A stretch of DNA of 64,000 nt from Lachnoclostridium sp. An76 (lineage in GTDB: Bacteria > Bacillota > Clostridia > Lachnospirales > Lachnospiraceae), in assembly GCF_002161355.1 (NCBI RefSeq), contig NZ_NFHL01000002.1, positions 124,001 to 188,000 on the forward strand, given 5' to 3'. The notes beneath the pieces are model-generated. The model was not told the DNA's origin. It did no database searches and was given only the letters and a program-made list of their open reading frames with translations. Every line of letters begins with the position of its first letter. Positions within the stretch are counted from its first letter, which is position 1. Positions 1 through 64,000 of this stretch are shown one piece after another. A program made the translations under genes and the position numbers.

Positions 1-1276
<1,276 letters not shown>

Positions 1277-1412
1277 TTACATTGAAAATATAAATATTCA
1301 CATGTGGTTTTATTATATCGCCAAAAATGACAAAAGTCCATAGAGGGCGGTCGGGTTTTTTGTATATTTTGGGGTGCAGGATCATCATGCCGAATATTTC
1401 AAAAAGCGCTTT

Positions 1413-2558
1413 TTATCTTGATTCTCTTTTAATATATTTCCTCAGTCGGCTATTCACACACTCTTTTACCTCTTCTGCAATCCGCTTTGCTTTCCTGCCG
1501 TCCATACCAATCGCATCCGCCACTGCCGCACAGTCCCACACATCTGGATTTTTTCCGTTTCCATGGATTGTTGTAGCGTGCTCTCCGCCGATGGAATGGC
1601 TGAAGGTAAGATCATATGCAGGTGAAAGCACCCATTTTTCTTCTTTTTCCTCATACAGATAGGTGAAATTTTTAGAGTGATCGTCCCGGTTATGGGCAAA
1701 TACATTGAAGCACATAAGCCTGTACAGCTTTTCCACTTCGGAAAAGTCTTTTGTCAATTCCAGGGTCAGCTTCATAAGGATCTCATAATCAAGATTCGGT
1801 ATACGATGGGATGTTTCTAACACTGCAGATGCAGACAGCATGTGAACGCGCTCCTCTCTGCCATCCTGCTTTCGCCTTCTGTCAAACCTCTTTGTTCCGA
1901 AATAACCTGCGCAGTTTTTTGACGGAAACAGCCTGGTCTCTGTCATCTGTATCCCACACTCGCGGGCGCACAGAGAATATTCATACTCCTGTTTTCCAAT
2001 ATCAGCCTTATCGGTCGATGACGGAAATTTAATAATCCACTCTTCGCCGTCAATCTTCGTAAGGATCTTTGGTCTTGCTCCTCCCGAAGAGCCGCCCAGC
2101 CGGAACAATTCATCCAGATTCTCCATCGACTCTGTATTAAGAATACGGCGGCACTCTTCTGCAATCCCGTCCAGATTCATCGGATTTTCTTCTGTCTCAA
2201 AACTGCGCTCCGGCTCATAGCACAGAGCTCCCATACCGGACTGTCCTACGATTGCGAGCCTCTCCAGGTTTCCGATCTCATAGGGATTCATATGATTTTT
2301 CAGCATGAGGCGGTCAACCAAAAGCCTTCCCCAGCCATCCGGGAGACTGTCCGCAAATACTCCAAAAAGCCCATCAAACGGGTCCGCCTTCGGAATAAAA
2401 ACTTTTTGTTCCAACGGAAGATAGAACGGGCTGATTGAAAATCCTTCGGCAATCCACTCTCTGTCATATTCAAAAGCCGCAAGATGCCCTTTATAAAGCG
2501 CCATAGTTCCGACTTTTCTTCCATGATACATTACATTCAGCCTGTCAGTTGTCTTCAT
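1413..2558 (-). CDS. HipA-family Ser/Thr kinase toxin
   Basis: A 381-residue HipA-type protein. HipA toxins phosphorylate targets such as glutamyl-tRNA synthetase and induce growth arrest; the target here is not predictable. The N-terminal HipA_N region is followed by a glycine-rich loop GGSSGGARPK (155-164), a catalytic NRDDHSKNF (290-298) and a metal-binding SPAYDLT (312-318), so the kinase core appears intact. It overlaps the 3' end of the upstream XRE gene by 14 bp, the usual antitoxin-toxin coupling. It is unrelated to the neighbouring nifJ. HipA family is certain; that it works as a toxin is inference. Confidence 0.92.
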   Translation of the reverse strand: MKTTDRLNVMYHGRKVGTMALYKGHLAAFEYDREWIAEGFSISPFYLPLEQKVFIPKADPFDGLFGVFADSLPDGWGRLLVDRLMLKNHMNPYEIGNLERLAIVGQSGMGALCYEPERSFETEENPMNLDGIAEECRRILNTESMENLDELFRLGGSSGGARPKILTKIDGEEWIIKFPSSTDKADIGKQEYEYSLCARECGIQMTETRLFPSKNCAGYFGTKRFDRRRKQDGREERVHMLSASAVLETSHRIPNLDYEILMKLTLELTKDFSEVEKLYRLMCFNVFAHNRDDHSKNFTYLYEEKEEKWVLSPAYDLTFSHSIGGEHATTIHGNGKNPDVWDCAAVADAIGMDGRKAKRIAEEVKECVNSRLRKYIKRESR

Positions 2559-2832
2559 TCATTATCTCCTCAATTGATAAATACGGTGCATCTTCAAACA
2601 GCCTCTCCAATTCTCCTTCCAGTTCCAGCGCCACAGCAATTTTGGTAAGCGAGATCAAAGATATCTCCCCACTACTTTCAAACCGCTTCACAGACCCTAA
2701 GCTTACTCCCGATTTTTCACTCAGTCTTTTCTGTGATATTTTCCGTCTGCGGCGGATACTGCGGATGCGTCCGGCGATGACCTTGTCGATTTCTTTTGGT
2801 GTCTTTTTGTTGAAAATAAATTTATCATTCAT
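2545..2832 (-). CDS. HipB-like XRE antitoxin
   Basis: Small Cro/C1 helix-turn-helix protein (KRLSEKSGVSLGSVKRFESS is the HTH) that should repress its own promoter and neutralise the HipA protein. I place the start at 2832 (MNDKFIF, 95 residues). A longer reading from 2868 would put the -35/-10 promoter and one operator inside the gene. At the chosen start there is no clear SD, and the -10 ends about 7 nt upstream, which suggests a leaderless or nearly leaderless mRNA. The stop overlaps hipA. Function is inferred from family and arrangement. Confidence 0.85.
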   Translation of the reverse strand: MNDKFIFNKKTPKEIDKVIAGRIRSIRRRRKISQKRLSEKSGVSLGSVKRFESSGEISLISLTKIAVALELEGELERLFEDAPYLSIEEIMNEDN

Positions 2833-2833
2833 A

Positions 2834-2888
2834 GATAATATATTATCCCATATCACAAATATATTCAATATATATATAATATATTATC
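2834..2888 (-). promoter_or_regulatory. hipBA promoter with two palindromic operators
   Basis: Minus-strand promoter with -35 TTGAAT (2868-2863), a 17-bp spacer and -10 TAATAT (2845-2840). A perfect 14-bp palindrome gataatatattatc covers 2834-2847 and overlaps the -10. A second copy with one difference lies at 2875-2888; the centres are 41 bp apart, about four helical turns, which suits cooperative binding of a dimeric HipB. The palindromes and promoter are read directly; the binding protein is inferred. Confidence 0.7.
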
Positions 2889-2946
2889 TATTTAATATAA
2901 TATCACTGGTTGATACAAATGACAAACAACGCAAGCGCTAATTTGA

Positions 2947-2995
2947 AAAAAATCAGGAAAAATCATCTTACCCATGAATTCTTTCCTGATTTTTT
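2947..2995 (-). terminator. Intrinsic terminator of the TM2/zinc-ribbon operon
   Basis: Inverted repeat with 14-bp arms (aaaaaatcaggaaa at 2947-2960 and its complement at 2982-2995). Read leftward the 3' arm runs into a T-rich tract. It lies 18 bp beyond the stop of the TM2 gene. Confidence 0.8.
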
Positions 2996-3012
2996 GTACT
3001 ATAAAACAACTT

Positions 3013-3393
3013 TCATTTATAATTTTGTTTTCTTCCGCCGTCCAGCCCCTGTATCTGCTCCAGGATCTTCCGACAGTTGTATGTCCTGCATCTGCTCTTT
3101 GCTGACATAATGTCCAGTATCCACCAGACACCAACTCCTCCCAATGTTATATACTTTAAAAAACCGGTCCCCTTTTCTCCCAAATAGAACCGATCCACGC
3201 CAAGCATCCCTGGAAATACCGAAATTCGCTGCACTGTGGATGGCTTTTTGAGCCGCAGGCTTTCAACTGATGTTCTTAAATACTGAGGAATACACAGCAT
3301 CGCTCTTTCTATTTCTTCTTCTGAGTAAGTATCATTCGGAAAAAGAAAGTCACGATTTTTTTCTATATATTCATATACCTCTATCCGATCCAT
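3013..3393 (-). CDS. TM2-domain membrane protein
   Basis: 126 residues. The N-terminal half is soluble and charged. The C-terminal half is a TM2 domain: a two-helix hairpin with GMLGVDRFYLGEKGTGFLKY, then GGVGVWWILDIM, where the conserved D-RF-YLG turn is intact. TM2 proteins are widespread; their function is mostly unknown. It is the last gene of the leftward operon that begins at 6038 and ends at the hairpin at 2947-2995. The domain call is secure, the role unknown. Confidence 0.8.
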   Translation of the reverse strand: MDRIEVYEYIEKNRDFLFPNDTYSEEEIERAMLCIPQYLRTSVESLRLKKPSTVQRISVFPGMLGVDRFYLGEKGTGFLKYITLGGVGVWWILDIMSAKSRCRTYNCRKILEQIQGLDGGRKQNYK

Positions 3394-3421
3394 AATTTAT
3401 CTTCTCACATTTCTGCCAAAA

Positions 3422-4414
3422 CTAATCCCATATTTTCCTATGTATGTTTCTGATTTCTCTCACATCGCTTCCTATTCGCCCAAGCTGAGCTGAAATAACC
3501 GTTCCATAAAAACCAAGCATGCCCATAAGTGCCTGATGGCGCATCTGTTCATGTCGTTCATGTTCTTCGATAGCATGGCGTATTCCTCTTAATTCTGCCA
3601 TATGCTCTCTATGCTGGCAGTCTAGATGGTATTTATTATACATGCCGTCCGCTCCATCTATCTCATTTACAATCTTATTGTCAAGATAATAAAAAAATGA
3701 AATTACCGCTTCCAGATTCTGATATACTTTTGGCAGTTCACCTTGAGCATAAAACCTGGCTCTTTGCTGCTCCACTTCCTTCCCTATCTCGGAAAGCTCA
3801 CTTTGCTGCTGCCGGAGAACTTGTTGGCAGAGTCCGATTTGGCCGCTTTCCTCTTCAGCCTTTTCAAACCTGTCCTGTAAAATCGCTTTTTTCCTGCGTC
3901 CCTCATTATCAAGTGCATTTTGGCTTATTTCTCTCACTAAATTTTTCTGTTTTGCTTTATTCAGTCCATAAACAATAATACAAATTATGAGAGGTGGCGC
4001 CAAAAAAGTAAGCATCCCAAAAAACATTGAAATCATCAAAACAATTCTTTGTTGGGACTGTATTGACTGCGTAGAATCTATAGTATTCATAGTAATGAAT
4101 CCTGTACCCAGAACAACTCCAAGCAACAGCACAAAAATAACTACGGCCGATACTCTGCAGTTCTTTTTATGTTTTTGTATCTCTTCGCTTTTTTGTTTGA
4201 CCTTCTGCTGACTCACCAATCCTAGAGACGCAAGCTGAGCCTGTGCTTCTGACATCTCCCTATGCAGTCGCATCTGTTCATTTTTATATTCATCCATTTT
4301 CTGATTTGCTTTATTTATCAGGTCATTCCAGAAATTCACTTCACGTTCCAGCCTGATCGCTCTGTCGCAATAATTTTTCATCGCGTCAAGCCGCTCTTTA
4401 CTCTCTGCCATCAT
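3422..4414 (-). CDS. Coiled-coil protein with two central membrane helices
   Basis: 330 residues that I do not recognise as a named family. Residues 1-85 are a charged, Gln/Glu/Lys-rich helix, probably coiled coil. Two membrane segments follow (about 88-110 and 125-150), then a second long coiled-coil region (about 155-235, rich in QQQ and EVEQQ). The His/Glu-rich tail is CQHREHMAELRG followed by EHERHEQMRH. This topology would put both coiled coils on the same, probably cytoplasmic, face. It sits mid-operon between a TM2 and a zinc-ribbon protein, so a membrane scaffold role is possible but unsupported by homology. Confidence 0.6.
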   Translation of the reverse strand: MMAESKERLDAMKNYCDRAIRLEREVNFWNDLINKANQKMDEYKNEQMRLHREMSEAQAQLASLGLVSQQKVKQKSEEIQKHKKNCRVSAVVIFVLLLGVVLGTGFITMNTIDSTQSIQSQQRIVLMISMFFGMLTFLAPPLIICIIVYGLNKAKQKNLVREISQNALDNEGRRKKAILQDRFEKAEEESGQIGLCQQVLRQQQSELSEIGKEVEQQRARFYAQGELPKVYQNLEAVISFFYYLDNKIVNEIDGADGMYNKYHLDCQHREHMAELRGIRHAIEEHERHEQMRHQALMGMLGFYGTVISAQLGRIGSDVREIRNIHRKIWD

Positions 4415-4474
4415 TGTACCTCGTTATAAAGACTCCCCTTTTATATCTCGTACCTCTTTGATATGCTCTCCCTT

Positions 4475-4735
4475 TCATCTCCTAATAAAGCTTTCAATTA
4501 TCGTGCTTATTAGAGGCCAATGTGTCCAAACAATAAGAACCGCCATCCCGATCATCATTTTAATCAGAATACAAATGCCAATGAACAAAGCTATCACCAT
4601 ATCACGGCTAAAATCGTTATACTCCTTTACTCCATTACTATTGACCATCGTATTTTTGTTCATGATCTTATCTCCGCAATACGGGCAAAAAGCTGTCGCG
4701 TTTTTGATTTCTTTTCCACATTTCACACAATACAT
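4475..4735 (-). CDS. Zinc-ribbon single-span membrane protein
   Basis: 86 residues. The N-terminus MYCVKCGKEIKNATAFCPYC has the CxxC-x11-CxxC spacing of a zinc ribbon. One strongly hydrophobic segment follows near residues 48-70 and ends close to the C-terminus. Small zinc-ribbon membrane proteins are common in Clostridia with unknown roles. It is co-directional with the Lgt-like gene upstream and the coiled-coil gene downstream. Confidence 0.7.
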   Translation of the reverse strand: MYCVKCGKEIKNATAFCPYCGDKIMNKNTMVNSNGVKEYNDFSRDMVIALFIGICILIKMMIGMAVLIVWTHWPLISTIIESFIRR

Positions 4736-4758
4736 TATCCTTTCACCTCTTTAAGATT

Positions 4759-5523
4759 TTACTTTTCAATTTCTAAAACTATTCTATTACTTTTCAGATA
4801 TCCGCCAAGCCTGACTCCCACAAAACTCAATACAATCACTATTGATATTGTCTGTGCCGGTGAAATCGGTCCAAAAAAATTCCCTCTGTCATCCCCTCTG
4901 TAAAATTCGATTAAAAAACGTGCCACAGCATACAAGAAAAGATAGGTTTGAAATCTCTTTCTGACTTTTATTACGACCGCCAATATTACCAGCAATGCCG
5001 CCACCTCAAATAGCTGTGTAGGATAACACTTCATTCCGCCATGATATATTCCATATTGCGGGATATCAGGAAAATATACCCCGACAAAACTATCTGTAAT
5101 CTTGCCATAGCAGCAGCCGCTCAAAAAGCATCCTATTCTTCCGCAAATATGAAATCCCATAAATGGTATTGTCAAATTTGAAAACCAATCATTTATGGTA
5201 TATCCCGTTTTACACTTTGTCAGATGCAGTATCAATGATAAGGTAATAGAAGCCCCTAGCAGTCCGCCATAAAAAGTTATTCCTTTAAGAACAAAACCCC
5301 CATTTTCCTGAAACTTAAATACAGAATCAAACACTGCCGCCCATAAAAAACCTGCCATACCACAAAATACTATTTGGGGAAAAATAAAGGCTTCTTCATT
5401 TCCTCGCGAAGGATCTTTTCTCAATCTTATATGTACTAGAAGAAACATCACTAATACACCGCATACCAGCATAATAGTAAATGTAGATATCTTTCCAAAT
5501 GAAGTAACAATATAAGGCATCAT
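4759..5523 (-). CDS. Lgt-like membrane protein with altered active-site motif
   Basis: 254-residue polytopic protein of the prolipoprotein diacylglyceryl transferase superfamily. It keeps FYGGLLG (84-90), YPTQLFE, RFLIEFYRGD and SPAQTISI. The Lgt signature G-R-x-G-N-F-x-N-x-E is replaced by GRIGCFLSGCCYG (128-140), so the conserved Asn and Glu have become Cys. The canonical lgt is only 2.3 kb away (7792-8751), so this copy is unlikely to be the main lipoprotein enzyme. It may transfer lipid to another acceptor or have lost activity. The stop codon of the upstream zinc-ribbon gene overlaps its start by 4 bp, implying translational coupling. Confidence 0.8.
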   Translation of the reverse strand: MMPYIVTSFGKISTFTIMLVCGVLVMFLLVHIRLRKDPSRGNEEAFIFPQIVFCGMAGFLWAAVFDSVFKFQENGGFVLKGITFYGGLLGASITLSLILHLTKCKTGYTINDWFSNLTIPFMGFHICGRIGCFLSGCCYGKITDSFVGVYFPDIPQYGIYHGGMKCYPTQLFEVAALLVILAVVIKVRKRFQTYLFLYAVARFLIEFYRGDDRGNFFGPISPAQTISIVIVLSFVGVRLGGYLKSNRIVLEIEK

Positions 5524-6038
5524 TTTTTCTTAATCACATAATAATCAACTAGACCTATTATGCCTCCAATCAAAAGCAGCAAAAATGCTAAGACCGACAT
5601 CAAATCAGCTCCTGTAATTCCATAAGCGCAAATTATAATCATCACCGCTCCGATTAATTGCAAAATTGAACCTCGTTTTACATTTTTTAAGCACTGACAC
5701 GCTCCAATCATCCCCACAACACTGCCTCCAAAAATAAATATAAAAGCAGCGCCACCCATATTTACCATAGCCATGGATGCGCACATTGTAACGCAGAAAC
5801 CTCCGAATATTCCCATAATTGAGCCAATCAGCCCTAAAATAAATGCCGGAAGACATCTTTCTTCCGAGCCAGTTCTATGCAGTTTATGCTGCATATTATA
5901 ATCATTCTCTGCCTCTATTGAAGGAGCAGATCTTCCATTTTGTTCTCTCCCGCCATCGTACTCCTTATTTTCCGCACCACATTTGCTACAATATTTTTCA
6001 TTGTCCCCCATCTCATTTCCGCACTTATGGCAAAACAT
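5520..6038 (-). CDS. Zinc-ribbon protein with C-terminal membrane domain
   Basis: 172 residues, first gene of the leftward operon. The N-terminal zinc ribbon MFCHKCGNEMGDNEKYCSKC (CxxC-x11-CxxC) is followed by a hydrophilic linker (about 24-60). Four hydrophobic helices span about 63-168 and include Gly/Met-rich stretches such as LGLIGSIMGIFGG. The layout resembles zinc-ribbon plus DUF4190/DUF4064-type proteins. No enzymatic motif is visible. It is transcribed from the promoter at 6115-6087, which shares its -35 region with the XRE gene. Confidence 0.7.
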   Translation of the reverse strand: MFCHKCGNEMGDNEKYCSKCGAENKEYDGGREQNGRSAPSIEAENDYNMQHKLHRTGSEERCLPAFILGLIGSIMGIFGGFCVTMCASMAMVNMGGAAFIFIFGGSVVGMIGACQCLKNVKRGSILQLIGAVMIIICAYGITGADLMSVLAFLLLLIGGIIGLVDYYVIKKK

Positions 6039-6086
6039 GTTTTTTCCCTCTCTTTCCTCGAATATTTATCAAAAACTGTTGCTATC

Positions 6087-6146
6087 ATATTATCATTCTT
6101 AATTTCATTTGTCAATTTTAAACATCTTTTTGATAATGCAATATCA
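6087..6146. promoter_or_regulatory. Overlapping divergent promoters with repeated ATCATT motifs
   Basis: Minus strand: TTGACA (6115-6110), 17 bp, TAATAT (6092-6087), driving the zinc-ribbon operon. Plus strand: TTGTCA (6109-6114), 17 bp, GATAAT (6132-6137), driving the XRE gene. The two -35 boxes use the same bases, so both promoters cannot be occupied at once. Repeated TATCATT/TGATA motifs, including the inverted TGATA...TATCA at 6131-6146, are candidate sites for the XRE protein. Confidence 0.7.
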
Positions 6147-6192
6147 TTACGGTTAGTTTACTATCATTTTTTAGAAAGACGAGGACAAAAAA

Positions 6193-6474
6193 ATGGTGGC
6201 TGACAGAATCAAACAACTGCGTCTTTCCAACAACATGACGCAGACTGAACTTGCTAAAAAACTGAATATTACCCGCAGCAGCGTCAACGCATGGGAGATG
6301 GGCATTTCCACGCCTTCGACCACTTATATTGTTGAGCTCGCACAGTTATTCCATGTATCAACCGATTATCTGCTGGGTCTCTCGGACAATGTTTCTCTGG
6401 ATATCTCTCACCTTACCGAAAAAGAGATCCAGATCGTTTACGATCTCGTTCAATACTTTCGCACCAGATCCTAA
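6193..6474 (+). CDS. XRE-family transcriptional regulator
   Basis: 93 residues, almost entirely a Cro/C1 HTH: QTELAKKLNITRSSVNAWEM is the helix pair, and FHVSTDYLLGLSD is the usual end of the domain. It has no sensor domain. It is divergent from the zinc-ribbon/Lgt-like operon and shares a -35 region with it, so it is the likely local regulator. It ends at a bidirectional terminator shared with the convergent gene. Confidence 0.85.
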   Translation: MVADRIKQLRLSNNMTQTELAKKLNITRSSVNAWEMGISTPSTTYIVELAQLFHVSTDYLLGLSDNVSLDISHLTEKEIQIVYDLVQYFRTRS

Positions 6475-6498
6475 ATCCTTTCGGCATTCTCGAATTCA

Positions 6499-6552
6499 GA
6501 AACAGCCCTGTCCGAGTTATCCCGTTTGGAATACACTCGGCAGAGCTGTTTT
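6499..6552. terminator. Bidirectional terminator between convergent genes
   Basis: Inverted repeat with arms around 6499-6516 and 6535-6552 (aaacagccctgtccgag / ctcggcagagctgtttt), T-rich on the plus side. It separates the XRE gene from the convergent exported-protein locus. Confidence 0.7.
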
Positions 6553-6565
6553 CTTTCTCCATCGT

Positions 6566-7286
6566 CTATTTTCCCTTTGTTATCAAAATATCCTTTTCAT
6601 ACCCCAGCGTTTCCCCTCCCGCCATAATCTCTATCCTCAGCGCATGCTCCCCCGCCGCAAGTCCCCGGCAGTCCGCCATGCCGTCTTTCATTTCCACCTT
6701 CCTACCATCCAGGCAGATCTCATGGTCATACTCTTCCAGTCTGATCTTCTGCCTTCCACGACACCAGCCCATTCTGCAGGAAAAGCCTGATATCTTTCAG
6801 GCGGATGCTTCCATTTTGCATCTCATAAATATCCGGCAGATTATCACCGGCGATCCACGTCTCATTTCTGCGTTCCTGAAAAAACCTGTCCCTTATACTC
6901 ATGCGCGTAAAATACAGCGTGCACATATTCTTCAGATTCTTTCCCACGGACGTTACGATGAACTGATCTCCTCTTCGCAGAGTGCAGTGGTAAATGCTGT
7001 CTCTTTTAAGTTTTTCCAGAAACCGGAGGCTGATCCTGTCTCCCCTCACTGTATATTCCGCCTCCACTTCTCTGTCATTCTCATCATATACCCTGATCTT
7101 ATTTTCCGCCGGACTGTAATATTCCAGTTCAAAAGAAGCCGGTATCTTAGTCAGCAGGCAGACTTCGCCGATCCTGCTGATCAAAGTCATCTGTACACTG
7201 CAGTTCACACAGAAAAACCAGACAAGCAATACTCCTGCAAGCATTCCTGCCATCACCGATATAACTGCTTTCATTTTTCTGTCCAT
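6566..7286 (-). pseudogene. Exported/membrane-anchored protein, probably frameshifted
   Basis: The first frame (7286 to 6726, 186 residues) begins MDRKMKAVISVMAGMLAGVL, an N-terminal anchor or signal, and continues as a beta-rich extracytoplasmic domain ending abruptly in WKAEDQTGRV. An overlapping frame (6772 to 6566, 68 residues) carries the natural-looking continuation RLEEYDHEICLDGRKVE with AAGEHALRIEIMAGGETLGY, an Ig-like beta pattern. One small indel near 6740-6760 would join them. An alternative is two truly overlapping genes. No family recognised. Upstream genes differ, so it is a stand-alone unit. Confidence 0.5.
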
Positions 7287-7499
7287 TTTCCTTTCTCCAT
7301 TGCTGACATTCCCTAATGTATAGTGATTGATTTTTTCTTTTGAGTGAATACTTACAGTATTGCGCCTAATATCTTAGGTATGTTCAAGTTGTTTATTAAA
7401 AATATAATTTTTTTAGTTACACATCTGACTTTTTCAGCATACTTAAACAGAGTTTTTGAGTTATACGGACAGAGTCGTGACTTTTGACGGAGGAACCTT

Positions 7500-7697
7500 A
7501 TGAACCATGCGCCTTCCTTTTCCTATGAGCCCCTATGGGCTACGATGAAAGGAAAAGGGATCTCAACCTACAAACTGATCAATACCTACAATTTCAACAA
7601 GGGCACGCTCTACCATCTGAAACGCGGAGATAATGTAAAAGTACTGTGTCAGATACTGGAATGCCGGATCGAAGACGTGGTGGAGATCATTTATTAA
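7500..7697 (+). CDS. Small HTH (Cro/C1-type) DNA-binding protein
   Basis: 65 residues. ISTYKLINTYNFNKGTLYHL is the helix-turn-helix and the tail VLCQILECRIEDVVEIIY matches the C-terminal helices of short XRE proteins found next to integrated elements. The SD cggagg at 7489-7494 supports the ATG at 7500. No partner gene is adjacent; it is convergent with lgt across a strong terminator. The target is unknown. Confidence 0.75.
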   Translation: MNHAPSFSYEPLWATMKGKGISTYKLINTYNFNKGTLYHLKRGDNVKVLCQILECRIEDVVEIIY

Positions 7698-7737
7698 GCA
7701 GAATCGGATAAAGAATATTAAGCATTCAAAGGCAGCT

Positions 7738-7776
7738 AAAAAAACGCGGGAGCATCGTCTGATACTTCCGCGTTTT
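7738..7776. terminator. Bidirectional intrinsic terminator
   Basis: Arms aaaacgcgg (7741-7749) and ccgcgtttt (7768-7776), flanked by A-run and T-run, so it can end both the small HTH gene (plus) and lgt (minus). Confidence 0.85.
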
Positions 7777-7791
7777 ATTTATTGATATCTT

Positions 7792-8751
7792 TTACTTTTC
7801 TTTAAATTTAAAGATCCGGTCTTTCTTTCTGGGCGGTTTGCTGCCTTCGATCTTATCCGGCATGGGCTCGTAGACTTTTCCGCTCTTAAGCATTGGCATC
7901 TTTCTGTGATGCTTCCGCAGATACAGAAGCGCCGCCCCTGCCGCCACTACGATCACCCCTGCAAGGAGCTGGGATACCGGGAGCCCGATCCCCGGGAGCA
8001 GGAGCTGGTCCGTGCGCAGCCCTTCGATCCATACTCTTCCCAGCGCATAGCCGAATACATACAGAAGGAACAGCTCTCCTTCGTATTTTTTGTGTTTCCT
8101 GTAAAGTACCAGGAGAATGAGCAGTACCGCGCACCACACGGATTCATACAGAAATGTCGGGTGGACCTGGATATATTCCACGCCGCCGATGGTTTCTATA
8201 TTGCGGCGCATAGTCTCCGTCACATCCCCGGAGCGCACTGCGTCCAGCGGAAGCCTCATGGCAAACAGGCTGTCCGTATATTCTCCGAATGCCTCTCTGT
8301 TGAAAAAGTTGCCCCAGCGCCCGAGCATCTGTCCGTTCAGGATCGCCAGCGCCACTGTATCAAAGATCTGGAATGGCGAAAGCCGCTTTACCCTCGCCAT
8401 GATAAACACAGCGATCACCGCACCGATCACGCCGCCGTAGATGGCAAGGCCGCCCTCCCGCAGATTAAAAATGTCCAGAAGGTTGTCCCTGTACATATCC
8501 CAGGAGAAGACTACATAGTAGATCCTCGCCCCGGCGATCCCCATGATCACCCCGACGATCCCCATATCCAGATAATCTTCCGGGTTCTGCCGTGTCCTCT
8601 TCGCCTCATGAGTGGCAATGAGAAATCCGATCAGGATCGCCGCCCCGATGATCATGCCGTAATATGCGATCTTGAATCCGAAAACGTCAATGTCCTTTCC
8701 CACATGATCCAGTGTAATACCCAGATTAGGGAAGCTGATGTCATAATGCAT
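7792..8751 (-). CDS. lgt: Prolipoprotein diacylglyceryl transferase
   Basis: Transfers diacylglyceryl from phosphatidylglycerol to the lipobox Cys of prolipoproteins, in the cytoplasmic membrane. Seven or so membrane helices are visible. The catalytic signature GRWGNFFNREAFG keeps the Asn and Glu, followed by VHPTFLYESVW and GRVWIEGLRTD. The C-terminus has a basic tail (about 285-319) beyond the usual end. The open frame extends to 8781, but GGAGG at 8765-8761 fits best with the ATG at 8751 (spacing 9). Located just downstream of ychF. Confidence 0.95.
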   Translation of the reverse strand: MHYDISFPNLGITLDHVGKDIDVFGFKIAYYGMIIGAAILIGFLIATHEAKRTRQNPEDYLDMGIVGVIMGIAGARIYYVVFSWDMYRDNLLDIFNLREGGLAIYGGVIGAVIAVFIMARVKRLSPFQIFDTVALAILNGQMLGRWGNFFNREAFGEYTDSLFAMRLPLDAVRSGDVTETMRRNIETIGGVEYIQVHPTFLYESVWCAVLLILLVLYRKHKKYEGELFLLYVFGYALGRVWIEGLRTDQLLLPGIGLPVSQLLAGVIVVAAGAALLYLRKHHRKMPMLKSGKVYEPMPDKIEGSKPPRKKDRIFKFKEK

Positions 8752-8795
8752 ATCCATACTCCTCCGTCCATACAGCCACATGGGCTGAACTGGTT

Positions 8796-9893
8796 TTATA
8801 CGTTAAACCTGAACAGCATGATATCGCCGTCCTTGACGACGTAGTCTTTTCCTTCCAGGCGCACCAGCCCTTTTTCCTTCGCCGCCGCGTGGGAACCGCA
8901 TGCCATCAGGTCGTCATAGCTGACCACTTCCGCCCGGATAAATCCTCTCTCAAAGTCAGAATGGATCTTTCCTGCTGCCTGCGGCGCTTTTGTTCCTCTT
9001 GTGATGGTCCACGCGCGCACTTCCGGCTCGCCCGCCGTCAGATAGCTGATCAGCCCGAGCAGATGGTAGCTTGCCCTGATCAGCTTCTCCAGTCCCGACT
9101 CTTCCAGCCCCAGGTCATCGAGGAACATCTTCTTCTCATCATCGTCGAGCTGAGAGATCTCTTCCTCGATCTCAGCGCACACTACAAATACTTCGCAGCC
9201 CTCCTGAGCAGCGTATTCGCGGACAGCCTGTACTCCCGAGTTGGAAGCGCCGTCGTCAGCCAGGTCATCCTCAGACACATTTGCCGCGAAGATCACCGGC
9301 TTCGCTGTCAGCAGATTGTAGCCCGCAAGCCACGCCTGCTCGTCCTCGTCGTCAGTCACAAAGCTCTTTGCCAGCTTATTCTCTTCCAGATGCGCTTTTA
9401 CACGATTCAAGAGATCCAGCTCTTTTGCCGCTGTCTTATCATTCCTGGACAGCTTCACAGTCTTGGCGATCCTTCTCTCCAGGATTTCCAGATCAGAAAA
9501 GATCAGCTCCAGATTGATCGTCTCAATGTCGCGCATCGGATCAATACTTCCGTCTACATGCACGATATTGGTATTTTCAAAGCAGCGCACCACATGGACG
9601 ATGGCATCCACTTCACGGATGTTTGCAAGGAACTGGTTTCCCAGTCCTTCTCCTTTGGAAGCTCCCTTCACAAGCCCTGCGATATCCACGAACTCGATCG
9701 CCGCGGGGATGATCTTCTTCGTGTGATACATCTCTCCGAGAACATCCAGCCTCTTATCCGGCACTGTCACCACGCCCACATTCGGGTCAATGGTACAGAA
9801 AGGATAGTTCGCTGACTCTGCGCCTGCTTTTGTCAATGAGTTAAATAATGTACTTTTCCCGACATTCGGTAATCCTACGATTCCCAGTTTCAT
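8796..9893 (-). CDS. ychF: Redox-regulated ATPase YchF (Obg-like ATPase)
   Basis: 365 residues, normal length for YchF/OLA1. It binds the ribosome and hydrolyses ATP; it is implicated in stress responses. Motifs: P-loop [14 protein letters not shown] (6-19), switch region [20 protein letters not shown], a coiled-coil insertion in the middle and a C-terminal TGS domain ([20 protein letters not shown]). Start supported by an SD upstream. It lies upstream of lgt on the same strand, 44 bp away. Confidence 0.96.
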
Positions 9894-10177
9894 TTATCCT
9901 TTATCTCCTTTGTTTTCCCTGATTATGAAACACCTTTCTTTCAGACAGAACGGGTTCCACTGCAACATTTGAATTATATCACAGTGCCCGCGAACCCTCA
10001 ATAGCAAAGGGCCCCGAGCCAGGGTTGTTTCATGAACTATTCATGAGCAGCACTACCTTTTATAATCTTATTATTACATCCCCATATCGTTTCTGGTAAG
10101 CTGATCACGTAAAAAAACGCAAACTATCTCTCTATCTCTTTACAAGACTTTTTTTCAGAGGTATTCTCTATATATAG

Positions 10178-11518
10178 TCAATACAGACTGGCTATGCCTT
10201 GAAATACATACTGTTCTCGCAAGGTGGCATTGTCACAAAAGCAGTCCATCATTTCTGTCATTATATTTGTCAGACCTGTCTCGTACATTGCCAGGCGCAG
10301 GATGTTGTATGCAAATTTTCTGATGAGCGACAGATTGTTTCGGGACTTTTTGGCTGGCGAGCGATCTTCCCTGAATGTGTCGTCCAGTACATGATGGAGC
10401 CGGTTCTCTATTGACCAGTGCATTCTTTTTATGCTTCCCAGTTCCTCTGCCGTGAGGATAAGGTCTGAGATCAGTGCCGTACACTGGATGTCTTTTCCAA
10501 TTCCCTCTTCAGCAGAAGGAACTGGGACTCTTCTTGAGCCTTTTTTCAAAAACTCTTCTTTTGTCGGAGTGATATCATTCCCCTGGCTGTCTTTTTCAAC
10601 AGGAATCCTCACCTGCTTGATCCGCCCAATGCTCTGAACGTATGTCCATTCTTTTTGTTTTTTCGTCAGATTTAATGCATTATTACATATCTGGCAAGTC
10701 CTGTACTCATTTCTGTCCCGATTTTTTTCCATCTGATTGATCTCTTCATATTTCCCAAGATAATCCTGCATAACAGGATCTGGAGTTTCACTTTTTCCTT
10801 TTTTCTCTGCTTCTTCTTCCAGTTTATCCAGGAACGTATGGATCTCCTCATAAGCGTCTGGCTGATTTTTCTTTACTGTAAATACAAAATGCCCTTCCTG
10901 TTCATGTATCTGTTCCATGATTGCTGTCTGTGTCCCAATCGCATCAATCGTTATAACACTCCCTCTGATATCCAGAAGTTTCAACAATTCCGGAATCACC
11001 GTAATCTCATTCGTCTTTGAATCGACCGGAAGCTGTGCAAGTATCAACCCTCGAACCGTTTCCACTACATTCAACAGCATCGGTGCTGTCCCGCTTTTCG
11101 TCTTTTCCGCTGCGCCGCGTAATGCTTTCCCATCAATAGCGAGATGGGTATTCTTCGAGTCCACGATCTCACCGATCCATTCCATAAAAGCATACAAGGC
11201 TAATTCCTCATCAATCCCAGACAGCATCCGGGTAATGGTGGAAGGCGAGGCAATCCCGTAGTTCAATTTCATATGTTTCCGCAGTTCTTCCAGGTGGTTT
11301 CTACACCATTTCAGGCTCCTGCGGATCGTCGTCCTGCCACAAAGAACTCCGAGAGTGACACATACCAGCATTTCTGCAAGGTCATGTTTTTTCTCTCTGT
11401 CGCACCGGTAATCCGGAATCTGCCTGAAATAATGGATCAGCTTTTCTGTCACAAATGTTCTTTCAGCACATTTCCAGCACCACTTGTATTTTCTCCAGAA
11501 GTTTCCGCTGCTCCTCAC
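10178..11518 (-). CDS. ISAs1-family DDE transposase
   Basis: 446 residues from a GTG at 11518. Family features: N-terminal LIHYFRQIPDYRCDREKKHD, then AIDGKALRG with the first Asp, VITIDAIGTQ with the second, and a late HWSIENRLHHVLDDTFRED with the Glu. All three acidic residues of the DDE core are present. The reading frame overlaps the upstream ORF by 56 bp in a different frame, so expression could be by translational coupling or ribosomal frameshift. A shorter start at the GTG of VTEKLIHYF is equally possible. No internal stop is seen, so the element is probably active. Confidence 0.92.
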   Translation of the reverse strand: MRSSGNFWRKYKWCWKCAERTFVTEKLIHYFRQIPDYRCDREKKHDLAEMLVCVTLGVLCGRTTIRRSLKWCRNHLEELRKHMKLNYGIASPSTITRMLSGIDEELALYAFMEWIGEIVDSKNTHLAIDGKALRGAAEKTKSGTAPMLLNVVETVRGLILAQLPVDSKTNEITVIPELLKLLDIRGSVITIDAIGTQTAIMEQIHEQEGHFVFTVKKNQPDAYEEIHTFLDKLEEEAEKKGKSETPDPVMQDYLGKYEEINQMEKNRDRNEYRTCQICNNALNLTKKQKEWTYVQSIGRIKQVRIPVEKDSQGNDITPTKEEFLKKGSRRVPVPSAEEGIGKDIQCTALISDLILTAEELGSIKRMHWSIENRLHHVLDDTFREDRSPAKKSRNNLSLIRKFAYNILRLAMYETGLTNIMTEMMDCFCDNATLREQYVFQGIASLY

Positions 11519-12044
11519 TCACTTTCGAAATGATTTCTGTTTTATCCAGGCACACTAAATAGATTGTCTCTAACTGATGTAATTCTTCCAATCCAATGCC
11601 CCATTTTTTATGGATCCTACGGGAAAGTGAGGATATCTGAGCTGCAAACTGATAATGGAAATCCGATTCCTTTTTTATCATCCGTGTTTTCTGGATATAA
11701 GAGGTCGGAGACTGTTTTAAGAGAATGATGGCAAGTACATCCTTCCAATCATCCCCCAATGGTTTTTTCCAATCATCCGGACACAACTCCCAGACAGCTT
11801 TCGAAAATCCGTATTCCCATACTTCTGCGTCTGTTAAAGATATTTTTCTTTTATTACTTTGTATGACTCCTTCCGGAGTAATCACGCCGATATATGTATC
11901 GACTGGCTGCGGATACTTTTTCCCTTTCACACGTCGGGATGTCCTTTTATAGAGATAATACGAATCTCCTTTTTTCTTCACAGTAGTTCCCTTTGTCCGA
12001 TACTTCTGAACCCAATCCGGATACTTTTTCTCAGTTACTGGCAT
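11463..12044 (-). CDS. Accessory ORF of the insertion sequence
   Basis: 193 residues inside the IS, upstream of and overlapping the transposase. Residues about 24-60 (SYYLYKRTSRRVKGKKYPQP with VDTYIGVITPEGVI after it) resemble the short N-terminal beta domain of some IS1634/IS4-type transposases; the rest is helical and basic. It may be a DNA-end-binding accessory subunit or the N-terminus of a frameshift fusion. I know of no assigned function for such a protein in ISAs1 elements, and the resemblance is by eye. Confidence 0.6.
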   Translation of the reverse strand: MPVTEKKYPDWVQKYRTKGTTVKKKGDSYYLYKRTSRRVKGKKYPQPVDTYIGVITPEGVIQSNKRKISLTDAEVWEYGFSKAVWELCPDDWKKPLGDDWKDVLAIILLKQSPTSYIQKTRMIKKESDFHYQFAAQISSLSRRIHKKWGIGLEELHQLETIYLVCLDKTEIISKVSEEQRKLLEKIQVVLEMC

Positions 12045-12258
12045 AATGTCCTCCTCTCTGTATAGGTGGAGTATACCTATACTATATAGACATTATACCT
12101 CTACAGGAATAAAAAGTCGAGAGTTATACGCGTATTTGTATAACACGTATAACCCCCGATAAAATCCAATCTTCTTATATTTTTAAAAATCTTTCATGAA
12201 ACAACCCTGGCCCCGAGCGCCTATTAATTAAAAAATTCAGGATCCGTAGCACATTGGC

Positions 12259-12287
12259 TTGACAATATGTCGGATACAACATATTAT
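12259..12287 (+). promoter_or_regulatory. Promoter of the higBA-like remnant
   Basis: Consensus TTGACA (12259-12264), 17-bp spacer, TATTAT (12282-12287). The spacer and flanks hold an imperfect inverted repeat (atatgt ... acatat) that is a candidate operator for the antitoxin. Confidence 0.75.
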
Positions 12288-12312
12288 GATATTAAAGAAA
12301 GGGAGTATACTA

Positions 12313-12458
12313 ATGTATGAAGTAATCCTATATGATACAGAAGATGGAAGATGCCCGGTGCAAGATTTGTTAAAAAATCGCAGAAAACACCAAAAGCAGA
12401 AAAGGAGCTGGCAAAAAAATATAAGGAAGATTATGAACGGAGGTATGGCAATGAGTAG
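12313..12458 (+). pseudogene. HigB/RelE-type toxin, internally deleted
   Basis: The first frame gives MYEVILYDTEDGRCPVQDLL, the N-terminus of phage-Gp49/HigB toxins. After about 23 codons the homologous sequence continues in another frame as SQKTPKAEKELAKKYKEDYE and RRYGNE-stop, the family's C-terminus. The core of about 60 residues is missing and the frame is broken. The stop at 12456-12458 overlaps the antitoxin ATG at 12451, as in intact pairs. The remnant cannot encode an active toxin. Confidence 0.75.
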
Positions 12459-12741
12459 TTACAAAGCTTATAAACAAAAAGCATTACAAAATCCAGAAGT
12501 AAACGCTGAATATGACGCACTACAGCCGGAATATGATATTATTCAGGCAATGATCGATGCAAGAGTAGAACAGAACATGACTCAGAAAGATTTATCAGCC
12601 AGAACAGGAATCACGCAGGCAGATATCAGCCGCATTGAAAATGGAACAAGAAATCCCAGCCTGAGTATGGTAAAGAAACTTGCACAGGGATTAGGAATGC
12701 AGCTGAAACTGGAATTCATTCCAATGTCCACCAAAAAATAA
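12451..12741 (+). CDS. HigA-type XRE antitoxin (toxin partner deleted)
   Basis: 96 residues: a flexible N-terminal segment (MSSYKAYKQKALQNPEVNAE) and an XRE HTH (MTQKDLSARTGITQADISRI, then ENGTRNPSLSMVKKLAQGLG). It starts at 12451 behind GGAGG (12439-12443). The frame also stays open upstream through the toxin remnant, but those codons are toxin sequence. It should still bind its own operator at 12259-12290. Kept as an orphan antitoxin/regulator after toxin loss. Confidence 0.85.
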   Translation: MSSYKAYKQKALQNPEVNAEYDALQPEYDIIQAMIDARVEQNMTQKDLSARTGITQADISRIENGTRNPSLSMVKKLAQGLGMQLKLEFIPMSTKK

Positions 12742-12771
12742 AACGTAATTTTTTATCTCGATTTTCCACAC

Positions 12772-12807
12772 AAAAAAGAGCCGGTTATGATGAACCGACT
12801 CTTTTTT
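12772..12807. terminator. Bidirectional intrinsic terminator
   Basis: Arms aaaaaagagccggtt (12772-12786) and aaccgactctttttt (12793-12807), 15 bp with one mismatch, A/T runs on both sides. It separates higA (plus) from the end of the housekeeping operon at thiN (minus). Confidence 0.9.
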
Positions 12808-12821
12808 AGTATTTTTCCCTT

Positions 12822-13475
12822 CTAATCCCTCGTCTCCATCAGTATGACCTTCCCGAACGAAAACGAGATCGTCACCTCATCCTCCGCGAATTCATTGCTC
12901 ACGCAGAGGCTGTCATCCGGCCTGAGGAAATGATTCTTAAGCGGGTACTTCGCTCCGGTGATGGACAGCGCGTCCACCGGGAGCTCCATCGGGAACAGGG
13001 AAAAATACTTCCCGAACGCTTCCTCCCGCTTCAGTGTGATCCCCTTGTCCAGGAGGCGGATCTGGTTATGGCTGTCCAGGATCCGCGCGTCCGCCCCCGC
13101 GTCCAGCGCGATCTGCAGACACTGGATATTCGCCCAGAGATGGTCGATCCTGTTTCCCGTGCCGCCCAGGATCCAGATCTCCTTCCGGTTCAGCCCGATG
13201 CAGAGCCGCAGCGCGATCTCTGTATCTGACGCGTCCTTGACCGGATTAAATTCCCGGATCGGCACATCTGCCTCTTCCCGGTAATAATCCACCAGCCCTT
13301 TTGGCACACTGTCAAAATCACCCACGATATAATCCGGCTTGATCTCATGGTCATAGAGAAACTTAAGTCCTCTGTCCACTCCGATCACAAATTCCGTCTC
13401 TTCACTTTTAATGATGGGGAGGGCGAAATCTTTTTCCAGCATCCCTCCGCTTACGATCACAGTCCGCTTACTCAT
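12822..13475 (-). CDS. thiN: Thiamine pyrophosphokinase
   Basis: Converts thiamine to thiamine diphosphate using ATP. 217 residues, family length. Signature parts: VIGVDRGLKFLYDHEIKPDY followed by IVGDFDSVP, the substrate region DASDTEIALRLCIG, and the nucleotide region ILGGTGNRIDHLWANIQCLQ. Its start overlaps the rpe stop by 8 bp, continuing the rsgA-rpe-thiN order that is conserved in Firmicutes. Last gene of the block, ending at the terminator at 12772-12807. Confidence 0.95.
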   Translation of the reverse strand: MSKRTVIVSGGMLEKDFALPIIKSEETEFVIGVDRGLKFLYDHEIKPDYIVGDFDSVPKGLVDYYREEADVPIREFNPVKDASDTEIALRLCIGLNRKEIWILGGTGNRIDHLWANIQCLQIALDAGADARILDSHNQIRLLDKGITLKREEAFGKYFSLFPMELPVDALSITGAKYPLKNHFLRPDDSLCVSNEFAEDEVTISFSFGKVILMETRD

Positions 13476-14133
13476 GATTCCTCAATATCTCCATAAATCC
13501 TGCAGTATTTTTTCTGATATCACCTTTATAGACGCCTGACCCGGACACGATCACATTCGCCCCCGCGTCCAGCACTTCCGCCACATTGGAGTGGTAGATG
13601 CCGCCGTCTACTTCAACGTCTTTTTCAAGCCCTCTCTCGTTAAGCATGTCCCTGAGCTCCCGGATCCTGCCCAGCGACTCCGGGATAAATGCCTGTCCGC
13701 CGAATCCCGGCTCCACGCTCATGATCAGGAACATATCCGCCTGCTCCAGATAAGGCAGGAGTGCTTCCACCGGAGTGCCCGGCTTGATCGAGATGCCTGC
13801 GCGCACGCCGCATGCATGGATCTCATCCAGAGTCTTCCCCGGATCCTCACACGCCTCCAGGTGGATGGTGATGATATCCGCGCCGCAGGCAGCGAAGTCC
13901 TTTATATACCGGATGGGCTCAGTGACCATGAGGTGCACGTCCAGCACCTGGTCCGTGAAGCCTTTCACAGACGAGAGCACCGGCATGCCGAATGAGATGC
14001 TCGGCACGAAGATCCCGTCCATCACATCAAAATGGATATACTGCGCGCCCGCCTCCTCTGTCTGTTTCAGCTGTTCTCCGAGGATCTTAAAGTCCGCCGA
14101 GAGCATCGACGGCGCCAAAATATTCTTTCTCAT
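13468..14133 (-). CDS. rpe: Ribulose-phosphate 3-epimerase
   Basis: Interconverts ribulose 5-phosphate and xylulose 5-phosphate (pentose phosphate pathway). 221-residue TIM barrel with LAPSMLSADF (6-15), the metal-binding HFDVMDGIFVPSISFG, VHLMVTEP and the VEPGFGGQAFI phosphate loop, then VDGGI. Complete. Abuts rsgA (1 bp apart) and overlaps thiN, so co-translated. Confidence 0.97.
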   Translation of the reverse strand: MRKNILAPSMLSADFKILGEQLKQTEEAGAQYIHFDVMDGIFVPSISFGMPVLSSVKGFTDQVLDVHLMVTEPIRYIKDFAACGADIITIHLEACEDPGKTLDEIHACGVRAGISIKPGTPVEALLPYLEQADMFLIMSVEPGFGGQAFIPESLGRIRELRDMLNERGLEKDVEVDGGIYHSNVAEVLDAGANVIVSGSGVYKGDIRKNTAGFMEILRNHE

Positions 14134-15018
14134 CTAATACCTCTTTCTTTCCTGTAACTCCCGGTACATCATCACATAATCATCATACCGGATCTGATGT
14201 ATCTTCCCTTCCACCACTGCCTCTTTGACCGCACATCCGGGCTCGTGGATATGACTGCATCCATTGAAACGGCACTTTCCTTCACAGGGTGCAAATTCCG
14301 GAAAGCAGTATTTCAGGTCTTCCTTCTCCATATCACCTACATAGAGGGAGCTGAATCCCGGCGTGTCCATAATGTAGGACCTCTCTCCAAGCATGATCAA
14401 CTCGGAATGCCTTGTCGTATGCTTCCCTCTCTCGATCTTACGGCTGATGCTCCCTGTCTCCATCTTCACCCCGCTCTGGAGAAGATTGATCAGGGAAGAC
14501 TTGCCCACCCCGGACGGACCTGCGATGGCAGTCGTCTTCCCCCGCAGGAGTTCTTTAAGCCTGTCGATATTTTCCTCTTCCTTTGCGCTTGTAAACAGGA
14601 GCGGATACCCGCAGCTTTCATAAACTTCTTTTAATCCCGCGATCTCAGGATCCGCCGCGATATCCGCCTTGTTAAAACAGAGCACTGCCGGTATCCCTTT
14701 CGTCTCCATCATGACAAGAAAACGGTCGAGGAGATTAAAATGCGGTTTCGGTTTTGTCACAGCAAACACGACCAGCGCCTGGTCGATATTCGCCACAGCC
14801 GGGCGCACCAGTTCATTCTTCCGCGGAAGGACGCGTATGATATTTCCTTCCATATCTTTCTCGTGGGTAATTTCCATCTCCACGTTGTCTCCCACAAGAG
14901 GTTTGACCCCGTCTTTTCGGAAAATCCCTTTTGCCTTACACTCATAAACACCGGATCCTGCTACGTGAACGTAGTAGAATCCGGCAATTCCTTTCATGAT
15001 CTTACCCTGCATCGTCAT
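14134..15018 (-). CDS. rsgA: Ribosome small-subunit-dependent GTPase A
   Basis: GTPase that helps 30S maturation. 294 residues: N-terminal OB fold, circularly permuted GTPase with CFNKADIA (G4) before GPSGVGKSSLINLL (G1) and DTPGFSSL (G3), and a C-terminal zinc knuckle CPEFAPCEGKCRFNGCSH followed by PGC. Order and residues are canonical. Start MTMQGKIMKG at 15018; a start three codons in is possible. Sits directly after the PASTA kinase, the standard Firmicute arrangement. Confidence 0.97.
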   Translation of the reverse strand: MTMQGKIMKGIAGFYYVHVAGSGVYECKAKGIFRKDGVKPLVGDNVEMEITHEKDMEGNIIRVLPRKNELVRPAVANIDQALVVFAVTKPKPHFNLLDRFLVMMETKGIPAVLCFNKADIAADPEIAGLKEVYESCGYPLLFTSAKEEENIDRLKELLRGKTTAIAGPSGVGKSSLINLLQSGVKMETGSISRKIERGKHTTRHSELIMLGERSYIMDTPGFSSLYVGDMEKEDLKYCFPEFAPCEGKCRFNGCSHIHEPGCAVKEAVVEGKIHQIRYDDYVMMYRELQERKRY

Positions 15019-15081
15019 CGGTCTTTCTGTTTTTCTGTCTCTTTTCTTCCGCCGGAAAGGTCTGCCCCGCCGGGCTGCCCT

Positions 15082-17145
15082 TTATTCCAGCTCCGGATCG
15101 CCGCCGGTATCTCCGCCGTCACCGGTATCCTCCGGTCCCATGCTCACCCAGTAATAGATCGTACTGCCCTTCTCGACCTTCACTCCTACTTCCGGATTCA
15201 GCCGGCAGACCGTCCCCTCAGGATAATCACTGTACTGCTGTCCGCCGTATACTGCATTGAGCCCGGATTCACTGAGCACCTGCTCCGCTGTATCCGGATA
15301 AGATTTCAGCACATCCGGCACTTCCACTGTCTGGGTCTTCGGCCCAAGACTTACTACATAATTCACAGTTGAACCTGCTTCCACGGAGCTGCCTGGGTCC
15401 GGACTCTGGGAGATGACATTCCCCGCAGGGACCGTATCGCTGTAATCCTGGGATGCGCCGCCCACGAGTCCCGCTGCTGCCAGCGCGGACTCTGCATCCG
15501 CAGCGCTGCGGTTCTTCAGATCCGGTACTTTTACATCTTCTTTGCCAAGGCTGATCACGATCGTAACGCTCGTTCCCTCATCGACCTCTGTGTTTGCTGC
15601 CGGGTCAGAAGAGATCACATTTCCCGCCGCAATGGTATCGCTGTTCTGAGGTTCTCCCTTTGTCACCTTGAGCCCCGCGTCCTGGAGCAGCTTCTCCGCT
15701 TCCGCCTCGCTCTTGTCCACTACATTGGGCACCTGCACCTTCTCAGCCGCCTCTCCGCTGCTGATCACTACAGTAACTGTTGAATTTTTCTTTGCCTTCT
15801 CTCCCGCGCCCGGCTTCTGGCTCTTGATCTCGCCCTTGTCATAATCATTGGACGGCTCTTCTTCCGAAGCCTTCTTAATTCCGAGATCATGCTTTTTCAG
15901 TTCCTTTTCAGCCTCCTCGTAAGTCATGCCCCGGACATCCGGCACTTTTACAGTCTCTTCCTTTGTCGCCACGATACCCGGACCTGAGAAAAATCCTGCC
16001 GCATTCGCCACGAGGAAAAGCACGAGCAGAGCGATCACCACGCCCGCCACGATCATCAGGATACGCATGATCCGCTTCGTGTCCGGATTCACATCGTTTT
16101 TCTTCCTGCCCCTTCGGTCATACTGTCCCTGACGCCTGCCGCGGAGACGTTCGTCCTCATCCTCCTCGTCTTCGTCGTCATCGTCATCATAATCATCGTC
16201 ATAGTCGTCATCATCGTAACCGGCGCGCCCTCTGCCCTGTACCTGCTCCAGCTCCGCCGTGGACATGACCATCGTGCGGTCCGTATCTCCGCCTGCCGCG
16301 CCCAGGACGACGAAATCGCCCTCTGGATCCACGAGAGACCGCTTCAGATCCAGCAGGAGAGACGCGCAGTCATGATAGCGCAGTCCCGGATTTTTCTGGG
16401 TACATTTCATGATGATGCACTCCAGGCTGTACGGGATATCCGGCACTTCCTCTGCGGGGGACTTGATCTCCTCCTGCAGATGCTTGAGTGCCACTGACAC
16501 AGTAGAGTCGCCGTCAAAGGGCACATGGCCTGTGATCATCTCGTACATGGTGATACCGATGGAGTAGATATCGCTCTTCTGGTCCACCACTCCGCCTCTC
16601 GCCTGTTCCGGCGACGTATAATGCACAGACCCCATTACGCTCGTGCTGATCGTCTGTGTGGCGGTCGTTGCGCGCGCGATGCCGAAATCTGTGACTTTCA
16701 CTTTTCCGTCTTTTGAGATAATGATATTCTGGGGTTTGATATCCCTGTGTATGATATGCTGGTTGTGAGCTGCCTGGAGGCCTGTCACCATCTGGATCGA
16801 GATGCTGATCGTCTCCTTCGCTGAAAGCCTGCCTTTCTTCTCGATATAGTCCTTCAGCGTGATCCCTTCCACAAGTTCCATGACCATATAGTACAGTCCC
16901 CGGTCCTGCCCCACGTCATAGACATTGACCACGTTCGGGTGCATCAGCCCTGCCGCTGCCTGCGCCTCACTTAAGAACTTCTTGATAAATACTTCATCCT
17001 GCCGGTAATCACTTTTGAGCACTTTGATCGCCACATACCGGTTCAGCTTATGGTCCTTGCCCTTATAGACGTCCGCCATGCCGCCGGAACCGATACGTCC
17101 CAGTATCTCATACCTCTTCCCTAAATAAACTCCTTCTCTGATCAT
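15082..17145 (-). CDS. prkC: Ser/Thr protein kinase with four PASTA domains
   Basis: Membrane kinase that senses muropeptides/lipid II and controls growth and wall synthesis. 687 residues. Kinase domain about 10-270 with GSGGMADVYKG, VAIKVLK, HRDIKPQN and DFGIARA. A juxtamembrane region (about 310-345) contains a striking run of Asp/Glu (DDDDYDDDYDDDDDEDEEDE) followed by Arg-rich sequence. One membrane helix (about 362-386) precedes four extracellular PASTA repeats, each with the V-P-D/N-V start. Its start overlaps the prpC stop by 4 bp. Confidence 0.97.
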   Translation of the reverse strand: MIREGVYLGKRYEILGRIGSGGMADVYKGKDHKLNRYVAIKVLKSDYRQDEVFIKKFLSEAQAAAGLMHPNVVNVYDVGQDRGLYYMVMELVEGITLKDYIEKKGRLSAKETISISIQMVTGLQAAHNQHIIHRDIKPQNIIISKDGKVKVTDFGIARATTATQTISTSVMGSVHYTSPEQARGGVVDQKSDIYSIGITMYEMITGHVPFDGDSTVSVALKHLQEEIKSPAEEVPDIPYSLECIIMKCTQKNPGLRYHDCASLLLDLKRSLVDPEGDFVVLGAAGGDTDRTMVMSTAELEQVQGRGRAGYDDDDYDDDYDDDDDEDEEDEDERLRGRRQGQYDRRGRKKNDVNPDTKRIMRILMIVAGVVIALLVLFLVANAAGFFSGPGIVATKEETVKVPDVRGMTYEEAEKELKKHDLGIKKASEEEPSNDYDKGEIKSQKPGAGEKAKKNSTVTVVISSGEAAEKVQVPNVVDKSEAEAEKLLQDAGLKVTKGEPQNSDTIAAGNVISSDPAANTEVDEGTSVTIVISLGKEDVKVPDLKNRSAADAESALAAAGLVGGASQDYSDTVPAGNVISQSPDPGSSVEAGSTVNYVVSLGPKTQTVEVPDVLKSYPDTAEQVLSESGLNAVYGGQQYSDYPEGTVCRLNPEVGVKVEKGSTIYYWVSMGPEDTGDGGDTGGDPELE

Positions 17146-17885
17146 AATACACTCACCTCATCTGCGAACGGTTCAATCAGGACAATTCCAATATTGTCCG
17201 TACCGCCGTTTTCTTTTGCAGCATCCACAAGAGCCTGCCCTGCTTCCACGATGTCCCTTCCTCCCTGGACGATATGGAAGAGCTCTTCATCCTCCACCAT
17301 ATTGCTGAGACCGTCCGTACACATCAGTATGATGTCTCCCCGTTTCAGACGGTGCTCATAAAAGTCTGCGTCCACATCTGCTTTCGCGCCGATGGCCCTT
17401 GTGATGATATTCTTATCCGGGTGGTGCTTTGCCTCCTCCGGCTTAATGCCGCCCAGGCGCACCATTTCCTCCACAAGCGAATGGTCCTTCGTAAGCTGCT
17501 GTATCCCCTGGTTGATCAGATACAGACGGCTGTCTCCTACATTCGCGAAATACATCATCTGGTTCATGATCGTCGCAGCGACCACTGTCGTGCCCATTCC
17601 CCTGAGATGTTCATCGCGGGACGCTTCTTTGATGATCTCCCGGTTGGCTGTCTTGATCGCAGCCACAAGGCACTTCTCCACATCCTCGCCCTCGCTCATC
17701 TTAAGCTCCCGCTGGAGCACTTCCACCGTATATTTTGACGCATAATCGCCTGCCTGATGTCCGCCCATTCCGTCCGCCACCACGAACAGGTTCTGGAGGA
17801 TGCCCAGAGGTCTGTCTGTCGCAAAGACATAATCCTGATTCACCTGTCGCACCATTCCCACATCTGTTATCGCAAATGTCCTCAT
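17142..17885 (-). CDS. prpC: PP2C-type protein phosphatase (partner of PrkC)
   Basis: Metal-dependent phosphatase reversing PrkC phosphorylation. Motifs: VRQVNQDYVF, VADGMGGHQAGDYAS, GMGTTVVAA, ANVGDSRLYLI, CTDGLSNMV and GGTDNIGIVLIE, so all metal ligands are present. The frame is open from 17996, but the ATG at 17885 (MRTFAITDVGMV) has AAGGAGA at the right distance and matches the family start. 247 residues. The 4-bp overlap with prkC indicates translational coupling. Confidence 0.96.
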   Translation of the reverse strand: MRTFAITDVGMVRQVNQDYVFATDRPLGILQNLFVVADGMGGHQAGDYASKYTVEVLQRELKMSEGEDVEKCLVAAIKTANREIIKEASRDEHLRGMGTTVVAATIMNQMMYFANVGDSRLYLINQGIQQLTKDHSLVEEMVRLGGIKPEEAKHHPDKNIITRAIGAKADVDADFYEHRLKRGDIILMCTDGLSNMVEDEELFHIVQGGRDIVEAGQALVDAAKENGGTDNIGIVLIEPFADEVSVL

Positions 17886-17895
17886 ATCTGTCTCC

Positions 17896-19014
17896 TTAAT
17901 CCTGTCTGTTGTGGCTGTCCTGACCTGCCCCGGCTTCCCCTGATGATACAAAGCCCGTCCCGCGGGCAGAGATATCCGCTCCGGATCCTTCCGCATAGCG
18001 CCGCCTGAGCTGGCCGCAGGCTCCGTCGATGTCAGAGCCCATTTCCCTTCTTATAGTAACATTAATTCCGCTTTTTTCAAGGTTATTTTTGAAATTCAGG
18101 GCATTTTTCCTGCTCGGACGCACGAAATCACGCTCCCTCACCGGGTTCACCGGGATCAGGTTCAGATGGCAGTTCCGGGGCTTCAGGATCGCTGTCAGCT
18201 CCCTCGCGTCCTCAGCCGTATCGTTGACTCCGTGCACCAGGCTGTACTCAAATGTCACCCTGCGTCCTGTCTTTTCAAAGTACGTGTCACATGCCGCGAG
18301 CACCTCGGACAGTTCGTATTTATTCGCCACGGGCATAAGCCTCCTGCGCTTCTCCTGGGTCGAGCCGTGCAGGGAGAGCGCGAGCGTGATCTGGAGTTTT
18401 TCCTCCGCCAGCTCCAGCATTTTCGGGACAATGCCGCAGGTGGACACTGTGACATTCCTCTGGCTGATGTTCAGGCCGTGCTCATCTGTCAGCATCCGCA
18501 CAAACCTGAGGAAATTGTCATAATTGTCCAGCGGCTCCCCGGTGCCCATGACGACCACATTGTGCACCCTCTCTTTTGTGATCTTCTGGATCTGGTAGAT
18601 CTGCCCCAGCATCTCTGACGCGGAAAGGTCCCTTTTCAGCCCGCCGATCGTGGAAGCGCAGAACACGCATCCCATCCGGCATCCCGCCTGCGAGGAAATG
18701 CATACGGAATTCCCGTGCTTATACCGCATGAGCACGCTCTCCACCATGTTGCCGTCATACAGGCGGAACAGGAATTTGTTCGTGCCGTCCAGCTTCGAGA
18801 TCTGCCGCTCTTCCATGATGACCGGGAGGATCTCATACTCCTCCTCCAGGCGGCGCCTTAAGTCCTTTGAGAGATTCGTCATCTCGTCAAAGCTGTCCGC
18901 CAGCTTCACATGCAGCCAGTCATACACCTGGCCCGCCCGGAACGGTTTCTCGCCAAGCGCCTGCATCTCTGCTTTTAATTCTTCATATCCATATGCCCGG
19001 ATGTCCTTTTTCAT
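17896..19014 (-). CDS. rlmN: Dual-specificity RNA methyltransferase RlmN
   Basis: Radical-SAM enzyme that methylates C2 of A2503 in 23S rRNA and A37 of some tRNAs. 372 residues from the ATG at 19014 (MKKDIRAYGYEELKAEMQAL). It has the radical-SAM cluster CRMGCVFCAST, the preceding SVCISSQAG, MGTGEPLDNYDN, and the methyl-carrying Cys region REMGSDIDGACGQLR. The C-terminal tail (about 345-372, RYAEGSGADISARGTGFVSS onward) is longer than usual. It overlaps the rsmB stop by 4 bp. Confidence 0.97.
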   Translation of the reverse strand: MKKDIRAYGYEELKAEMQALGEKPFRAGQVYDWLHVKLADSFDEMTNLSKDLRRRLEEEYEILPVIMEERQISKLDGTNKFLFRLYDGNMVESVLMRYKHGNSVCISSQAGCRMGCVFCASTIGGLKRDLSASEMLGQIYQIQKITKERVHNVVVMGTGEPLDNYDNFLRFVRMLTDEHGLNISQRNVTVSTCGIVPKMLELAEEKLQITLALSLHGSTQEKRRRLMPVANKYELSEVLAACDTYFEKTGRRVTFEYSLVHGVNDTAEDARELTAILKPRNCHLNLIPVNPVRERDFVRPSRKNALNFKNNLEKSGINVTIRREMGSDIDGACGQLRRRYAEGSGADISARGTGFVSSGEAGAGQDSHNRQD

Positions 19015-20435
19015 GCCTGTTTCTTCCTTTTTACAAATCTTGCGATAAAAAATCCGTCCGACTGATGTACGCCCGGAAGGAGCTGGATGCACCCCTTCTC
19101 CGTCACACTGTCCCTCAGTTCGGGACAGAGCCTTCCGCTGATATCATCCAGCGAGAACTCCGGGTACTGCCCCAGGAACCAGTGTACATTGTCCATATTC
19201 TCCGCCGGATCTACGGTACATGTGCTGTAGATCAGCACTCCGCCGAGTCTCACATACTCCTTCGCGCAGCTTAAGATTTTCCTCTGCAGCTCAACGAGGC
19301 TTTGGATCCCCTCCGGGGAGGCCTTATATTTCAGGTCTGTCTTCCTGCCGAGCACGCCCAGCCCGGAGCAGGGCAGGTCCGCGATCACGATATCCGCGCT
19401 CCCCGCAGACGCCGGGTCCGGTACAGAAGCATCCATACACACTGCCGAGATATTCGGAAGCCCGGAGCGCTCGATATTCTCCCGGATAAGGTCTGTCTTA
19501 TATTCCGTCAGGTCCCTTGCTTCCACATGCCCCCGCAGAGGCGCGCTTTCTCCCATAACAGCGTCTCCTGCCGGCGCTTTCTCTTTACACTGCTTCTCTT
19601 TCACATACAGCTTTTCCGCGATGTGCAGCGCCTTTCCTCCCGGCGCCGCGCACACATCGATCACCCGTTCCCCTGACTGAGGGTCTGCCAGCTCGCCCAC
19701 GAGCATGGAGCTTACATCCTGCACCATAAAGAGCCCCTCCCGGAAGCTGTCCAGGCTGTCCAGATGATCATAGCCCGAGAGAGAGAACGCATAGGGAAGA
19801 TATGGGTGCGGCTCTGCCTTTACTCCCTCTTTCTCCATGATCCCCGCGAACGCCTCCGGCGCCGTCCGGTTCAGACAGCAGCGCACTGTGACCGGCTTCA
19901 CCCTCTGGGAATCAGCCAGCATCGTCTCGATCACGTCCTCATCGAACGACTGCTTCCAGAGCTCGATGATCCACTCCGGGCAGGAGTATCTCACAGAGAG
20001 AGCACGCGTCCCCTCCGATGGGTATCTGATCTCATCCATCCCTCTCGCCACGCTGCGCAGCACGCCGTTTACATATCCCCTAAGCCCGGAAAATCCTTTC
20101 TTCACCGCCAGCTTTACCGACTCGCTGCACACGGCACGGTCCGGCACACTGTCCATATATTTCAGCTGGTAGACCGCGCTGCGCAGGAGATTGCGGATGA
20201 CCGGCTTCATCTTCTTTACTTTCACTTTTGAGAACTGATCCAGGATATAGTCGATCTCGATCAGGTGCTCCAGCGTGCCCTCTGACACTCTTGTGATGAA
20301 TGCCCGCTCCTGCCTGGAGAGATACTGGTATTTTGCCAGCACATCCCTGAGTACGATATGGCTGTACTGGCCGTTCTCCACTGTCTCCATCAGGATACCC
20401 AGCACGAGTTCCCGCTCATTCACTGTTTTAGTCAT
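19011..20435 (-). CDS. rsmB: 16S rRNA m5C967 methyltransferase
   Basis: 474 residues: N-terminal NusB-like RNA-binding domain (about 1-140) and a Rossmann methyltransferase with DVCAAPGGKALHIAEKL, ADLPCSGLGVLGRKTDL and YSTCTVDPAENMDN, giving both catalytic cysteines. A short insertion (about 285-300, KEKQCKEKAPAGDAVMGES) lengthens the loop after motif I. In the conserved order yugP-rsmB-rlmN; its start overlaps the upstream gene by 8 bp. Confidence 0.96.
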   Translation of the reverse strand: MTKTVNERELVLGILMETVENGQYSHIVLRDVLAKYQYLSRQERAFITRVSEGTLEHLIEIDYILDQFSKVKVKKMKPVIRNLLRSAVYQLKYMDSVPDRAVCSESVKLAVKKGFSGLRGYVNGVLRSVARGMDEIRYPSEGTRALSVRYSCPEWIIELWKQSFDEDVIETMLADSQRVKPVTVRCCLNRTAPEAFAGIMEKEGVKAEPHPYLPYAFSLSGYDHLDSLDSFREGLFMVQDVSSMLVGELADPQSGERVIDVCAAPGGKALHIAEKLYVKEKQCKEKAPAGDAVMGESAPLRGHVEARDLTEYKTDLIRENIERSGLPNISAVCMDASVPDPASAGSADIVIADLPCSGLGVLGRKTDLKYKASPEGIQSLVELQRKILSCAKEYVRLGGVLIYSTCTVDPAENMDNVHWFLGQYPEFSLDDISGRLCPELRDSVTEKGCIQLLPGVHQSDGFFIARFVKRKKQA

Positions 20436-21132
20436 TCCTTCTTCTTCCTCCTGTCAGGATGAGGAGACGCAGAAGCTGCAGGATCATAGCCGCCGCGCTC
20501 GCCACATAGGTAAGGGCAGCCGCTCCCAGCACCTTTTTCACCGAACTTACCTCATCCGGGTAGAGCATCCCCGAGTTTTCCAGCACTTTTACCGCCCTGC
20601 CGGACGCATTGAACTCCACGGGCAGCGTCACGAGCTGAAAGAGCACTGCCGCAGAGAAAAGCAGGATGCCAAGATTGATGAACAATGCCGATGTCTGGCC
20701 GTTCAGGAACAGTCCGATAATGATCAGAGGCCATGCGGCAAAGGATCCGATATTAGCCACCGGCACCAGAGCCCCGCGGATCGAGAGCGGAGCATACCCC
20801 GTGGCATGCTGTACCGCGTGTCCGCACTCGTGGGCCGCCACTCCGATGGCTGCCACGGACGTAGAATTATAGACTGTATCCGAAAGCCCCAGCGTCTTTT
20901 TCCCCGGGTTATAATGATCCGTCAGGTTCCCCGGGATATGGATCACCTGCACGTCATAGATCCCGTTCCTGCGCAGGATCTGCTCCGCTGCCTCCCGCCC
21001 GGTCATCCCGGAATGACTGCGAACCGTGGAATACCGGGCGAACACCCGGTTCACCCTTGCGGATGCCACGAGGCAGATGACTGCCCCGATCACTACAAGC
21101 ATATAAGTCCAGTCATAATAATAGAAAAACAT
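20428..21132 (-). CDS. yugP: YugP-family zinc metallopeptidase, membrane bound
   Basis: 234 residues from the ATG at 21132 (MFFYYYDWTYMLVV), which has CAGGAGG upstream; the longer frame to 21189 has no SD. An N-terminal membrane helix is followed by SHSGMTGREAAEQILRRNGI, the zinc-binding HECGHAVQHATGYAPL (HExxH) and several further hydrophobic helices. The family's substrates are unknown. Its place between fmt and rsmB is conserved in Lachnospiraceae and Bacilli. Confidence 0.88.
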   Translation of the reverse strand: MFFYYYDWTYMLVVIGAVICLVASARVNRVFARYSTVRSHSGMTGREAAEQILRRNGIYDVQVIHIPGNLTDHYNPGKKTLGLSDTVYNSTSVAAIGVAAHECGHAVQHATGYAPLSIRGALVPVANIGSFAAWPLIIIGLFLNGQTSALFINLGILLFSAAVLFQLVTLPVEFNASGRAVKVLENSGMLYPDEVSSVKKVLGAAALTYVASAAAMILQLLRLLILTGGRRRND

Positions 21133-21204
21133 GATATCAACCTCCTGATCTGGCACAGTTATCTGCAGAACAGCGTACCAGGACGCCATTTGCGGAACAA
21201 TGTG

Positions 21205-22140
21205 CTATCCGAGCACTGTGCCCGGCTCCATCGCATACCCCCTCAGGAATGCACCTGTCTCCATCCTCTTCTTCCCCGGTATCTGTACCTCATATACTCT
21301 CAGGACTCCGTCCCCCGTGCTCACTGTGAAATGGTCCTTCGCGACCTCGGTCACTGTCCCTGGCTGTACTGACGTATCCTGCCTGGCTTCCTCTGCCTTT
21401 GCCTTCCAGATCTTCATCACCTTGCCGTTCCAGTGCGTGTAAGCGCTGGGCCAGGAATTCAGACCTCTCACCAGACGCTCGATCTGCACCGCAGGCCTGC
21501 TCCAGTCGATATCCCCCATCTCTTTTGTAAGCATCTTCGCATACGCAGTCGGGCTCTCTCCCTGCTTCTCAAATACTGCCGTGTGATCCTCCAGCGCTTT
21601 CAGCGTCTCCACGCAGAGTTCTGCGCCCGCCTGGGCCAGCTTGTCATGCAGGCTCTCCCCGGTCTCGTCTTCCGCGATGGGGACTTCCTTTTTCAAGATC
21701 ATGTCCCCGGTGTCCAGCCCTTCGTCCATCTGCATGGTGGTCACCCCGGTCACGCTCTCCCCGTTGATGATGGACCACTGGATGGGAGCTGCCCCCCTGT
21801 ATTTCGGGAGCAGGGACGCGTGCACATTGATACACCCGTACGGAGTCATCTCAAGGATCTCTTTTGGCAGGATCTGCCCAAAGGCTATGACTACCATGAT
21901 GTCCGCATTATATTTCCTGAGTTCTTCCACACATTCCGGCTCACGGATCCTCCTCGGCTGATACACCGGGATCCCGTGCTTTAAAGCCGTCTCCTTCACC
22001 GGCGGGAACTGCATTTCCTTCCCCCGGCCTTTCGGCTTGTCAGGCTGGGTCACCGCCAGGCACACGTCGTGCCCCGCGCGGATCAGCGCTTCCAGCGTCC
22101 CCACGGAAAAATCCGGAGTCCCCATAAATATCACTCGCAT
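21205..22140 (-). CDS. fmt: Methionyl-tRNA formyltransferase
   Basis: Formylates initiator Met-tRNA with 10-formyl-THF. 311 residues from the ATG at 22140 (MRVIFMGTPDFSVG), behind CGGAGGAG. Contains NVHASLLPKYRGAAPIQWSI with the catalytic Asn/His region, GVTTMQMDEGLDTGDM, and the C-terminal OB-type tRNA-binding domain. Follows def by 4 bp, the usual def-fmt pair. Confidence 0.97.
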   Translation of the reverse strand: MRVIFMGTPDFSVGTLEALIRAGHDVCLAVTQPDKPKGRGKEMQFPPVKETALKHGIPVYQPRRIREPECVEELRKYNADIMVVIAFGQILPKEILEMTPYGCINVHASLLPKYRGAAPIQWSIINGESVTGVTTMQMDEGLDTGDMILKKEVPIAEDETGESLHDKLAQAGAELCVETLKALEDHTAVFEKQGESPTAYAKMLTKEMGDIDWSRPAVQIERLVRGLNSWPSAYTHWNGKVMKIWKAKAEEARQDTSVQPGTVTEVAKDHFTVSTGDGVLRVYEVQIPGKKRMETGAFLRGYAMEPGTVLG

Positions 22141-22144
22141 CTGC

Positions 22145-22636
22145 TTACTCCTCCGTTTCTTCCTCTTCATCCTGCTCATAAGTCACATCGTGGAGCCCGT
22201 CCTCTGTCTTCTCTACATAGAGCTGCCCGTAGAGATGGTCGATCTCATGGCAGAATGCCCTTGCCAGAAGCCCTTCCCCTTCCATCTCAAAGGGTTCCAT
22301 CTCCTGGTTCAGGGCGCGCACCTTCACATGCTCCGGGCGGGTGACGATCCCCCATTTCCCGGGCACGCTCAGGCATCCCTCCTCCCCGGTCTGCTCCCCG
22401 GATGTCTCGATGATCTCCGGATTGATCAGCACGATCGGACCTTCTCCGACGTCGATGACTACAATCTTCTTAAGCACGCCCACCTGCGGCGCTGCAAGCC
22501 CTACTCCGCATTTGTCGTACATCGTCTCCAGCATATCCCCGATCAGGATCTTTGTCCGAAGGGTCATCTTCGGTACATCCTTGCACTTCTTTGTCAGGAT
22601 CTCGTCTCCTATCTCTCTTACCTCTCTGATCGCCAT
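22145..22636 (-). CDS. def: Peptide deformylase
   Basis: Removes the N-formyl group from nascent proteins. 163 residues from the ATG at 22636 (MAIREVREIGDEIL) behind AAGGAGG; the frame upstream to 22708 is not supported by an SD. The three metal motifs are present: GVGLAAPQVG, EEGCLSVPG and HEIDHLYGQL. The C-terminus is Glu-rich. Between priA and fmt. Confidence 0.97.
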   Translation of the reverse strand: MAIREVREIGDEILTKKCKDVPKMTLRTKILIGDMLETMYDKCGVGLAAPQVGVLKKIVVIDVGEGPIVLINPEIIETSGEQTGEEGCLSVPGKWGIVTRPEHVKVRALNQEMEPFEMEGEGLLARAFCHEIDHLYGQLYVEKTEDGLHDVTYEQDEEEETEE

Positions 22637-22722
22637 AATTTCCTCCTTTTCTCTGCGCCCCGCGCCTCCCGCGTGACGGCTCTTCTCTCCCCGCATCCTG
22701 CCGCGCACTCTGCGCCGCTCTC

Positions 22723-24942
22723 CTACATGGGATTAAAGTCAAACTGTATCCTCATCTTATCAAAACCAGAATTTATCTCAATATATTTCTCTACTCTGTC
22801 CTTTATCCCCACGAGCGCTCCATAATTTTCTCCTTTGACATAGAGCACTCTCCGGTATACGTCTTTGATCTTGTCGATGCCCGGGCTCGCCGGACCGATC
22901 ACCTCTGCCCCGGTCTGCCCGCGCGCCCGCAGGATGTACTCCTTCAGATAGCGGCATCCCGTCTCCAGCAGCGCCTCGTCCCCGCAGGAGACAAAGACAG
23001 CCAGCAGGTTCTCCGCCGGCGGGTAGCCCATCAGCTCCCTGTACCGGATCTCTTCCTCATAAAATGCCTCGTAGTCCTGCGCTGCCGCTGTCCTGATGGC
23101 ATAATGGTCCGGGCTGTACGTCTGGATCACCACCTCGCCGTGCCTCTCCCCGCGTCCCGCCCGGCCCGCCGCCTGGGTCAGCAGCTGGAAGGTCCGCTCC
23201 CCGGAGCGGTAGTCGTCTGTATAAAGGGACATATCCGCTGCCAGGATCCCCACGAGAGTGACATTCGGAAAGTCATGTCCTTTCACGATCATCTGCGTCC
23301 CCACCAGGATATCCGCCTCTTCATTGGCAAATGCGGAGAGGATCTTCTCATGGGCGTCCTTCTGCCTTGTGGTGTCCATATCCATCCTCAGCCCCCGCGC
23401 CTCCGGGAATGCTGCCTTCACGATATCCTCGATCTGCTGGGTCCCTGCCCGGAATTCACCGATATGAGGCGAACCGCACTCCGGGCACTCCCGCGCCCTG
23501 GGCACGGAATATCCGCAGTAATGGCACCGCATCTTCCCGTCTCTGTGGACGGAGAGGGAGACACTACAGTGGGGACATTTGATCACATGCCCGCACTCCC
23601 GGCAGGAAATAAATCCAGAATAACCTCTCCGGTTCAGGAAGAGCATGATCTGTTCTTTCTTCTCCAGCCGGTCCCGCATCAGTTCTGTCAGTTTCCTGCT
23701 CAGGATCGACCGGTTCCCATCTTTTAATTCTTCCCGCAGATCCACGGTATATACGTCTGCCAGCTCCTGCATCCTGGACCGGTTTTTCATCTCGAAGAGG
23801 ACATATTCTCCTCTCCTTGCCCTGTACATGGCTTCCATCGACGGAGTGGCGCTTCCCAGCACCACGCTCGCCCCCTCTGTCTGCGCCCGCTTTATGGCAG
23901 TCTCCCTGGCATGGTACCTGGGCGTCTGTTCACTCTTATAGGTAGGTTCATGTTCCTCGTCGATCACGATCAGCCCCAGGTCCGGGAACGGGGTAAACAG
24001 CGCTGACCTTGGACCGATCATGACGTCCACCTGGCCGCTGCGCGCCCGCATCATCTGGTCATACCGCTCTCCCGCGGAAAGCCGGGAATTCATGATGGAT
24101 ACCCGGTCCCCGAACCGCCTGTAAAACCGCATCACCGTCTGATAGGTCAGGGCGATCTCCGGGATCAGGACGATCGCCTGCTTCCCCATATCTACCACCG
24201 TCCGGATCATCTCCATGTAGACTTCTGTCTTCCCGCTCCCTGTGACGCCGTGGATCAGATAAGTCTCACGTTTCCCATCCGCGTAGTCTCTGCGGAAGGA
24301 CTCGATGGCATGCCGCTGTTCCTCAGTATATATGATCTCATCCGCCTTTTTGCCGGAGAGCTTCACAGGGTTTCGGTATACCTGCTCGGATTCCACGGCA
24401 AGCACCTTCTGCTCCTCCAGAGCCCGTATGACAGAGGCCGTGATGTTCAGCTTCTTTGTCACCAGTTCATACTCCAGCACCGGATCGTCCAGGAGAGCTG
24501 CCATGAGGCGCGCCCTTGCCTTCTGGTTCTTCCCCAGATAATAGTGGAGCTGCCTCTCCCCTGTCTCCCGGTCGAGCAGGAGCCTCAGCCTCTTCTTTAC
24601 CCTGGCATTCTCTTTCTGCTTGATGGGGAGGACTGTCTTCAGTGCCTGGATCATCGTGCCCCCGTAGTTTTCCTTCATCCACGCGGCAAGGGCGATCAGT
24701 TTCGCCTCGATCTCCACCCCGGTCCTGGAGATTTCCAGGATCTCCTTCACTTTCGAGAGGTCATAATCACACGTCTCCGCAAGCCCGGTCACATATCCTT
24801 TGATCCGCCGGTTGCCCCTGCCGAAGGGCACGACCACTTCCATCCCCGGCTCCAGCTCATCCACCATACTCTCCGGCACGCGGTACTGAAAGATCTTATC
24901 CAGTTTTTCATGTTGTATGTCTATGATCACATCCGCAAACAC
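22723..24942 (-). CDS. priA: Primosomal protein N' (replication restart helicase)
   Basis: 739 residues. N-terminal DNA-binding domain, then the helicase with HGVTGSGKTEVYMEM (Walker A), VIDEEHEPTYKSEQTPRYHA (DEEH box), and the zinc region CRECGHVIKCPHCSVSLSVH then CHYCG and CPECGS with all eight cysteines. Motifs V and VI follow (VGTQMIVKGHDFPNV, AAGRAGRG). Complete. It lies 7 bp after murE and upstream of def-fmt. Confidence 0.97.
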   Translation of the reverse strand: MFADVIIDIQHEKLDKIFQYRVPESMVDELEPGMEVVVPFGRGNRRIKGYVTGLAETCDYDLSKVKEILEISRTGVEIEAKLIALAAWMKENYGGTMIQALKTVLPIKQKENARVKKRLRLLLDRETGERQLHYYLGKNQKARARLMAALLDDPVLEYELVTKKLNITASVIRALEEQKVLAVESEQVYRNPVKLSGKKADEIIYTEEQRHAIESFRRDYADGKRETYLIHGVTGSGKTEVYMEMIRTVVDMGKQAIVLIPEIALTYQTVMRFYRRFGDRVSIMNSRLSAGERYDQMMRARSGQVDVMIGPRSALFTPFPDLGLIVIDEEHEPTYKSEQTPRYHARETAIKRAQTEGASVVLGSATPSMEAMYRARRGEYVLFEMKNRSRMQELADVYTVDLREELKDGNRSILSRKLTELMRDRLEKKEQIMLFLNRRGYSGFISCRECGHVIKCPHCSVSLSVHRDGKMRCHYCGYSVPRARECPECGSPHIGEFRAGTQQIEDIVKAAFPEARGLRMDMDTTRQKDAHEKILSAFANEEADILVGTQMIVKGHDFPNVTLVGILAADMSLYTDDYRSGERTFQLLTQAAGRAGRGERHGEVVIQTYSPDHYAIRTAAAQDYEAFYEEEIRYRELMGYPPAENLLAVFVSCGDEALLETGCRYLKEYILRARGQTGAEVIGPASPGIDKIKDVYRRVLYVKGENYGALVGIKDRVEKYIEINSGFDKMRIQFDFNPM

Positions 24943-24949
24943 TCGGTCT

Positions 24950-26416
24950 TCATCCTTCTTTCAGTTCTTCCAGGACCTCCGCGATCAGGACCCGCTCATC
25001 CATGGGATACTTCACGCCTTTGATCTCCTGATAATCCTCATGCCCTTTTCCTGCCAGCACGATCACATCCCCGGGCTGCCCGTGCTGGATCGCATATTTG
25101 ATCGCTTCCTTGCGGTCGCAGATCTCCACATATTTTCCGTCTGTCCTGCCGATCCCGGTCTTAATGTCATCGATGATCGCCTGGGGCTCCTCAAACCTGG
25201 GGTTATCTGATGTGATGATCGTCAGGTCCGCAAGGCGTCCCGACACCTCGCCCATCTCATATCTCCTGTCCTTTGAGCGGTTGCCCCCGCATCCGAACAG
25301 GCAGACAAGCCGTTTCGGATGGTATTCTTTTAGTGTCGTCAGCAGGCTCTCCAGGCTCATGGCATTGTGAGCGTAATCGATCATCAGGGTGAATTCATCC
25401 GACACTTTGATCATCTCGATGCGCCCTTTTACTTTCGCTTTTTTCAGCGCTTCTTTTATCTTCTCCACCGGCACGCCGAAATGCCTGCACACAGCGATCG
25501 CGGTCAGGGAATTATACACGCTGAATGTCCCCGGTATATCGATCTCCACATCAAAGTCCATCAGTCCGGCAACATGGTACGCCACTCCCAGATATCCCGG
25601 CCTGGACACGAGCTGCACGTTTTCCGCCCGCAGATCCGCGTCTTTGGAGAAACCGAATGTCTCCACTTTGCATGTGGCATTTTTGAAGATATCATGGAAA
25701 TATTTGTCATCCACATTTGCGATGCCGAGCCTGCACTGCTGGAACAGCATTGCCTTGCACCGTTTGTAATCCTCGAAATCTTTGTGCTCGTTCGGTCCGA
25801 TGTGGTCCTTGCCCAGGTTCGTAAAAATCCCGATCTCAAAGGGGATCCCCGCAGTCCGGTGGAGCATCAGCCCCTGGGAGGACACTTCCATGACCACGCT
25901 GTCGCAGCCTTCCTCCACCATCCGCGCGAAATACTGATGGATGGTAAAGGATTCCGGCGTGGTATTCGCCGCAGGGATCTTCTCATCCCCGATGATCGCC
26001 TCGATAGTTCCGATCAGCCCTACTTTGTGCCCCACTCCCTCCAGGATGGAACGGATCATATAAGTTGTCGTTGTCTTTCCCTTTGTCCCGGTAATGCCGA
26101 TGATCTTCAGCTTCTCCGCCGGATAGCCGAAATAAGCCGCTGACATGAGCGCCAGCGCATACCTCGTATCCGGCACGCGGATGACCGTCACGTCCTCCGG
26201 CACTTCCACATCCTTTTCCACCACGACTGCCGCCGCTCCCTTCGCAGCTACATCCGCCGCGAATCTGTGCCCGTCGGAAACTGCCCCGCTGATGCAGACG
26301 AAGACACTGCCATCCTCTACCTTCCGCGAATCATTGACAAGGGTCGTGACTTCCGCCTCATCCGTCCCCTGCACCACATCGTATTCCAGACGCTCCAAAA
26401 GTTTATTCAATTTCAT
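24950..26416 (-). CDS. murE: UDP-N-acetylmuramyl-tripeptide synthetase
   Basis: Adds the third stem-peptide amino acid in peptidoglycan precursor synthesis (cytoplasm). 488 residues with the ATP loop GITGTKGKTTTTYMIRS, NTTPESFTIHQYF (UDP-MurNAc binding) and TSDNPRFEEP. The DNPR motif is that of meso-diaminopimelate-adding enzymes, so an mDAP wall is expected. First gene of the long leftward housekeeping run. Confidence 0.96.
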   Translation of the reverse strand: MKLNKLLERLEYDVVQGTDEAEVTTLVNDSRKVEDGSVFVCISGAVSDGHRFAADVAAKGAAAVVVEKDVEVPEDVTVIRVPDTRYALALMSAAYFGYPAEKLKIIGITGTKGKTTTTYMIRSILEGVGHKVGLIGTIEAIIGDEKIPAANTTPESFTIHQYFARMVEEGCDSVVMEVSSQGLMLHRTAGIPFEIGIFTNLGKDHIGPNEHKDFEDYKRCKAMLFQQCRLGIANVDDKYFHDIFKNATCKVETFGFSKDADLRAENVQLVSRPGYLGVAYHVAGLMDFDVEIDIPGTFSVYNSLTAIAVCRHFGVPVEKIKEALKKAKVKGRIEMIKVSDEFTLMIDYAHNAMSLESLLTTLKEYHPKRLVCLFGCGGNRSKDRRYEMGEVSGRLADLTIITSDNPRFEEPQAIIDDIKTGIGRTDGKYVEICDRKEAIKYAIQHGQPGDVIVLAGKGHEDYQEIKGVKYPMDERVLIAEVLEELKEG

Positions 26417-26771
26417 GTCGGATCCCTCCTGATCTTTTCATGGATCAATCTTTTTAATTTATTTTATTGTACCGTACATACTAGGATAACACAAACTCTG
26501 CGCTGATGCAAAGAAAGGAAAGCGCGATCTGCATAACATCTGCATAGCAGTTTATCCACAGTTTGTCTTTCAGGCTATGCGGTTTTCCAAATGGCGCGGC
26601 TGGATTGTTACCGATGGCTCCGCATATGGACAACGGCCGGGAAATGCTATATAATGTAAAAACGTCTGTGTCTCTCCGGCGATATCAGTCCGGCTTGTCA
26701 CTCTCACACCGGAAGACATAATTTCATCAACAGCGCGTCTGAAAGCGCTGACAGAAAGAGAGGAAAATATT
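26417..26771. promoter_or_regulatory. Divergent murE/symporter intergenic region with plus-strand promoter
   Basis: 355 bp without a gene. A plus-strand promoter is clear: TGGACA (26627-26632), 17 bp, TATAAT (26650-26655), leaving a leader of about 110 nt before the symporter start. The leader contains a cgcgtctgaaagcgctgaca stem-like segment, but I cannot match it to a known riboswitch. A single perfect DnaA box ttatccaca lies at 26552-26560. Confidence 0.7.
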
Positions 26772-28175
26772 TTGTTTGCAGAAATCATCAACACGATCAG
26801 CGATCTCCTTTACAGCTACATCCTGATCATCCTTCTTCTGGGCGCGGGCATCTGGTTTTCCATACGCACACGCTTTGTCCAGTTCCGTATGTTTATCGAA
26901 TCACTCCGCGTTGTGGCCCAGCCGGGCAGCGACAAAAACGGACTTTCGTCCTTCCAGGCGCTCATGGTATCCACAGCTTCCAGAGTGGGGACAGGCAATA
27001 TCGCCGGGATCTCGACCGCAATCTGCCTCGGAGGTCCCGGAGCTGTATTCTGGATGTGGCTGACCGCCCTTCTCGGCAGCGCGTCCGCGTTTATCGAGAG
27101 CACGCTTGCCCAGATCTACAAGCACAAAGCAGAGGACGGCAGCTCTTACGGCGGTCCCGCCTACTACATCCAGGCGGCGCTCAAAAAGCACTGGATCGGC
27201 GTACTGTTCGCAGTAACGCTCATCCTGACCTATATGGGCGGATTTAACCTGGTCGCTTCCTTTAATATCGCCGACTCCTTCCGCGCTTACAGCTTCTTTG
27301 ACCCGAAGAACACACCTCTTGCAGTAGGCGTGGTGCTGGCTCTCATTTTCGCCGCAGCGATTTTCGGGGGAAGCAGACAGATATCAAAGATCACGGGCGT
27401 CCTTGTCCCTGTGATGGGGATCTTCTATCTTGCGGCCTCTCTCTTTATCGTTGTTACACACTATCAGGCGATCCCGCAGATGTTTGCGGATATCTTCGGG
27501 AATGCCTTTGACCTGCAGGCGATCTTTGGCGGCTTCGCAGGCTCCTGCGTCATGCACGGCATCAAACGAGGCCTCTTCTCCAACGAGGCCGGCGTCGGAT
27601 CCGCGCCGAATGCGGCTGCCAGCGCGGCTGTCTCCCACCCGGTCAAGCAGGGACTTGTGCAGATGCTCTCTGTATTCATTGACACGATCCTCATCTGCTC
27701 GGCCACTGCGTTCATGCTCCTGTGCTCCGGCGTAGCTCCGGGCGCTGACCTTGCGGGGATGCCCTGGGTGCAGGCCGCCGCTTCCAATTCCCTCGGCGGA
27801 TTCGGCACCATATTCATCACGATCGCACTCTGCCTGTTCGCCTTCACTACCCTGATCGGGAACTTCTACTACGCGGAGATGGGACTGAAGTTCCTCTGCG
27901 GCAGAAAGCCCGGAAAGGCTCTGATCAATGCCTTCCGCGTCATCGCCGCCCTGATCGTGCTGGCCGGCGCAACGATGGAATTCGGCCTTGTATGGAATAT
28001 GGCGGATGTGCTCATGGGACTGATGGCGCTCATCAACCTGCCCGTCATCCTCATCCTGGGCGGCCCGGCGATCCGCGCCATGAAAGATTATATGAAGCAG
28101 AAAAAAGAAGGAAAAGATCCCGTGTTCAGAGCAAGGGATATAGAGCTCAGGGATAAGACAGACTTTTGGAATTGA
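26772..28175 (+). CDS. Alanine/glycine:cation symporter (AGCS family)
   Basis: 467-residue polytopic membrane protein that imports alanine or glycine with Na+ or H+. Family sequence includes SSFQALMVSTASRVGTGNIA and then GISTAICLGGPGAVFWMW, the conserved TM3-4 block, and KRGLFSNEAGVGSAPNAAAS. It begins with TTG at 26772, preceded by AGAGAGGAAA; no ATG is available near. Stand-alone gene, and its stop codon merges with the left end of repeat element 1. Confidence 0.93.
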   Translation: MFAEIINTISDLLYSYILIILLLGAGIWFSIRTRFVQFRMFIESLRVVAQPGSDKNGLSSFQALMVSTASRVGTGNIAGISTAICLGGPGAVFWMWLTALLGSASAFIESTLAQIYKHKAEDGSSYGGPAYYIQAALKKHWIGVLFAVTLILTYMGGFNLVASFNIADSFRAYSFFDPKNTPLAVGVVLALIFAAAIFGGSRQISKITGVLVPVMGIFYLAASLFIVVTHYQAIPQMFADIFGNAFDLQAIFGGFAGSCVMHGIKRGLFSNEAGVGSAPNAAASAAVSHPVKQGLVQMLSVFIDTILICSATAFMLLCSGVAPGADLAGMPWVQAAASNSLGGFGTIFITIALCLFAFTTLIGNFYYAEMGLKFLCGRKPGKALINAFRVIAALIVLAGATMEFGLVWNMADVLMGLMALINLPVILILGGPAIRAMKDYMKQKKEGKDPVFRARDIELRDKTDFWN

Positions 28176-29035
28176 ATCTGGATTTGTGGGGGAGCCTTCC
28201 TTCATATGTACCGTCCGAAAACCGTTGATTTGATCAAGGACGTTTTCGCGGCGGGCGGGGATATGGCTCAGGTTCCGGTTCCGTAATCCGGGAAAGACAT
28301 AAAAAGAATGGGATACGGCTAAGGACAATTTCAAAGCGGAAGATTCGCCTGCGGCTCAGGCATCCGCTTTGAAATTAACGCCGCATCCCATTCTTTTAAG
28401 TCTTTCCATCAGATTACTCCAAGTCACCGTCGCCATATCCCCGTCCGCCGCGAAAGGTGCATCAAAGGGGAACGGTTTTCTGCGTGCATCCGATCGGAAG
28501 GTCCCCGCAGGCAAATGCAGGATTTCGAAAGTTGGGTGAGAGGGGAGCTTCAACGGCGGAACAGGAAGCTTTACCAAACGGAAGGTAACACGGACTTCCG
28601 GAAGAGGATTAGCCGTTCGATTTGGCCCAGCAGGCTGTGCCTCTCTACTTGTGATAAGTTTCTGGTGGATGGGGGAAGGATTATCTTTTGTCGGGGGTCT
28701 TCCGTCTTGAGCGAAATCAGAAAACAGCGAAGCGCCTTTTCGGAACATCTTTCAGCGCGGGGATATGGGTGGTTGAGGCGACTTCGGAATGAGGCCTGGA
28801 AGAACTTAAAATCTGCAAGTACGCGTTAAACAGGGCATCGGAATTGTCTGAGACGAAGTCGAGTTGTCCGATGCCCTGTTTTGTTTTTAGCGTACTTGCA
28901 GATTTTCTAGTTTTTCCTGCCTCATGGAGCGGAGCCGATGCCAGCCATATTCCCGCGCTGAATACGTCTCCGATATCTGCGCTTCACTGTTTTCGGACGT
29001 ACATCCAATCGGCCGGCTCCCCGCAAATACAGATT
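28175..29035. repeat. Palindromic intergenic element, copy 1
   Basis: An 861-bp non-coding element between the convergent symporter and Fe-ADH genes. Its ends are inverted: aatctggatttgtgggggag at 28175-28194, and its near-complement at 29015-29035. Internally the first 350 bp form one giant imperfect hairpin: 28213-28266 pairs with 28430-28484, and the apex hairpin spans 28293-28405 (arms with gaatgggat and aatttcaaagcgga). The first ~430 bp are repeated almost exactly at 58628-59044. A segment of ~320 bp (28605-28923) is absent from copy 2. Short ORFs inside are not conserved as proteins. Confidence 0.85.
28808..28906. repeat. Long two-part hairpin inside element copy 1
   Basis: Outer arms 28808-28824 and 28890-28906 (17 bp perfect), inner arms 28828-28842 and 28867-28881 (15 bp perfect, cagggcatcgga core). 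T-rich on both sides of the inner arm. Present only in copy 1, so probably a secondary insertion or a strong bidirectional terminator. Confidence 0.8.
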
Positions 29036-29037
29036 TC

Positions 29038-30183
29038 CTACCAAAGTTTCTTGTAGATCTGTATCACATCTGCCTTGCTCGGCACTCTGGGGTTTGTCGC
29101 GGTGCACGCGTCTTCCAGCGCTGCGTCCGCCATATGGTCAATGGCCTTGAAATACTCTTCCTCTGTGATCGTTCCCATCTGGGAGATCGACAGCGGGATG
29201 TCCATCTCTTTTAACATGAACTGTACCCAGTTTACGAGTGACCTTACTGTCATGATCTTGTTATAGCTGCTCAGCCCGAGGATCTGCGCCACTGTGGAGT
29301 AACGCTTCACTGCCGGGAGATATTCAGAGCGGCTCTTGCTGTGTTTGTTGATATCACTGTTGAATTCAATGATATGCGGCAGGAGCATCGCGTTCGCGCG
29401 TCCGTGCGGGATGTGGAACGTAGCTCCGAGCTGATGCGCCATGCCGTGGTTCAGTCCGAGTGACGCACAGTTGAATGCAAGTCCTGCCAGGCAGGATGCG
29501 GAATGCATCTTCTGGCGCGCGTGCGTATCATTCCCGTCCAGGTATGCCCTTAAAAGGAATACGCCGCAGATCTCGATCGCCTTCTCTGCGAGCGCGGTCG
29601 AGAAATCATTTCTGTTTGTGCTGACACATGCTTCAAGAGCGTGTGTAAACACATCCATCCCCGTATCTGCCGTGATCGACGGCGGAACGCTCTTTACCAG
29701 CTCCGCGTCCAGGATCGCCTCATCGGGCATCAGATCTTTTGATACAAGGGGATATTTTACCTGTTCTGCCGGGTCAGTAACTACCGCAAAGGAAGTCACC
29801 TCTGAACCCGTCCCGCTTGTCGTGGGGATCGCGATCAGACCTACATCTGCATAGTGGTCTACCCTCAGGGCGAACTCACGGATCGATTTCGATGAATCGA
29901 TGGCTGAGCCGCCGCCCACTGCCACGATGGCATCCGGCCGGTACTCGAGCATCTTTTTGACGCCTTCGCTGATCTTCTCGATCGGCGGATCCGGCACAAC
30001 GTCCTTGAAGATCTCGAACTCCTTGTTTCCTCTCCGAAGAGGCTCTGTCACGAGTTCGATCATCTCACCCTGGGCGATGAACGGGTCTGTCACGACCAGT
30101 ACTTTCTGATAAGGGATCTCCGCCAGACGGTCCAGCGCCTGATCCCCGAAAAATATTTTTGTCTTAATATCAAAGCTCTTCAT
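29038..30183 (-). CDS. Iron-dependent alcohol dehydrogenase (PduQ-like, lactaldehyde/propanol type)
   Basis: 381 residues of the group III Fe-ADH family. NAD-binding AVGGGSAIDSSKSI, IPTTSGTGSEVTSFAVV, and the metal-binding DTGMDVFTHALEAC with GLNHGMAHQLGATFHIPHGR. Reduces a short-chain aldehyde (lactaldehyde to 1,2-propanediol, or propanal to propanol), regenerating NAD+ for the aldehyde dehydrogenase. It has no N-terminal targeting extension, unlike other cargo here. Last gene of the BMC locus, after the DeoR gene; its stop abuts palindromic element 1. Confidence 0.88.
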   Translation of the reverse strand: MKSFDIKTKIFFGDQALDRLAEIPYQKVLVVTDPFIAQGEMIELVTEPLRRGNKEFEIFKDVVPDPPIEKISEGVKKMLEYRPDAIVAVGGGSAIDSSKSIREFALRVDHYADVGLIAIPTTSGTGSEVTSFAVVTDPAEQVKYPLVSKDLMPDEAILDAELVKSVPPSITADTGMDVFTHALEACVSTNRNDFSTALAEKAIEICGVFLLRAYLDGNDTHARQKMHSASCLAGLAFNCASLGLNHGMAHQLGATFHIPHGRANAMLLPHIIEFNSDINKHSKSRSEYLPAVKRYSTVAQILGLSSYNKIMTVRSLVNWVQFMLKEMDIPLSISQMGTITEEEYFKAIDHMADAALEDACTATNPRVPSKADVIQIYKKLW

Positions 30184-30194
30184 AGCTGTCCTCT

Positions 30195-30965
30195 CTATTC
30201 AGAATAAATACATTTTATTTCTGACTCTTTAAATGTCCTGAGCCATCTGTCCTCCGGCTTTTCGTCCGTGACTACCATTGTAAGGTCATCCAGAGGACCG
30301 ATATTGGTAAATGCAGTCTTGTCGAATTTACTGCTGTCGACCGCCAGGATCTTCTCCGTCGCCGCTGCCAGCATTGTCGCCTTGTTATTCGCGTGGAGTT
30401 CATCCGAGTCTGTCATGCCCGCGTCAGCATCGACCCCTTTGCAGGAGATGATCGCCTTATCCACATGATAGGAACGGATCGCCTTATCCGTCTGCGGTCC
30501 CACAAGAGCAAAAGACCCTTCCCTGGACGCCCCTCCTGTCGACATGACTGTCCAGTCCTGGGCGTCAAACAGTTCGATGATGATCTCGATCGAATTTGTA
30601 ATGACTGTCAGGTTCTTTTTGCCCTTCTCCTGCAGTGCTTTTGCAATATACACTGCCGTGGAGCTTGCGTCCAGCATGATGCTGTCCCCGTCCTTCACGA
30701 TCCGGCTCACCAGTTCTGCGATGCGCTGCTTCCCTACGATATTGCGGTTCTTTCTGATGTTAAACGGCAGTTCGATATTGACATTTTCATTAATGACAGC
30801 CCCGCCGTAACTTTTGATCGCATATCCGTCGTTTACCAGTTTCTCAAGGTCCCTTCGGATCGTCTCCTCAGAGACATCATAGATCTGGCTCAGTTCACTT
30901 ACAACAACCCGTCTGTCGGTCTGCAGTTTTTCCAGGATCTCATTTCGTCTCTCTATCGCAAGCAT
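30195..30965 (-). CDS. DeoR/GlpR-family transcriptional regulator
   Basis: 256 residues: N-terminal HTH (SELSQIYDVSEETIRRDLEK) and a C-terminal sugar-phosphate-binding DeoRC domain (IMLDASSTAVYIAKAL, STGGASREGSF, ADAGMTDSDE, DSSKFDKTAF). DeoR proteins in such loci usually sense a phosphorylated intermediate; rhamnulose/fuculose 1-phosphate or DHAP is a plausible effector. It lies between pduT-like and Fe-ADH genes, same strand, so it is the best candidate regulator of the BMC operon. Confidence 0.9.
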   Translation of the reverse strand: MLAIERRNEILEKLQTDRRVVVSELSQIYDVSEETIRRDLEKLVNDGYAIKSYGGAVINENVNIELPFNIRKNRNIVGKQRIAELVSRIVKDGDSIMLDASSTAVYIAKALQEKGKKNLTVITNSIEIIIELFDAQDWTVMSTGGASREGSFALVGPQTDKAIRSYHVDKAIISCKGVDADAGMTDSDELHANNKATMLAAATEKILAVDSSKFDKTAFTNIGPLDDLTMVVTDEKPEDRWLRTFKESEIKCIYSE

Positions 30966-31087
30966 ATCGCTGCCTCCTGTTTATGCCAAAACAGGCCCTC
31001 CGGCCGCTCTGCTCAATTTCCGGCGGTTTCATTACGCCGCTGTGATGCAGGGATAAGCAGGGGAGAGCCTGTCTGTTTTATAGCATA

Positions 31088-31636
31088 TTATAAAATTGCA
31101 TCGCGGATCTGGGCATCCGGGTGAGCGATAACGGAAGAATCGAGGAACATTCCTCTGTCCTTCACTGCTTCCTTTGCCCTCTCGATCGCTGCTTCAACAG
31201 CAGCTACTTCTCCTGTCAGGAGCATGTATGATTTTCCGCACATACCTCTTGCGATACGCAGCTCGATCAGGTCTACGATGGCTGTCTTAGCCGCCTCATC
31301 CGCTGCCACGATGATGGATGCCGCATCATATGTCTCAAAGATGCCCAGTGCGGACACATCTTCAATCTTTGCCGCTCCATAGATCGCCGGGAAAATAGAT
31401 TCATGCGGGTTTCCGAGCACAAAACTGTCGATCAGATGGAAGCCGTGCAGCTCTCTGGCATTGTCTACCGCTGCTTTTACGGCACTCAAGTCACCTGTAA
31501 TGATCGCAATATATTTGCCCGGACATACGGTCTGAGCTTCGATTATGCTGACTTCAGAGGTCTTTACCATGGCGTCCGCCGCGGTGATACCTGCTGAAAC
31601 AGTCTTATATTCTACCATTCCAATTGCCTTACTCAT
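31088..31636 (-). CDS. pduT: BMC-T tandem-domain shell protein (PduT-like)
   Basis: 182 residues with two BMC domains (about 3-85 and 95-178). The first has GMVEYKTVSAGITAADAMVK and AQTVCPGKYIAIITGDLSAV. The Cys in QTVCPGKY matches the pore cysteine that holds a [4Fe-4S] cluster in PduT, suggesting electron transfer across the shell with the adjacent PduS-like protein. The ATG at 31636 is preferred over the GTG at 31645 because AAGGA lies 10 nt upstream. Co-transcribed after the RnfC-like gene. Confidence 0.92.
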   Translation of the reverse strand: MSKAIGMVEYKTVSAGITAADAMVKTSEVSIIEAQTVCPGKYIAIITGDLSAVKAAVDNARELHGFHLIDSFVLGNPHESIFPAIYGAAKIEDVSALGIFETYDAASIIVAADEAAKTAIVDLIELRIARGMCGKSYMLLTGEVAAVEAAIERAKEAVKDRGMFLDSSVIAHPDAQIRDAIL

Positions 31637-31652
31637 TGCCTGCACGTCCTTC

Positions 31653-32975
31653 CTAAGTTTCTATGATCACATATTTATCATTTACTTCTGTCACTGTACC
31701 GGTAACTGATGCATGGATCCCCACGCTCAGCCCCTTCGCCGGCTCAGCGATCATCTGTCCCTTTGTCACCTTGTCGCCTTCTTTTACGACAGCTGACGCA
31801 GGCGCTCCGATATGCTGGCTCAGCATGATGCGGACTCTCTTGACCGGCACCTCTGACTCATCGAGAGGAGCCTCTTTGTTGTATTTGGTCAGGTCAAGTC
31901 TTGCCATCAGCCTCTCCATCGGGACTTTCCTGTATTCTCTCTCCGGTCCTACCGGCTTCGCCTCCACCTGCGGCGGACGGATGCCGTTTGCCCTTAAGCC
32001 TGCCTTGTACTCTGCCATAAGGCTTCTGGGTGAAAGGCCCTGGAAACAGGAATACAGTTCACAGACGCCACAGGATGAGCAGAACATCGTATTTACAAAG
32101 ATGTTTGGCTCCTGGATATCCTTGCATGTGGCTGCAAGCATGAACTTATTCGGCTCGATCGGATGCCCGAGCAGATGTCTCGGACAGAGATCTGTACACA
32201 TCGAACACTGACAGCAGCACGCTGCTGCGCGTTTCATGTCGATGGAGTTTTTCTTTAATTTTTTCTGTATGATATAATGGTCCTCCGGCAGTACGAGGAT
32301 CGCGTTCGTTGTCTTAGTGACAGGCTGCGCTCCTGTGCCGATATTTCCCATCATCGGTCCGCCTACAAAGTAGACCGGGTTCGGTGTCGTCACATGGCCT
32401 GCAAGCGCGACCACCTCATCCAGCGGCGTCCCGATCGGCACGCGTACAGTCACCGGATGCTCAACTTCCGCTACGACAGACACCAGCTTGTCTTCCACCG
32501 GTGTCTTCTCGTTCAGTGCCCTGTATACATTGTATACAGTCTCTACATTGAACACCGCGACACCGCTCTCGATCGGGAGCCCGCCCGGGCGGACTACCTT
32601 GCCGGTCACTTCATAGATCAGTACGACTTCATCGCCTGCCGGATACACTTCATCCAGCAGCCCCAGCCTCACTTCCGGATATTTATCGATCACGGCGCTC
32701 ACTGCCTCGATCGTCTTTTTATACGCTTTCTTGATGCCGATGATAACTTCCTTTGCACCGACTGTCTCGCCGATCATATGGAATGTATCAATGATCTCTT
32801 TCGCATATTTTTCAAGCAGCTGTCTGTGCAGTCTTAAGAGCGGCTCGCACTCCGCACAGTTCAGGATGATCGTATCCGCACGCTCATCAAGCTTGGCATA
32901 TGTCGGAAATCCCGCACCACCTGCGCCAACGATGCCGTTCTGCTGCAATATGCTGCTCAATTCTTTCATATCCAT
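31653..32975 (-). CDS. pduS: PduS-like electron-transfer protein (RnfC family)
   Basis: 440 residues from the ATG at 32975 (MDMKELSSILQQ), placed by a GGAG 9 nt upstream. The NuoF/RnfC-type fold is shown by GIVGAGGAGFPTYAKL and LNCAECEPLL; the ferredoxin-like part has two cysteine sets, CCCQCSMCTDLCPRH and CSSCGVCELYSC. A C-terminal lipoyl-like sandwich domain ends the protein (GDKVTKGQMIAEP). In Pdu compartments PduS passes electrons through PduT. Same role is likely here. Confidence 0.92.
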   Translation of the reverse strand: MDMKELSSILQQNGIVGAGGAGFPTYAKLDERADTIILNCAECEPLLRLHRQLLEKYAKEIIDTFHMIGETVGAKEVIIGIKKAYKKTIEAVSAVIDKYPEVRLGLLDEVYPAGDEVVLIYEVTGKVVRPGGLPIESGVAVFNVETVYNVYRALNEKTPVEDKLVSVVAEVEHPVTVRVPIGTPLDEVVALAGHVTTPNPVYFVGGPMMGNIGTGAQPVTKTTNAILVLPEDHYIIQKKLKKNSIDMKRAAACCCQCSMCTDLCPRHLLGHPIEPNKFMLAATCKDIQEPNIFVNTMFCSSCGVCELYSCFQGLSPRSLMAEYKAGLRANGIRPPQVEAKPVGPEREYRKVPMERLMARLDLTKYNKEAPLDESEVPVKRVRIMLSQHIGAPASAVVKEGDKVTKGQMIAEPAKGLSVGIHASVTGTVTEVNDKYVIIET

Positions 32976-32982
32976 AATTTCA

Positions 32983-33249
32983 CTACTCCAGTCCTGATCC
33001 GTCGTCAATAATTCCTACGATCGCCGCATCGACAGGCGCGTCTGGCATCCCGCTGCCGATCCTTGCCGCGCTGCCCTGGGCGACGAGCACATACTCGCCG
33101 ATGCCCGCGCCGATCTTGTCGATGGCGATGAGCTGTTTCGCGCCGGAGTGCATATGCTCCAGAACGTCTACGATCATGAATTTATTGCCGATCAAATTTT
33201 CACATTTGCGTGTTGAAACAACACTTCCAACAACTTTCCCTATCAGCAT
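32983..33249 (-). CDS. BMC-P pentameric vertex protein (EutN/CcmL/PduN)
   Basis: 88 residues: MLIGKVVGSVVSTRKCENLI, then GAGIGEYVLVAQGSAAR and PVDAAIVGIIDD, the standard EutN/CcmL fold. Forms pentamers that cap the vertices of the shell. It is the only BMC-P in the locus. Its start overlaps the pduL stop by 7 bp. Confidence 0.95.
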   Translation of the reverse strand: MLIGKVVGSVVSTRKCENLIGNKFMIVDVLEHMHSGAKQLIAIDKIGAGIGEYVLVAQGSAARIGSGMPDAPVDAAIVGIIDDGSGLE

Positions 33250-33893
33250 GATATTATCCTCACCGTGTCGCCGGTCGCAATCTTTGCAGCGTTCGCCTCA
33301 TCCGTATCGATATGCATTTCAAGGGTAAAGCTGTCGTCCACGCGGATCTTCACGCGGTTGAAGATCGTTCCTCTCTCATTGTCCGCCTTCACGGAGACGA
33401 TATCGCCGTCGTGCACTCCTGCCGCCATGGCATCCTTCGGGGACATATGTATATGGCGCATCGCGATGATGCAGCCCTCATTCAGATAGATCGCGCCCTT
33501 CGGCCCTACGACCGCGATCGGGGCGCTTCCCTCGATCTTTCCGGACTCCCGGATCGGAGCGTTCACTCCCAGGCGGATCGCATCGGTAGCGGAGATCTCA
33601 ACCTGCGTCTGCTTCCTCACAGGTCCGAGCACACGCACATTTTCGATCGCCCTGAGCTTGAGGCCGACGATGGTCACTGTCTCATTGGCCGCGAACTGTC
33701 CGCCCATAAGGCCTTTTTTCCGTGTCAGATGGTATCCTTCACCGAACAGCGCTTCCACATGTTCCTGAGTAAGATGGATATGTCTTGCGGACACTCCGAT
33801 CGGCACCATGTATCCTGCCCCTTCAGAGGATTTCTGCTTTTCAACTGCTTCCAGGACCAGTTTTGTAATTAATGCTACATTACTGTTATCCAT
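33243..33893 (-). CDS. pduL: Phosphate propanoyltransferase (PduL-type)
   Basis: Interconverts acyl-CoA and acyl phosphate and recycles CoA inside the compartment. 216 residues with two PduL beta-barrel domains; zinc-binding motifs SARHIHLTQEHVEALFG and MRHIHMSPKDAMAAG are intact. The N-terminus MDNSNVALITKLVLEAVEKQ is a short amphipathic helix followed by a linker, as in encapsulation peptides of other PduL proteins. Good SD (ggagg) 33904-33908. Preceded by two hairpins in the gap after the BMC-H gene. Confidence 0.95.
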   Translation of the reverse strand: MDNSNVALITKLVLEAVEKQKSSEGAGYMVPIGVSARHIHLTQEHVEALFGEGYHLTRKKGLMGGQFAANETVTIVGLKLRAIENVRVLGPVRKQTQVEISATDAIRLGVNAPIRESGKIEGSAPIAVVGPKGAIYLNEGCIIAMRHIHMSPKDAMAAGVHDGDIVSVKADNERGTIFNRVKIRVDDSFTLEMHIDTDEANAAKIATGDTVRIISC

Positions 33894-33909
33894 ATCTCAA
33901 TTCTCCTCC

Positions 33910-33978
33910 AAAAACGGATCTGCATCATCCGTTTTTCTCATATGCAGGAAACAGCCTGTCTCTGCGGCTGTTTCCTGC
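33910..33978 (-). promoter_or_regulatory. Two hairpins between bmcH and pduL
   Basis: Read leftward: first a 13-bp perfect stem (33978-33966 with 33956-33944, gcaggaaacagcc), then a stem aaaacggat (33935-33927 with 33919-33911) followed by a short T/G tract and the pduL SD. The second looks like a leaky intrinsic terminator. Such elements can lower expression of enzyme genes relative to upstream shell genes; this role is inferred. Confidence 0.6.
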
Positions 33979-34002
33979 GGGGTCTGTCAATAATTACTGT
34001 GA

Positions 34003-34410
34003 TTATTTCAGGACCGGAAGGATCTTCTCCACATCGTTGTGCGGTCTCGGGATCACATGTGTAGCTACGAGCTCGCCAAGTCTTCCTGCTGCCTCTGCTC
34101 CGGACTCAACTGCGGATTTTACAGCTCCTACATCTCCGCGTACCATAACTGTTACGAGTCCGCTTCCGATCTTCTCTGTTCCTACGAGAACTACGTTCGC
34201 AGCCTTTAACATTGTATCTGCAGCCTCGATCGATGCTACCAGACCTCTTGTTTCAACCATTCCTAATGCTTCCTGTGACATTCTTCTCTCCTCCTTCTGA
34301 ATCGTCGGTTGTTCCTGAACCGTTGTTTCTGCTTTCTGCGCCGTCTTTCTCACTCTTCGTACAGTTTTCGCCGGCGCTTTGGCTGTTGTTGTTTTCTTTT
34401 CCTCTGCCAT
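34003..34410 (-). CDS. BMC-H shell protein with N-terminal extension and internal start
   Basis: 135 residues: a 43-residue Lys/Ala/Thr/Arg-rich extension ([20 protein letters not shown]...), then a PduA-type BMC domain ([55 protein letters not shown]). The long start at 34410 has TAGGAGG upstream. A second in-frame ATG at 34281, exactly at the domain start, has its own AAGGAGGAGA with ideal spacing. Both forms may be made. The core is nearly identical to the BMC-H at 34758-35039, so this is a recent duplicate that acquired the extension. Confidence 0.92.
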
Positions 34411-34423
34411 TTCAAACTGCCTC

Positions 34424-34708
34424 CTAACTCACCCTGTTTGCACTGTCATTGACGATCTTGAGTATCTCTTCATGAGGGCTCGGGATCACAACCTTGCAGA
34501 CAGGATCTTTGATTCCGTTCGCTGCGGCAGCTTCAATGGCCTGCTTGACAGCGGATACGTCGCCGCGGATGATGATCGTGACCAGTCGTCCGCCCAGTTT
34601 TTTCTCCCATGTGACAAGCTCGACTTCGGCGGTCTTGCACATGATATCAATGGCAACTACCGCTGCCGTTACACTCGGGATCTCAAAGAATCCATACGCT
34701 TTACCCAT
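34424..34708 (-). CDS. BMC-H shell protein (EutM/PduJ-related, divergent)
   Basis: 94 residues with one BMC domain: [20 protein letters not shown] then [20 protein letters not shown] and [12 protein letters not shown]. The pore loop region differs from the two PduA-like paralogues beside it (K-L-G-G-R instead of K-I-G-S-G), so it should give the shell a pore of different size or charge. Same operon; 13 bp separate it from the downstream extended BMC-H. Confidence 0.93.
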
Positions 34709-34757
34709 GAGACTGCTCCTTTACTGTGATCTGAAGACTTTCCTCATTCACTCCGGC

Positions 34758-35039
34758 TTAGATAGACGGAAGGATCTTCTCTACGTCATTGTGCGGTCTC
34801 GGGATCACGTGTGTTGCTACAAGCTCGCCGAGTCTTCCTGCAGCGTCAGCGCCTGTCTCTACTGCTGCCTTGACAGCTCCTACATCTCCGCGCACCATAA
34901 CTGTTACGAGTCCGCTTCCGATCTTCTCTGTTCCTACCAGTGTTACCTCAGCTGCCTTTGTCATTGCATCTGCAGCCTCGATCGCTGCTGTAAGTCCTCT
35001 TGTTTCAACCATTCCTAATGCCTGCTGTGCCATTGCCAT
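34758..35039 (-). CDS. BMC-H shell protein (PduA-like)
   Basis: 93 residues, canonical hexamer-forming shell protein: [57 protein letters not shown]. The pore motif K-I-G-S-G is that of PduA, whose pore passes 1,2-propanediol-like small polar molecules. Likely the major facet protein. Almost identical in its core to the extended copy at 34003-34410. Confidence 0.95.
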
Positions 35040-35052
35040 TGTTCATTTCCTC

Positions 35053-35406
35053 CTAAATCTCTTCGATATCTTTTTCGTTGATGATATGTGGTTCACCTTT
35101 GTCCAGTCCGGTGATCTTCAGCATTTTTTCCGTATCCTCTGTCGGTCTTGCGATCTCATATTCGTTCACAACACCCGCAAGCTCTTCGGCTCTTGCCTTT
35201 GCCGCCTCAAGCGCCGCCGTGACATCGGATACGCTTCCGCGGAATTTAACCATAACGATCAGTGGTACGGGCAGTTCATCTGCATTCGCCGGTTTGTTTT
35301 TGTCGAACTTTTCGAGCCATACATTGCCTGCCTTGCATCCGGCGTCCGCCGCCGCAAAAGCTGTGGCAAGCCCGAAAACCTCCAACATGCCTACTGCATC
35401 TCCCAT
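35053..35406 (-). CDS. BMC-H shell protein, divergent (PduU/EutS-unlike)
   Basis: 117 residues. The BMC fold is recognisable in GMLEVFGLATAFAAADAGCK, VPLIVMVKFRGSVSDVTAAL and EYEIARPTEDTEKMLKITGL. It has a longer loop (EKFDKNKPANADELPV) before the pore strand and an acidic C-terminal tail ending NEKDIEEI. Pore residues F-R-G-S differ from its neighbours. First shell gene after the Zn-ADH (10-bp gap). Confidence 0.88.
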   Translation of the reverse strand: MGDAVGMLEVFGLATAFAAADAGCKAGNVWLEKFDKNKPANADELPVPLIVMVKFRGSVSDVTAALEAAKARAEELAGVVNEYEIARPTEDTEKMLKITGLDKGEPHIINEKDIEEI

Positions 35407-35416
35407 AATGATTCAC

Positions 35417-36628
35417 CTATTTATTCACGATCGCGATCTTAAGGCCTTTCTGTGCAAGGTTCGTCTGGTGGGCCTCATTGATCTCCTCGAGCGGGAACTT
35501 GTGCGTGATCAGCTCCTTCATCGGAAGGCCGATCGCCTGCGCTCTCTTCAGGAAATCAAATGTAGTCGCGTAATCCCTCAGTGTATATACCCAGGAGCCG
35601 ACCAGTGTGATCTCTTTGGAGCAGAGGTCAAAGTGCGGATTGATCGTGGCGTCTCCGCCGTTGATGAAGAATCCGAGTTCACATAAACCGCCGCCGTTGC
35701 GGATGAACTTGTAGATATTTGAGTGTGCTACCGGTGATCCTGTGCACTGGAACGCAAAATCTGCAAGGTGTCCGCCGAAGGCTTCCTTCACTGCTCCTGA
35801 AAGAGCGTCGATCCCTTTGTACTCCATAAAGTTTACAGACTTGTCAGCACCCATCTTCTTCGCGAAGTCGAGTCTCTGCTGGTTGCCGTCCACTGCAACG
35901 ATGTTCTCGATGCCCATCGTGCGGAGAACTGCGATGCAGATCAGACCGATCGGTCCGCAGCCCTGTACGACTACTCTGCTGTTGAATCTTAAGATTCCTG
36001 TCGTCTTTGCCCTCTCAACTGCATGTACAAGCACTGCACATGGCTCAATGAGGATCCTGGAATCAAGATCCAGGTCGCTTACGTTGAAGATGGAAGATCC
36101 TTCGCGGACCAGGATGTAATCGGAAAACCATCCGTTCAGATGGATATCATCGTCCGGAAGAAGTCCGTATACGTCAGCCCCGCCGATGTTCTTCTTGTTC
36201 AGGTCGAACATCTCGATATCCGGGTCATCCTTAAAGATCATACATGTAACGACTTTGTCGCCGACCTTCAGCGGTTTGCCCGCGCTGTCAGCCTTTACGT
36301 TCTTGCCCATCTTGACGATCTCGCCGGTCCCCTCGTGTCCGAGCGCTACCGGGATCAGTCCGAACGGGTCTCTCTTGAATTCATGGGCATCTGTCCCGCA
36401 GATACCGCAGCCTTCTACTTTTACGAGGATGTCTCCGTCTCCCACTTCCGGGATCGGGAATTCCTTGATGTCATAATGCTCAAGTGATGTCAGCATCGCA
36501 ACGTGTGCTGTCTTCGGGATTGCCTGGCTTGCAGCCGGCTGTGCGGACGGTGAAGGGATCTTCTTGTCCAGCATGCTTTCCAGCACCTGTTTAACGACGG
36601 CTTCCACATTAGCGGAATTCATTTCCAT
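35417..36628 (-). CDS. Zn-dependent medium-chain dehydrogenase with encapsulation peptide
   Basis: 403 residues. The N-terminus MEMNSANVEAVVKQVLESML is an amphipathic helix followed by a Pro/Ala/Ser linker (to about 42), the layout of BMC encapsulation peptides. The rest is an MDR alcohol dehydrogenase: EGCGICGTDAHEFKRD and GHEGTGEIVKMG (catalytic zinc), QGCGPIGLICIAVLRTMG (NAD fold). The four-Cys structural zinc lobe is not present. Probably reduces or oxidises a compartment aldehyde/alcohol such as lactaldehyde. Most BMCs use an Fe-ADH here; this locus has both. Confidence 0.85.
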   Translation of the reverse strand: MEMNSANVEAVVKQVLESMLDKKIPSPSAQPAASQAIPKTAHVAMLTSLEHYDIKEFPIPEVGDGDILVKVEGCGICGTDAHEFKRDPFGLIPVALGHEGTGEIVKMGKNVKADSAGKPLKVGDKVVTCMIFKDDPDIEMFDLNKKNIGGADVYGLLPDDDIHLNGWFSDYILVREGSSIFNVSDLDLDSRILIEPCAVLVHAVERAKTTGILRFNSRVVVQGCGPIGLICIAVLRTMGIENIVAVDGNQQRLDFAKKMGADKSVNFMEYKGIDALSGAVKEAFGGHLADFAFQCTGSPVAHSNIYKFIRNGGGLCELGFFINGGDATINPHFDLCSKEITLVGSWVYTLRDYATTFDFLKRAQAIGLPMKELITHKFPLEEINEAHQTNLAQKGLKIAIVNK

Positions 36629-36935
36629 GTTATCTACCTCCTATTTCTGTTTACGCCGTGCCAGCTCGATTCCGCTCCGCTTCATCTCGCTGTCGGCGTG
36701 CGCCGTATGCTTCCTTGCATTTCGGCGGTCTGCGCCGTGCCAGCTCGATTCCGCTCCGCTTCATCTCGCTGATGGCGTGCGCCATATGCTTCCTTGCATT
36801 TCGGCGGTTTGCGCCATGCACAGCTCGATTCCGCTCCGCTTCATCTCGCTGTCGGCGTGCGCCGTATGCTTCCGTCCCAGAAATGTGTATTGCAGGCCAG
36901 CCTGCATACCCATTTCTGTGCCGTAAGCGCATGGC
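36629..36935. repeat. Three tandem 78-79-bp repeats plus a hairpin inside the BMC operon
   Basis: Between the aldehyde dehydrogenase and Zn-ADH genes. Repeat units start at 36656, 36735 and 36813; each reads gccgtgccagctcgattccg and continues through cttcatctcgctg and gcttccttgcatttcggcgg (the third is cut short near 36875). A hairpin follows at about 36877-36918 (cagaaatgtgtattgcaggc with gcctgcatacccatttctg). The open frame through the repeats is low-complexity and has no SD, so I treat it as non-coding. Confidence 0.85.
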
Positions 36936-38324
36936 TTATCGTATGCACAAACTGTCGGTCATGACGCAGCGTCTTCTTTTTGTGAAGGTGCTTGCGCTTG
37001 TAAGGCCTTCGCCTGTCCTGCTGGCGATCGTGAATGTACAGAAGCCTTCTCCTCCGAATCCGAGCGCCGCGTAGGACGGACCGTTCTTTACGAGGATCGC
37101 TGTGTCGATCGCTTTCGCATACTTTGTGATATTGTCTACATTCTTTGAATGGATATGTGCGGAGTGGCGGTTGCCGTGCTCAAGCCATACGGCCTGTTCC
37201 ACTGCATCGTCAAAGTCCTTTGCCCTCACAACGCCGAGGATCGGCATCATGAGCTCTGTAGCGATCAGCGGGTGCTCCTTCGGACCTTCAAATGTAATAC
37301 ATCTGATATTGTCCGGTACAGTCACGCCGATCATCCCCAGAAGGGTCTTCGCGTCGCGTCCCACACATTTTCTGTTCAGCTTTCCGTCTTTGAGGACGAC
37401 TGCTGTGAGAGCGTCCTGCTCTTCCTTTGACGCAAGGTAGCAGCCCTGCTCTGTGATCATGTAATTCATCAGCTCGTCAACGACGGAGTCCACTGCCACG
37501 ATCTCTTTCTCTGCGATACAGGGAAGGTTGTTGTCAAAAGTACATCCGTTTACGATGTCCTCTGCCGCCTTTCTCAGATCCGCTGTCTCGTCAACCAGCG
37601 CCGGCGGATTTCCCGCGCCTGCCCCGATCCCTCTGCGTCCTGAGGAGAGTACCGCTGTCACGACTCCCGGTCCGCCGGTCGCCGCGATGAGCTGGATCGC
37701 TTTATGTTTCATCATGATATTGCTTGTCTCAAGGGTCGGATGCTCTACCGTGCATGCGATATTGTCCGGACCGCCCGCCTCTACGGATGCCTCGTTTAAG
37801 AGGTTGATCGCATAGATGGAAGTCTTGATCGCTGCCGGATGGGGATTGAACACAACTGTGTTCCCCGCCGCGAACATTCCGATCGTATTGCACAGGACTG
37901 TCTCACTCGGGTTCGTGCACGGCGTGATCGCGCCGATGACTCCGAACGGTCCCATCTCGATGAGGGTAAGTCCTCTGTCCCCTGACCACGCTGTCGTTGT
38001 GATATCCTCTGTTCCCGGAGTCTTCTCAGCGACGAGCTGGTGTTTCAGGATCTTGTGACCGACATTTCCCATGCCTGTCTCCTGTACGCCCATACGCGCC
38101 AGGATCTCTGCGTTCTCCATGATCTTTTTGCGGATATTGGAGATCACTTTTTCTCTGTGGTCCAGAGACATCCTTGCTACGATCTTCTGTGACTTCTTCG
38201 CTGCTTCGATCGCCTCATTCATATCTGAGAACACGCCTCTGTCCCCGGATACATCCGCGGCGATCTGCATCTTTGCCACAACCTCCTGCACAATGTCCTG
38301 AACCATCTGTTCATTTACAGACAC
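36936..38324 (-). CDS. pduP: CoA-acylating aldehyde dehydrogenase with encapsulation peptide (PduP-like)
   Basis: Oxidises an aldehyde to acyl-CoA with NAD+ and CoA. 462 residues. The N-terminus MSVNEQMVQDIVQEVVAKMQ is an amphipathic targeting helix. The dehydrogenase part has GPFGVIGAITPCTNPSETVL, TGGPGVVTAVLSSGRRGIGA and the catalytic Cys in FDNNLPCIAEKE. With an aldolase but no diol dehydratase here, the likely substrate is lactaldehyde (to lactyl-CoA) rather than propanal. Its start overlaps the DUF336 gene stop by 10 bp. Confidence 0.93.
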   Translation of the reverse strand: MSVNEQMVQDIVQEVVAKMQIAADVSGDRGVFSDMNEAIEAAKKSQKIVARMSLDHREKVISNIRKKIMENAEILARMGVQETGMGNVGHKILKHQLVAEKTPGTEDITTTAWSGDRGLTLIEMGPFGVIGAITPCTNPSETVLCNTIGMFAAGNTVVFNPHPAAIKTSIYAINLLNEASVEAGGPDNIACTVEHPTLETSNIMMKHKAIQLIAATGGPGVVTAVLSSGRRGIGAGAGNPPALVDETADLRKAAEDIVNGCTFDNNLPCIAEKEIVAVDSVVDELMNYMITEQGCYLASKEEQDALTAVVLKDGKLNRKCVGRDAKTLLGMIGVTVPDNIRCITFEGPKEHPLIATELMMPILGVVRAKDFDDAVEQAVWLEHGNRHSAHIHSKNVDNITKYAKAIDTAILVKNGPSYAALGFGGEGFCTFTIASRTGEGLTSASTFTKRRRCVMTDSLCIR

Positions 38325-38836
38325 TCTAATACCTCCTTAAAGACTGACTTCCCGTAAGCCGCGATCGCGGTATCTTCCGCCGCTGTTCCGCCGCTCACTC
38401 CGAGTGCCCCGACAATCTGTCCGTCAGCTTCCAGTACTTCGCCGCCGCCGAAGATCACGATCTTTCCGTTGTTCGTGAACTGGATCCCGTAGAGGTCCTG
38501 TCCCGGCTGGCTTAACTCTGCAAGCTGCGCAGTGGACATTTTAAGGCTCGCGGAAGTATAGGTCTTGTTGATTGCAATGTCAAAGCTTGCTATGTACGCA
38601 TCGTCCATGCACTGGACAGATACGGGCCTGCCGGCCTTGTCCGAGACAGCAGCGACAATGTTGACGCCCATCTCGGCTGCCTTTGCCTTTACTCTTTCGA
38701 TCAGGGCATTGGCAAGTGCCAGAGTCATCGCATGCTTTTTACATTTACAGACATGCTTTTTCTCCTGTGCGGGAGCTGTATCTTTCATCTGGTCAAGCAC
38801 AGCTCTCACCGCATTGGTGATGTCCTGTTCGTTCAT
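38315..38836 (-). CDS. DUF336 (GlcG/HbpS/PduO C-terminal-like) protein with encapsulation peptide
   Basis: 173 residues. N-terminal helix MNEQDITNAVRAVLDQMKDT is encapsulation-peptide-like, then a Cys/Lys patch (KKHVCKCKKH), then the DUF336 fold: LANALIERVKAKAAEMGVNI, AGRPVSVQCMDDAYIASFDI and GVSGGTAAEDTAIAAYG. Related domains bind heme or occur fused to PduO; no adenosyltransferase domain is present here. The role in BMCs is unsettled. Encoded between aldolase and aldehyde dehydrogenase, so clearly cargo. Confidence 0.87.
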   Translation of the reverse strand: MNEQDITNAVRAVLDQMKDTAPAQEKKHVCKCKKHAMTLALANALIERVKAKAAEMGVNIVAAVSDKAGRPVSVQCMDDAYIASFDIAINKTYTSASLKMSTAQLAELSQPGQDLYGIQFTNNGKIVIFGGGEVLEADGQIVGALGVSGGTAAEDTAIAAYGKSVFKEVLECL

Positions 38837-38859
38837 AGCTCTGCCTCACTTTGTTGTTC

Positions 38860-39672
38860 TTACATTCCCAGCTGTTCCATAACTTTCTTTGTGATGGATG
38901 CGATCAGGTCAGCGTCTGTCCCTTCTGCTGCCGGTGCCGCCTTAGCCGCGCAGCTTCCGCCGCATGTATGGCAGCTCGGCTTTCCTGCTTTTGCGTTCGG
39001 GCAAAGATTAGCCGGATGTTTTCCCGGAAGTCCCATTTTCCTTCTTACCTCGTACAGCGTCTCAACCTGCTCCGGGCTGAACTCCTGCGGTCCGCCTACC
39101 TGCATCGTCTGCCATAACAGCTGTGCGTAGAACTCTACGGACTCCATCTTCATATATGCAGCGAGAAGGCTGTCAGAATATGTCAGCGCGCCGTGGTTCT
39201 CAAGCAGAACTGCATCGAAGTGCTCGAGGTACGGCTCAACTGCATCCGGGATTTCCATTGTCCCTGGTGTTCCGTAAGGAGTGATCGGCACGCATCCGAG
39301 AGCGATAACTGCTTCCGGCATGATCGGCTGTGTCAGCGGGATGCCCGCGATAGCAAATGTTGTAGCATACAGCGGATGAGCATGTACAACGGATTTCACA
39401 TCCGGTCTCTTCTGATATACACGCATGTGCATCTTGATCTCTGAAGAAGGTCTGAAGCCTTTGTTTGCCTGGAGCACATTTCCGTTCTCATCAACCTTGC
39501 AGATGTACTCCGGTGTCATAAATCCTTTGCTGACTCCTGTCGGCGTGCATAAAAACTCATGGTCGTTAAGCTTTACGGAAAAGTTACCGTCATTTGCAGC
39601 AACCATTCCGCGGTTGTATACGCGCCTGCCGATCTCACACATTTCTTTTTTGATTTCGTATTCGTTTTGCAT
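38860..39672 (-). CDS. Class II aldolase (fuculose/rhamnulose-1-phosphate type) with C-terminal encapsulation peptide
   Basis: Cleaves a deoxyhexulose 1-phosphate to DHAP and lactaldehyde. 270 residues from the ATG at 39672 (MQNEYEIKKEMCEIGRRVYN) behind AAGGAGGAG; the frame open to 39789 contains the promoter. Catalytic parts: ANDGNFSVKL, the zinc histidines in SVVHAHPLYATTFA and LENHGALTYSDSLL. After residue ~212 comes a Cys-rich linker (CPNAKAGKPSCHTCGGSC) and a C-terminal amphipathic helix (TDADLIASITKKVMEQLGM). First gene of the BMC operon. Confidence 0.92.
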   Translation of the reverse strand: MQNEYEIKKEMCEIGRRVYNRGMVAANDGNFSVKLNDHEFLCTPTGVSKGFMTPEYICKVDENGNVLQANKGFRPSSEIKMHMRVYQKRPDVKSVVHAHPLYATTFAIAGIPLTQPIMPEAVIALGCVPITPYGTPGTMEIPDAVEPYLEHFDAVLLENHGALTYSDSLLAAYMKMESVEFYAQLLWQTMQVGGPQEFSPEQVETLYEVRRKMGLPGKHPANLCPNAKAGKPSCHTCGGSCAAKAAPAAEGTDADLIASITKKVMEQLGM

Positions 39673-39693
39673 CTTTTCTCCTCCTTGGATTCT

Positions 39694-39712
39694 ACAAAAC
39701 ATTTTGTTTTGT
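39694..39712. promoter_or_regulatory. Palindromic operator in the BMC operon leader
   Basis: Perfect inverted repeat acaaaaca-ttt-tgttttgt between the promoter and the aldolase SD. Its position just after the start of transcription suits repression, possibly by the DeoR protein at 30195-30965. Confidence 0.6.
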
Positions 39713-39727
39713 GTTGTTTCTGCTAGA

Positions 39728-39756
39728 ATATTACCACACAAACCCACAATAGTCAA
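39728..39756 (-). promoter_or_regulatory. Promoter of the BMC operon
   Basis: Minus strand: -35 TTGACT (39756-39751), 17-bp spacer, -10 TAATAT (39733-39728). Nearly consensus, so repression or catabolite control is needed. An ACACAAACC(C/A)ACA-type segment occurs here (39735-39747) and again at 39957-39969 in the divergent region. Confidence 0.75.
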
Positions 39757-39789
39757 CTGGTTTTGATGTTGGTTTTTAGTGAGATTCAT

Positions 39790-40115
39790 CGTTAAGCTAC
39801 TGGTTTTGTGCCGTCATATCCTTCCCGTACGGACCCGGGGCAATGCCTCCCTTCACATCCGCTCCCGCCCATCGGAACTGCTTCTTTTATTATATCACGC
39901 CGGCCCTGTTTCGCATAGAAAAAAATGACCTTTTTGCCGAAAAACAGGGGTTTCCCACACAAACCAACATGTTTTCTGTTGTTTTTTATTTGATTTTTAT
40001 GTTTCTGCATTGACATTATATAGGAAATGTCCCATACTAAAAACAGTGCAGGAACTCTGCATGCATTTTACCGTTCTCATGCAAAGAGAGCGCCAGGAAA
40101 GCGAGGCTTTGTTTT
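39790..40115. promoter_or_regulatory. Divergent region between the BMC operon and the PHP gene
   Basis: AT-rich. A plus-strand candidate promoter is TTGACA at 40010-40015 with CATACT 17 bp later. A CAACA-tgttttc-TGTTG inverted repeat lies near 39965-39982. The minus-strand frame here (to 40016) repeats part of the aldolase upstream frame, showing a partial duplication of the control region. No gene seen. Confidence 0.55.
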
Positions 40116-40904
40116 ATGGCTATGCAATCTCATACGGGCGTCATTTTTCACGGCTGCCATACAGCAGAAGGTCCTTCCGCGCCTCTTGAGCGGTATGAAT
40201 TCGACATCCACACACATACCATCGCCAGCGGGCACGGCTCCGCAGCGACTATCACGGATATGGCGAAAGCCGCGGCGGCCCGGAACCTGAAAATGCTGGG
40301 CATATCCGACCACGGTCCCGCCACGCTGGGCGGAGGCAGGGTCTCCTATTTCCGCAATCTCGCATACGCACAGAAGGAGCGCCTGGGCGTGCGCATGCTT
40401 TACGGGGCGGAAGCCAATATCATTGACCGAAAAGGGCATCTGGATCTGGATGACAGTGTGCTCGGACATCTGGACTATGTGATCGCCAGCATGCATAAGC
40501 CGGCCATAAAACCAGGCACAGAGGAAGAAAATACAGCGGTTTATATCAACGCCATGAAAAATCCCCGCGTAGCTGTCATCGGACACTGTGATGACACCAG
40601 ATTTCCCGTGGATTATTTCAGGCTGTTTCAGGCTGCTATGGAACACCGCGTCCTCCTGGAGATCAACAACAGTTCCTTAAGCCCTGAGGGATACCGGGGA
40701 GACACAAAATTCAACGACCTGCTGATCCTGAACCTTTGCTGCCATTTCAATTATCCTGTGCTCTTTTCCAGCGACAGCCACGGCACAAAGCATGTCGGTG
40801 ATTTTACATACGCGGCAGACGCAGCAAGGCTTGCCGGCGTGCCCCGCTCGCTGATCCTGAATTATTCCGCGAAAGCATTCCTCAGTTTTCTGGACGGAAG
40901 ATAA
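40116..40904 (+). CDS. PHP-domain metal-dependent phosphoesterase (YcdX-like)
   Basis: 262 residues with the four PHP motifs: FDIHTHTIASGHGSAATI (motif 1), GISDHGPATLGGG (2), a middle IASMHKPAIKPG (3) and FSSDSHGTKHVGDFTY (4). Closest in layout to the YcdX/histidinol-phosphatase-like hydrolases. The N-terminal ~25 residues before RYEFDIHTHT are not family sequence, so translation may start later. Divergent from the BMC operon; whether it belongs functionally is unknown. Confidence 0.85.
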   Translation: MAMQSHTGVIFHGCHTAEGPSAPLERYEFDIHTHTIASGHGSAATITDMAKAAAARNLKMLGISDHGPATLGGGRVSYFRNLAYAQKERLGVRMLYGAEANIIDRKGHLDLDDSVLGHLDYVIASMHKPAIKPGTEEENTAVYINAMKNPRVAVIGHCDDTRFPVDYFRLFQAAMEHRVLLEINNSSLSPEGYRGDTKFNDLLILNLCCHFNYPVLFSSDSHGTKHVGDFTYAADAARLAGVPRSLILNYSAKAFLSFLDGR

Positions 40905-40970
40905 AATGAAGTTTTTCGGAAGACAGGTAAAATCAAGCTTGCCGGAAGACAGGTAAAACGAATAAAACCA

Positions 40971-41030
40971 TGATACCCCCGCATACTGTATTACACAGAC
41001 TTCTCTGCAAATACAGTATGCGGGGGTATT
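40971..41030 (+). terminator. Strong hairpin upstream of the DUF6512-like gene
   Basis: Arms ataccccc-gcatactgtatt (40973-40992) and aatacagtatgcgggggtat (41010-41029), 20 bp perfect, followed by tttt. It is a good terminator for the PHP gene, but the next start codon (41033) lies just 3 nt after it, so it may also control that gene. Confidence 0.75.
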
Positions 41031-41032
41031 TT

Positions 41033-41548
41033 ATGGATAATGAAAATATGAAATCTCTAAAAATCTATCTTGCGGCAGGCGTGATCTTCAGCGCAGTTTT
41101 AGGGACTCTGTCGCACTTTTTCTACGAATGGTCCGGGCAGAACCCTGTGGTTGCCCTGTTTTCTCCGATCAATGAATCCACATGGGAGCACATGAAGCTT
41201 GTCTTCTTCCCGATCCTGGTCTGGAGCCTTCTCCTCCCCGCCGGGATCCGAAAGGATTTTCCCGCCATGCGGTGCGCCCTCCTTGCCGGAGGGCTGCTCG
41301 GGACATGGCTCGTGCCGGTGCTGTTTTACACATATTCCGGGATCCTCGGAAGGGATCTCGCTTTGATCGACATCGGGATCTTCTATGCCGCTGTCCTCGC
41401 AGCCTTTTGGACCGCCCGGAAACTGCGGGATTCGGAGCGCGCCGAAAAAGTCTGCCCATTTATCCTGTTTATCAGCGCTGTGATGCTCCTTGCATTTTTC
41501 CTCTTTACCTTTGCCCCGCCGGATATCGGTCTGTTCGCCGAACCATGA
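41033..41548 (+). CDS. DUF6512-like integral membrane protein
   Basis: 171 residues, five to six hydrophobic helices. The conserved LSHFFYEWSGQNPVVALFSP followed by INESTWEHMKLVFFPIL matches a small membrane family of Lachnospiraceae with unknown function. The start MDNENMKSLK at 41033 has no clear SD; the ggggg of the hairpin arm is the only candidate. It is convergent with the isomerase gene. Confidence 0.7.
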   Translation: MDNENMKSLKIYLAAGVIFSAVLGTLSHFFYEWSGQNPVVALFSPINESTWEHMKLVFFPILVWSLLLPAGIRKDFPAMRCALLAGGLLGTWLVPVLFYTYSGILGRDLALIDIGIFYAAVLAAFWTARKLRDSERAEKVCPFILFISAVMLLAFFLFTFAPPDIGLFAEP

Positions 41549-41610
41549 CTTCTCCGACCGCCCCGTCTTCCCGTCTGATGCTTTCCTGTCTATCGGTTTC
41601 CTGTCTGATG

Positions 41611-43029
41611 CTACCTTGTGACAATGTCTACCGGTACATTAAAGATCTTCGCCACTTTCAGGATCGTATCGATATGTCTTCCTGTAGCAGCGGCAAAGTG
41701 GTGGGTCGGGCCGCATTCGCTCCAGCGGGTCACGAACTCTCTCGCGCCGCATGTAAAGCGTGTCCTCATATTTGTATCTCCGAAGGAGAGGATCGGGCCT
41801 TCCTCATTGACGCCTTCCGCCACGATGAACTTGAAGTGTCCGTCGCCGTCCTGTGTGATCGCCAGGTAAGTTACCGGTCCCGTGTACGGATAGAACTGGG
41901 TCAGGTAGCCGCCGCCTGTCTTTCCATGGAACACTTTCACGATCTTCATGGTCGGTTTCTTATCAGAGATATCCGCGTCTCCTGAGCCGCTGTGGCCGAT
42001 GATCGCGATATCATCATTAAAGTCAATGGAGTACATCTCCGCAAGCTGACCTGTGCCTGAGATCGTCTTTAAGATGCTCATCGCCATCGCAACCTTCATA
42101 TCGCCTTCTACCGCACATGCAGTTCCCTGCTTGATCAGCATGGAGAACGCCGGGATGAGCATACTGTCAAGGACGCCGGCCTTGCCCTGAGCGAACCCGT
42201 CGTAGTGGGACGCGATGAGGCCCAGTTTCTCGTCTTTCACCCATTTCTCAAACGCAACGACATATTTTGCCATTTCCCAGACTTCTTCGATGCTTCCGCC
42301 GCCCTCGATGTCAAACGTATCAAGGATGTCCTGCGCTTTCGCGCGGATCGCGTTATCGTCTGTGATATCGTCGGCGATGGCCCACATTTTCTCCCAGTCA
42401 AACTGCTTTGTATACAGGTGCATCCTTCTGTACAGGTTGGACTCATCAATGTAGAGATCCATCATGCCCGGGTACGGCCTGCCGATCTGAGCGATATTCG
42501 TGTCACGGAATCTCCTTCTCGTCTGCGCGGCGCGGCACCAGTCTTCGATCTCCGCCTGGACAGCCGGATCTCCGCCCTCTACAACACCGGTGATCACCGC
42601 ATGTCTCTTGCCGTATCTCTCAAGGTCAGCCACCATCTCGCCCACAGCGCCGCACGCATAGCCCTCTCCGAGCCATGTCGCGATATCTGTGTGGTCATAG
42701 TCCAGAGCTTTCAGCTTCTGGATATTCACGAGCACAACCGGCACATCCAGGTCCTTCACAGCCGGGAGCATGTTGTAGGATGTAGCGTATGTAAGGAGCT
42801 GAAGGAACACCAGATCCACGTCCGCCGCGCGGAACAGGTCGCCTGCTGCCTGCGACTGCTCTTTTGTCGTCACCATACCGCCGTCAATGATCTCCACCGT
42901 ATCCGGGATCGTCTTCTTAAATGCCTCATACTGCGCCTCAAACTCCGGCACAAGCGACGGGAACTGCGGAAGGTACGCGCCTAACGCGATTGAAAATACA
43001 CCAATTTTTGCTTTTGTTTCAACTAACAT
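41611..43029 (-). CDS. L-fucose/L-arabinose isomerase-family sugar isomerase
   Basis: 472 residues from the ATG at 43029 (MLVETKAKIGVFSIALGAYL) behind CAGGAGG. It has the FucI/AraA fold: IDGGMVTTKEQSQAAGDLFR early, GHSGSGDADISDKKPTMKIV, and a C-terminal GPTHHFAAATGRHIDTILKV with the metal-binding His. No RhaA-type rhamnose isomerase is in the window, and this gene follows rhamnulokinase, so it probably isomerises L-rhamnose or L-fucose. A hairpin lies between the two genes. Confidence 0.85.
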   Translation of the reverse strand: MLVETKAKIGVFSIALGAYLPQFPSLVPEFEAQYEAFKKTIPDTVEIIDGGMVTTKEQSQAAGDLFRAADVDLVFLQLLTYATSYNMLPAVKDLDVPVVLVNIQKLKALDYDHTDIATWLGEGYACGAVGEMVADLERYGKRHAVITGVVEGGDPAVQAEIEDWCRAAQTRRRFRDTNIAQIGRPYPGMMDLYIDESNLYRRMHLYTKQFDWEKMWAIADDITDDNAIRAKAQDILDTFDIEGGGSIEEVWEMAKYVVAFEKWVKDEKLGLIASHYDGFAQGKAGVLDSMLIPAFSMLIKQGTACAVEGDMKVAMAMSILKTISGTGQLAEMYSIDFNDDIAIIGHSGSGDADISDKKPTMKIVKVFHGKTGGGYLTQFYPYTGPVTYLAITQDGDGHFKFIVAEGVNEEGPILSFGDTNMRTRFTCGAREFVTRWSECGPTHHFAAATGRHIDTILKVAKIFNVPVDIVTR

Positions 43030-43060
43030 GTTAATTCCTCCTGTTTGGATATTTTGCCTC

Positions 43061-43079
43061 AAAGGGGTCTGACCCCTTT
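43061..43079. repeat. Palindrome between kinase and isomerase genes
   Basis: aaaggggtctgacccctt(t) with 8-bp arms; the rhaB stop codon (43080-43078) is inside its right arm. No T-tract, so it is more likely an RNA-stability or processing hairpin than a full terminator. The same motif type is widespread in bacterial intergenic DNA. Confidence 0.7.
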
Positions 43080-44472
43080 AGTACATTACAACGTCAAAGG
43101 ACTCTCTCACGCATGTCCTTGCCTCGGGCAGGTCTTTGAATACACCGTCATGGAGCATCTGTACGATGACATTTCCGATGGCGGTCGCCTCGGACGGTCC
43201 TGCGGAGACTTTCTTTCCTGTATATTTTGCGGTGAGTTCGTTTAAGTAGCCTGCATTGGAACCGCCGCCCACCACGTAGATGGTGCTGTATTTCTTTCCG
43301 GTGATCTCTTCGATCTCCTGCACCGTATCCCCGTAGCATTTTGCCAGGCTGTTGTAGATCACGGATGAGATCTCGCCCACAGTCTCCGGCACCTGCTGCC
43401 CTGCCCTGCTGCAGAAGTCCTGGACTGCTTTGATCATGCTCTTCGGAGCCAGGAAGCAGTCGTCATTGCAGTCTACGATCGAGGGGATCGTCTCTTTGGA
43501 CGCCATCTCGCAGATCTGGGCAAACGACAGGTCTTCGGTAAATTCTTTTTTCACGGACTGGATCATCCAGAGCCCCATAATGTTTTTGAGATAGCGGAAC
43601 CTGTGATCATATCCGCCTTCGTTTGTAAAGTTCGCTTTCATGCTCTCCATGGAGCAGTCCGCCTCTTTGCGCTCGATGCCCATCAGCGACCACGTGCCGG
43701 AGCTGATGTACACCGCGTCGTCGTCATTGGTCGGGACGGCCAGCACCGCGCTCCCCGTATCATGGGTCGCCGGGAGCACGACAGTACAGTTGAATCCCAC
43801 TTCTTTCTGCACTTCTTCCGTAAATTCTCCGACCACGGTCCCAGGCATGGATACCGGGCGGAACATTTTAGGATTGTACCCGAGCATCTCGATCAGCTCA
43901 TAGTCCCAGTCATTTGTCTTCGGGCTTACCAGCTGTCCTGTCGTGGCGTTGGTGTACTCATTTTTCTTCACGCCTGTGAGCAGGAAATGGAAATAATCCG
44001 GGATCATCAGGATGCTCTCTGCCTGCTCCAGGTACTCCGGATGCGACTCTTTCACTGCCATGAGCTGATAGACGGTATTAAAGATCTGCTTCTGGATCCC
44101 GGTCCGAGCGTACAGCTCATCCTGGGGGATCACCTCATACACTTTCTCGTCCATGCCCTCTGTGCGGCTGTCACGGTATCCCACGGTATCGCCCAGGATC
44201 CTGTCGTCTTTATCGAGCAGCACATAGTCAACGCCCCATGTGTCGATGGCCACGGAAACCGGGATCTTGCCGATCTCTTTACATTTTTTAAGACCATTTT
44301 TGATCTCCGCGAAAAGACGGTCCACATCCCAGCAGAGGGTGCCGTTCTTATCGTCCATCCCGTTGGGGAAACGGTACACCTCTTCGAGCTGCATCTTCCC
44401 GTCCTGCATGCTGGCAAGCATGTGGCGCCCGCTGGATGCCCCGATATCAACAGCCAAATAATATCTGTCCAT
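43078..44472 (-). CDS. rhaB: Rhamnulokinase (FGGY family)
   Basis: Phosphorylates L-rhamnulose (or L-fuculose) at O1, giving the aldolase substrate. 464 residues: YLAVDIGASSGRHMLASM at the N-terminus, AIDTWGVDYVLLDK, LPATHDTGSAVLAVP, YISSGTWSLMGIE, and the C-terminal IYVVGGGSNAGYLNELTA; all are rhamnulokinase features. Promoted just upstream of the AraC terminator; followed by the isomerase. Confidence 0.93.
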   Translation of the reverse strand: MDRYYLAVDIGASSGRHMLASMQDGKMQLEEVYRFPNGMDDKNGTLCWDVDRLFAEIKNGLKKCKEIGKIPVSVAIDTWGVDYVLLDKDDRILGDTVGYRDSRTEGMDEKVYEVIPQDELYARTGIQKQIFNTVYQLMAVKESHPEYLEQAESILMIPDYFHFLLTGVKKNEYTNATTGQLVSPKTNDWDYELIEMLGYNPKMFRPVSMPGTVVGEFTEEVQKEVGFNCTVVLPATHDTGSAVLAVPTNDDDAVYISSGTWSLMGIERKEADCSMESMKANFTNEGGYDHRFRYLKNIMGLWMIQSVKKEFTEDLSFAQICEMASKETIPSIVDCNDDCFLAPKSMIKAVQDFCSRAGQQVPETVGEISSVIYNSLAKCYGDTVQEIEEITGKKYSTIYVVGGGSNAGYLNELTAKYTGKKVSAGPSEATAIGNVIVQMLHDGVFKDLPEARTCVRESFDVVMY

Positions 44473-44539
44473 CTCTTGTGCCTCCTTCTTTGCTTATCAT
44501 TGTCTGTTTTTATTATAATTAGAAGAAATAGACAAAAAA

Positions 44540-44568
44540 AGGACGCTATTTATATAAAACAGCGTCCT
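44540..44568 (-). terminator. Intrinsic terminator of the AraC gene
   Basis: Arms aggacgct (44540-44547) and agcgtcct (44561-44568); read leftward the stem is followed by a run of seven T (44539-44533). It separates araC from rhaB. Confidence 0.85.
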
Positions 44569-44611
44569 CATTTGCAGTTCTTCTTTATTTTAGCGTTCTT
44601 TCTTGCATTTT

Positions 44612-45595
44612 TCACAAATCTTTTTCCGGCATTTTGTATAAATTGCCTCTGTATTCTTTCGGGCTCATCCCGTACCGCTCGCGGAACTTCCTGTAAAAAT
44701 AGCTCGTATTGTCATAGCCCACGGACTCGATGATGTCTGTCACCGGGATCCGGCTGTTCCCCAGGAGATACACTGCCTGCTGCATCCGCTTCTCCTGGAG
44801 CAGTTCCTTATAAGTCCTGCCCGTTCTCCTGCGGATCTCCCGGCTCAGCCAGTATACGTCGTATCCCATCTGCTCCGCCAGCTCGGAGAGAGTCCCGTTC
44901 TTATAATGCTCCCCGATATAACTGAGCACTGCCGCTGTGATCTCATTGTCAAACTTCCGCCCGCCGGACTCCATCTTGTCCATGCAGTCCAGAAGCTGGA
45001 GTAAAAGGAGGCCCATGGTGATCTGCGTACAGCTCCGCTTGTTGGACGAATCGTAAAAGATCGTCCACACCATGTTTTCTATCAGATTCTGCACCGGCAG
45101 GATGTCCGCCACATGAAAATACATCCACCCCGTCTCCCCGTCCCGCCCGCAGAGCGCGCCGACAAGGAAATCCCGGAGCTGGTTTTCTTCCTTCCCCATC
45201 ATCTCAAACGCCGTATCAAGGAATTCCGGCAGGATGATAAAATTCACCGCAATATCATCTCTCCCGGCAGGCAGGATCTCCTGGACCGCGTTCTGGTTCA
45301 GGAAGAGCAGATCTCCCTCCTTTAACACAACCTCGCGCCCGTTCAGGATATGGGTCGTACTGCCCTGGCACATATAGATCACTTCGATATAATTATGGGT
45401 GTGCTCCGGGAAATGAACGAACCTCGTATGCGGACGCACCTGAATAAGCTTCCCCCTCTGGAGAAGCTTACCGCTGTCAATGACCATGTCCTTCTTTTCT
45501 GTGTAAATCTGCGGGTCGATCTCCTGCCGTCCGTCGAGGATCCTCTGTTCCTCTTCCGTGATGACCGAGAGCTCCCTGAGCAATTCCTGATGCAT
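44612..45595 (-). CDS. AraC-family regulator with cupin sensor
   Basis: 327 residues from 45595 (MHQELLRELSVITEEEQRIL); the frame is open to 45658 but lacks an SD there. N-terminal cupin: RFVHFPEHTHNYIEVIYMCQ, then HILNGREVVLKEGDLLFLNQ. C-terminal double HTH: TLSELAEQMGYDVYWLSREI and VTDIIESVGYDNTSYFYRKF, ending RYGMSPKEYRG. Immediately upstream of rhaB, so a rhamnose/fucose-responsive activator of rhaB and the isomerase is likely. Confidence 0.88.
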   Translation of the reverse strand: MHQELLRELSVITEEEQRILDGRQEIDPQIYTEKKDMVIDSGKLLQRGKLIQVRPHTRFVHFPEHTHNYIEVIYMCQGSTTHILNGREVVLKEGDLLFLNQNAVQEILPAGRDDIAVNFIILPEFLDTAFEMMGKEENQLRDFLVGALCGRDGETGWMYFHVADILPVQNLIENMVWTIFYDSSNKRSCTQITMGLLLLQLLDCMDKMESGGRKFDNEITAAVLSYIGEHYKNGTLSELAEQMGYDVYWLSREIRRRTGRTYKELLQEKRMQQAVYLLGNSRIPVTDIIESVGYDNTSYFYRKFRERYGMSPKEYRGNLYKMPEKDL

Positions 45596-45696
45596 CCTGC
45601 TGCCTTTCATTCCATAATGCGGCCGCACAGCGCTGTTTACCGGGGATCCGGCAGACATTTGCCATGCAGTTTATTTACCATGCAGTTTCCGTGGTT

Positions 45697-46485
45697 TTAC
45701 CGGGCAGCATCGATCTCCTGCGCAAGCGCCATGTATTCCTTCGCGCTCCGGCTCCCCTTCTTATACGCTATGACCGGGGCATTATTATCCTGCGACCACT
45801 CGATCCCGCTGTCCACACGGATGTAGGTGTCAAACACCTTCACATCATCCAGCTCTTTCAGCGTATCAAGTGTCTGGCGGAAATAATTCTTCCTCGTGTC
45901 TACCTTTGTGATCACAATGCCGCCCAGCTTCAGGTCCGGGGCGATCTCCTTTACGTCGTCCAGGAATTCAAACATATTCCCCAGGCCAAAGAGCCCCCAG
46001 GGAGAAGCCTCCACCGGGATGATGATCTCATCCGACGCACAGAGGATATTCATCACCCATCCGCCCAGCGTAGGCGGGGCATCGATCAGGATATAATCAT
46101 ACTCTCCCGACTCCCGGGTCATTTTAAGCCCTTTTTTCAGGATGTACTCTCTCTGCCACTTTGTGAACAGTTCATATTCTATGGAGCTCATCAGCGTGGA
46201 GGACGGGATCAGGTCCAGCCCCTCGTAGGGCGTGTGTACGATATACTCCGCCAGATCATCCTGCCTGCGGATCCCTTCGTAAAGATTTTTATCTCCCTGT
46301 GCAAACCCCAGCACAGTATCCTCATCAAAAAGGGAAAGGGAAAGGTTCATCTGCATATCCCCGTCGATCAGGAGCACCCTGTGCCCTGCCTGTGCCAGAG
46401 CGTACCCCACATTGGAACACGTCGTTGACTTCCCGCTCCCTCCTTTGTTATTCGCAAAACAGATTACTCTTGTGCCTGTCCCCAT
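45697..46485 (-). CDS. ParA/Soj-family ATPase
   Basis: 262 residues with the deviant Walker A NNKGGSGKSTTCSNVGYALA, VLLIDGDMQMNLSL and LIDAPPTLGGWVM. It is shorter than plasmid ParA proteins and has no ParB partner beside it, so partition is not implied; orphan ParA proteins position protein complexes. McdA-type ParA ATPases space carboxysomes, but this one is outside the BMC operon and no McdB-like protein is seen, so a BMC link is only a possibility. Confidence 0.85.
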   Translation of the reverse strand: MGTGTRVICFANNKGGSGKSTTCSNVGYALAQAGHRVLLIDGDMQMNLSLSLFDEDTVLGFAQGDKNLYEGIRRQDDLAEYIVHTPYEGLDLIPSSTLMSSIEYELFTKWQREYILKKGLKMTRESGEYDYILIDAPPTLGGWVMNILCASDEIIIPVEASPWGLFGLGNMFEFLDDVKEIAPDLKLGGIVITKVDTRKNYFRQTLDTLKELDDVKVFDTYIRVDSGIEWSQDNNAPVIAYKKGSRSAKEYMALAQEIDAAR

Positions 46486-46524
46486 CTGCCGCCCGTCTCC
46501 TTTCCTTGTATCCAGCCATCTTTC

Positions 46525-47103
46525 TTATACTTTCTCACTTTTCATCCACTCCGTATGCGCCGACCCCGGTCCGAAATTCTTATCAATAAGCCGGCAGTAT
46601 TCCTCAAATGCCGGCACGCCGGAGAACCGTTCCTCCAGCACATCCCGTATGCCTTTGTAGTACCACGCCAGGGCCGCTTTGCTCTGCATGCGGAACCGCG
46701 CCCAGAGTGCGTCCCCCTCCTTCGGGTAATCGCGGTCGATATCGCGCATATTGGAAAGCTTGTCCGCAAGCCCGATCATCTGCACTTCCACCGGTGCGTC
46801 TTTCAGCCGGCTGATCGTCGCGCCTTTGCGCTCTTCCCATGTCTTCGACTTATCCTCGCTCTCCTGGGCGACCATGTCCGCCACGCGGCTCCCGAACCGG
46901 AGCTTTAACACATCCCATGTGATCCCGCGGCAGTCCTCGATCGTATCGTGCAGCACGGCAGCGCAGATCACCTCCTCATCCTTTGTCATCGTGGACACGA
47001 TATCCGCCACCTCGATGGGATGGACGATATAGGGCCGCCTCGTCCCTTTGCGAAACTGTCCCTCGTGTGCCTTCGCTGCAAACTCCATCGCGTCATTGAT
47101 CAT
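46525..47103 (-). CDS. HD-domain (p)ppGpp hydrolase-like protein
   Basis: 192 residues from 47103 (MINDAMEFAAKAHEGQFRKG) behind GGAGG; the longer frame from 47154 lacks an SD. The domain is the SpoT/MESH1-type HD hydrolase: RRPYIVHPIEVADIVSTMTK, AAVLHDTIEDCRGITWDVL, then SDK-like ADKLSNMRDI. No synthetase domain. It may degrade (p)ppGpp or another nucleotide. 40 bp upstream of the ParA gene, possibly co-transcribed. Confidence 0.85.
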   Translation of the reverse strand: MINDAMEFAAKAHEGQFRKGTRRPYIVHPIEVADIVSTMTKDEEVICAAVLHDTIEDCRGITWDVLKLRFGSRVADMVAQESEDKSKTWEERKGATISRLKDAPVEVQMIGLADKLSNMRDIDRDYPKEGDALWARFRMQSKAALAWYYKGIRDVLEERFSGVPAFEEYCRLIDKNFGPGSAHTEWMKSEKV

Positions 47104-47224
47104 GTTCTGCCCTCCACCGGCTGTCCCTGCCTCAAAACAATCTTCAGATGTCACGGCCGTCCGGCTCCGTCTTCTGCCGGGCTGTCCATGTAAATTTTAG
47201 CACAGGGCGGCGGCAAGTACAATA

Positions 47225-47263
47225 AAAAAGGGCAGAACCTGCCGTTCAGATCCTGTCCTTTTT
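47225..47263 (-). terminator. Terminator after the PL11 gene
   Basis: Arms aaaaagggcag (47225-47235) and ctgtccttttt (47253-47263), 11 bp with one wobble; T-run when read leftward. It lies 33 bp after the lyase stop. Confidence 0.75.
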
Positions 47264-47295
47264 CCATCTAATGTGTAATTTTATACCGCCGGGAT

Positions 47296-50200
47296 TTATC
47301 CGCGCTTTCTCCTGTATGCCAGGACTCCGCCGGATACCAGCACTGCCGCCGCCATCACCGCGAGAACACTCCAGATCGCCGACATATCATCCCCTGTCTG
47401 CGCAGCCTTCCCGCTGTCCGGCTTAGAAGTATCCTTATCCGGTGTATCTGACGGATCCTGAGTCTGACCGGAACCGCCTGCCGGTTTCAGGTCTTCAAGC
47501 GCACCCGCCAGAGCAGCGAATGCCGCGTCGATCTCCTCCTGGGCAGATGCATTTGCCAGAGCGTCTTTTGCCGCTGCCAGGGCTTCCTGGAGCGCCTGCC
47601 AGCTCTCAGCCGTATAGTCTGAAGAGTCAAGCCCTTCCGCCGCACTGACCGCATCTTTCAGCTCGTCTGTGTTCAGCTCCGGCTGTTCCGGCTCTTCCAC
47701 GACTTCGCCCTGACGGTTGTTTACGATATCCAGCGTCGGCACCGGCACATTCATCAGATCCTCGTCAAATCCGATATAGAAGCTGGTTGTCGGCGGCTGA
47801 TTGTAGCCTGTCGCCTCGCACGCCACCTGAGTCCTGTACTGAGTATCGTGCATCAGTGTGTACAGGCGGTAGTCTGTCAGATCTGTCGTCGTGTAAATAC
47901 GGATCGCATTTCCGTCTGCCGTCCTCCACGCCGCCTCTTCTCTCCAGTCGCCGAAAATATCCGCCTGGAAGCATGGATTTCCTTTGGTGCCGTTATTGGA
48001 GTATACTTCATCTGATTCCAGAAGCACTTCCTCTTTCTCTGTCTCCCAGTTCCACTTGGAAATATTTACGGAAACCGGCTTGTCATCATAGGTATGATCC
48101 AGGATCTCTCTTCCCAGATCGCCGTCCCACCAGATCATGAAGTTTGCCGCCGGGATGGTCTCCGAGATCAGTTCTCCGTCCTGAGAGACAAGTCTTCCGG
48201 ATCTTGAATTCCATGTATTCGTGCCAACCGCCCAGGACTCTGCTCCTTCATATCGCGGATCGATGTCTCCGGTCGCGCCTCTTCCTGTGTCATCTGTCGT
48301 CGGAAGAGCAAACTGGTAATCACCGGTCTCCGCATCGTGCATTTCCACTCCTGCATCCCACGGATGATTCTCATGTACCATAAAGATTTCCAGTCCCGGA
48401 TTTTTCAGATTGAAGTCGCTGACGCGCTCTGCATCCCCGTGTCCGCCGTGGCGGTCGCCTTTCTGGCTGAGCGAATAGAGAAGAGTACCGTCATGATCGA
48501 TGGTAGCCGACCCGTAAACGACTTCCTGGCATCCATCCCCATCCACATCCGCAGATGTAAGGGAATGCGCGCCCTGTCCGTAAAGCGCTGCACTCTCCTC
48601 ATCATTTGAGTCGATCTTCCAGCGCTGGACCAGTTTATCATCTACTACATCATATGCGCATACCACTGCGCGCGTATAATATCCTCTTGAGAAGACCGCG
48701 CTCGGATGTTCTCCGTCCAGGTATGCAACCCCTGCCAGGAAACGGTCTACACGGTTTCCGTATTTGTCGCCCCAGGAAGCCACATCTCCTCTGCCCGGGT
48801 CATAATCGACCGTATCAAGAGCTTCTCCGGTCTCACCGTCAAACAGAGTCAGGTACTCCGGACCGTCCAGGACATATCCGTTTCTCTCATATACAAGTCC
48901 GGCAGATGACGTCTCGCCCTTTACCGAACGGTAGTCAACCACTTCCTCTGTACCGTCTATCGGATTGCCCTTACCGTCCACAGTCCCGTCTGCGGTCTTG
49001 CAGATCACTTCCGCTTTGCCGTCGCCGTCGAAATCATACACCTGGAACTGTGTATAATGTGCGCCGGAACGGATATTGATGCCGAGGTCGATCCGCCACA
49101 GCAGAGTCCCGTCAAGCTCGTAGCAGTCGATATATACCGGTGATGTATATCCCTCTTCGGAATTGTCATGAGACAGCCCGTCCCATTTTACAAAAAGCTC
49201 ATACTCTCCGTCGCCGTCCGCATCCGCGATATTTGTGTCATTCGGCACATACTCATACTCTGCGGTCAGCTTGTCGTCATGATACGGCTCCGGTTTCTGG
49301 AGCGGCACTTCCATATACTGGTCAGACCACGGCGTCACCGGCTCGCACGCCTCATACACCTTGCCGCCGATCACCGCCTGAACGCTGTACTCAGATTCCG
49401 GGGTGCCCTCTGTATCCAGATAGTTTGAATTTTCATCGGAGCCGATCTCTTTGATCACCTCGCCGTCTCTGAGGATCCGGTAGGTAGCTCCCTGCGCATA
49501 TTCATCGCCCGGGATGCGGAAGCTTACGAACACTCCTTCTGAAGTGTTGACCGCAACCAGGCCTCTGTCCAGATATTCCGCCTGGGCATTGATCACTGTG
49601 CCGATCTCGGCAGCCGCCGCTTCAGATGCCTCGGATTTTCCGCCGGCTCCGACCGCGACTACCTTAAACCAACGGTTGATATGCGTGGATTTTTCGTATG
49701 TATAGGAAGTTTCTGCCGTCTTGCCCGCGAGAGCATAGCCGTCCGTCCCTTCCAGGTCCGTCCTGTTGCGGTCAGACCAGTACACCTCGTATTCTACCGC
49801 ATTCTCCACAGGCTCCCATGTAATGACAGTCGCTTCTTCCGTCACTGCCGCCTCTACGCCTGTCGGCGCTGCCGGAGCTGACGCTGATGTATCCTGTACC
49901 GTTACATTAGCTTCTACGCTCGCCGCTGATTCGATCCCTGTAGCGCTGACAGCCTTTACCGTGTATGTATAGCTGCCCAGAAGCTCCACGTCTTTGTCAA
50001 TATATCCTGTGGAGTCAGAGCTTCCGATCTTCTGGATCACATCTCCCACATTGCGGTATACATTGTAAGAAACCGCACCGTCCACAGCGTCCCAGGAAAG
50101 GTTCACCTGCATAAGATCCAGGTCTGCCTGCGCTTTCACGTTTTCCGGCGCTGCGATAGAGCCGATGATGATGCCGTTCACACGGCCGTCGCCTGAAAAC

Positions 50201-50748
50201 GCCATGTTCATCTGGCCGTCCGTGATCTCCACATTGTCAATGGTCATGATCCCATACTGAGTTTTCCCGGGATTGAGGCTTCCCTCATACTCATCCTCGA
50301 TCACCACGTTCGTCGTGTTGGAATTCGTAGAGCCGATGACAAACTGCACTGTATAGACACCGTTCTCCACGTCAACTGCGAATTCCCTGCCCTTCAGGAT
50401 CGCAAAGTCTGTATACACTTCCTCCGGGATCGAAAATTCCGGGTTATTTCCCACAGACTCTGTCCTTCCTTCTACTTTTGCTCCGGTATCCACGATCCCG
50501 TATCCCTTTTCCGCCGAATAAGTATACCCTGTCGCAGATGATCCGCCTTTCTTATTGACCGTGATCCCTGTCCAGCCGTCTGCTGTCTCGCTGCCTTCAA
50601 TATTGAAGTCAAACTTCCATTCCCCGGCTCCGGCTCTGGTCTGCGCCAGTTCTTCCGCAGAAACCGCTGCCGGAAGCGCCGAAGAGAGAACTACAGCCGC
50701 AGCCAGGAACGCCGCTCCGAGTTGCTTTGTCGTTTTCTTCACTTTCAT
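47296..50748 (-). CDS. Sortase-anchored PL11 rhamnogalacturonan lyase
   Basis: 1,150 residues. Signal peptide (1-31), a beta-rich carbohydrate-binding-like N-terminal domain (about 45-200), two or three Fn3 domains (about 200-470), then a PL11 lyase (about 480-1045) with calcium-binding DADGDGEYELFVKWDG, VYDFDGDGKAEVICKTADGT and DVDGDGCQEVVYGSA repeats and FGDWREEAAW. A FIVAR helical domain (about 1052-1112) precedes the cell-wall signal QTGDD, a hydrophobic helix and YRRKRG. It cleaves the rhamnose-galacturonate backbone of RG-I outside the cell. Catalysis by beta-elimination yields unsaturated galacturonate ends. Confidence 0.92.
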   Translation of the reverse strand: MKVKKTTKQLGAAFLAAAVVLSSALPAAVSAEELAQTRAGAGEWKFDFNIEGSETADGWTGITVNKKGGSSATGYTYSAEKGYGIVDTGAKVEGRTESVGNNPEFSIPEEVYTDFAILKGREFAVDVENGVYTVQFVIGSTNSNTTNVVIEDEYEGSLNPGKTQYGIMTIDNVEITDGQMNMAFSGDGRVNGIIIGSIAAPENVKAQADLDLMQVNLSWDAVDGAVSYNVYRNVGDVIQKIGSSDSTGYIDKDVELLGSYTYTVKAVSATGIESAASVEANVTVQDTSASAPAAPTGVEAAVTEEATVITWEPVENAVEYEVYWSDRNRTDLEGTDGYALAGKTAETSYTYEKSTHINRWFKVVAVGAGGKSEASEAAAAEIGTVINAQAEYLDRGLVAVNTSEGVFVSFRIPGDEYAQGATYRILRDGEVIKEIGSDENSNYLDTEGTPESEYSVQAVIGGKVYEACEPVTPWSDQYMEVPLQKPEPYHDDKLTAEYEYVPNDTNIADADGDGEYELFVKWDGLSHDNSEEGYTSPVYIDCYELDGTLLWRIDLGINIRSGAHYTQFQVYDFDGDGKAEVICKTADGTVDGKGNPIDGTEEVVDYRSVKGETSSAGLVYERNGYVLDGPEYLTLFDGETGEALDTVDYDPGRGDVASWGDKYGNRVDRFLAGVAYLDGEHPSAVFSRGYYTRAVVCAYDVVDDKLVQRWKIDSNDEESAALYGQGAHSLTSADVDGDGCQEVVYGSATIDHDGTLLYSLSQKGDRHGGHGDAERVSDFNLKNPGLEIFMVHENHPWDAGVEMHDAETGDYQFALPTTDDTGRGATGDIDPRYEGAESWAVGTNTWNSRSGRLVSQDGELISETIPAANFMIWWDGDLGREILDHTYDDKPVSVNISKWNWETEKEEVLLESDEVYSNNGTKGNPCFQADIFGDWREEAAWRTADGNAIRIYTTTDLTDYRLYTLMHDTQYRTQVACEATGYNQPPTTSFYIGFDEDLMNVPVPTLDIVNNRQGEVVEEPEQPELNTDELKDAVSAAEGLDSSDYTAESWQALQEALAAAKDALANASAQEEIDAAFAALAGALEDLKPAGGSGQTQDPSDTPDKDTSKPDSGKAAQTGDDMSAIWSVLAVMAAAVLVSGGVLAYRRKRG

Positions 50749-50851
50749 ATCCTCCTCAATGATTTATTAAAAGTTTCCATGTTTTAGTATAATTTATATA
50801 GTATTTGTAAAAAATGGAAAAACAAGACAATCGGATTGAACAAAACCTACA

Positions 50852-50936
50852 AAAAGGGACACCCTGAAACCGGATTGGGGACGTAGTAAAATTCGATTTT
50901 ACTACGTCCCCAATCCGGTTTCAGGGTGTCCCTTTT
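50852..50936. terminator. Exceptionally long perfect hairpin
   Basis: 41-bp perfect arms (50852-50892 and 50896-50936) with a 3-nt loop; each arm begins/ends with aaaagggacaccctgaaacc. It ends 50936, where the downstream isomerase gene's stop lies, and follows the promoter region of the PL11 gene (50749-50851). It probably terminates the isomerase gene transcript. Confidence 0.85.
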
Positions 50937-51754
50937 CAACATTTCTCCCAAAGTTCGTGCATATATCGTATATCTTTCTGCGCTGTCTCCGGGTTCAGCT
51001 CTTCCCTTACGATGACGATATCCGGCTTATTCGCCTTCAGCCAGCGGATGATCTCCCCGTACTGTATCACGCCTTCTCCCAGACACACCGGGCAGTATTC
51101 TCTGTTCTCGCCGAGTACAAAGTCTTTCATATGGATGGCTTCGATCTTATCTCCCAGCTCGGAGAACCACTGCTTCCAGTATGCGTCCTGGTCGATCTCC
51201 GGATATTCCAGCACATTTGCCGGGTCGAAGATCATCTTCAGCCGGGAACTGTCCATCTTGTCAAAGACCATTGCCGTTGTCTCCAGGTCTTTGAGGGGAT
51301 GCCAGTACACGGGCTCGATGGCCATATCAACGCCCAGGCGCTCTGCCTCCTCCACGAGGCGTGCGATGCTGTCCATCATATACGGATGCCAGATCTTCTT
51401 TTCTTCCTCTGTCAGATGGGGGTAAGCTGTCTCGGAGCCGACAATGGACGCGCCCAGCGTCTTGTTAAAGGCAAGACATTTTTTAAATGTATCCACCGCG
51501 TTTTTTCTTACATCGTCATCCGGATTTCCCAGGTCCATGTAGCAGCCGAGGATATGGATCTTTACTCCTTCTTTTTCAAAATTCGAACGGATCCGCTCTA
51601 TGATCTCAGGCGTAACCTCATCGTAGGAATTGATCTCTGTGAAGCCTTTTGGCAGCACGAGCTGCGCCGCGTCGATCCCCTCGGACTTTAAAAGTCCTGC
51701 CAGGCGGTCTATGGGCTGCTTCCCGTAATCATGTGTCCTTGCTGCGATCAGCAT
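50936..51754 (-). CDS. TIM-barrel sugar isomerase/epimerase (AP-endonuclease-2 family)
   Basis: 272 residues with the xylose-isomerase-like barrel: GSETAYPHLTEEEKKIWHPY, then VDMAIEPVYWHPLKDLETTA, KMIFDPANVLEYPEID with Asp-Pro-Ala-Asn, and AIHMKDFVLGEN. Metal-binding Glu, Asp and His are in their usual places. Family members act on ketoses, inosose or uronate derivatives. In a Kdu operon it may act on a uronate-derived ketose. The exact substrate is not predictable. Confidence 0.8.
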   Translation of the reverse strand: MLIAARTHDYGKQPIDRLAGLLKSEGIDAAQLVLPKGFTEINSYDEVTPEIIERIRSNFEKEGVKIHILGCYMDLGNPDDDVRKNAVDTFKKCLAFNKTLGASIVGSETAYPHLTEEEKKIWHPYMMDSIARLVEEAERLGVDMAIEPVYWHPLKDLETTAMVFDKMDSSRLKMIFDPANVLEYPEIDQDAYWKQWFSELGDKIEAIHMKDFVLGENREYCPVCLGEGVIQYGEIIRWLKANKPDIVIVREELNPETAQKDIRYMHELWEKC

Positions 51755-51866
51755 ATGTTTTTCTCCTTCCTGCCGTCATAACAGCATTTCCAAAATTATT
51801 TATATACCGCACAGGGGCACGCTTCCGGCGCACCCCTGATGTAATGGTCTGTATCTTATTTAAAAA

Positions 51867-52658
51867 TTACGGCTGTTTTCCGATGTAAGCGAGGATACCG
51901 CCGTCTACGTAAAGGATGTGTCCGTTTACGAAGTCAGAAGCATCGGAAGCGAGGAACACTGCCGGTCCCTGAAGGTCTTCCGGGTTGCCCCATCTTGCAG
52001 CCGGTGTCTTGGATACGATGAACTGGTCAAACGGATGTCTGCTTCCGTCCGCCTGGCGCTCACGCAGCGGAGCTGTCTGAGGTGTCGCGATGTATCCGGG
52101 TCCGATGCCGTTGCACTGGATGTTGTACTCGCCGTACTCGGAGCAGATGTTTCTTGTGAGCATCTTCAGTCCGCCCTTTGCAGCAGCGTAAGCGGATACC
52201 GTCTCGCGTCCGAGCTCGCTCATCATGGAGCAGATGTTGATGATCTTTCCGTGTCCCTTCTCGATCATTCCCGGGATAACTGCCTTGGAAACGATGAACG
52301 GAGCGTTCAGGTCTACATCAATGACTTTGCGGAATTCATTTGCCTCCATCTCGAGCATTGGCTTTCTCATGATGATGCCGGCGTTGTTTACAAGGATATC
52401 GATCACTCCGACTTCCTCGTTGATCTTAGCGACCATAGCCTTTACCTGCTCCTCGTCCGTCACGTCGCACACATAGCCGTGAGCCTCGATGCCAGCCTCT
52501 TTGTAGGAAGCAAGTCCCATGTCAACTTTTTCCTGATTGATATCATTGAAGCAGATCGTTGCGCCCGCCTCAGCGTAAGCAGATGCGATACCAAATCCGA
52601 TCCCGTAGGATGCGCCTGTTACAAGTGCGATTTTTCCTTCCAGTGAAAAGTTTACCAT
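51867..52658 (-). CDS. kduD: SDR dehydrogenase, KduD/gluconate 5-dehydrogenase type
   Basis: Reduces 2,5-diketo-3-deoxygluconate (DKII) to KDG in unsaturated-uronate breakdown, or 5-ketogluconate. 263 residues: VTGASYGIGFGIASAYAEAG (coenzyme site), NNAGIIMRKPMLEMEANEFR, catalytic Ser and Y-x-x-x-K in MMSELGRETVSAYAAAKGGL, and the substrate loop IATPQTAPLRERQADGSRHP. Placed next to kduI, which favours the KduD role. Confidence 0.85.
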   Translation of the reverse strand: MVNFSLEGKIALVTGASYGIGFGIASAYAEAGATICFNDINQEKVDMGLASYKEAGIEAHGYVCDVTDEEQVKAMVAKINEEVGVIDILVNNAGIIMRKPMLEMEANEFRKVIDVDLNAPFIVSKAVIPGMIEKGHGKIINICSMMSELGRETVSAYAAAKGGLKMLTRNICSEYGEYNIQCNGIGPGYIATPQTAPLRERQADGSRHPFDQFIVSKTPAARWGNPEDLQGPAVFLASDASDFVNGHILYVDGGILAYIGKQP

Positions 52659-52787
52659 TTTTATCTCTCCTTTTCTCTTTCCTGATTATTGTGTTTCTTC
52701 GGGAAACCCGCCCGTATACCGGCAGGTCTTCCGCTAAAAGCCCCGTTCCCCGGGAACTTTTATTTCATAATTTATCACAGTTCCCTG

Positions 52788-53651
52788 TTATCTCAGATCC
52801 TTGTTATCGATGTTGTCCATATCGCCGTAGTCCTGGTTCTCGCCGCACATTCCCCAGATGAATGTGTAAGCCCTGGAACCACATCCTGAGTGGATAGACC
52901 AGCTCGGCGAGATGACAGCCTCTTCGTTGTGCATGATGATGTGTCTTGTCTCCTGCGGCTCGCCCATGTAATGTACAACGAACGCATCGTCTTCCATGTC
53001 AAAGTACAGATATACTTCCATACGTCTGTCATGTGTGTGCGCAGGCATTGTATTCCATACGCTTCCCGGAAGGAGCTTTGTCAGGCCCATTGCAAGCTGG
53101 CAGCTCTGCACCTGTCCTGTCACGATATATTTGTTGATCACTCTGTGGTTGGAATCTTCCAGTGTTCCCATCTCTACTTTGTTCTCGTCTTTGACGATCA
53201 CAACGCCCTCTTCCGGCTCGCCTTCCAGCTTAATGTGCACGGTCGGGTACTCTGTGTGCGCCGGGCAGCTGTTCAGGTAGAATTTCGCCGGGTTGGAAGC
53301 ATCCTTGCTCTCGAAGGAAATGTCCTTTGAGCCGCGTCCGATATACATACCATCGCGCGCATTGATCTCATATACGCGTCCGTCAACTGTAACAATACCG
53401 TCTCCTCCGATATTGATCAGTCCCATCTCTCTTCTCTGAAGGAAGTACTCAGCCCTGAGCTCGTCCCCTGCTGTCAGGTCCAGTTTCTCATTTACCGGCA
53501 CAGCCGCTCCTGTGATGATACGGTCAATGTGGCTGTACACAAGATTGATCTTGTCCGCCTGGAACAGATCCTGGATCAGGAACTCCTCTCTCAGTCTGTC
53601 TGTTGTATAGTGCTTCACGTCTTTCGGTGAAGCTGCTGTCCTTACATCCAT
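52788..53651 (-). CDS. kduI: 5-dehydro-4-deoxy-D-glucuronate isomerase
   Basis: Converts the linear product of unsaturated galacturonate (DKI) to DKII, one step after the lyase. 287 residues; starts MDVRTAASPKDVKHYTTDRL, the family N-terminus; zinc-binding cupin PAHTHDRRMEVYLYFD and WSIHSGCGSRAYTFIWGM. Divergent from an AraC gene and upstream of kduD. Confidence 0.95.
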   Translation of the reverse strand: MDVRTAASPKDVKHYTTDRLREEFLIQDLFQADKINLVYSHIDRIITGAAVPVNEKLDLTAGDELRAEYFLQRREMGLINIGGDGIVTVDGRVYEINARDGMYIGRGSKDISFESKDASNPAKFYLNSCPAHTEYPTVHIKLEGEPEEGVVIVKDENKVEMGTLEDSNHRVINKYIVTGQVQSCQLAMGLTKLLPGSVWNTMPAHTHDRRMEVYLYFDMEDDAFVVHYMGEPQETRHIIMHNEEAVISPSWSIHSGCGSRAYTFIWGMCGENQDYGDMDNIDNKDLR

Positions 53652-53844
53652 GATGATTCTCCTTTCATTTTTTCAGTTCTGTTTTATTGTTCTAAGCATA
53701 GTATAGCATTCGCTTTATTCCATGTCTTGTGTTTTTTTGATATAAATATTGAAAATTCTGAACAGCCCATTTATAATTATGGCATATCATACAGCTGTTA
53801 CGGCAGAAACAGCGCCAAAACACGTTCAAAGGAGGACTTCGCCC
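53652..53844. promoter_or_regulatory. Divergent kduI/AraC control region
   Basis: About 190 bp, AT-rich. The kduI SD (GGAGAATC) lies beside its start and the AraC SD is at 53830-53836 (aggagga). I cannot assign -10/-35 boxes with confidence on either side. Confidence 0.4.
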
Positions 53845-54711
53845 ATGAAAGCATCATCATCCTGCAAAGAATCCATGAAAAACTGTATGGAAAACCACTC
53901 GTTTGCATTCGCCCATTTATATAATGATGAAAAAGCCATGGACATGCACATCCATGACTGTTACGAGATCTATTACTCCATCTCGGGCGGGAAGCAATTT
54001 CTCATTGACAACTGCTTTTACGATATCCAGGACGGAGACCTGTTCCTGATCAACCAGTTTGAAAGCCACTATCTCTCCCAGATCGACATGCAGAAACACG
54101 AGAGGATCATCGTGTCCATTGACCCGGATTATCTGAAACAGATCTCCACGCCTGCCACAGACCTGGACCGCTGCTTCCATTTCCGCGAGACGGAAATGCC
54201 CCACCGGCTCCACCTCTCCGCGGAAGAACAGCGCCGTTTCCTCTATTATATCCATCGGTTTCCCGACAACACCGGACTTGGGGAGGATGTGCTGGACCAT
54301 GCGGTATTCCTGGAGCTGATGGTGTTTTTAAACCGCGCGTTCGACAAGCGCTGCCGCAGCGCGGAATCAGGGGAAGAGGAGAACGCTGCCGCATACCACG
54401 CGCAGGTAGACGACATCCTTTCTTATATCAATACGCATATCCAGGAGGATCTCTCCCTGGACGCCCTGTCTTCCCATTTTTATCTGAGCAGCTCTTATAT
54501 CTGCCGGATCTTCAAGGCAGCGACCGGGACGACGATCAATAAGTACATTACCGCCAAACGGATCACCCTGTCCAAGTCACTGCTCAGCCAGGGCTGCTCC
54601 GTAAACGAGGCGTGCGAGGCATGCGGCTTCCATGATTACAGCAACTTCCTCAAAGCCTTCTCAAAGGCGGTGGGCGTGTCCCCGAAAAAATACGCGCAGT
54701 TTAACTCATAA
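53845..54711 (+). CDS. AraC-family regulator
   Basis: 288 residues from the ATG at 53845 (MKASSSCKESMKNC), which has AAAGGAGG upstream; the frame extends 32 codons further without SD. Cupin-like sensor: MHIHDCYEIYYSISGGKQFL, then DGDLFLINQFESHYLSQID. C-terminal HTHs: LSLDALSSHFYLSSSYICRI and SVNEACEACGFHDYSNFLKA, with VGVSPKKYAQF. Divergent from kduI, so a uronate-responsive activator of kduI-kduD is likely. Confidence 0.88.
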   Translation: MKASSSCKESMKNCMENHSFAFAHLYNDEKAMDMHIHDCYEIYYSISGGKQFLIDNCFYDIQDGDLFLINQFESHYLSQIDMQKHERIIVSIDPDYLKQISTPATDLDRCFHFRETEMPHRLHLSAEEQRRFLYYIHRFPDNTGLGEDVLDHAVFLELMVFLNRAFDKRCRSAESGEEENAAAYHAQVDDILSYINTHIQEDLSLDALSSHFYLSSSYICRIFKAATGTTINKYITAKRITLSKSLLSQGCSVNEACEACGFHDYSNFLKAFSKAVGVSPKKYAQFNS

Positions 54712-54720
54712 AGATCTGAT

Positions 54721-54840
54721 ACGCGCAGCGTCTCCGTGATCCCTTCTTATGCACGCAGCGTCTGCGCGTTTTTCTCTTATTCGTGCAGCGTCTCCACGTT
54801 TTCCTCTTATGCCCTCAGCTTCTCCGCGATCTCCCCGCGC
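54721..54840. repeat. Four 30-bp tandem repeats at the IclR 3' end
   Basis: Unit close to cgcagcgtctccgtg plus a cttctta-type end, repeated about four times. Reading the minus strand, each repeat is ten codons of the IclR C-terminus including a stop (EKLRA-stop, VETLHE-stop, AQTLRA-stop). The last coding copy lies inside the IclR gene; the others trail it. Confidence 0.75.
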
Positions 54841-55568
54841 ACCTTAAGTACGCTGGCTGCCAGCTCCCGGATCCGGTCATTGTCCATGCGGCTGACCGGA
54901 GCGGAGATGCTGAACGCATGCCGGGCGCTGCCCATGGGTTCTTTCAGGCTGCACGCGATGCATCTCACACCGGTCTCATTCTCTTCATTATCCAGAGCAT
55001 ACCCTCTTTCCCGGATTTCCTCCAGTTCCGATTTAAAATCATTGTGATCCGTGATGGTATAAGGAGTCAGACGGACGATCTCGCTGTTATTCCAGACTTC
55101 TTCGACCTCCCACTCATCCATCTCCGCCACCATAGCCTTGCCCACGCCGGAGCAGTACAGCGGGATCCTGCTGCCGATGCGCGATACCATCTGGATCCCG
55201 TTGTTCAGCGACTCTACCTTATCGATATACACAGCGTCGATCCCGTCCCTTTCCACGAGATGCACGGTCTCGCCCGTCTCCTCCATCAGCTTCCTCAGAT
55301 ACGGTCGCACGATCTGCACAATATCCACCTTGCCCATGATCCGGTTCGCGATATCAACGACTTTAAATGTAGGCTCGTATCTGCCGTTCACAGCATTCTG
55401 CCTCGCATACCCCATATAAATAAGAGAATTCAGCACTCTGTGGACTGTCGTCTTATTCAGGTCCAGCGCTGCGCTGATCTCCATAAGTCCCGCTGAACCC
55501 GCATCTGCCAGGAACTCCAGCACGCCGAAAAGCCTTCCCGCCACCTGGATCGGATTTTTCTGTTCCAT
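54807..55568 (-). CDS. IclR-family regulator (KdgR-like)
   Basis: 253 residues: winged HTH (GLMEISAALDLNKTTVHRVL) and the IclR effector domain (TGETVHLVERDGIDAVYIDK, SRIGSRIPLYCSGVGKAMVA, GYALDNEENETGVRCIAC). Such proteins in pectin utilisation sense KDG. Divergent from eda-kdgK with operators between them, so probable repressor of eda-kdgK. Its 3' end is followed by tandem duplicates. Confidence 0.88.
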   Translation of the reverse strand: MEQKNPIQVAGRLFGVLEFLADAGSAGLMEISAALDLNKTTVHRVLNSLIYMGYARQNAVNGRYEPTFKVVDIANRIMGKVDIVQIVRPYLRKLMEETGETVHLVERDGIDAVYIDKVESLNNGIQMVSRIGSRIPLYCSGVGKAMVAEMDEWEVEEVWNNSEIVRLTPYTITDHNDFKSELEEIRERGYALDNEENETGVRCIACSLKEPMGSARHAFSISAPVSRMDNDRIRELAASVLKVRGEIAEKLRA

Positions 55569-55588
55569 CTCTTCCTCCCGAAAACTAT

Positions 55589-55748
55589 TTTCATATTATG
55601 AAACTCATTCTACCATATCCCCCTCATCCGTGCAACCCCTTTATTCGCATATAATTTCTTATATTTCCGGCATTTAGCACTTGACTTTTCCGAAAACTGT
55701 ATTATACTTTCAATCAGGATACATCATAAAACGAAATTTGATTCCGCA
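55589..55748. promoter_or_regulatory. Divergent IclR/eda control region
   Basis: Perfect inverted repeat tttcata-t-tatgaaa at 55589-55603, just upstream of the iclR start. The eda promoter is TTGACT (55681-55686), 16 bp, TATACT (55703-55708). A second half-matching site tatgaaat lies near 55750 behind the +1. Candidate IclR operators; binding is inferred. Confidence 0.6.
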
Positions 55749-55772
55749 TTATGAAATAAAGGAGAGAGAAAA

Positions 55773-56414
55773 ATGAACGAAGTATTAAAGCAGATCGAAG
55801 AGCTCGGCATCGTTCCTGTTGTCGTCCTCAATGACGCCAAGGACGCTGAGCCGCTGGCACAGGCACTCTGCGAAGGCGGACTTCCGTGCGCTGAGGTGAC
55901 ATTCCGCACAGACGCAGCTGAAGAATCCATCCGCATCATGGCAGAAAAATTCCCGGACATGCTCGTAGGAGCAGGCACTGTCCTGACAACAGAGCAGGTA
56001 GACCGCGCGGTGGCAGCCGGGGCGAAATTCATCGTAAGCCCGGGACTGAACCCGAAGGTTGTAAAATACTGCGTGGAAAAAGGCATCACGATCACACCGG
56101 GATGTGCGAATCCGAGCGATGTTGAGCAGGCGATCGAGAACGGCCTTGACGTCGTAAAATTCTTCCCGGCTGAGCAGGCTGGCGGGCTCGCTTACATCAA
56201 AGCGATCGCAGCTCCGTACGTAGGGATGAAATTCATGCCCACAGGCGGACTCAACCCGAAGAATGTAAGAGACTATCTTGCATGCGACAAGATCCTTGCA
56301 TGCGGCGGAAGCTGGATGGTAAAAGGCGACCTTGTAAAAGCGGGTGAATTCGATAAGATCAAAGAGCTTGTAAAAGAAGCAGTGGAAATCGTAAAAGAAA
56401 GCAGAGGGAAATAA
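55773..56414 (+). CDS. eda: 2-keto-3-deoxy-6-phosphogluconate aldolase
   Basis: Cleaves KDPG to pyruvate and glyceraldehyde 3-phosphate. 213 residues; LPCAEVTFRTDAAEE holds the catalytic Glu, VGAGTVLTTEQVDRA, and VVKFFPAEQAGG the Schiff-base Lys; TPGCANPSDVEQAI precedes it. SD ggagag. Followed by kdgK after 2 bp, so one operon. Confidence 0.96.
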   Translation: MNEVLKQIEELGIVPVVVLNDAKDAEPLAQALCEGGLPCAEVTFRTDAAEESIRIMAEKFPDMLVGAGTVLTTEQVDRAVAAGAKFIVSPGLNPKVVKYCVEKGITITPGCANPSDVEQAIENGLDVVKFFPAEQAGGLAYIKAIAAPYVGMKFMPTGGLNPKNVRDYLACDKILACGGSWMVKGDLVKAGEFDKIKELVKEAVEIVKESRGK

Positions 56415-56416
56415 GA

Positions 56417-57442
56417 ATGGCAAAGAAAGTAATCACATTTGGTGAGATCATGTTAAGACTGGCTCCGGAAGGATACTACCGTTTCGTACAGGCGGATACC
56501 TTCGGCGCTACATACGGCGGCGGCGAGGCAAATGTCGCTGTCTCACTTGCAAACTACGGATTTGACGCAAAGTTCGTCACAAAGCTCCCAACGCACGAGA
56601 TCGGACAGGCTGCTGTCAACTCTCTGAGAAAATACGGCGTTGACACGTCCTACATCGCGCGCGGCGGCGACAGAGTAGGTATCTACTACCTGGAGAAAGG
56701 CGCTTCCCAGCGTCCGTCCAAGGTCATCTATGACCGCGCGGGATCTTCCATCGCAACTGCATCCGCATCAGATTTCAACTGGAAAGAGATCTTCGACGGG
56801 GCAGACTGGTTCCACTTCACAGGCATCACTCCGGCGCTCAACGATGATGTGGCAGCGATCTGCCTGGAGGCATGCAAGGCTGCAAAAGAAGCAGGCGTTA
56901 CGGTTTCCTGCGACCTGAACTACAGAAACAAACTGTGGTCCAAGGAAAAAGCCGGACAGGTGATGGGCGAGCTCTGCAAGTATGTTGACGTATGCATCGC
57001 TAACGAAGAGGACGCTTCCGATGTATTCGGCATCAAAGCAGCCAACACAGACGTCACAAAGGGCGAAGTAAACCACGAGGGATACAAAGACGTGGCAAAA
57101 CAGCTTGCTGACCGCTTCGGATTCTCCAAAGTTGCCATCACACTGCGCGAGTCCATCTCCGCGAACGACAACAAATGGTCTGCAATGCTCTATGACGGAA
57201 ATGACTACTACTTCAGCAAGAAATATACCATGCACATCGTTGACCGTGTAGGCGGCGGCGACAGCTTCGGCGGCGGTCTGATCTGTGCATGCTTAAACGG
57301 ATATGATTCCCAGGCAGCGATCGAGTTCGCAGTTGCAGCTTCCTGCCTGAAACATTCCATCGAGGGCGACTTCAACATGGTATCCATGGACGAAGTGCTC
57401 AAACTGGCCGGCGGAGACGGATCAGGCCGTGTCCAGAGATAA
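56417..57442 (+). CDS. kdgK: 2-keto-3-deoxygluconate kinase (PfkB family)
   Basis: Phosphorylates KDG at O6, giving the Eda substrate. 341 residues: YGGGEANVAVSLANYGFDAK, SCDLNYRNKLWS, and the catalytic DRVGGGDSFGGGLICACL. Complete; start 2 bp after eda. A hairpin follows at 57487-57515. Confidence 0.93.
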   Translation: MAKKVITFGEIMLRLAPEGYYRFVQADTFGATYGGGEANVAVSLANYGFDAKFVTKLPTHEIGQAAVNSLRKYGVDTSYIARGGDRVGIYYLEKGASQRPSKVIYDRAGSSIATASASDFNWKEIFDGADWFHFTGITPALNDDVAAICLEACKAAKEAGVTVSCDLNYRNKLWSKEKAGQVMGELCKYVDVCIANEEDASDVFGIKAANTDVTKGEVNHEGYKDVAKQLADRFGFSKVAITLRESISANDNKWSAMLYDGNDYYFSKKYTMHIVDRVGGGDSFGGGLICACLNGYDSQAAIEFAVAASCLKHSIEGDFNMVSMDEVLKLAGGDGSGRVQR

Positions 57443-57486
57443 TCTTGATGACGCTATATTCCATATAAACCCAAATTTTGAAGAGG

Positions 57487-57515
57487 GGGATGCTGTCTGC
57501 CATGCAGCATCCCCT
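57487..57515 (+). terminator. Hairpin after kdgK
   Basis: Arms ggggatgctg (57487-57496) and cagcatcccc (57506-57515), 10 bp perfect. No long T-tract follows, so termination may be partial, allowing read-through to the second PfkB gene. Confidence 0.65.
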
Positions 57516-57606
57516 GTAAAATATATAAATAAAAGATCCAGATAAAGTATCTATACTAAATATCTGACCAGAATATCCAGATAAAACATTCCAGGAGGTA
57601 TCCGCT

Positions 57607-58629
57607 ATGAACAAATCTTTTGACCTCCTTTCACTCGGAGAAGTCCTTCTCCGCCTTTCCCCGCCCAGCAATGAACGCCTCGTACGCGGCGAGACTCTCC
57701 AGAAGCAGGTGGGCGGCGCAGAGCTCAACGTCGTTTCCGGCGTCTCTCTCCTCGGGCTCAGGACCGGGATCATCTCCAAACTCCCCGCAAACGACATCGG
57801 GACTTATGCCAAAAACCGCATCCGTTTCTGCGGGGTCAGCGACGATCATCTCGTGTATGACAACTCTCCCGAGGCAAGGCTTGGGATCTATTACTATGAA
57901 AATGGAGCTTATCCGAGAAAACCCGGCGTAGTCTACGACAGGCGCCACTCCACGATCAACACCATATCCGTGGATGATTTCGATGAAACACTCTTCTCTT
58001 CCACACGCTGCTTCCACACGAGCGGGATCACTCTCGCCCTGAGTGAACAGTGCCGCAGCACTGCGATGGAAATGATCCGCCGCTTCAAAGAGGCAGGCGC
58101 GCTCATCTCCTTTGACGTAAACTTCCGCGGAAATCTGTGGACAGGCGATGAGGCAAGGGAATGCATCGAGCAGATCCTCCCGTATGTGGACATTTTCTTC
58201 TGCTCCGAGGAGACGGCAAGGCTTACCTTCCTCAAGACAGGGGACGCAAAAGAGATCATGAAAGGCTTCACCAGGGACTATCCGATCTCTATCGTCGCCT
58301 CCACCCAGCGCGTCGTCCACAGCCCGAAAGTACACACCTTCGGCTCCATCATCTATGACGCGCGCAGCGATAAATACTACGAGGAAGAGCCATACCACAA
58401 CATCGAAGTCGTGGACCGTATCGGAAGCGGGGACGCCTATGTGTCCGGCGTCCTGTACGGGCTGCTCTCAGAGCCTGACAACTGCCAGCGGGCGCTGGAG
58501 ATCGGGAACGCGACAAGCGCGGTCAAGAATACCATACCAGGTGACCTGCCGTCGTCTGACCTTAAAGAGATCGAGAATGTCATCCGGGGGCATAAGGCAG
58601 TGGGACCGCAGCTTGAAATGAACAGGTAA
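57607..58629 (+). CDS. Second PfkB-family sugar kinase (KDG kinase-like)
   Basis: 340 residues, related to kdgK but clearly divergent: VGGAELNVVSGVSLLGLRTG, SFDVNFRGNLWTGDE, catalytic DRIGSGDAYVSGVLYGLL. Substrate may be KDG, 2-dehydro-3-deoxygalactonate or a similar acid. SD aggagg at 57593-57598. Its TAA stop overlaps the left end of element copy 2. Confidence 0.85.
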   Translation: MNKSFDLLSLGEVLLRLSPPSNERLVRGETLQKQVGGAELNVVSGVSLLGLRTGIISKLPANDIGTYAKNRIRFCGVSDDHLVYDNSPEARLGIYYYENGAYPRKPGVVYDRRHSTINTISVDDFDETLFSSTRCFHTSGITLALSEQCRSTAMEMIRRFKEAGALISFDVNFRGNLWTGDEARECIEQILPYVDIFFCSEETARLTFLKTGDAKEIMKGFTRDYPISIVASTQRVVHSPKVHTFGSIIYDARSDKYYEEEPYHNIEVVDRIGSGDAYVSGVLYGLLSEPDNCQRALEIGNATSAVKNTIPGDLPSSDLKEIENVIRGHKAVGPQLEMNR

Positions 58630-59160
58630 TCTGTATTTGTGGGGGAGCCTTCCTTGTGAATATAACGTCCGAAAACCGTTGGTTTGATGCAAACCGTTTT
58701 CGCGGCGGGCGGGGATATGGCTCTGGTTCCGGTTCCGTAATCCGGGAAAGACGTAAAAAGAATGGGATACGGCTAAGGACAATTTCAAAGCGGAAGATTC
58801 GCCTGCGGCTCAGGCATCCGCTTTGAAATTAACGCCGCATCCCATTCTTTTAAGTCTTTCCATCGGATTACTCCAAGTCACCGTTGCCATATCCCCGCCC
58901 GCCGCGAAAGGTGCATCAAAGGGGAACGGTTTTCTGCGTGCATCCGATCGGAAGGTCCCCGCAGACAAATGCAGGATTTCGAAAGTTGGGTGAGAGGGGA
59001 GCTTCGATGGCGGAACAGGAAGCTTTACCAAACGGAAGGTGACGCGGAGCCCCGGAGCCGAAGCCACCCACACACCCGTGCTGAATACGTCTTCGACACA
59101 TCCGCTTCGGTGTTTTCGGATGTTTAGTCAACACTCAGGCTCCCCCCCGCAAATACAACT
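58628..59160. repeat. Palindromic intergenic element, copy 2
   Basis: 533 bp between convergent PfkB and GH28 genes. Left end aatctgtatttgtgggggag (58628-58647), right end complementary at 59138-59160. The first ~415 bp match 28175-28605 with few changes; the central fold (58747-58859) is essentially identical. The right end overlaps the last 12 codons of the GH28 gene, so its C-terminus GGSLSVD is encoded in element DNA. It lacks the ~320-bp insert found in copy 1. Confidence 0.85.
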
Positions 59161-61472
59161 TTCACATTTTCAAAAGTTACATTCTCGCAGTACTGCATAT
59201 ATATCCCGCGCTCCCGCTTCCATGCATCTTCTTCCCCGGTGCCTCTCTCAGCTTCTTCGCCGGTTTCTTCTGCATCTTTTCCCGCCGCGATCCGTACATC
59301 CCGGAACGCCACATCTCTGAGATGATATTCTTTTTCCTCGAACCCGCACAGTTCCATTGCCTCGCAGGGCTCCATGCGCTCTTCCGCTTCGTTGAGCTTA
59401 CTGCGGGTGATGTCGATGTCTGTGAAGCTGCAGTCCGCAAATACCGGCGGATGCGGTCCCGCGATGCCGTCGTCGTTGTAGCCCACGGAATGGAAGAGCA
59501 GGCGGGGCACGATACAGTGTGCGGCATGGATCTCTTTTACATATCCTCCGCGTTTTCTGGTGGCCTTGATCTCGATCCCGTTGGCGGAGTTTTCAAGGTC
59601 GCAGTTCCAGATCCTGACGTCCCGGATACCGCCGGACATCTCGCTTCCCAGCGCGAATCCGTGCCCGAACTGGCAGACGCAGTCAAAGATCCTGATGTGC
59701 TCGCATGGCCTGTTGATGACATTTCCTTCCGGGTTTTTGCCTGCCTTGATGGCCACCGCGTCGTCGCCTGTGTCAAATGTGCAGCCGAAGATCACGCAGT
59801 TCCTGGACGAATCCGGGTCCCAGCCATCGCCGTTCCAGATATTCCGGGACCGGAAATGGCATCCGTAAGTCACGATGTCCTGTGAATAGATCATGTGCAC
59901 ATTCCAGCTTGCCCCGTTTTTCAACGTCACGTTATGGATGGAAATATTCTCTGCATTGCAGATATGGAGAAGGCGCGGGCGCACTCTGCCGGGGATCGTA
60001 TCCGCGTTTTCATATTCCTCGATCCTGCTGCCGAGCTCCGCCAGATAGTCTTTCAGTCTCTCCCTCTCTGCCTCGATGACTCGCTCCGCGAGCAGCCTGC
60101 CGCCGCCCTCGATGGTCCCGCCGCCGCGGATCACTACATTGCGGCTTGTGGGGCCGGCGGTATGGTCTACTTCCCCGAGATTCAGAAGCCCGCTTAAGCA
60201 CTCCATCTCCGTCCCTTCGAACCGGCTCCACCTCCTCGGCAGATAGTCGTCCGGCTCTGCAGTCCCTTTCAGCACCGCGCCTTTGTCAAGGTACAGCTCC
60301 ATGTCGCTGTGCAGGTTCAGGGATCCGGTCATGTACACACCTTCCGGGAAATACACCGCCTGGTCCGGCGCACAGTCGTCAATGGCGCGCTGGAGTGCTT
60401 CTGTGTTGACTGTCTCCCCGTCTCCTTTTGCAAAGTATGGCGCCTCTGTCACATCGATCCTTTTCTTCTCCTTTTTCGTCCGGCAGTAGAACCTCGCCCT
60501 CTGAAGCTCCTCTCCGCCCCTCACAGCGCGGAGGCATACTTCATAAACACGGTCTTCCTCCAGCCCTTCCAGCCCGAAGTGAGTTTTCTCTGTCTCTCCC
60601 GCTTTGGATCCATCCAGCCATATCTCATACACATCGCCCTTCCGCTCTCCTTCCGGGAGCTCCCAGTACAGCATGATCTCATGATCCTGTGCATCCCAGT
60701 TGACCCCGCTGAACCGGAATACTTCCGCCTTTCTGAGCACGTCAGACACGATCGGAAGATAGAATTCCCTGATGGCCTCAAAGTTCGGATGAGTCCCCGT
60801 AGGTTCTTCCCCCGGCGCAGGCAGACCGTCTCTGAGCACATCGAAGGAATACTTCCTGCACATCGCCTCATCCGCTGTGTCCAACGCGCAGTCATCGTAA
60901 AGATCTGCCGCTGCCACGCCCATATGGGCGCATATATTCATCTCGATCCTGTGCAGCGCTTCCTGCACCGCCCGGTCACGGTAGCCCAGCCTGTGCGCCG
61001 CCACATAGACCACCTTTGCCCGGGGCCAGTTCTTTTGGATGGTGTCAACCGTTCCCGCAAAAGCCCCCGCAAAAGTATGATAAAAAGTATCACACAACGC
61101 AGACCCGTCCGACGCGCCGCTCCCGCTGCCGCCGTACGGAGCGTACAGAGCCCTGCAGGCTTCCTCCGCGTCGCCCAGCTTCTCCATCACCGGCGCATAC
61201 GCGTCATTCGTCCCGCCGTCAAACACGACATAGTCCGGATCCAGCCCGTCCTCCGCCGCTTTCCGGATCTGGTCCTCAAGGATCATCCCGCCGAGCCCTT
61301 CCTCATCGATCGGATGCCCCGGCATGACGCACGCCCCGTTGTTCGCATATTTTGTGACTGACATGCCTTCCTGCTCTGCCACGAATTCCATGAACCCTGC
61401 TTTTTTATACAAATGCCCGTCCACGATGCTGTCGCCGAAGGTGAGCACTTTTTTTCCTGTCAAAACTCCCAT
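59124..61472 (-). CDS. SGNH esterase-Fn3-GH28 polygalacturonase fusion
   Basis: 782 residues without signal peptide, so probably cytoplasmic. SGNH hydrolase (about 5-245): FGDSIVDGH, DGGTND, and GTHPN with the catalytic His. Fn3-like linker (about 250-335). GH28 right-handed beta-helix (about 345-775) with NGDGWDPDSS (547-556), FDTGDDAVAIK (566-576), GHG (603-605) and EIK (634-636), so all catalytic residues are there. Probably deacetylates and hydrolyses imported galacturonide or RG oligomers. Start behind AAGGAGA. Confidence 0.88.
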   Translation of the reverse strand: MGVLTGKKVLTFGDSIVDGHLYKKAGFMEFVAEQEGMSVTKYANNGACVMPGHPIDEEGLGGMILEDQIRKAAEDGLDPDYVVFDGGTNDAYAPVMEKLGDAEEACRALYAPYGGSGSGASDGSALCDTFYHTFAGAFAGTVDTIQKNWPRAKVVYVAAHRLGYRDRAVQEALHRIEMNICAHMGVAAADLYDDCALDTADEAMCRKYSFDVLRDGLPAPGEEPTGTHPNFEAIREFYLPIVSDVLRKAEVFRFSGVNWDAQDHEIMLYWELPEGERKGDVYEIWLDGSKAGETEKTHFGLEGLEEDRVYEVCLRAVRGGEELQRARFYCRTKKEKKRIDVTEAPYFAKGDGETVNTEALQRAIDDCAPDQAVYFPEGVYMTGSLNLHSDMELYLDKGAVLKGTAEPDDYLPRRWSRFEGTEMECLSGLLNLGEVDHTAGPTSRNVVIRGGGTIEGGGRLLAERVIEAERERLKDYLAELGSRIEEYENADTIPGRVRPRLLHICNAENISIHNVTLKNGASWNVHMIYSQDIVTYGCHFRSRNIWNGDGWDPDSSRNCVIFGCTFDTGDDAVAIKAGKNPEGNVINRPCEHIRIFDCVCQFGHGFALGSEMSGGIRDVRIWNCDLENSANGIEIKATRKRGGYVKEIHAAHCIVPRLLFHSVGYNDDGIAGPHPPVFADCSFTDIDITRSKLNEAEERMEPCEAMELCGFEEKEYHLRDVAFRDVRIAAGKDAEETGEEAERGTGEEDAWKRERGIYMQYCENVTFENVKVVFAGGSLSVD

Positions 61473-61492
61473 CTTTTCTGTCTCCTTGCCAG

Positions 61493-61553
61493 AGAAAGCT
61501 GTGCCGGACGATCCGCCCTGACTCCCGGGCGGAGTGATCCGAAACAGCTTTCT
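61493..61553 (-). terminator. Imperfect hairpin between the GH115-like and GH28 genes
   Basis: Arms agaaagctgt...ggacgatccgccc and gggcggagtgatcc...acagctttct over 61 bp. It may end the upstream unit partly or protect mRNA ends. Confidence 0.6.
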
Positions 61554-61595
61554 GTATTTCTTTTTGTTTATTCAGTTCCGCCTGTCCGGTTTCGG

Positions 61596-63632
61596 TCACA
61601 CAAGGATTTCCGTGCTGAACAGCTCTCTCTTTTTCATCAATCCATAGATGTCTTCATCCGGCAGATGATTCTCTGTCATCAGGATGAGGCTGATCCTGCG
61701 GTCATCCTCCGAGTAGGTCAGCTCTCTCTGCCAGTCGTGGAAATCCGGCCCGTCCCCCAGGTTGCGCACATAGCTCATGTAGCCTTTGAGCACCCAGGCG
61801 GACTGCTTCACATCCGTCAGGCATTCATTCGCATAGAATCCGCCCCATTTACCGTGTTCCCTCGCCCGCATCGCATGGTCTGCCGCCAGGTATTCCTCCC
61901 GCGCCATGCCGCCGTAGAAGAATGCTTTTCTGTAATCTTCTTCCATCGCCGCCAGCAGGCTCCGGCAGATCAGGTATGCCCCGGTAAAGCAGTGATAATG
62001 GATCTGACCGTGCAGCATCAGGGAATCCCGGAAAAGCCGCCGCGCCGCGTTCCCTCTGATCTGCGCGTCCGCCGCCTCGCATACGTCCAGATACTTCCGG
62101 TAGTTTCCGCTTCCTTTCCGGCAGATTTCCTCGTAGACGAGCACCTGCTCTTTCAGAGTCCCGACATCCGTCAGCCACAGCAGGTCCTCCGAGGCATCCC
62201 GAGTCCCTTTCATGTACCGGGATACGAGCATCCTTCCCACATGGGTGGAGAACTGGTCCCCCGCGTGGTCGTCTTCATTCGGGCCGTACAGGACCGCCGC
62301 CTCATGGTATGCTTTCAGGCAGCCTGCGATCAGCTCCGCATTTTCCGCGCCGTAATAAGTCTTTCCGTATTCTTTCCTGTGTTCCCCGATGTCCACGCTG
62401 CCGTTCCGCCACATATGGGCGATAAAGTCAAGGTAATATACATGAGGCTTGACATTGGAACTGTTGATGATCCAGTAATCCGTGCATCCGTGCTCCACCG
62501 TGTTTGTGAGTTCTCTCTCTATGAACTCCGGCGCATTCTGGAGCATGGTAATGTGGTTCGCGGCCTGGAGATCGTAAAAAGATACATGGTAGTAGATCCC
62601 ATTCTCCCCGGGATCATCTTTTTCCGGCAGCGCCGGGATCCTGGGGTTATGGTTCCACTGTCTCCTAGTGACCATCTTCCCAAACCCGTTGTCCGCCCAG
62701 ATCTTGATCACATCATCCGGCAGCTTTAAGTAACCCTGCTGATAGAGCTCCATGGTCTCCCCGTACAGGTTTGTGCAGCACATGGCGTCCGGCAGTTTCT
62801 CCCGCACCATATCATACTGGACCCGGATCAGTTTTCCCATCAGTTCCCCTCTCGCCTCAGGCGTGTCGTACGCCGGGTCGTCATCCCAGAACGGATGGTC
62901 TCCCTGCCCGCGGAATCCAAGATTCCAGACTACATTTAAGTCTTTCTGGTCCTCGATGCCTTCTTCCCAGAGCTTCCGGAATTTGTCCCCGTGCGTGTCA
63001 TAGGACGCATCCAGCCCGGGATATGCCCGGGCGAACATCTCCGCGCCCAGGGGCTCCGCGTGGTGGTGGGTGATATACAGCCCCATGTCAGAGGCGAGTT
63101 TTCTGTACTTCCTGGAATTCTTGTCCGTGCCCGGGATGACCATGTTGCCTCCGCAGCGCAGCAGCGCCTCGAACACCATTTCCCACGGCTTCTCCTCGCT
63201 GTAATCCACTTCCCACGCCTTTAACAGGACTTCATCGTTTACGAACCATCCGCGGAGCCTGATCGGAAACGGCTCTGACTCCACGCGCCAGTCCTCCGGC
63301 ACGGGATATCCCTCTCTCCTGGTAAAATTCTGGTCATTCCAGAACCAGAAGTCCGTCACCCCCAGGATCCTCCTGCTGATCTCATAGATCCCGTACACAA
63401 AGCCGAGATCGCTCCCGGCGCATAATTTTAACTGATTCTTCTCCTTAACTGCAATGAGCAGGAAACACTCATCGCCAAGTGCTTCCTGCTCAAGAAGGAG
63501 CTGAATCCCCGGGTCCGCCGTCGGCTCGCACGTATTCTGTATATCTCTCCTGAGATCATCCAGTGCATGCTCCACAGCCACAGAGCGGACCTGCGATATA
63601 ATTTCTATATTCTGATTCAGCGCAAATTTCAT
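61596..63632 (-). CDS. GH115-like glycosidase (putative alpha-glucuronidase family)
   Basis: 678 residues. The N-terminal part FVYGIYEISRRILGVTDFWF and then IRLRGWFVNDEVLLKAW resembles the GH115/alpha-glucuronidase start. The core barrel (about 140-470) includes WNLGFRGQGDHPFWDDD, and the C-terminal half is helical. No signal peptide, so cytoplasmic. Shorter than typical GH115 (800-1,000). Could release uronic acids from imported oligomers. The family call is by eye and moderate. Confidence 0.6.
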   Translation of the reverse strand: MKFALNQNIEIISQVRSVAVEHALDDLRRDIQNTCEPTADPGIQLLLEQEALGDECFLLIAVKEKNQLKLCAGSDLGFVYGIYEISRRILGVTDFWFWNDQNFTRREGYPVPEDWRVESEPFPIRLRGWFVNDEVLLKAWEVDYSEEKPWEMVFEALLRCGGNMVIPGTDKNSRKYRKLASDMGLYITHHHAEPLGAEMFARAYPGLDASYDTHGDKFRKLWEEGIEDQKDLNVVWNLGFRGQGDHPFWDDDPAYDTPEARGELMGKLIRVQYDMVREKLPDAMCCTNLYGETMELYQQGYLKLPDDVIKIWADNGFGKMVTRRQWNHNPRIPALPEKDDPGENGIYYHVSFYDLQAANHITMLQNAPEFIERELTNTVEHGCTDYWIINSSNVKPHVYYLDFIAHMWRNGSVDIGEHRKEYGKTYYGAENAELIAGCLKAYHEAAVLYGPNEDDHAGDQFSTHVGRMLVSRYMKGTRDASEDLLWLTDVGTLKEQVLVYEEICRKGSGNYRKYLDVCEAADAQIRGNAARRLFRDSLMLHGQIHYHCFTGAYLICRSLLAAMEEDYRKAFFYGGMAREEYLAADHAMRAREHGKWGGFYANECLTDVKQSAWVLKGYMSYVRNLGDGPDFHDWQRELTYSEDDRRISLILMTENHLPDEDIYGLMKKRELFSTEILV

Positions 63633-63670
63633 ATTATCTTACCTCTCGGTCATTTCGTTCTCTGATCTGC

Positions 63671-64000
63671 TTAACCCTTGATACCATCCATGGCGATACC
63701 TTCTACCAGATATCTCTGGAAAATAATGAAGATGATCAGCGCCGGGAGCAGTGACAGAAGTGACATTGCGAACAGCGCGCCATAGTTGTTGTAAGTATTC
63801 GGGTCAAGGAACAGGTTCAATGCCAGTGACAGGGTGAACTTGCTCGGTGTGTTCATAAAGATCAGCGGCTGGAAGAAATCCTGCCATACCCAGTAAAATG
63901 CGAAGATAGATGCTGTCATGATCGCCGGTTTTACGACCGGTACAAGGATCTTGAACAGGATCGCGATCTTGCCGCATCCGTCGATCTCAGCAGCCTCGTC
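63671..64000 (-). CDS. Carbohydrate ABC transporter permease (MalG-type), C-terminal part
   Basis: The gene runs off the right edge; about 109 residues are present. The EAA loop (DEAAEIDGCGKIAILFKILV) and PVVKPAIMTASIFAFYWVWQ, then a C-terminus QRYLVEGIAMDGIKG, are typical of MalG-like permeases (CUT1). CUT1 importers bring in oligosaccharides, which fits the cytoplasmic GH28 and GH115-like enzymes next to it. Confidence 0.93.
   Translation of the reverse strand, partial: DEAAEIDGCGKIAILFKILVPVVKPAIMTASIFAFYWVWQDFFQPLIFMNTPSKFTLSLALNLFLDPNTYNNYGALFAMSLLSLLPALIIFIIFQRYLVEGIAMDGIKG

Follow-up and report, generated by a model that had tools for sequence, protein, structure and literature searches.

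The palindrome at positions 28175–29035 of the window (the whole stretch of DNA analysed, 64 000 nucleotides) belongs to a large dispersed family of repeats and not to a pair. The genome that carries it (the own genome, G000) is that of a Mediterraneibacter, with 3.43 Mb in 26 contigs. The repeat is probably, though far from certainly, a bidirectional 3′-end module that is shared by facing genes and is kept and spread as DNA. Copy 1 consists of two hairpin units, A and B, each with its own apex, and the cores of the two units lie back to back. The features of the two copies in the window and of the genes that flank them are as follows.

26772–28175, + strand: gene of the Na:alanine symporter family, flank of copy 1, with its TGA stop at the element edge
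28175–29035, no strand assigned: copy 1, the whole 861-bp element, located between convergent genes and delimited by inverted ends and stop-codon junctions
28175–28196, + strand: left terminal inverted repeat of copy 1, the first A of which is the last base of the symporter TGA stop
28175–28526, + strand: unit A of copy 1, an imperfect giant hairpin of ∼350 bp that also occurs without unit B
28284–28421, − strand: core hairpin of unit A (79 bits with covariance model R1)
28687–29036, + strand: unit B of copy 1, an imperfect giant hairpin of ∼350 bp that also occurs without unit A (for example at locus L035)
28785–28925, + strand: core hairpin of unit B, with the order stem1-GCGTT-stem2-TGTCTGAG(..)GAGTT-stem2′-TTTTTAGC-stem1′
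29015–29035, − strand: right terminal inverted repeat of copy 1; the TAG stop of the Fe-ADH gene is 2 nt away
29038–30183, − strand: iron-containing alcohol dehydrogenase (Fe-ADH) gene, flank of copy 1, with its stop 2 nt beyond the element
57607–58629, + strand: pfkB-family kinase gene, flank of copy 2, with a TAA common to the gene and the element end
58628–59160 (right end approximate), no strand assigned: copy 2, 533 bp, with unit A and a short right end and no unit B
58738–58875, − strand: core hairpin of copy 2 (77.8 bits with R1)
59124–61472, − strand: GH28/GDSL protein gene, flank of copy 2, with a reading frame that ends ∼35 nt inside the element

The inverted ends of copy 1 (AATCTGGATTTGTGGGGGAGCC and, as the reverse complement, AATCTGTATTTGCGGGGAGCC) are located at 28175 and 29035, in agreement with the preliminary description, and the reading-frame coordinates confirm that each copy starts within the stop codon of a gene on the plus strand, with a gene on the minus strand facing it. 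Segment 28170–29045 (876 nt) folds to −423.7 kcal/mol, compared with a mean of −296.4 (s.d. 7.7) for 20 shuffles (z = −16.5), as expected of the structured element that had been proposed. The ∼350-bp imperfect hairpin with a conserved apex that had been reported corresponds to unit A, but the whole element contains a second such unit, B. Similarly, the term ‘near-identical’ is true only of the first half of the two copies, because copy 2 has unit A but not unit B: query positions 1–428 are matched at 94% and the right end (∼105 bp) at 76%. The elements are apparently non-coding; the open reading frames of at least 100 residues inside copy 1 are one of 130 residues (28356–28748, − strand), one of 104 residues (28515–28829, + strand) and frames shared with the flanking genes. 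About eight convergent junctions are present in the window as judged from mechanically called reading frames, two of which carry an element. Elsewhere in the window, region 31088–40016 on the minus strand contains a run of many short reading frames with aldehyde and zinc-type alcohol dehydrogenases and could be a microcompartment-type operon.

A 17-nt end motif gave 121 matches in the own genome with up to three mismatches, compared with none for a reversed-motif control, and the 861-bp query gave at least 125 matching pieces (40 of 81 candidates scored), which rules out a one-off duplication. At least 60 element loci were studied (from the first 100 of the 121 end-motif places), 51 of them with both ends in view; their sizes range from 41 to 961 bp and reach at least 339 bp in 43 of the 51 two-ended copies. 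The exact 20-nt end pattern was found in 29 stretches of a collection of species genomes, in which the own genome is possibly absent, and all of these are from Mediterraneibacter. With up to two mismatches, the 17-nt motif is present in 25 of 58 genomes of the genus (the own genome included) and absent from the other 33; few genomes have a high copy number (98 matches in G000, 60 in G064, 93 in G071 and 53 in G014). Both further copies, in the own genome and in congeners, and covariation (below) were therefore found, and the suspicion of a dispersed repeat was well founded. Six contig ends of the own assembly (C3 start, C5 end, C6 end, C23 start, C24 start and C25 end) fall in an element end or at most ∼390 bp from one, and in M. 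tabaqchaliae, too, many of the matches are near contig ends, so that the palindromes probably break assemblies.

The elements are located mainly at the 3′ boundary common to two convergent genes, and their ends favour stop codons. The stop of an inward-pointing reading frame (at least 80 codons, called mechanically and not curated) lies within 0–2 nt of 66 of 111 ends, whereas shifting the 3-nt window by 3–60 nt either way (20 shifts) gave 0–13 of 111. Stops near the edge (no more than 12 nt outside the element or 3 nt within it) occur at 81 ends (60 TAA, 14 TGA and 7 TAG), and at 12 further ends the reading frame continues 4–60 nt into the element. A near stop is found at both ends of 28 of the 51 two-ended elements, at one end of 21 and at neither end of two. 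The 0–2 nt precision is in part built in by the edge sequence, because the edge, AA(A)TCTG, together with a preceding T creates an in-frame TAA in some frames; a T at position −4 is found at 47 of the 81 stop-side ends and 11 of the 30 other ends. Truncation of genes by the element was ruled out at the junctions viewed, where the proteins of relatives end at or a few nucleotides from the same stop.

The best-conserved part of the element is a core hairpin of ∼140 nt at the apex and not the arms. The alignment of unit A (33 rows) shows two-sided changes in 25 of 111 predicted pairs, mostly owing to the blockwise exchange of two apex types, and that of unit B (29 rows) shows them in 30 of 90. 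An alignment of the B apex (A3, 19 rows, including about ten other genomes of the genus) contains two-sided changes in 32 of 44 pairs, with 95.3% of cells paired compared with 38.9–50.8% when the partners are slid; covariance model R1 was built from it. Alignment A5, which consists of 44 cores from 39 of 59 sources fitted to R1 at a cut-off of 1e-9 (leaving out the weaker reverse-strand matches and L206), shows two-sided changes in 43 of 44 pairs, 95.9% of cells paired compared with 37–52% slid, and a score of 0.881 compared with 0.109–0.194 with the partners slid. The covariance check of the apex proposed in the preliminary description thus returned strong covariation. The 1867 cells comprise 1739 Watson–Crick pairs, 51 G-U, 35 A-C and 42 others. 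That G-U and A-C are both rare points to a hairpin that is needed on both strands or is maintained as DNA. Most A5 rows retain GCGTT, TGTCTGAG..GAGTT and TTTTAGC, the last being a T-rich stretch after the inner stem (stem2) of the core; this T-tract is weak in some apex variants (TTTAAG). R1 also recognizes the unit A apex, on the opposite strand. In the own genome 22 loci combine an A-type core (70–80 bits) with a B-type core (>110 bits); in every one of them the two are back to back on opposite strands, their 3′ sides pointing outward.

The core extends beyond the genus. A search with R1 found it in at least 21 of 397 Lachnospiraceae genomes (drawn evenly, with strict filters and up to eight candidates scored per genome; the match in G355 is partial), 19 of which are outside the genus and represent 17 genera, and a family confined to the genus is thereby ruled out for the core. 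At 18 loci from other genera, palindromes of 176–336 bp enclose the core, and their arms look unrelated by eye. A reading-frame stop lies within 60 nt of the palindrome edge in 13 of these 18 loci (a raw count, uncorrected for chance), and the elements of other genera are positioned less exactly relative to stops than those of the own genome. A plain DNA search of 16 genomes from other families of the same order found no element. Rfam gave no family at gathering score in the whole window and, apart from one tRNA, none at the 18 core loci of other genera; below threshold, two miRNA models reached E ≤ 1. Among the papers listed by a literature search, none deals with this palindrome in its title or displayed abstract, which is not proof of its absence from print.

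We also searched viral and plasmid sequences. The 861-bp element found no similar DNA among plasmids and reference phages, locus L191 had no match among plasmids and the 20-nt end pattern had none in IMG/VR. The tip TGTYTGAGCGNAGCGAGTT was found in 87 IMG/VR stretches; in many of the 80 that were read, the sequence around it is unrelated or repeated. Six IMG/VR stretches (L294 by pattern alone) have the complete order of flanks, GCGTT..tip..TTTAGC, with any six bases allowed at the tip centre, compared with none for the swapped order. The R1 matches to the tip stretches are weak, with only eight reaching E ≤ 1, and two other tip patterns gave no matches in the viral scan. Three look-alike stretches found nothing among plasmids and phages except for an unannotated phage record that matches half of L229, and 11 IMG/VR loci had no match in Rfam. 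Six IMG/VR loci (L207, L208, L211, L224, L231 and L279) show the tip motif in a different arrangement, TTTTTAG..stem..tip..stem..CGT(T/C)AA, together with a tail of type TTGGTTCTTT that recurs.

Comparison of the same junctions in relatives shows that the hairpin at a gene end can differ in kind. At the L053 junction, for which 20 stretches from congeners were read (L121–L140), the C-terminal residue of the upstream protein is almost unchanged in position in most of the 20. Ordinary-looking terminator hairpins follow the stop by eye in L121, L123 and L125, which are from congeners with 0–2 end-motif matches; L126, L138 and L139 have core-bearing palindromes instead (53–74 bits with R1), and G052 has a different palindrome, L107, without a core match. 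At the same junction, L129 (G059:C3:2162800-2165500) carries an insertion of ∼2.4 kb with regulator-like and transposase-like frames by eye. At the L036 junction the hairpins of G045 and G002 look ordinary, and G010 and G050 have only a remnant that resembles one element end. Between the own genome and its close relative G064, one and the same junction may have a different interior (54 versus 359 bp, 105 versus 346 bp, 348 versus 741 bp and 532 versus 347 bp).

Gene partners differ at a few junctions. Seven of the 31 G064 loci are cut by contig ends, leaving 24 that are two-sided. Of these, 15 keep the gene pair of the own genome, so that recent movement has been modest; one (L170, counted as unchanged) joins two contig ends of the own genome; and eight have changed or lost one recognized neighbour, comprising two swaps that join gene ends from different own-genome elements and six loci with only one recognized flank. 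One swap pairs L004_R with L058_L and the other L058_R with L031_L; in the own genome, by contrast, L058_L and L058_R are joined by 41 bp; one swap is unlikely to be a repeat misassembly, because the element is ∼118 bp in length and its own-genome partner 41 bp. In addition, L034_R is paired in G010 with a gene 78% identical to L062_R, and L068_L in G065 with L006_R over a short stretch that holds an end-like remnant of ∼12 nt. These raw figures are no more than suggestive of an excess of breakpoints at the elements.

The family resembles several known systems in part. MITEs, such as Correia/NEMIS and ERIC, are non-coding and foldable and have terminal inverted repeats. The elements appear to share these general properties, but their interior varies (41–961 bp) and their centre is the best-conserved part. 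In the 51 two-ended copies target-site duplications of 2–9 nt, with four choices of boundary, were not significantly above shuffled pairs (lowest p 0.083). Y1_Tnp, the only transposase family sought in the own genome, is present at four loci, none with the ends of the element. Because the flanks match no significantly better than shuffled pairs and the four Y1_Tnp loci lack these ends, the MITE-like nature that had been suggested is not supported in the sense of a classical MITE. A TA duplication of the IS630 type, suggested by the frequent TA|AATCTG, was ruled out by the TGA and TAG junctions and by flank matches that do not significantly exceed chance. REP/BIME sequences with their RAYT are likewise extragenic, palindromic, dispersed and near gene 3′ ends, and the same genome has RAYT-like Y1 transposase genes at L163 (G000:C20:336956) and L164 (G000:C25:73113), the open frames of which span 289 and 284 codons. 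However, each of these adjoins small palindromes of its own that do not match the elements, which rules out a RAYT-driven REP, and the elements are mostly ten or more times longer (41–961 bp, compared with the 20–40 nt given for REP palindromes in the abstract of PMC3733652). A near-perfect palindrome at 50857–50934 of the window contains GGGGACGTAGTAAAAT, a word also found in the palindromes beside L164, and is apparently a GTAG-type REP of a separate repeat family. The elements share with bidirectional intrinsic terminators their position, the hairpin and the T-rich stretch after the inner stem, and ordinary hairpins occupy the same junction elsewhere; they differ in being palindromes of ∼340–960 bp with a conserved core that form a dispersed family. 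The attC sites of integrons, like the elements, closely follow stop codons and are palindromes of great and variable length in which features of the fold are conserved; their core sites R″/R′ read RYYYAAC..GTTRRRY. By eye, however, A5 shows no inverse core sites in attC order, having 5′ GCGTT and 3′ TTTTAGC instead, and the elements lie between convergent genes and not in cassette arrays.

The repeat may instead be a selfish hairpin element, moved in trans by a transposase or recombinase and without a host role, a reading that we regard as possible but on the unlikely side. Such an element would be tolerated between convergent genes because nothing is harmed there. The dispersed copies, their species-specific sequence and the very unequal copy numbers (98, 60, 93 and 53; none in 33 of 58 genomes) are consistent with this, as is the same arrangement of the tip motif on IMG/VR contigs (six stretches versus none with swapped flanks). 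However, significant target-site duplication is lacking in the 51 copies, both RAYT-like genes carry other palindromes, 15 of the 24 two-sided G064 loci share their gene pair with the own genome, and the position at stops does not resemble that of a random intergenic insertion. A more elaborate and rather doubtful proposal is an uncatalogued class of mobile DNA hairpins in Lachnospiraceae, in which an enzyme would recognize the tip (GCGTT..TGTYTGAGCGNAGCGAGTT..TTTAGC), integration or maintenance would be directed to the stops of facing genes, the elements would act as interchangeable joints for the re-pairing of gene ends and a look-alike tip would occur in contigs of other bacteria.

It is quite improbable that the palindromic DNA is the gene of a structured non-coding RNA, either trans-acting or a regulator in the mRNA 3′-UTR. 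The covarying stems and the conserved unpaired GCGTT, TGTCTGAG..GAGTT and TTTTAGC, which reach beyond the genus (19 of 397 genomes), would fit such an RNA. Neither strand is clearly favoured as a folding RNA, though, because G-U (51 of 1867 cells) is not much commoner than A-C (35); Rfam has no match at gathering score, and a simple scan of 28100–29100, which is a weak test (shuffles average 0.9), found no promoter-like site. Still less credible, and very improbable indeed, is that the palindromes mainly cause recombination that re-pairs gene ends. The partner swaps in G064 (L004, L058 and L031), G010 and G065 agree with this, but clear swaps number two, with six more loci having one unrecognized flank, in 24 two-sided G064 loci; the colinearity breaks elsewhere in the window (near 10.0/12.2, 26.5, 47.2/54.8 and 57.5 kb) do not fall at an element; and for the longer copies an error of the draft assembly is possible. 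Re-pairing appears to be a consequence and not a purpose, since any dispersed repeat recombines.

As a shared 3′-end module, the repeat would let transcripts from both sides fold the same hairpins, forming a bidirectional terminator or a 3′-end barrier. We infer termination from where the element lies and from the T-rich sequence that follows its inner stem; a simple scan of 28100–29100 for terminator-like sites found none, its loop limit of 3–8 being unable to see this hairpin. A copy with a single core presents it in sense to just one of the facing genes. The arms appear to be kept complementary as DNA, because the changes are almost all two-sided and Watson–Crick and G-U is little commoner than A-C; conversion between the arms or quasi-palindrome correction may hold them so. 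We also infer mobility: copies may spread as DNA by machinery acting in trans, be reshuffled by recombination and homogenized within a genome, and their centres may erode to leave mini-hairpins of 41–105 bp.

Bacteria are not expected to maintain long palindromes stably. Dozens persist here although every one of the 58 genomes of the genus has a homologue of SbcD, above the curated cut-off in 56 of them, which rules out the loss of SbcCD, as far as SbcD is concerned, as the reason for their persistence. Beyond the preliminary description, the core is found in other genera of the family, the ends prefer stop codons, and the interiors and sometimes the gene partners differ between species. These palindromes mark gene ends almost to the nucleotide, and 19 genomes from outside the genus share their core, although almost all of the stem sequence has been replaced. 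The elements are thus a model for the upkeep of giant palindromes, for the exchange of gene 3′ boundaries and for a possible enzyme that reads the tip.
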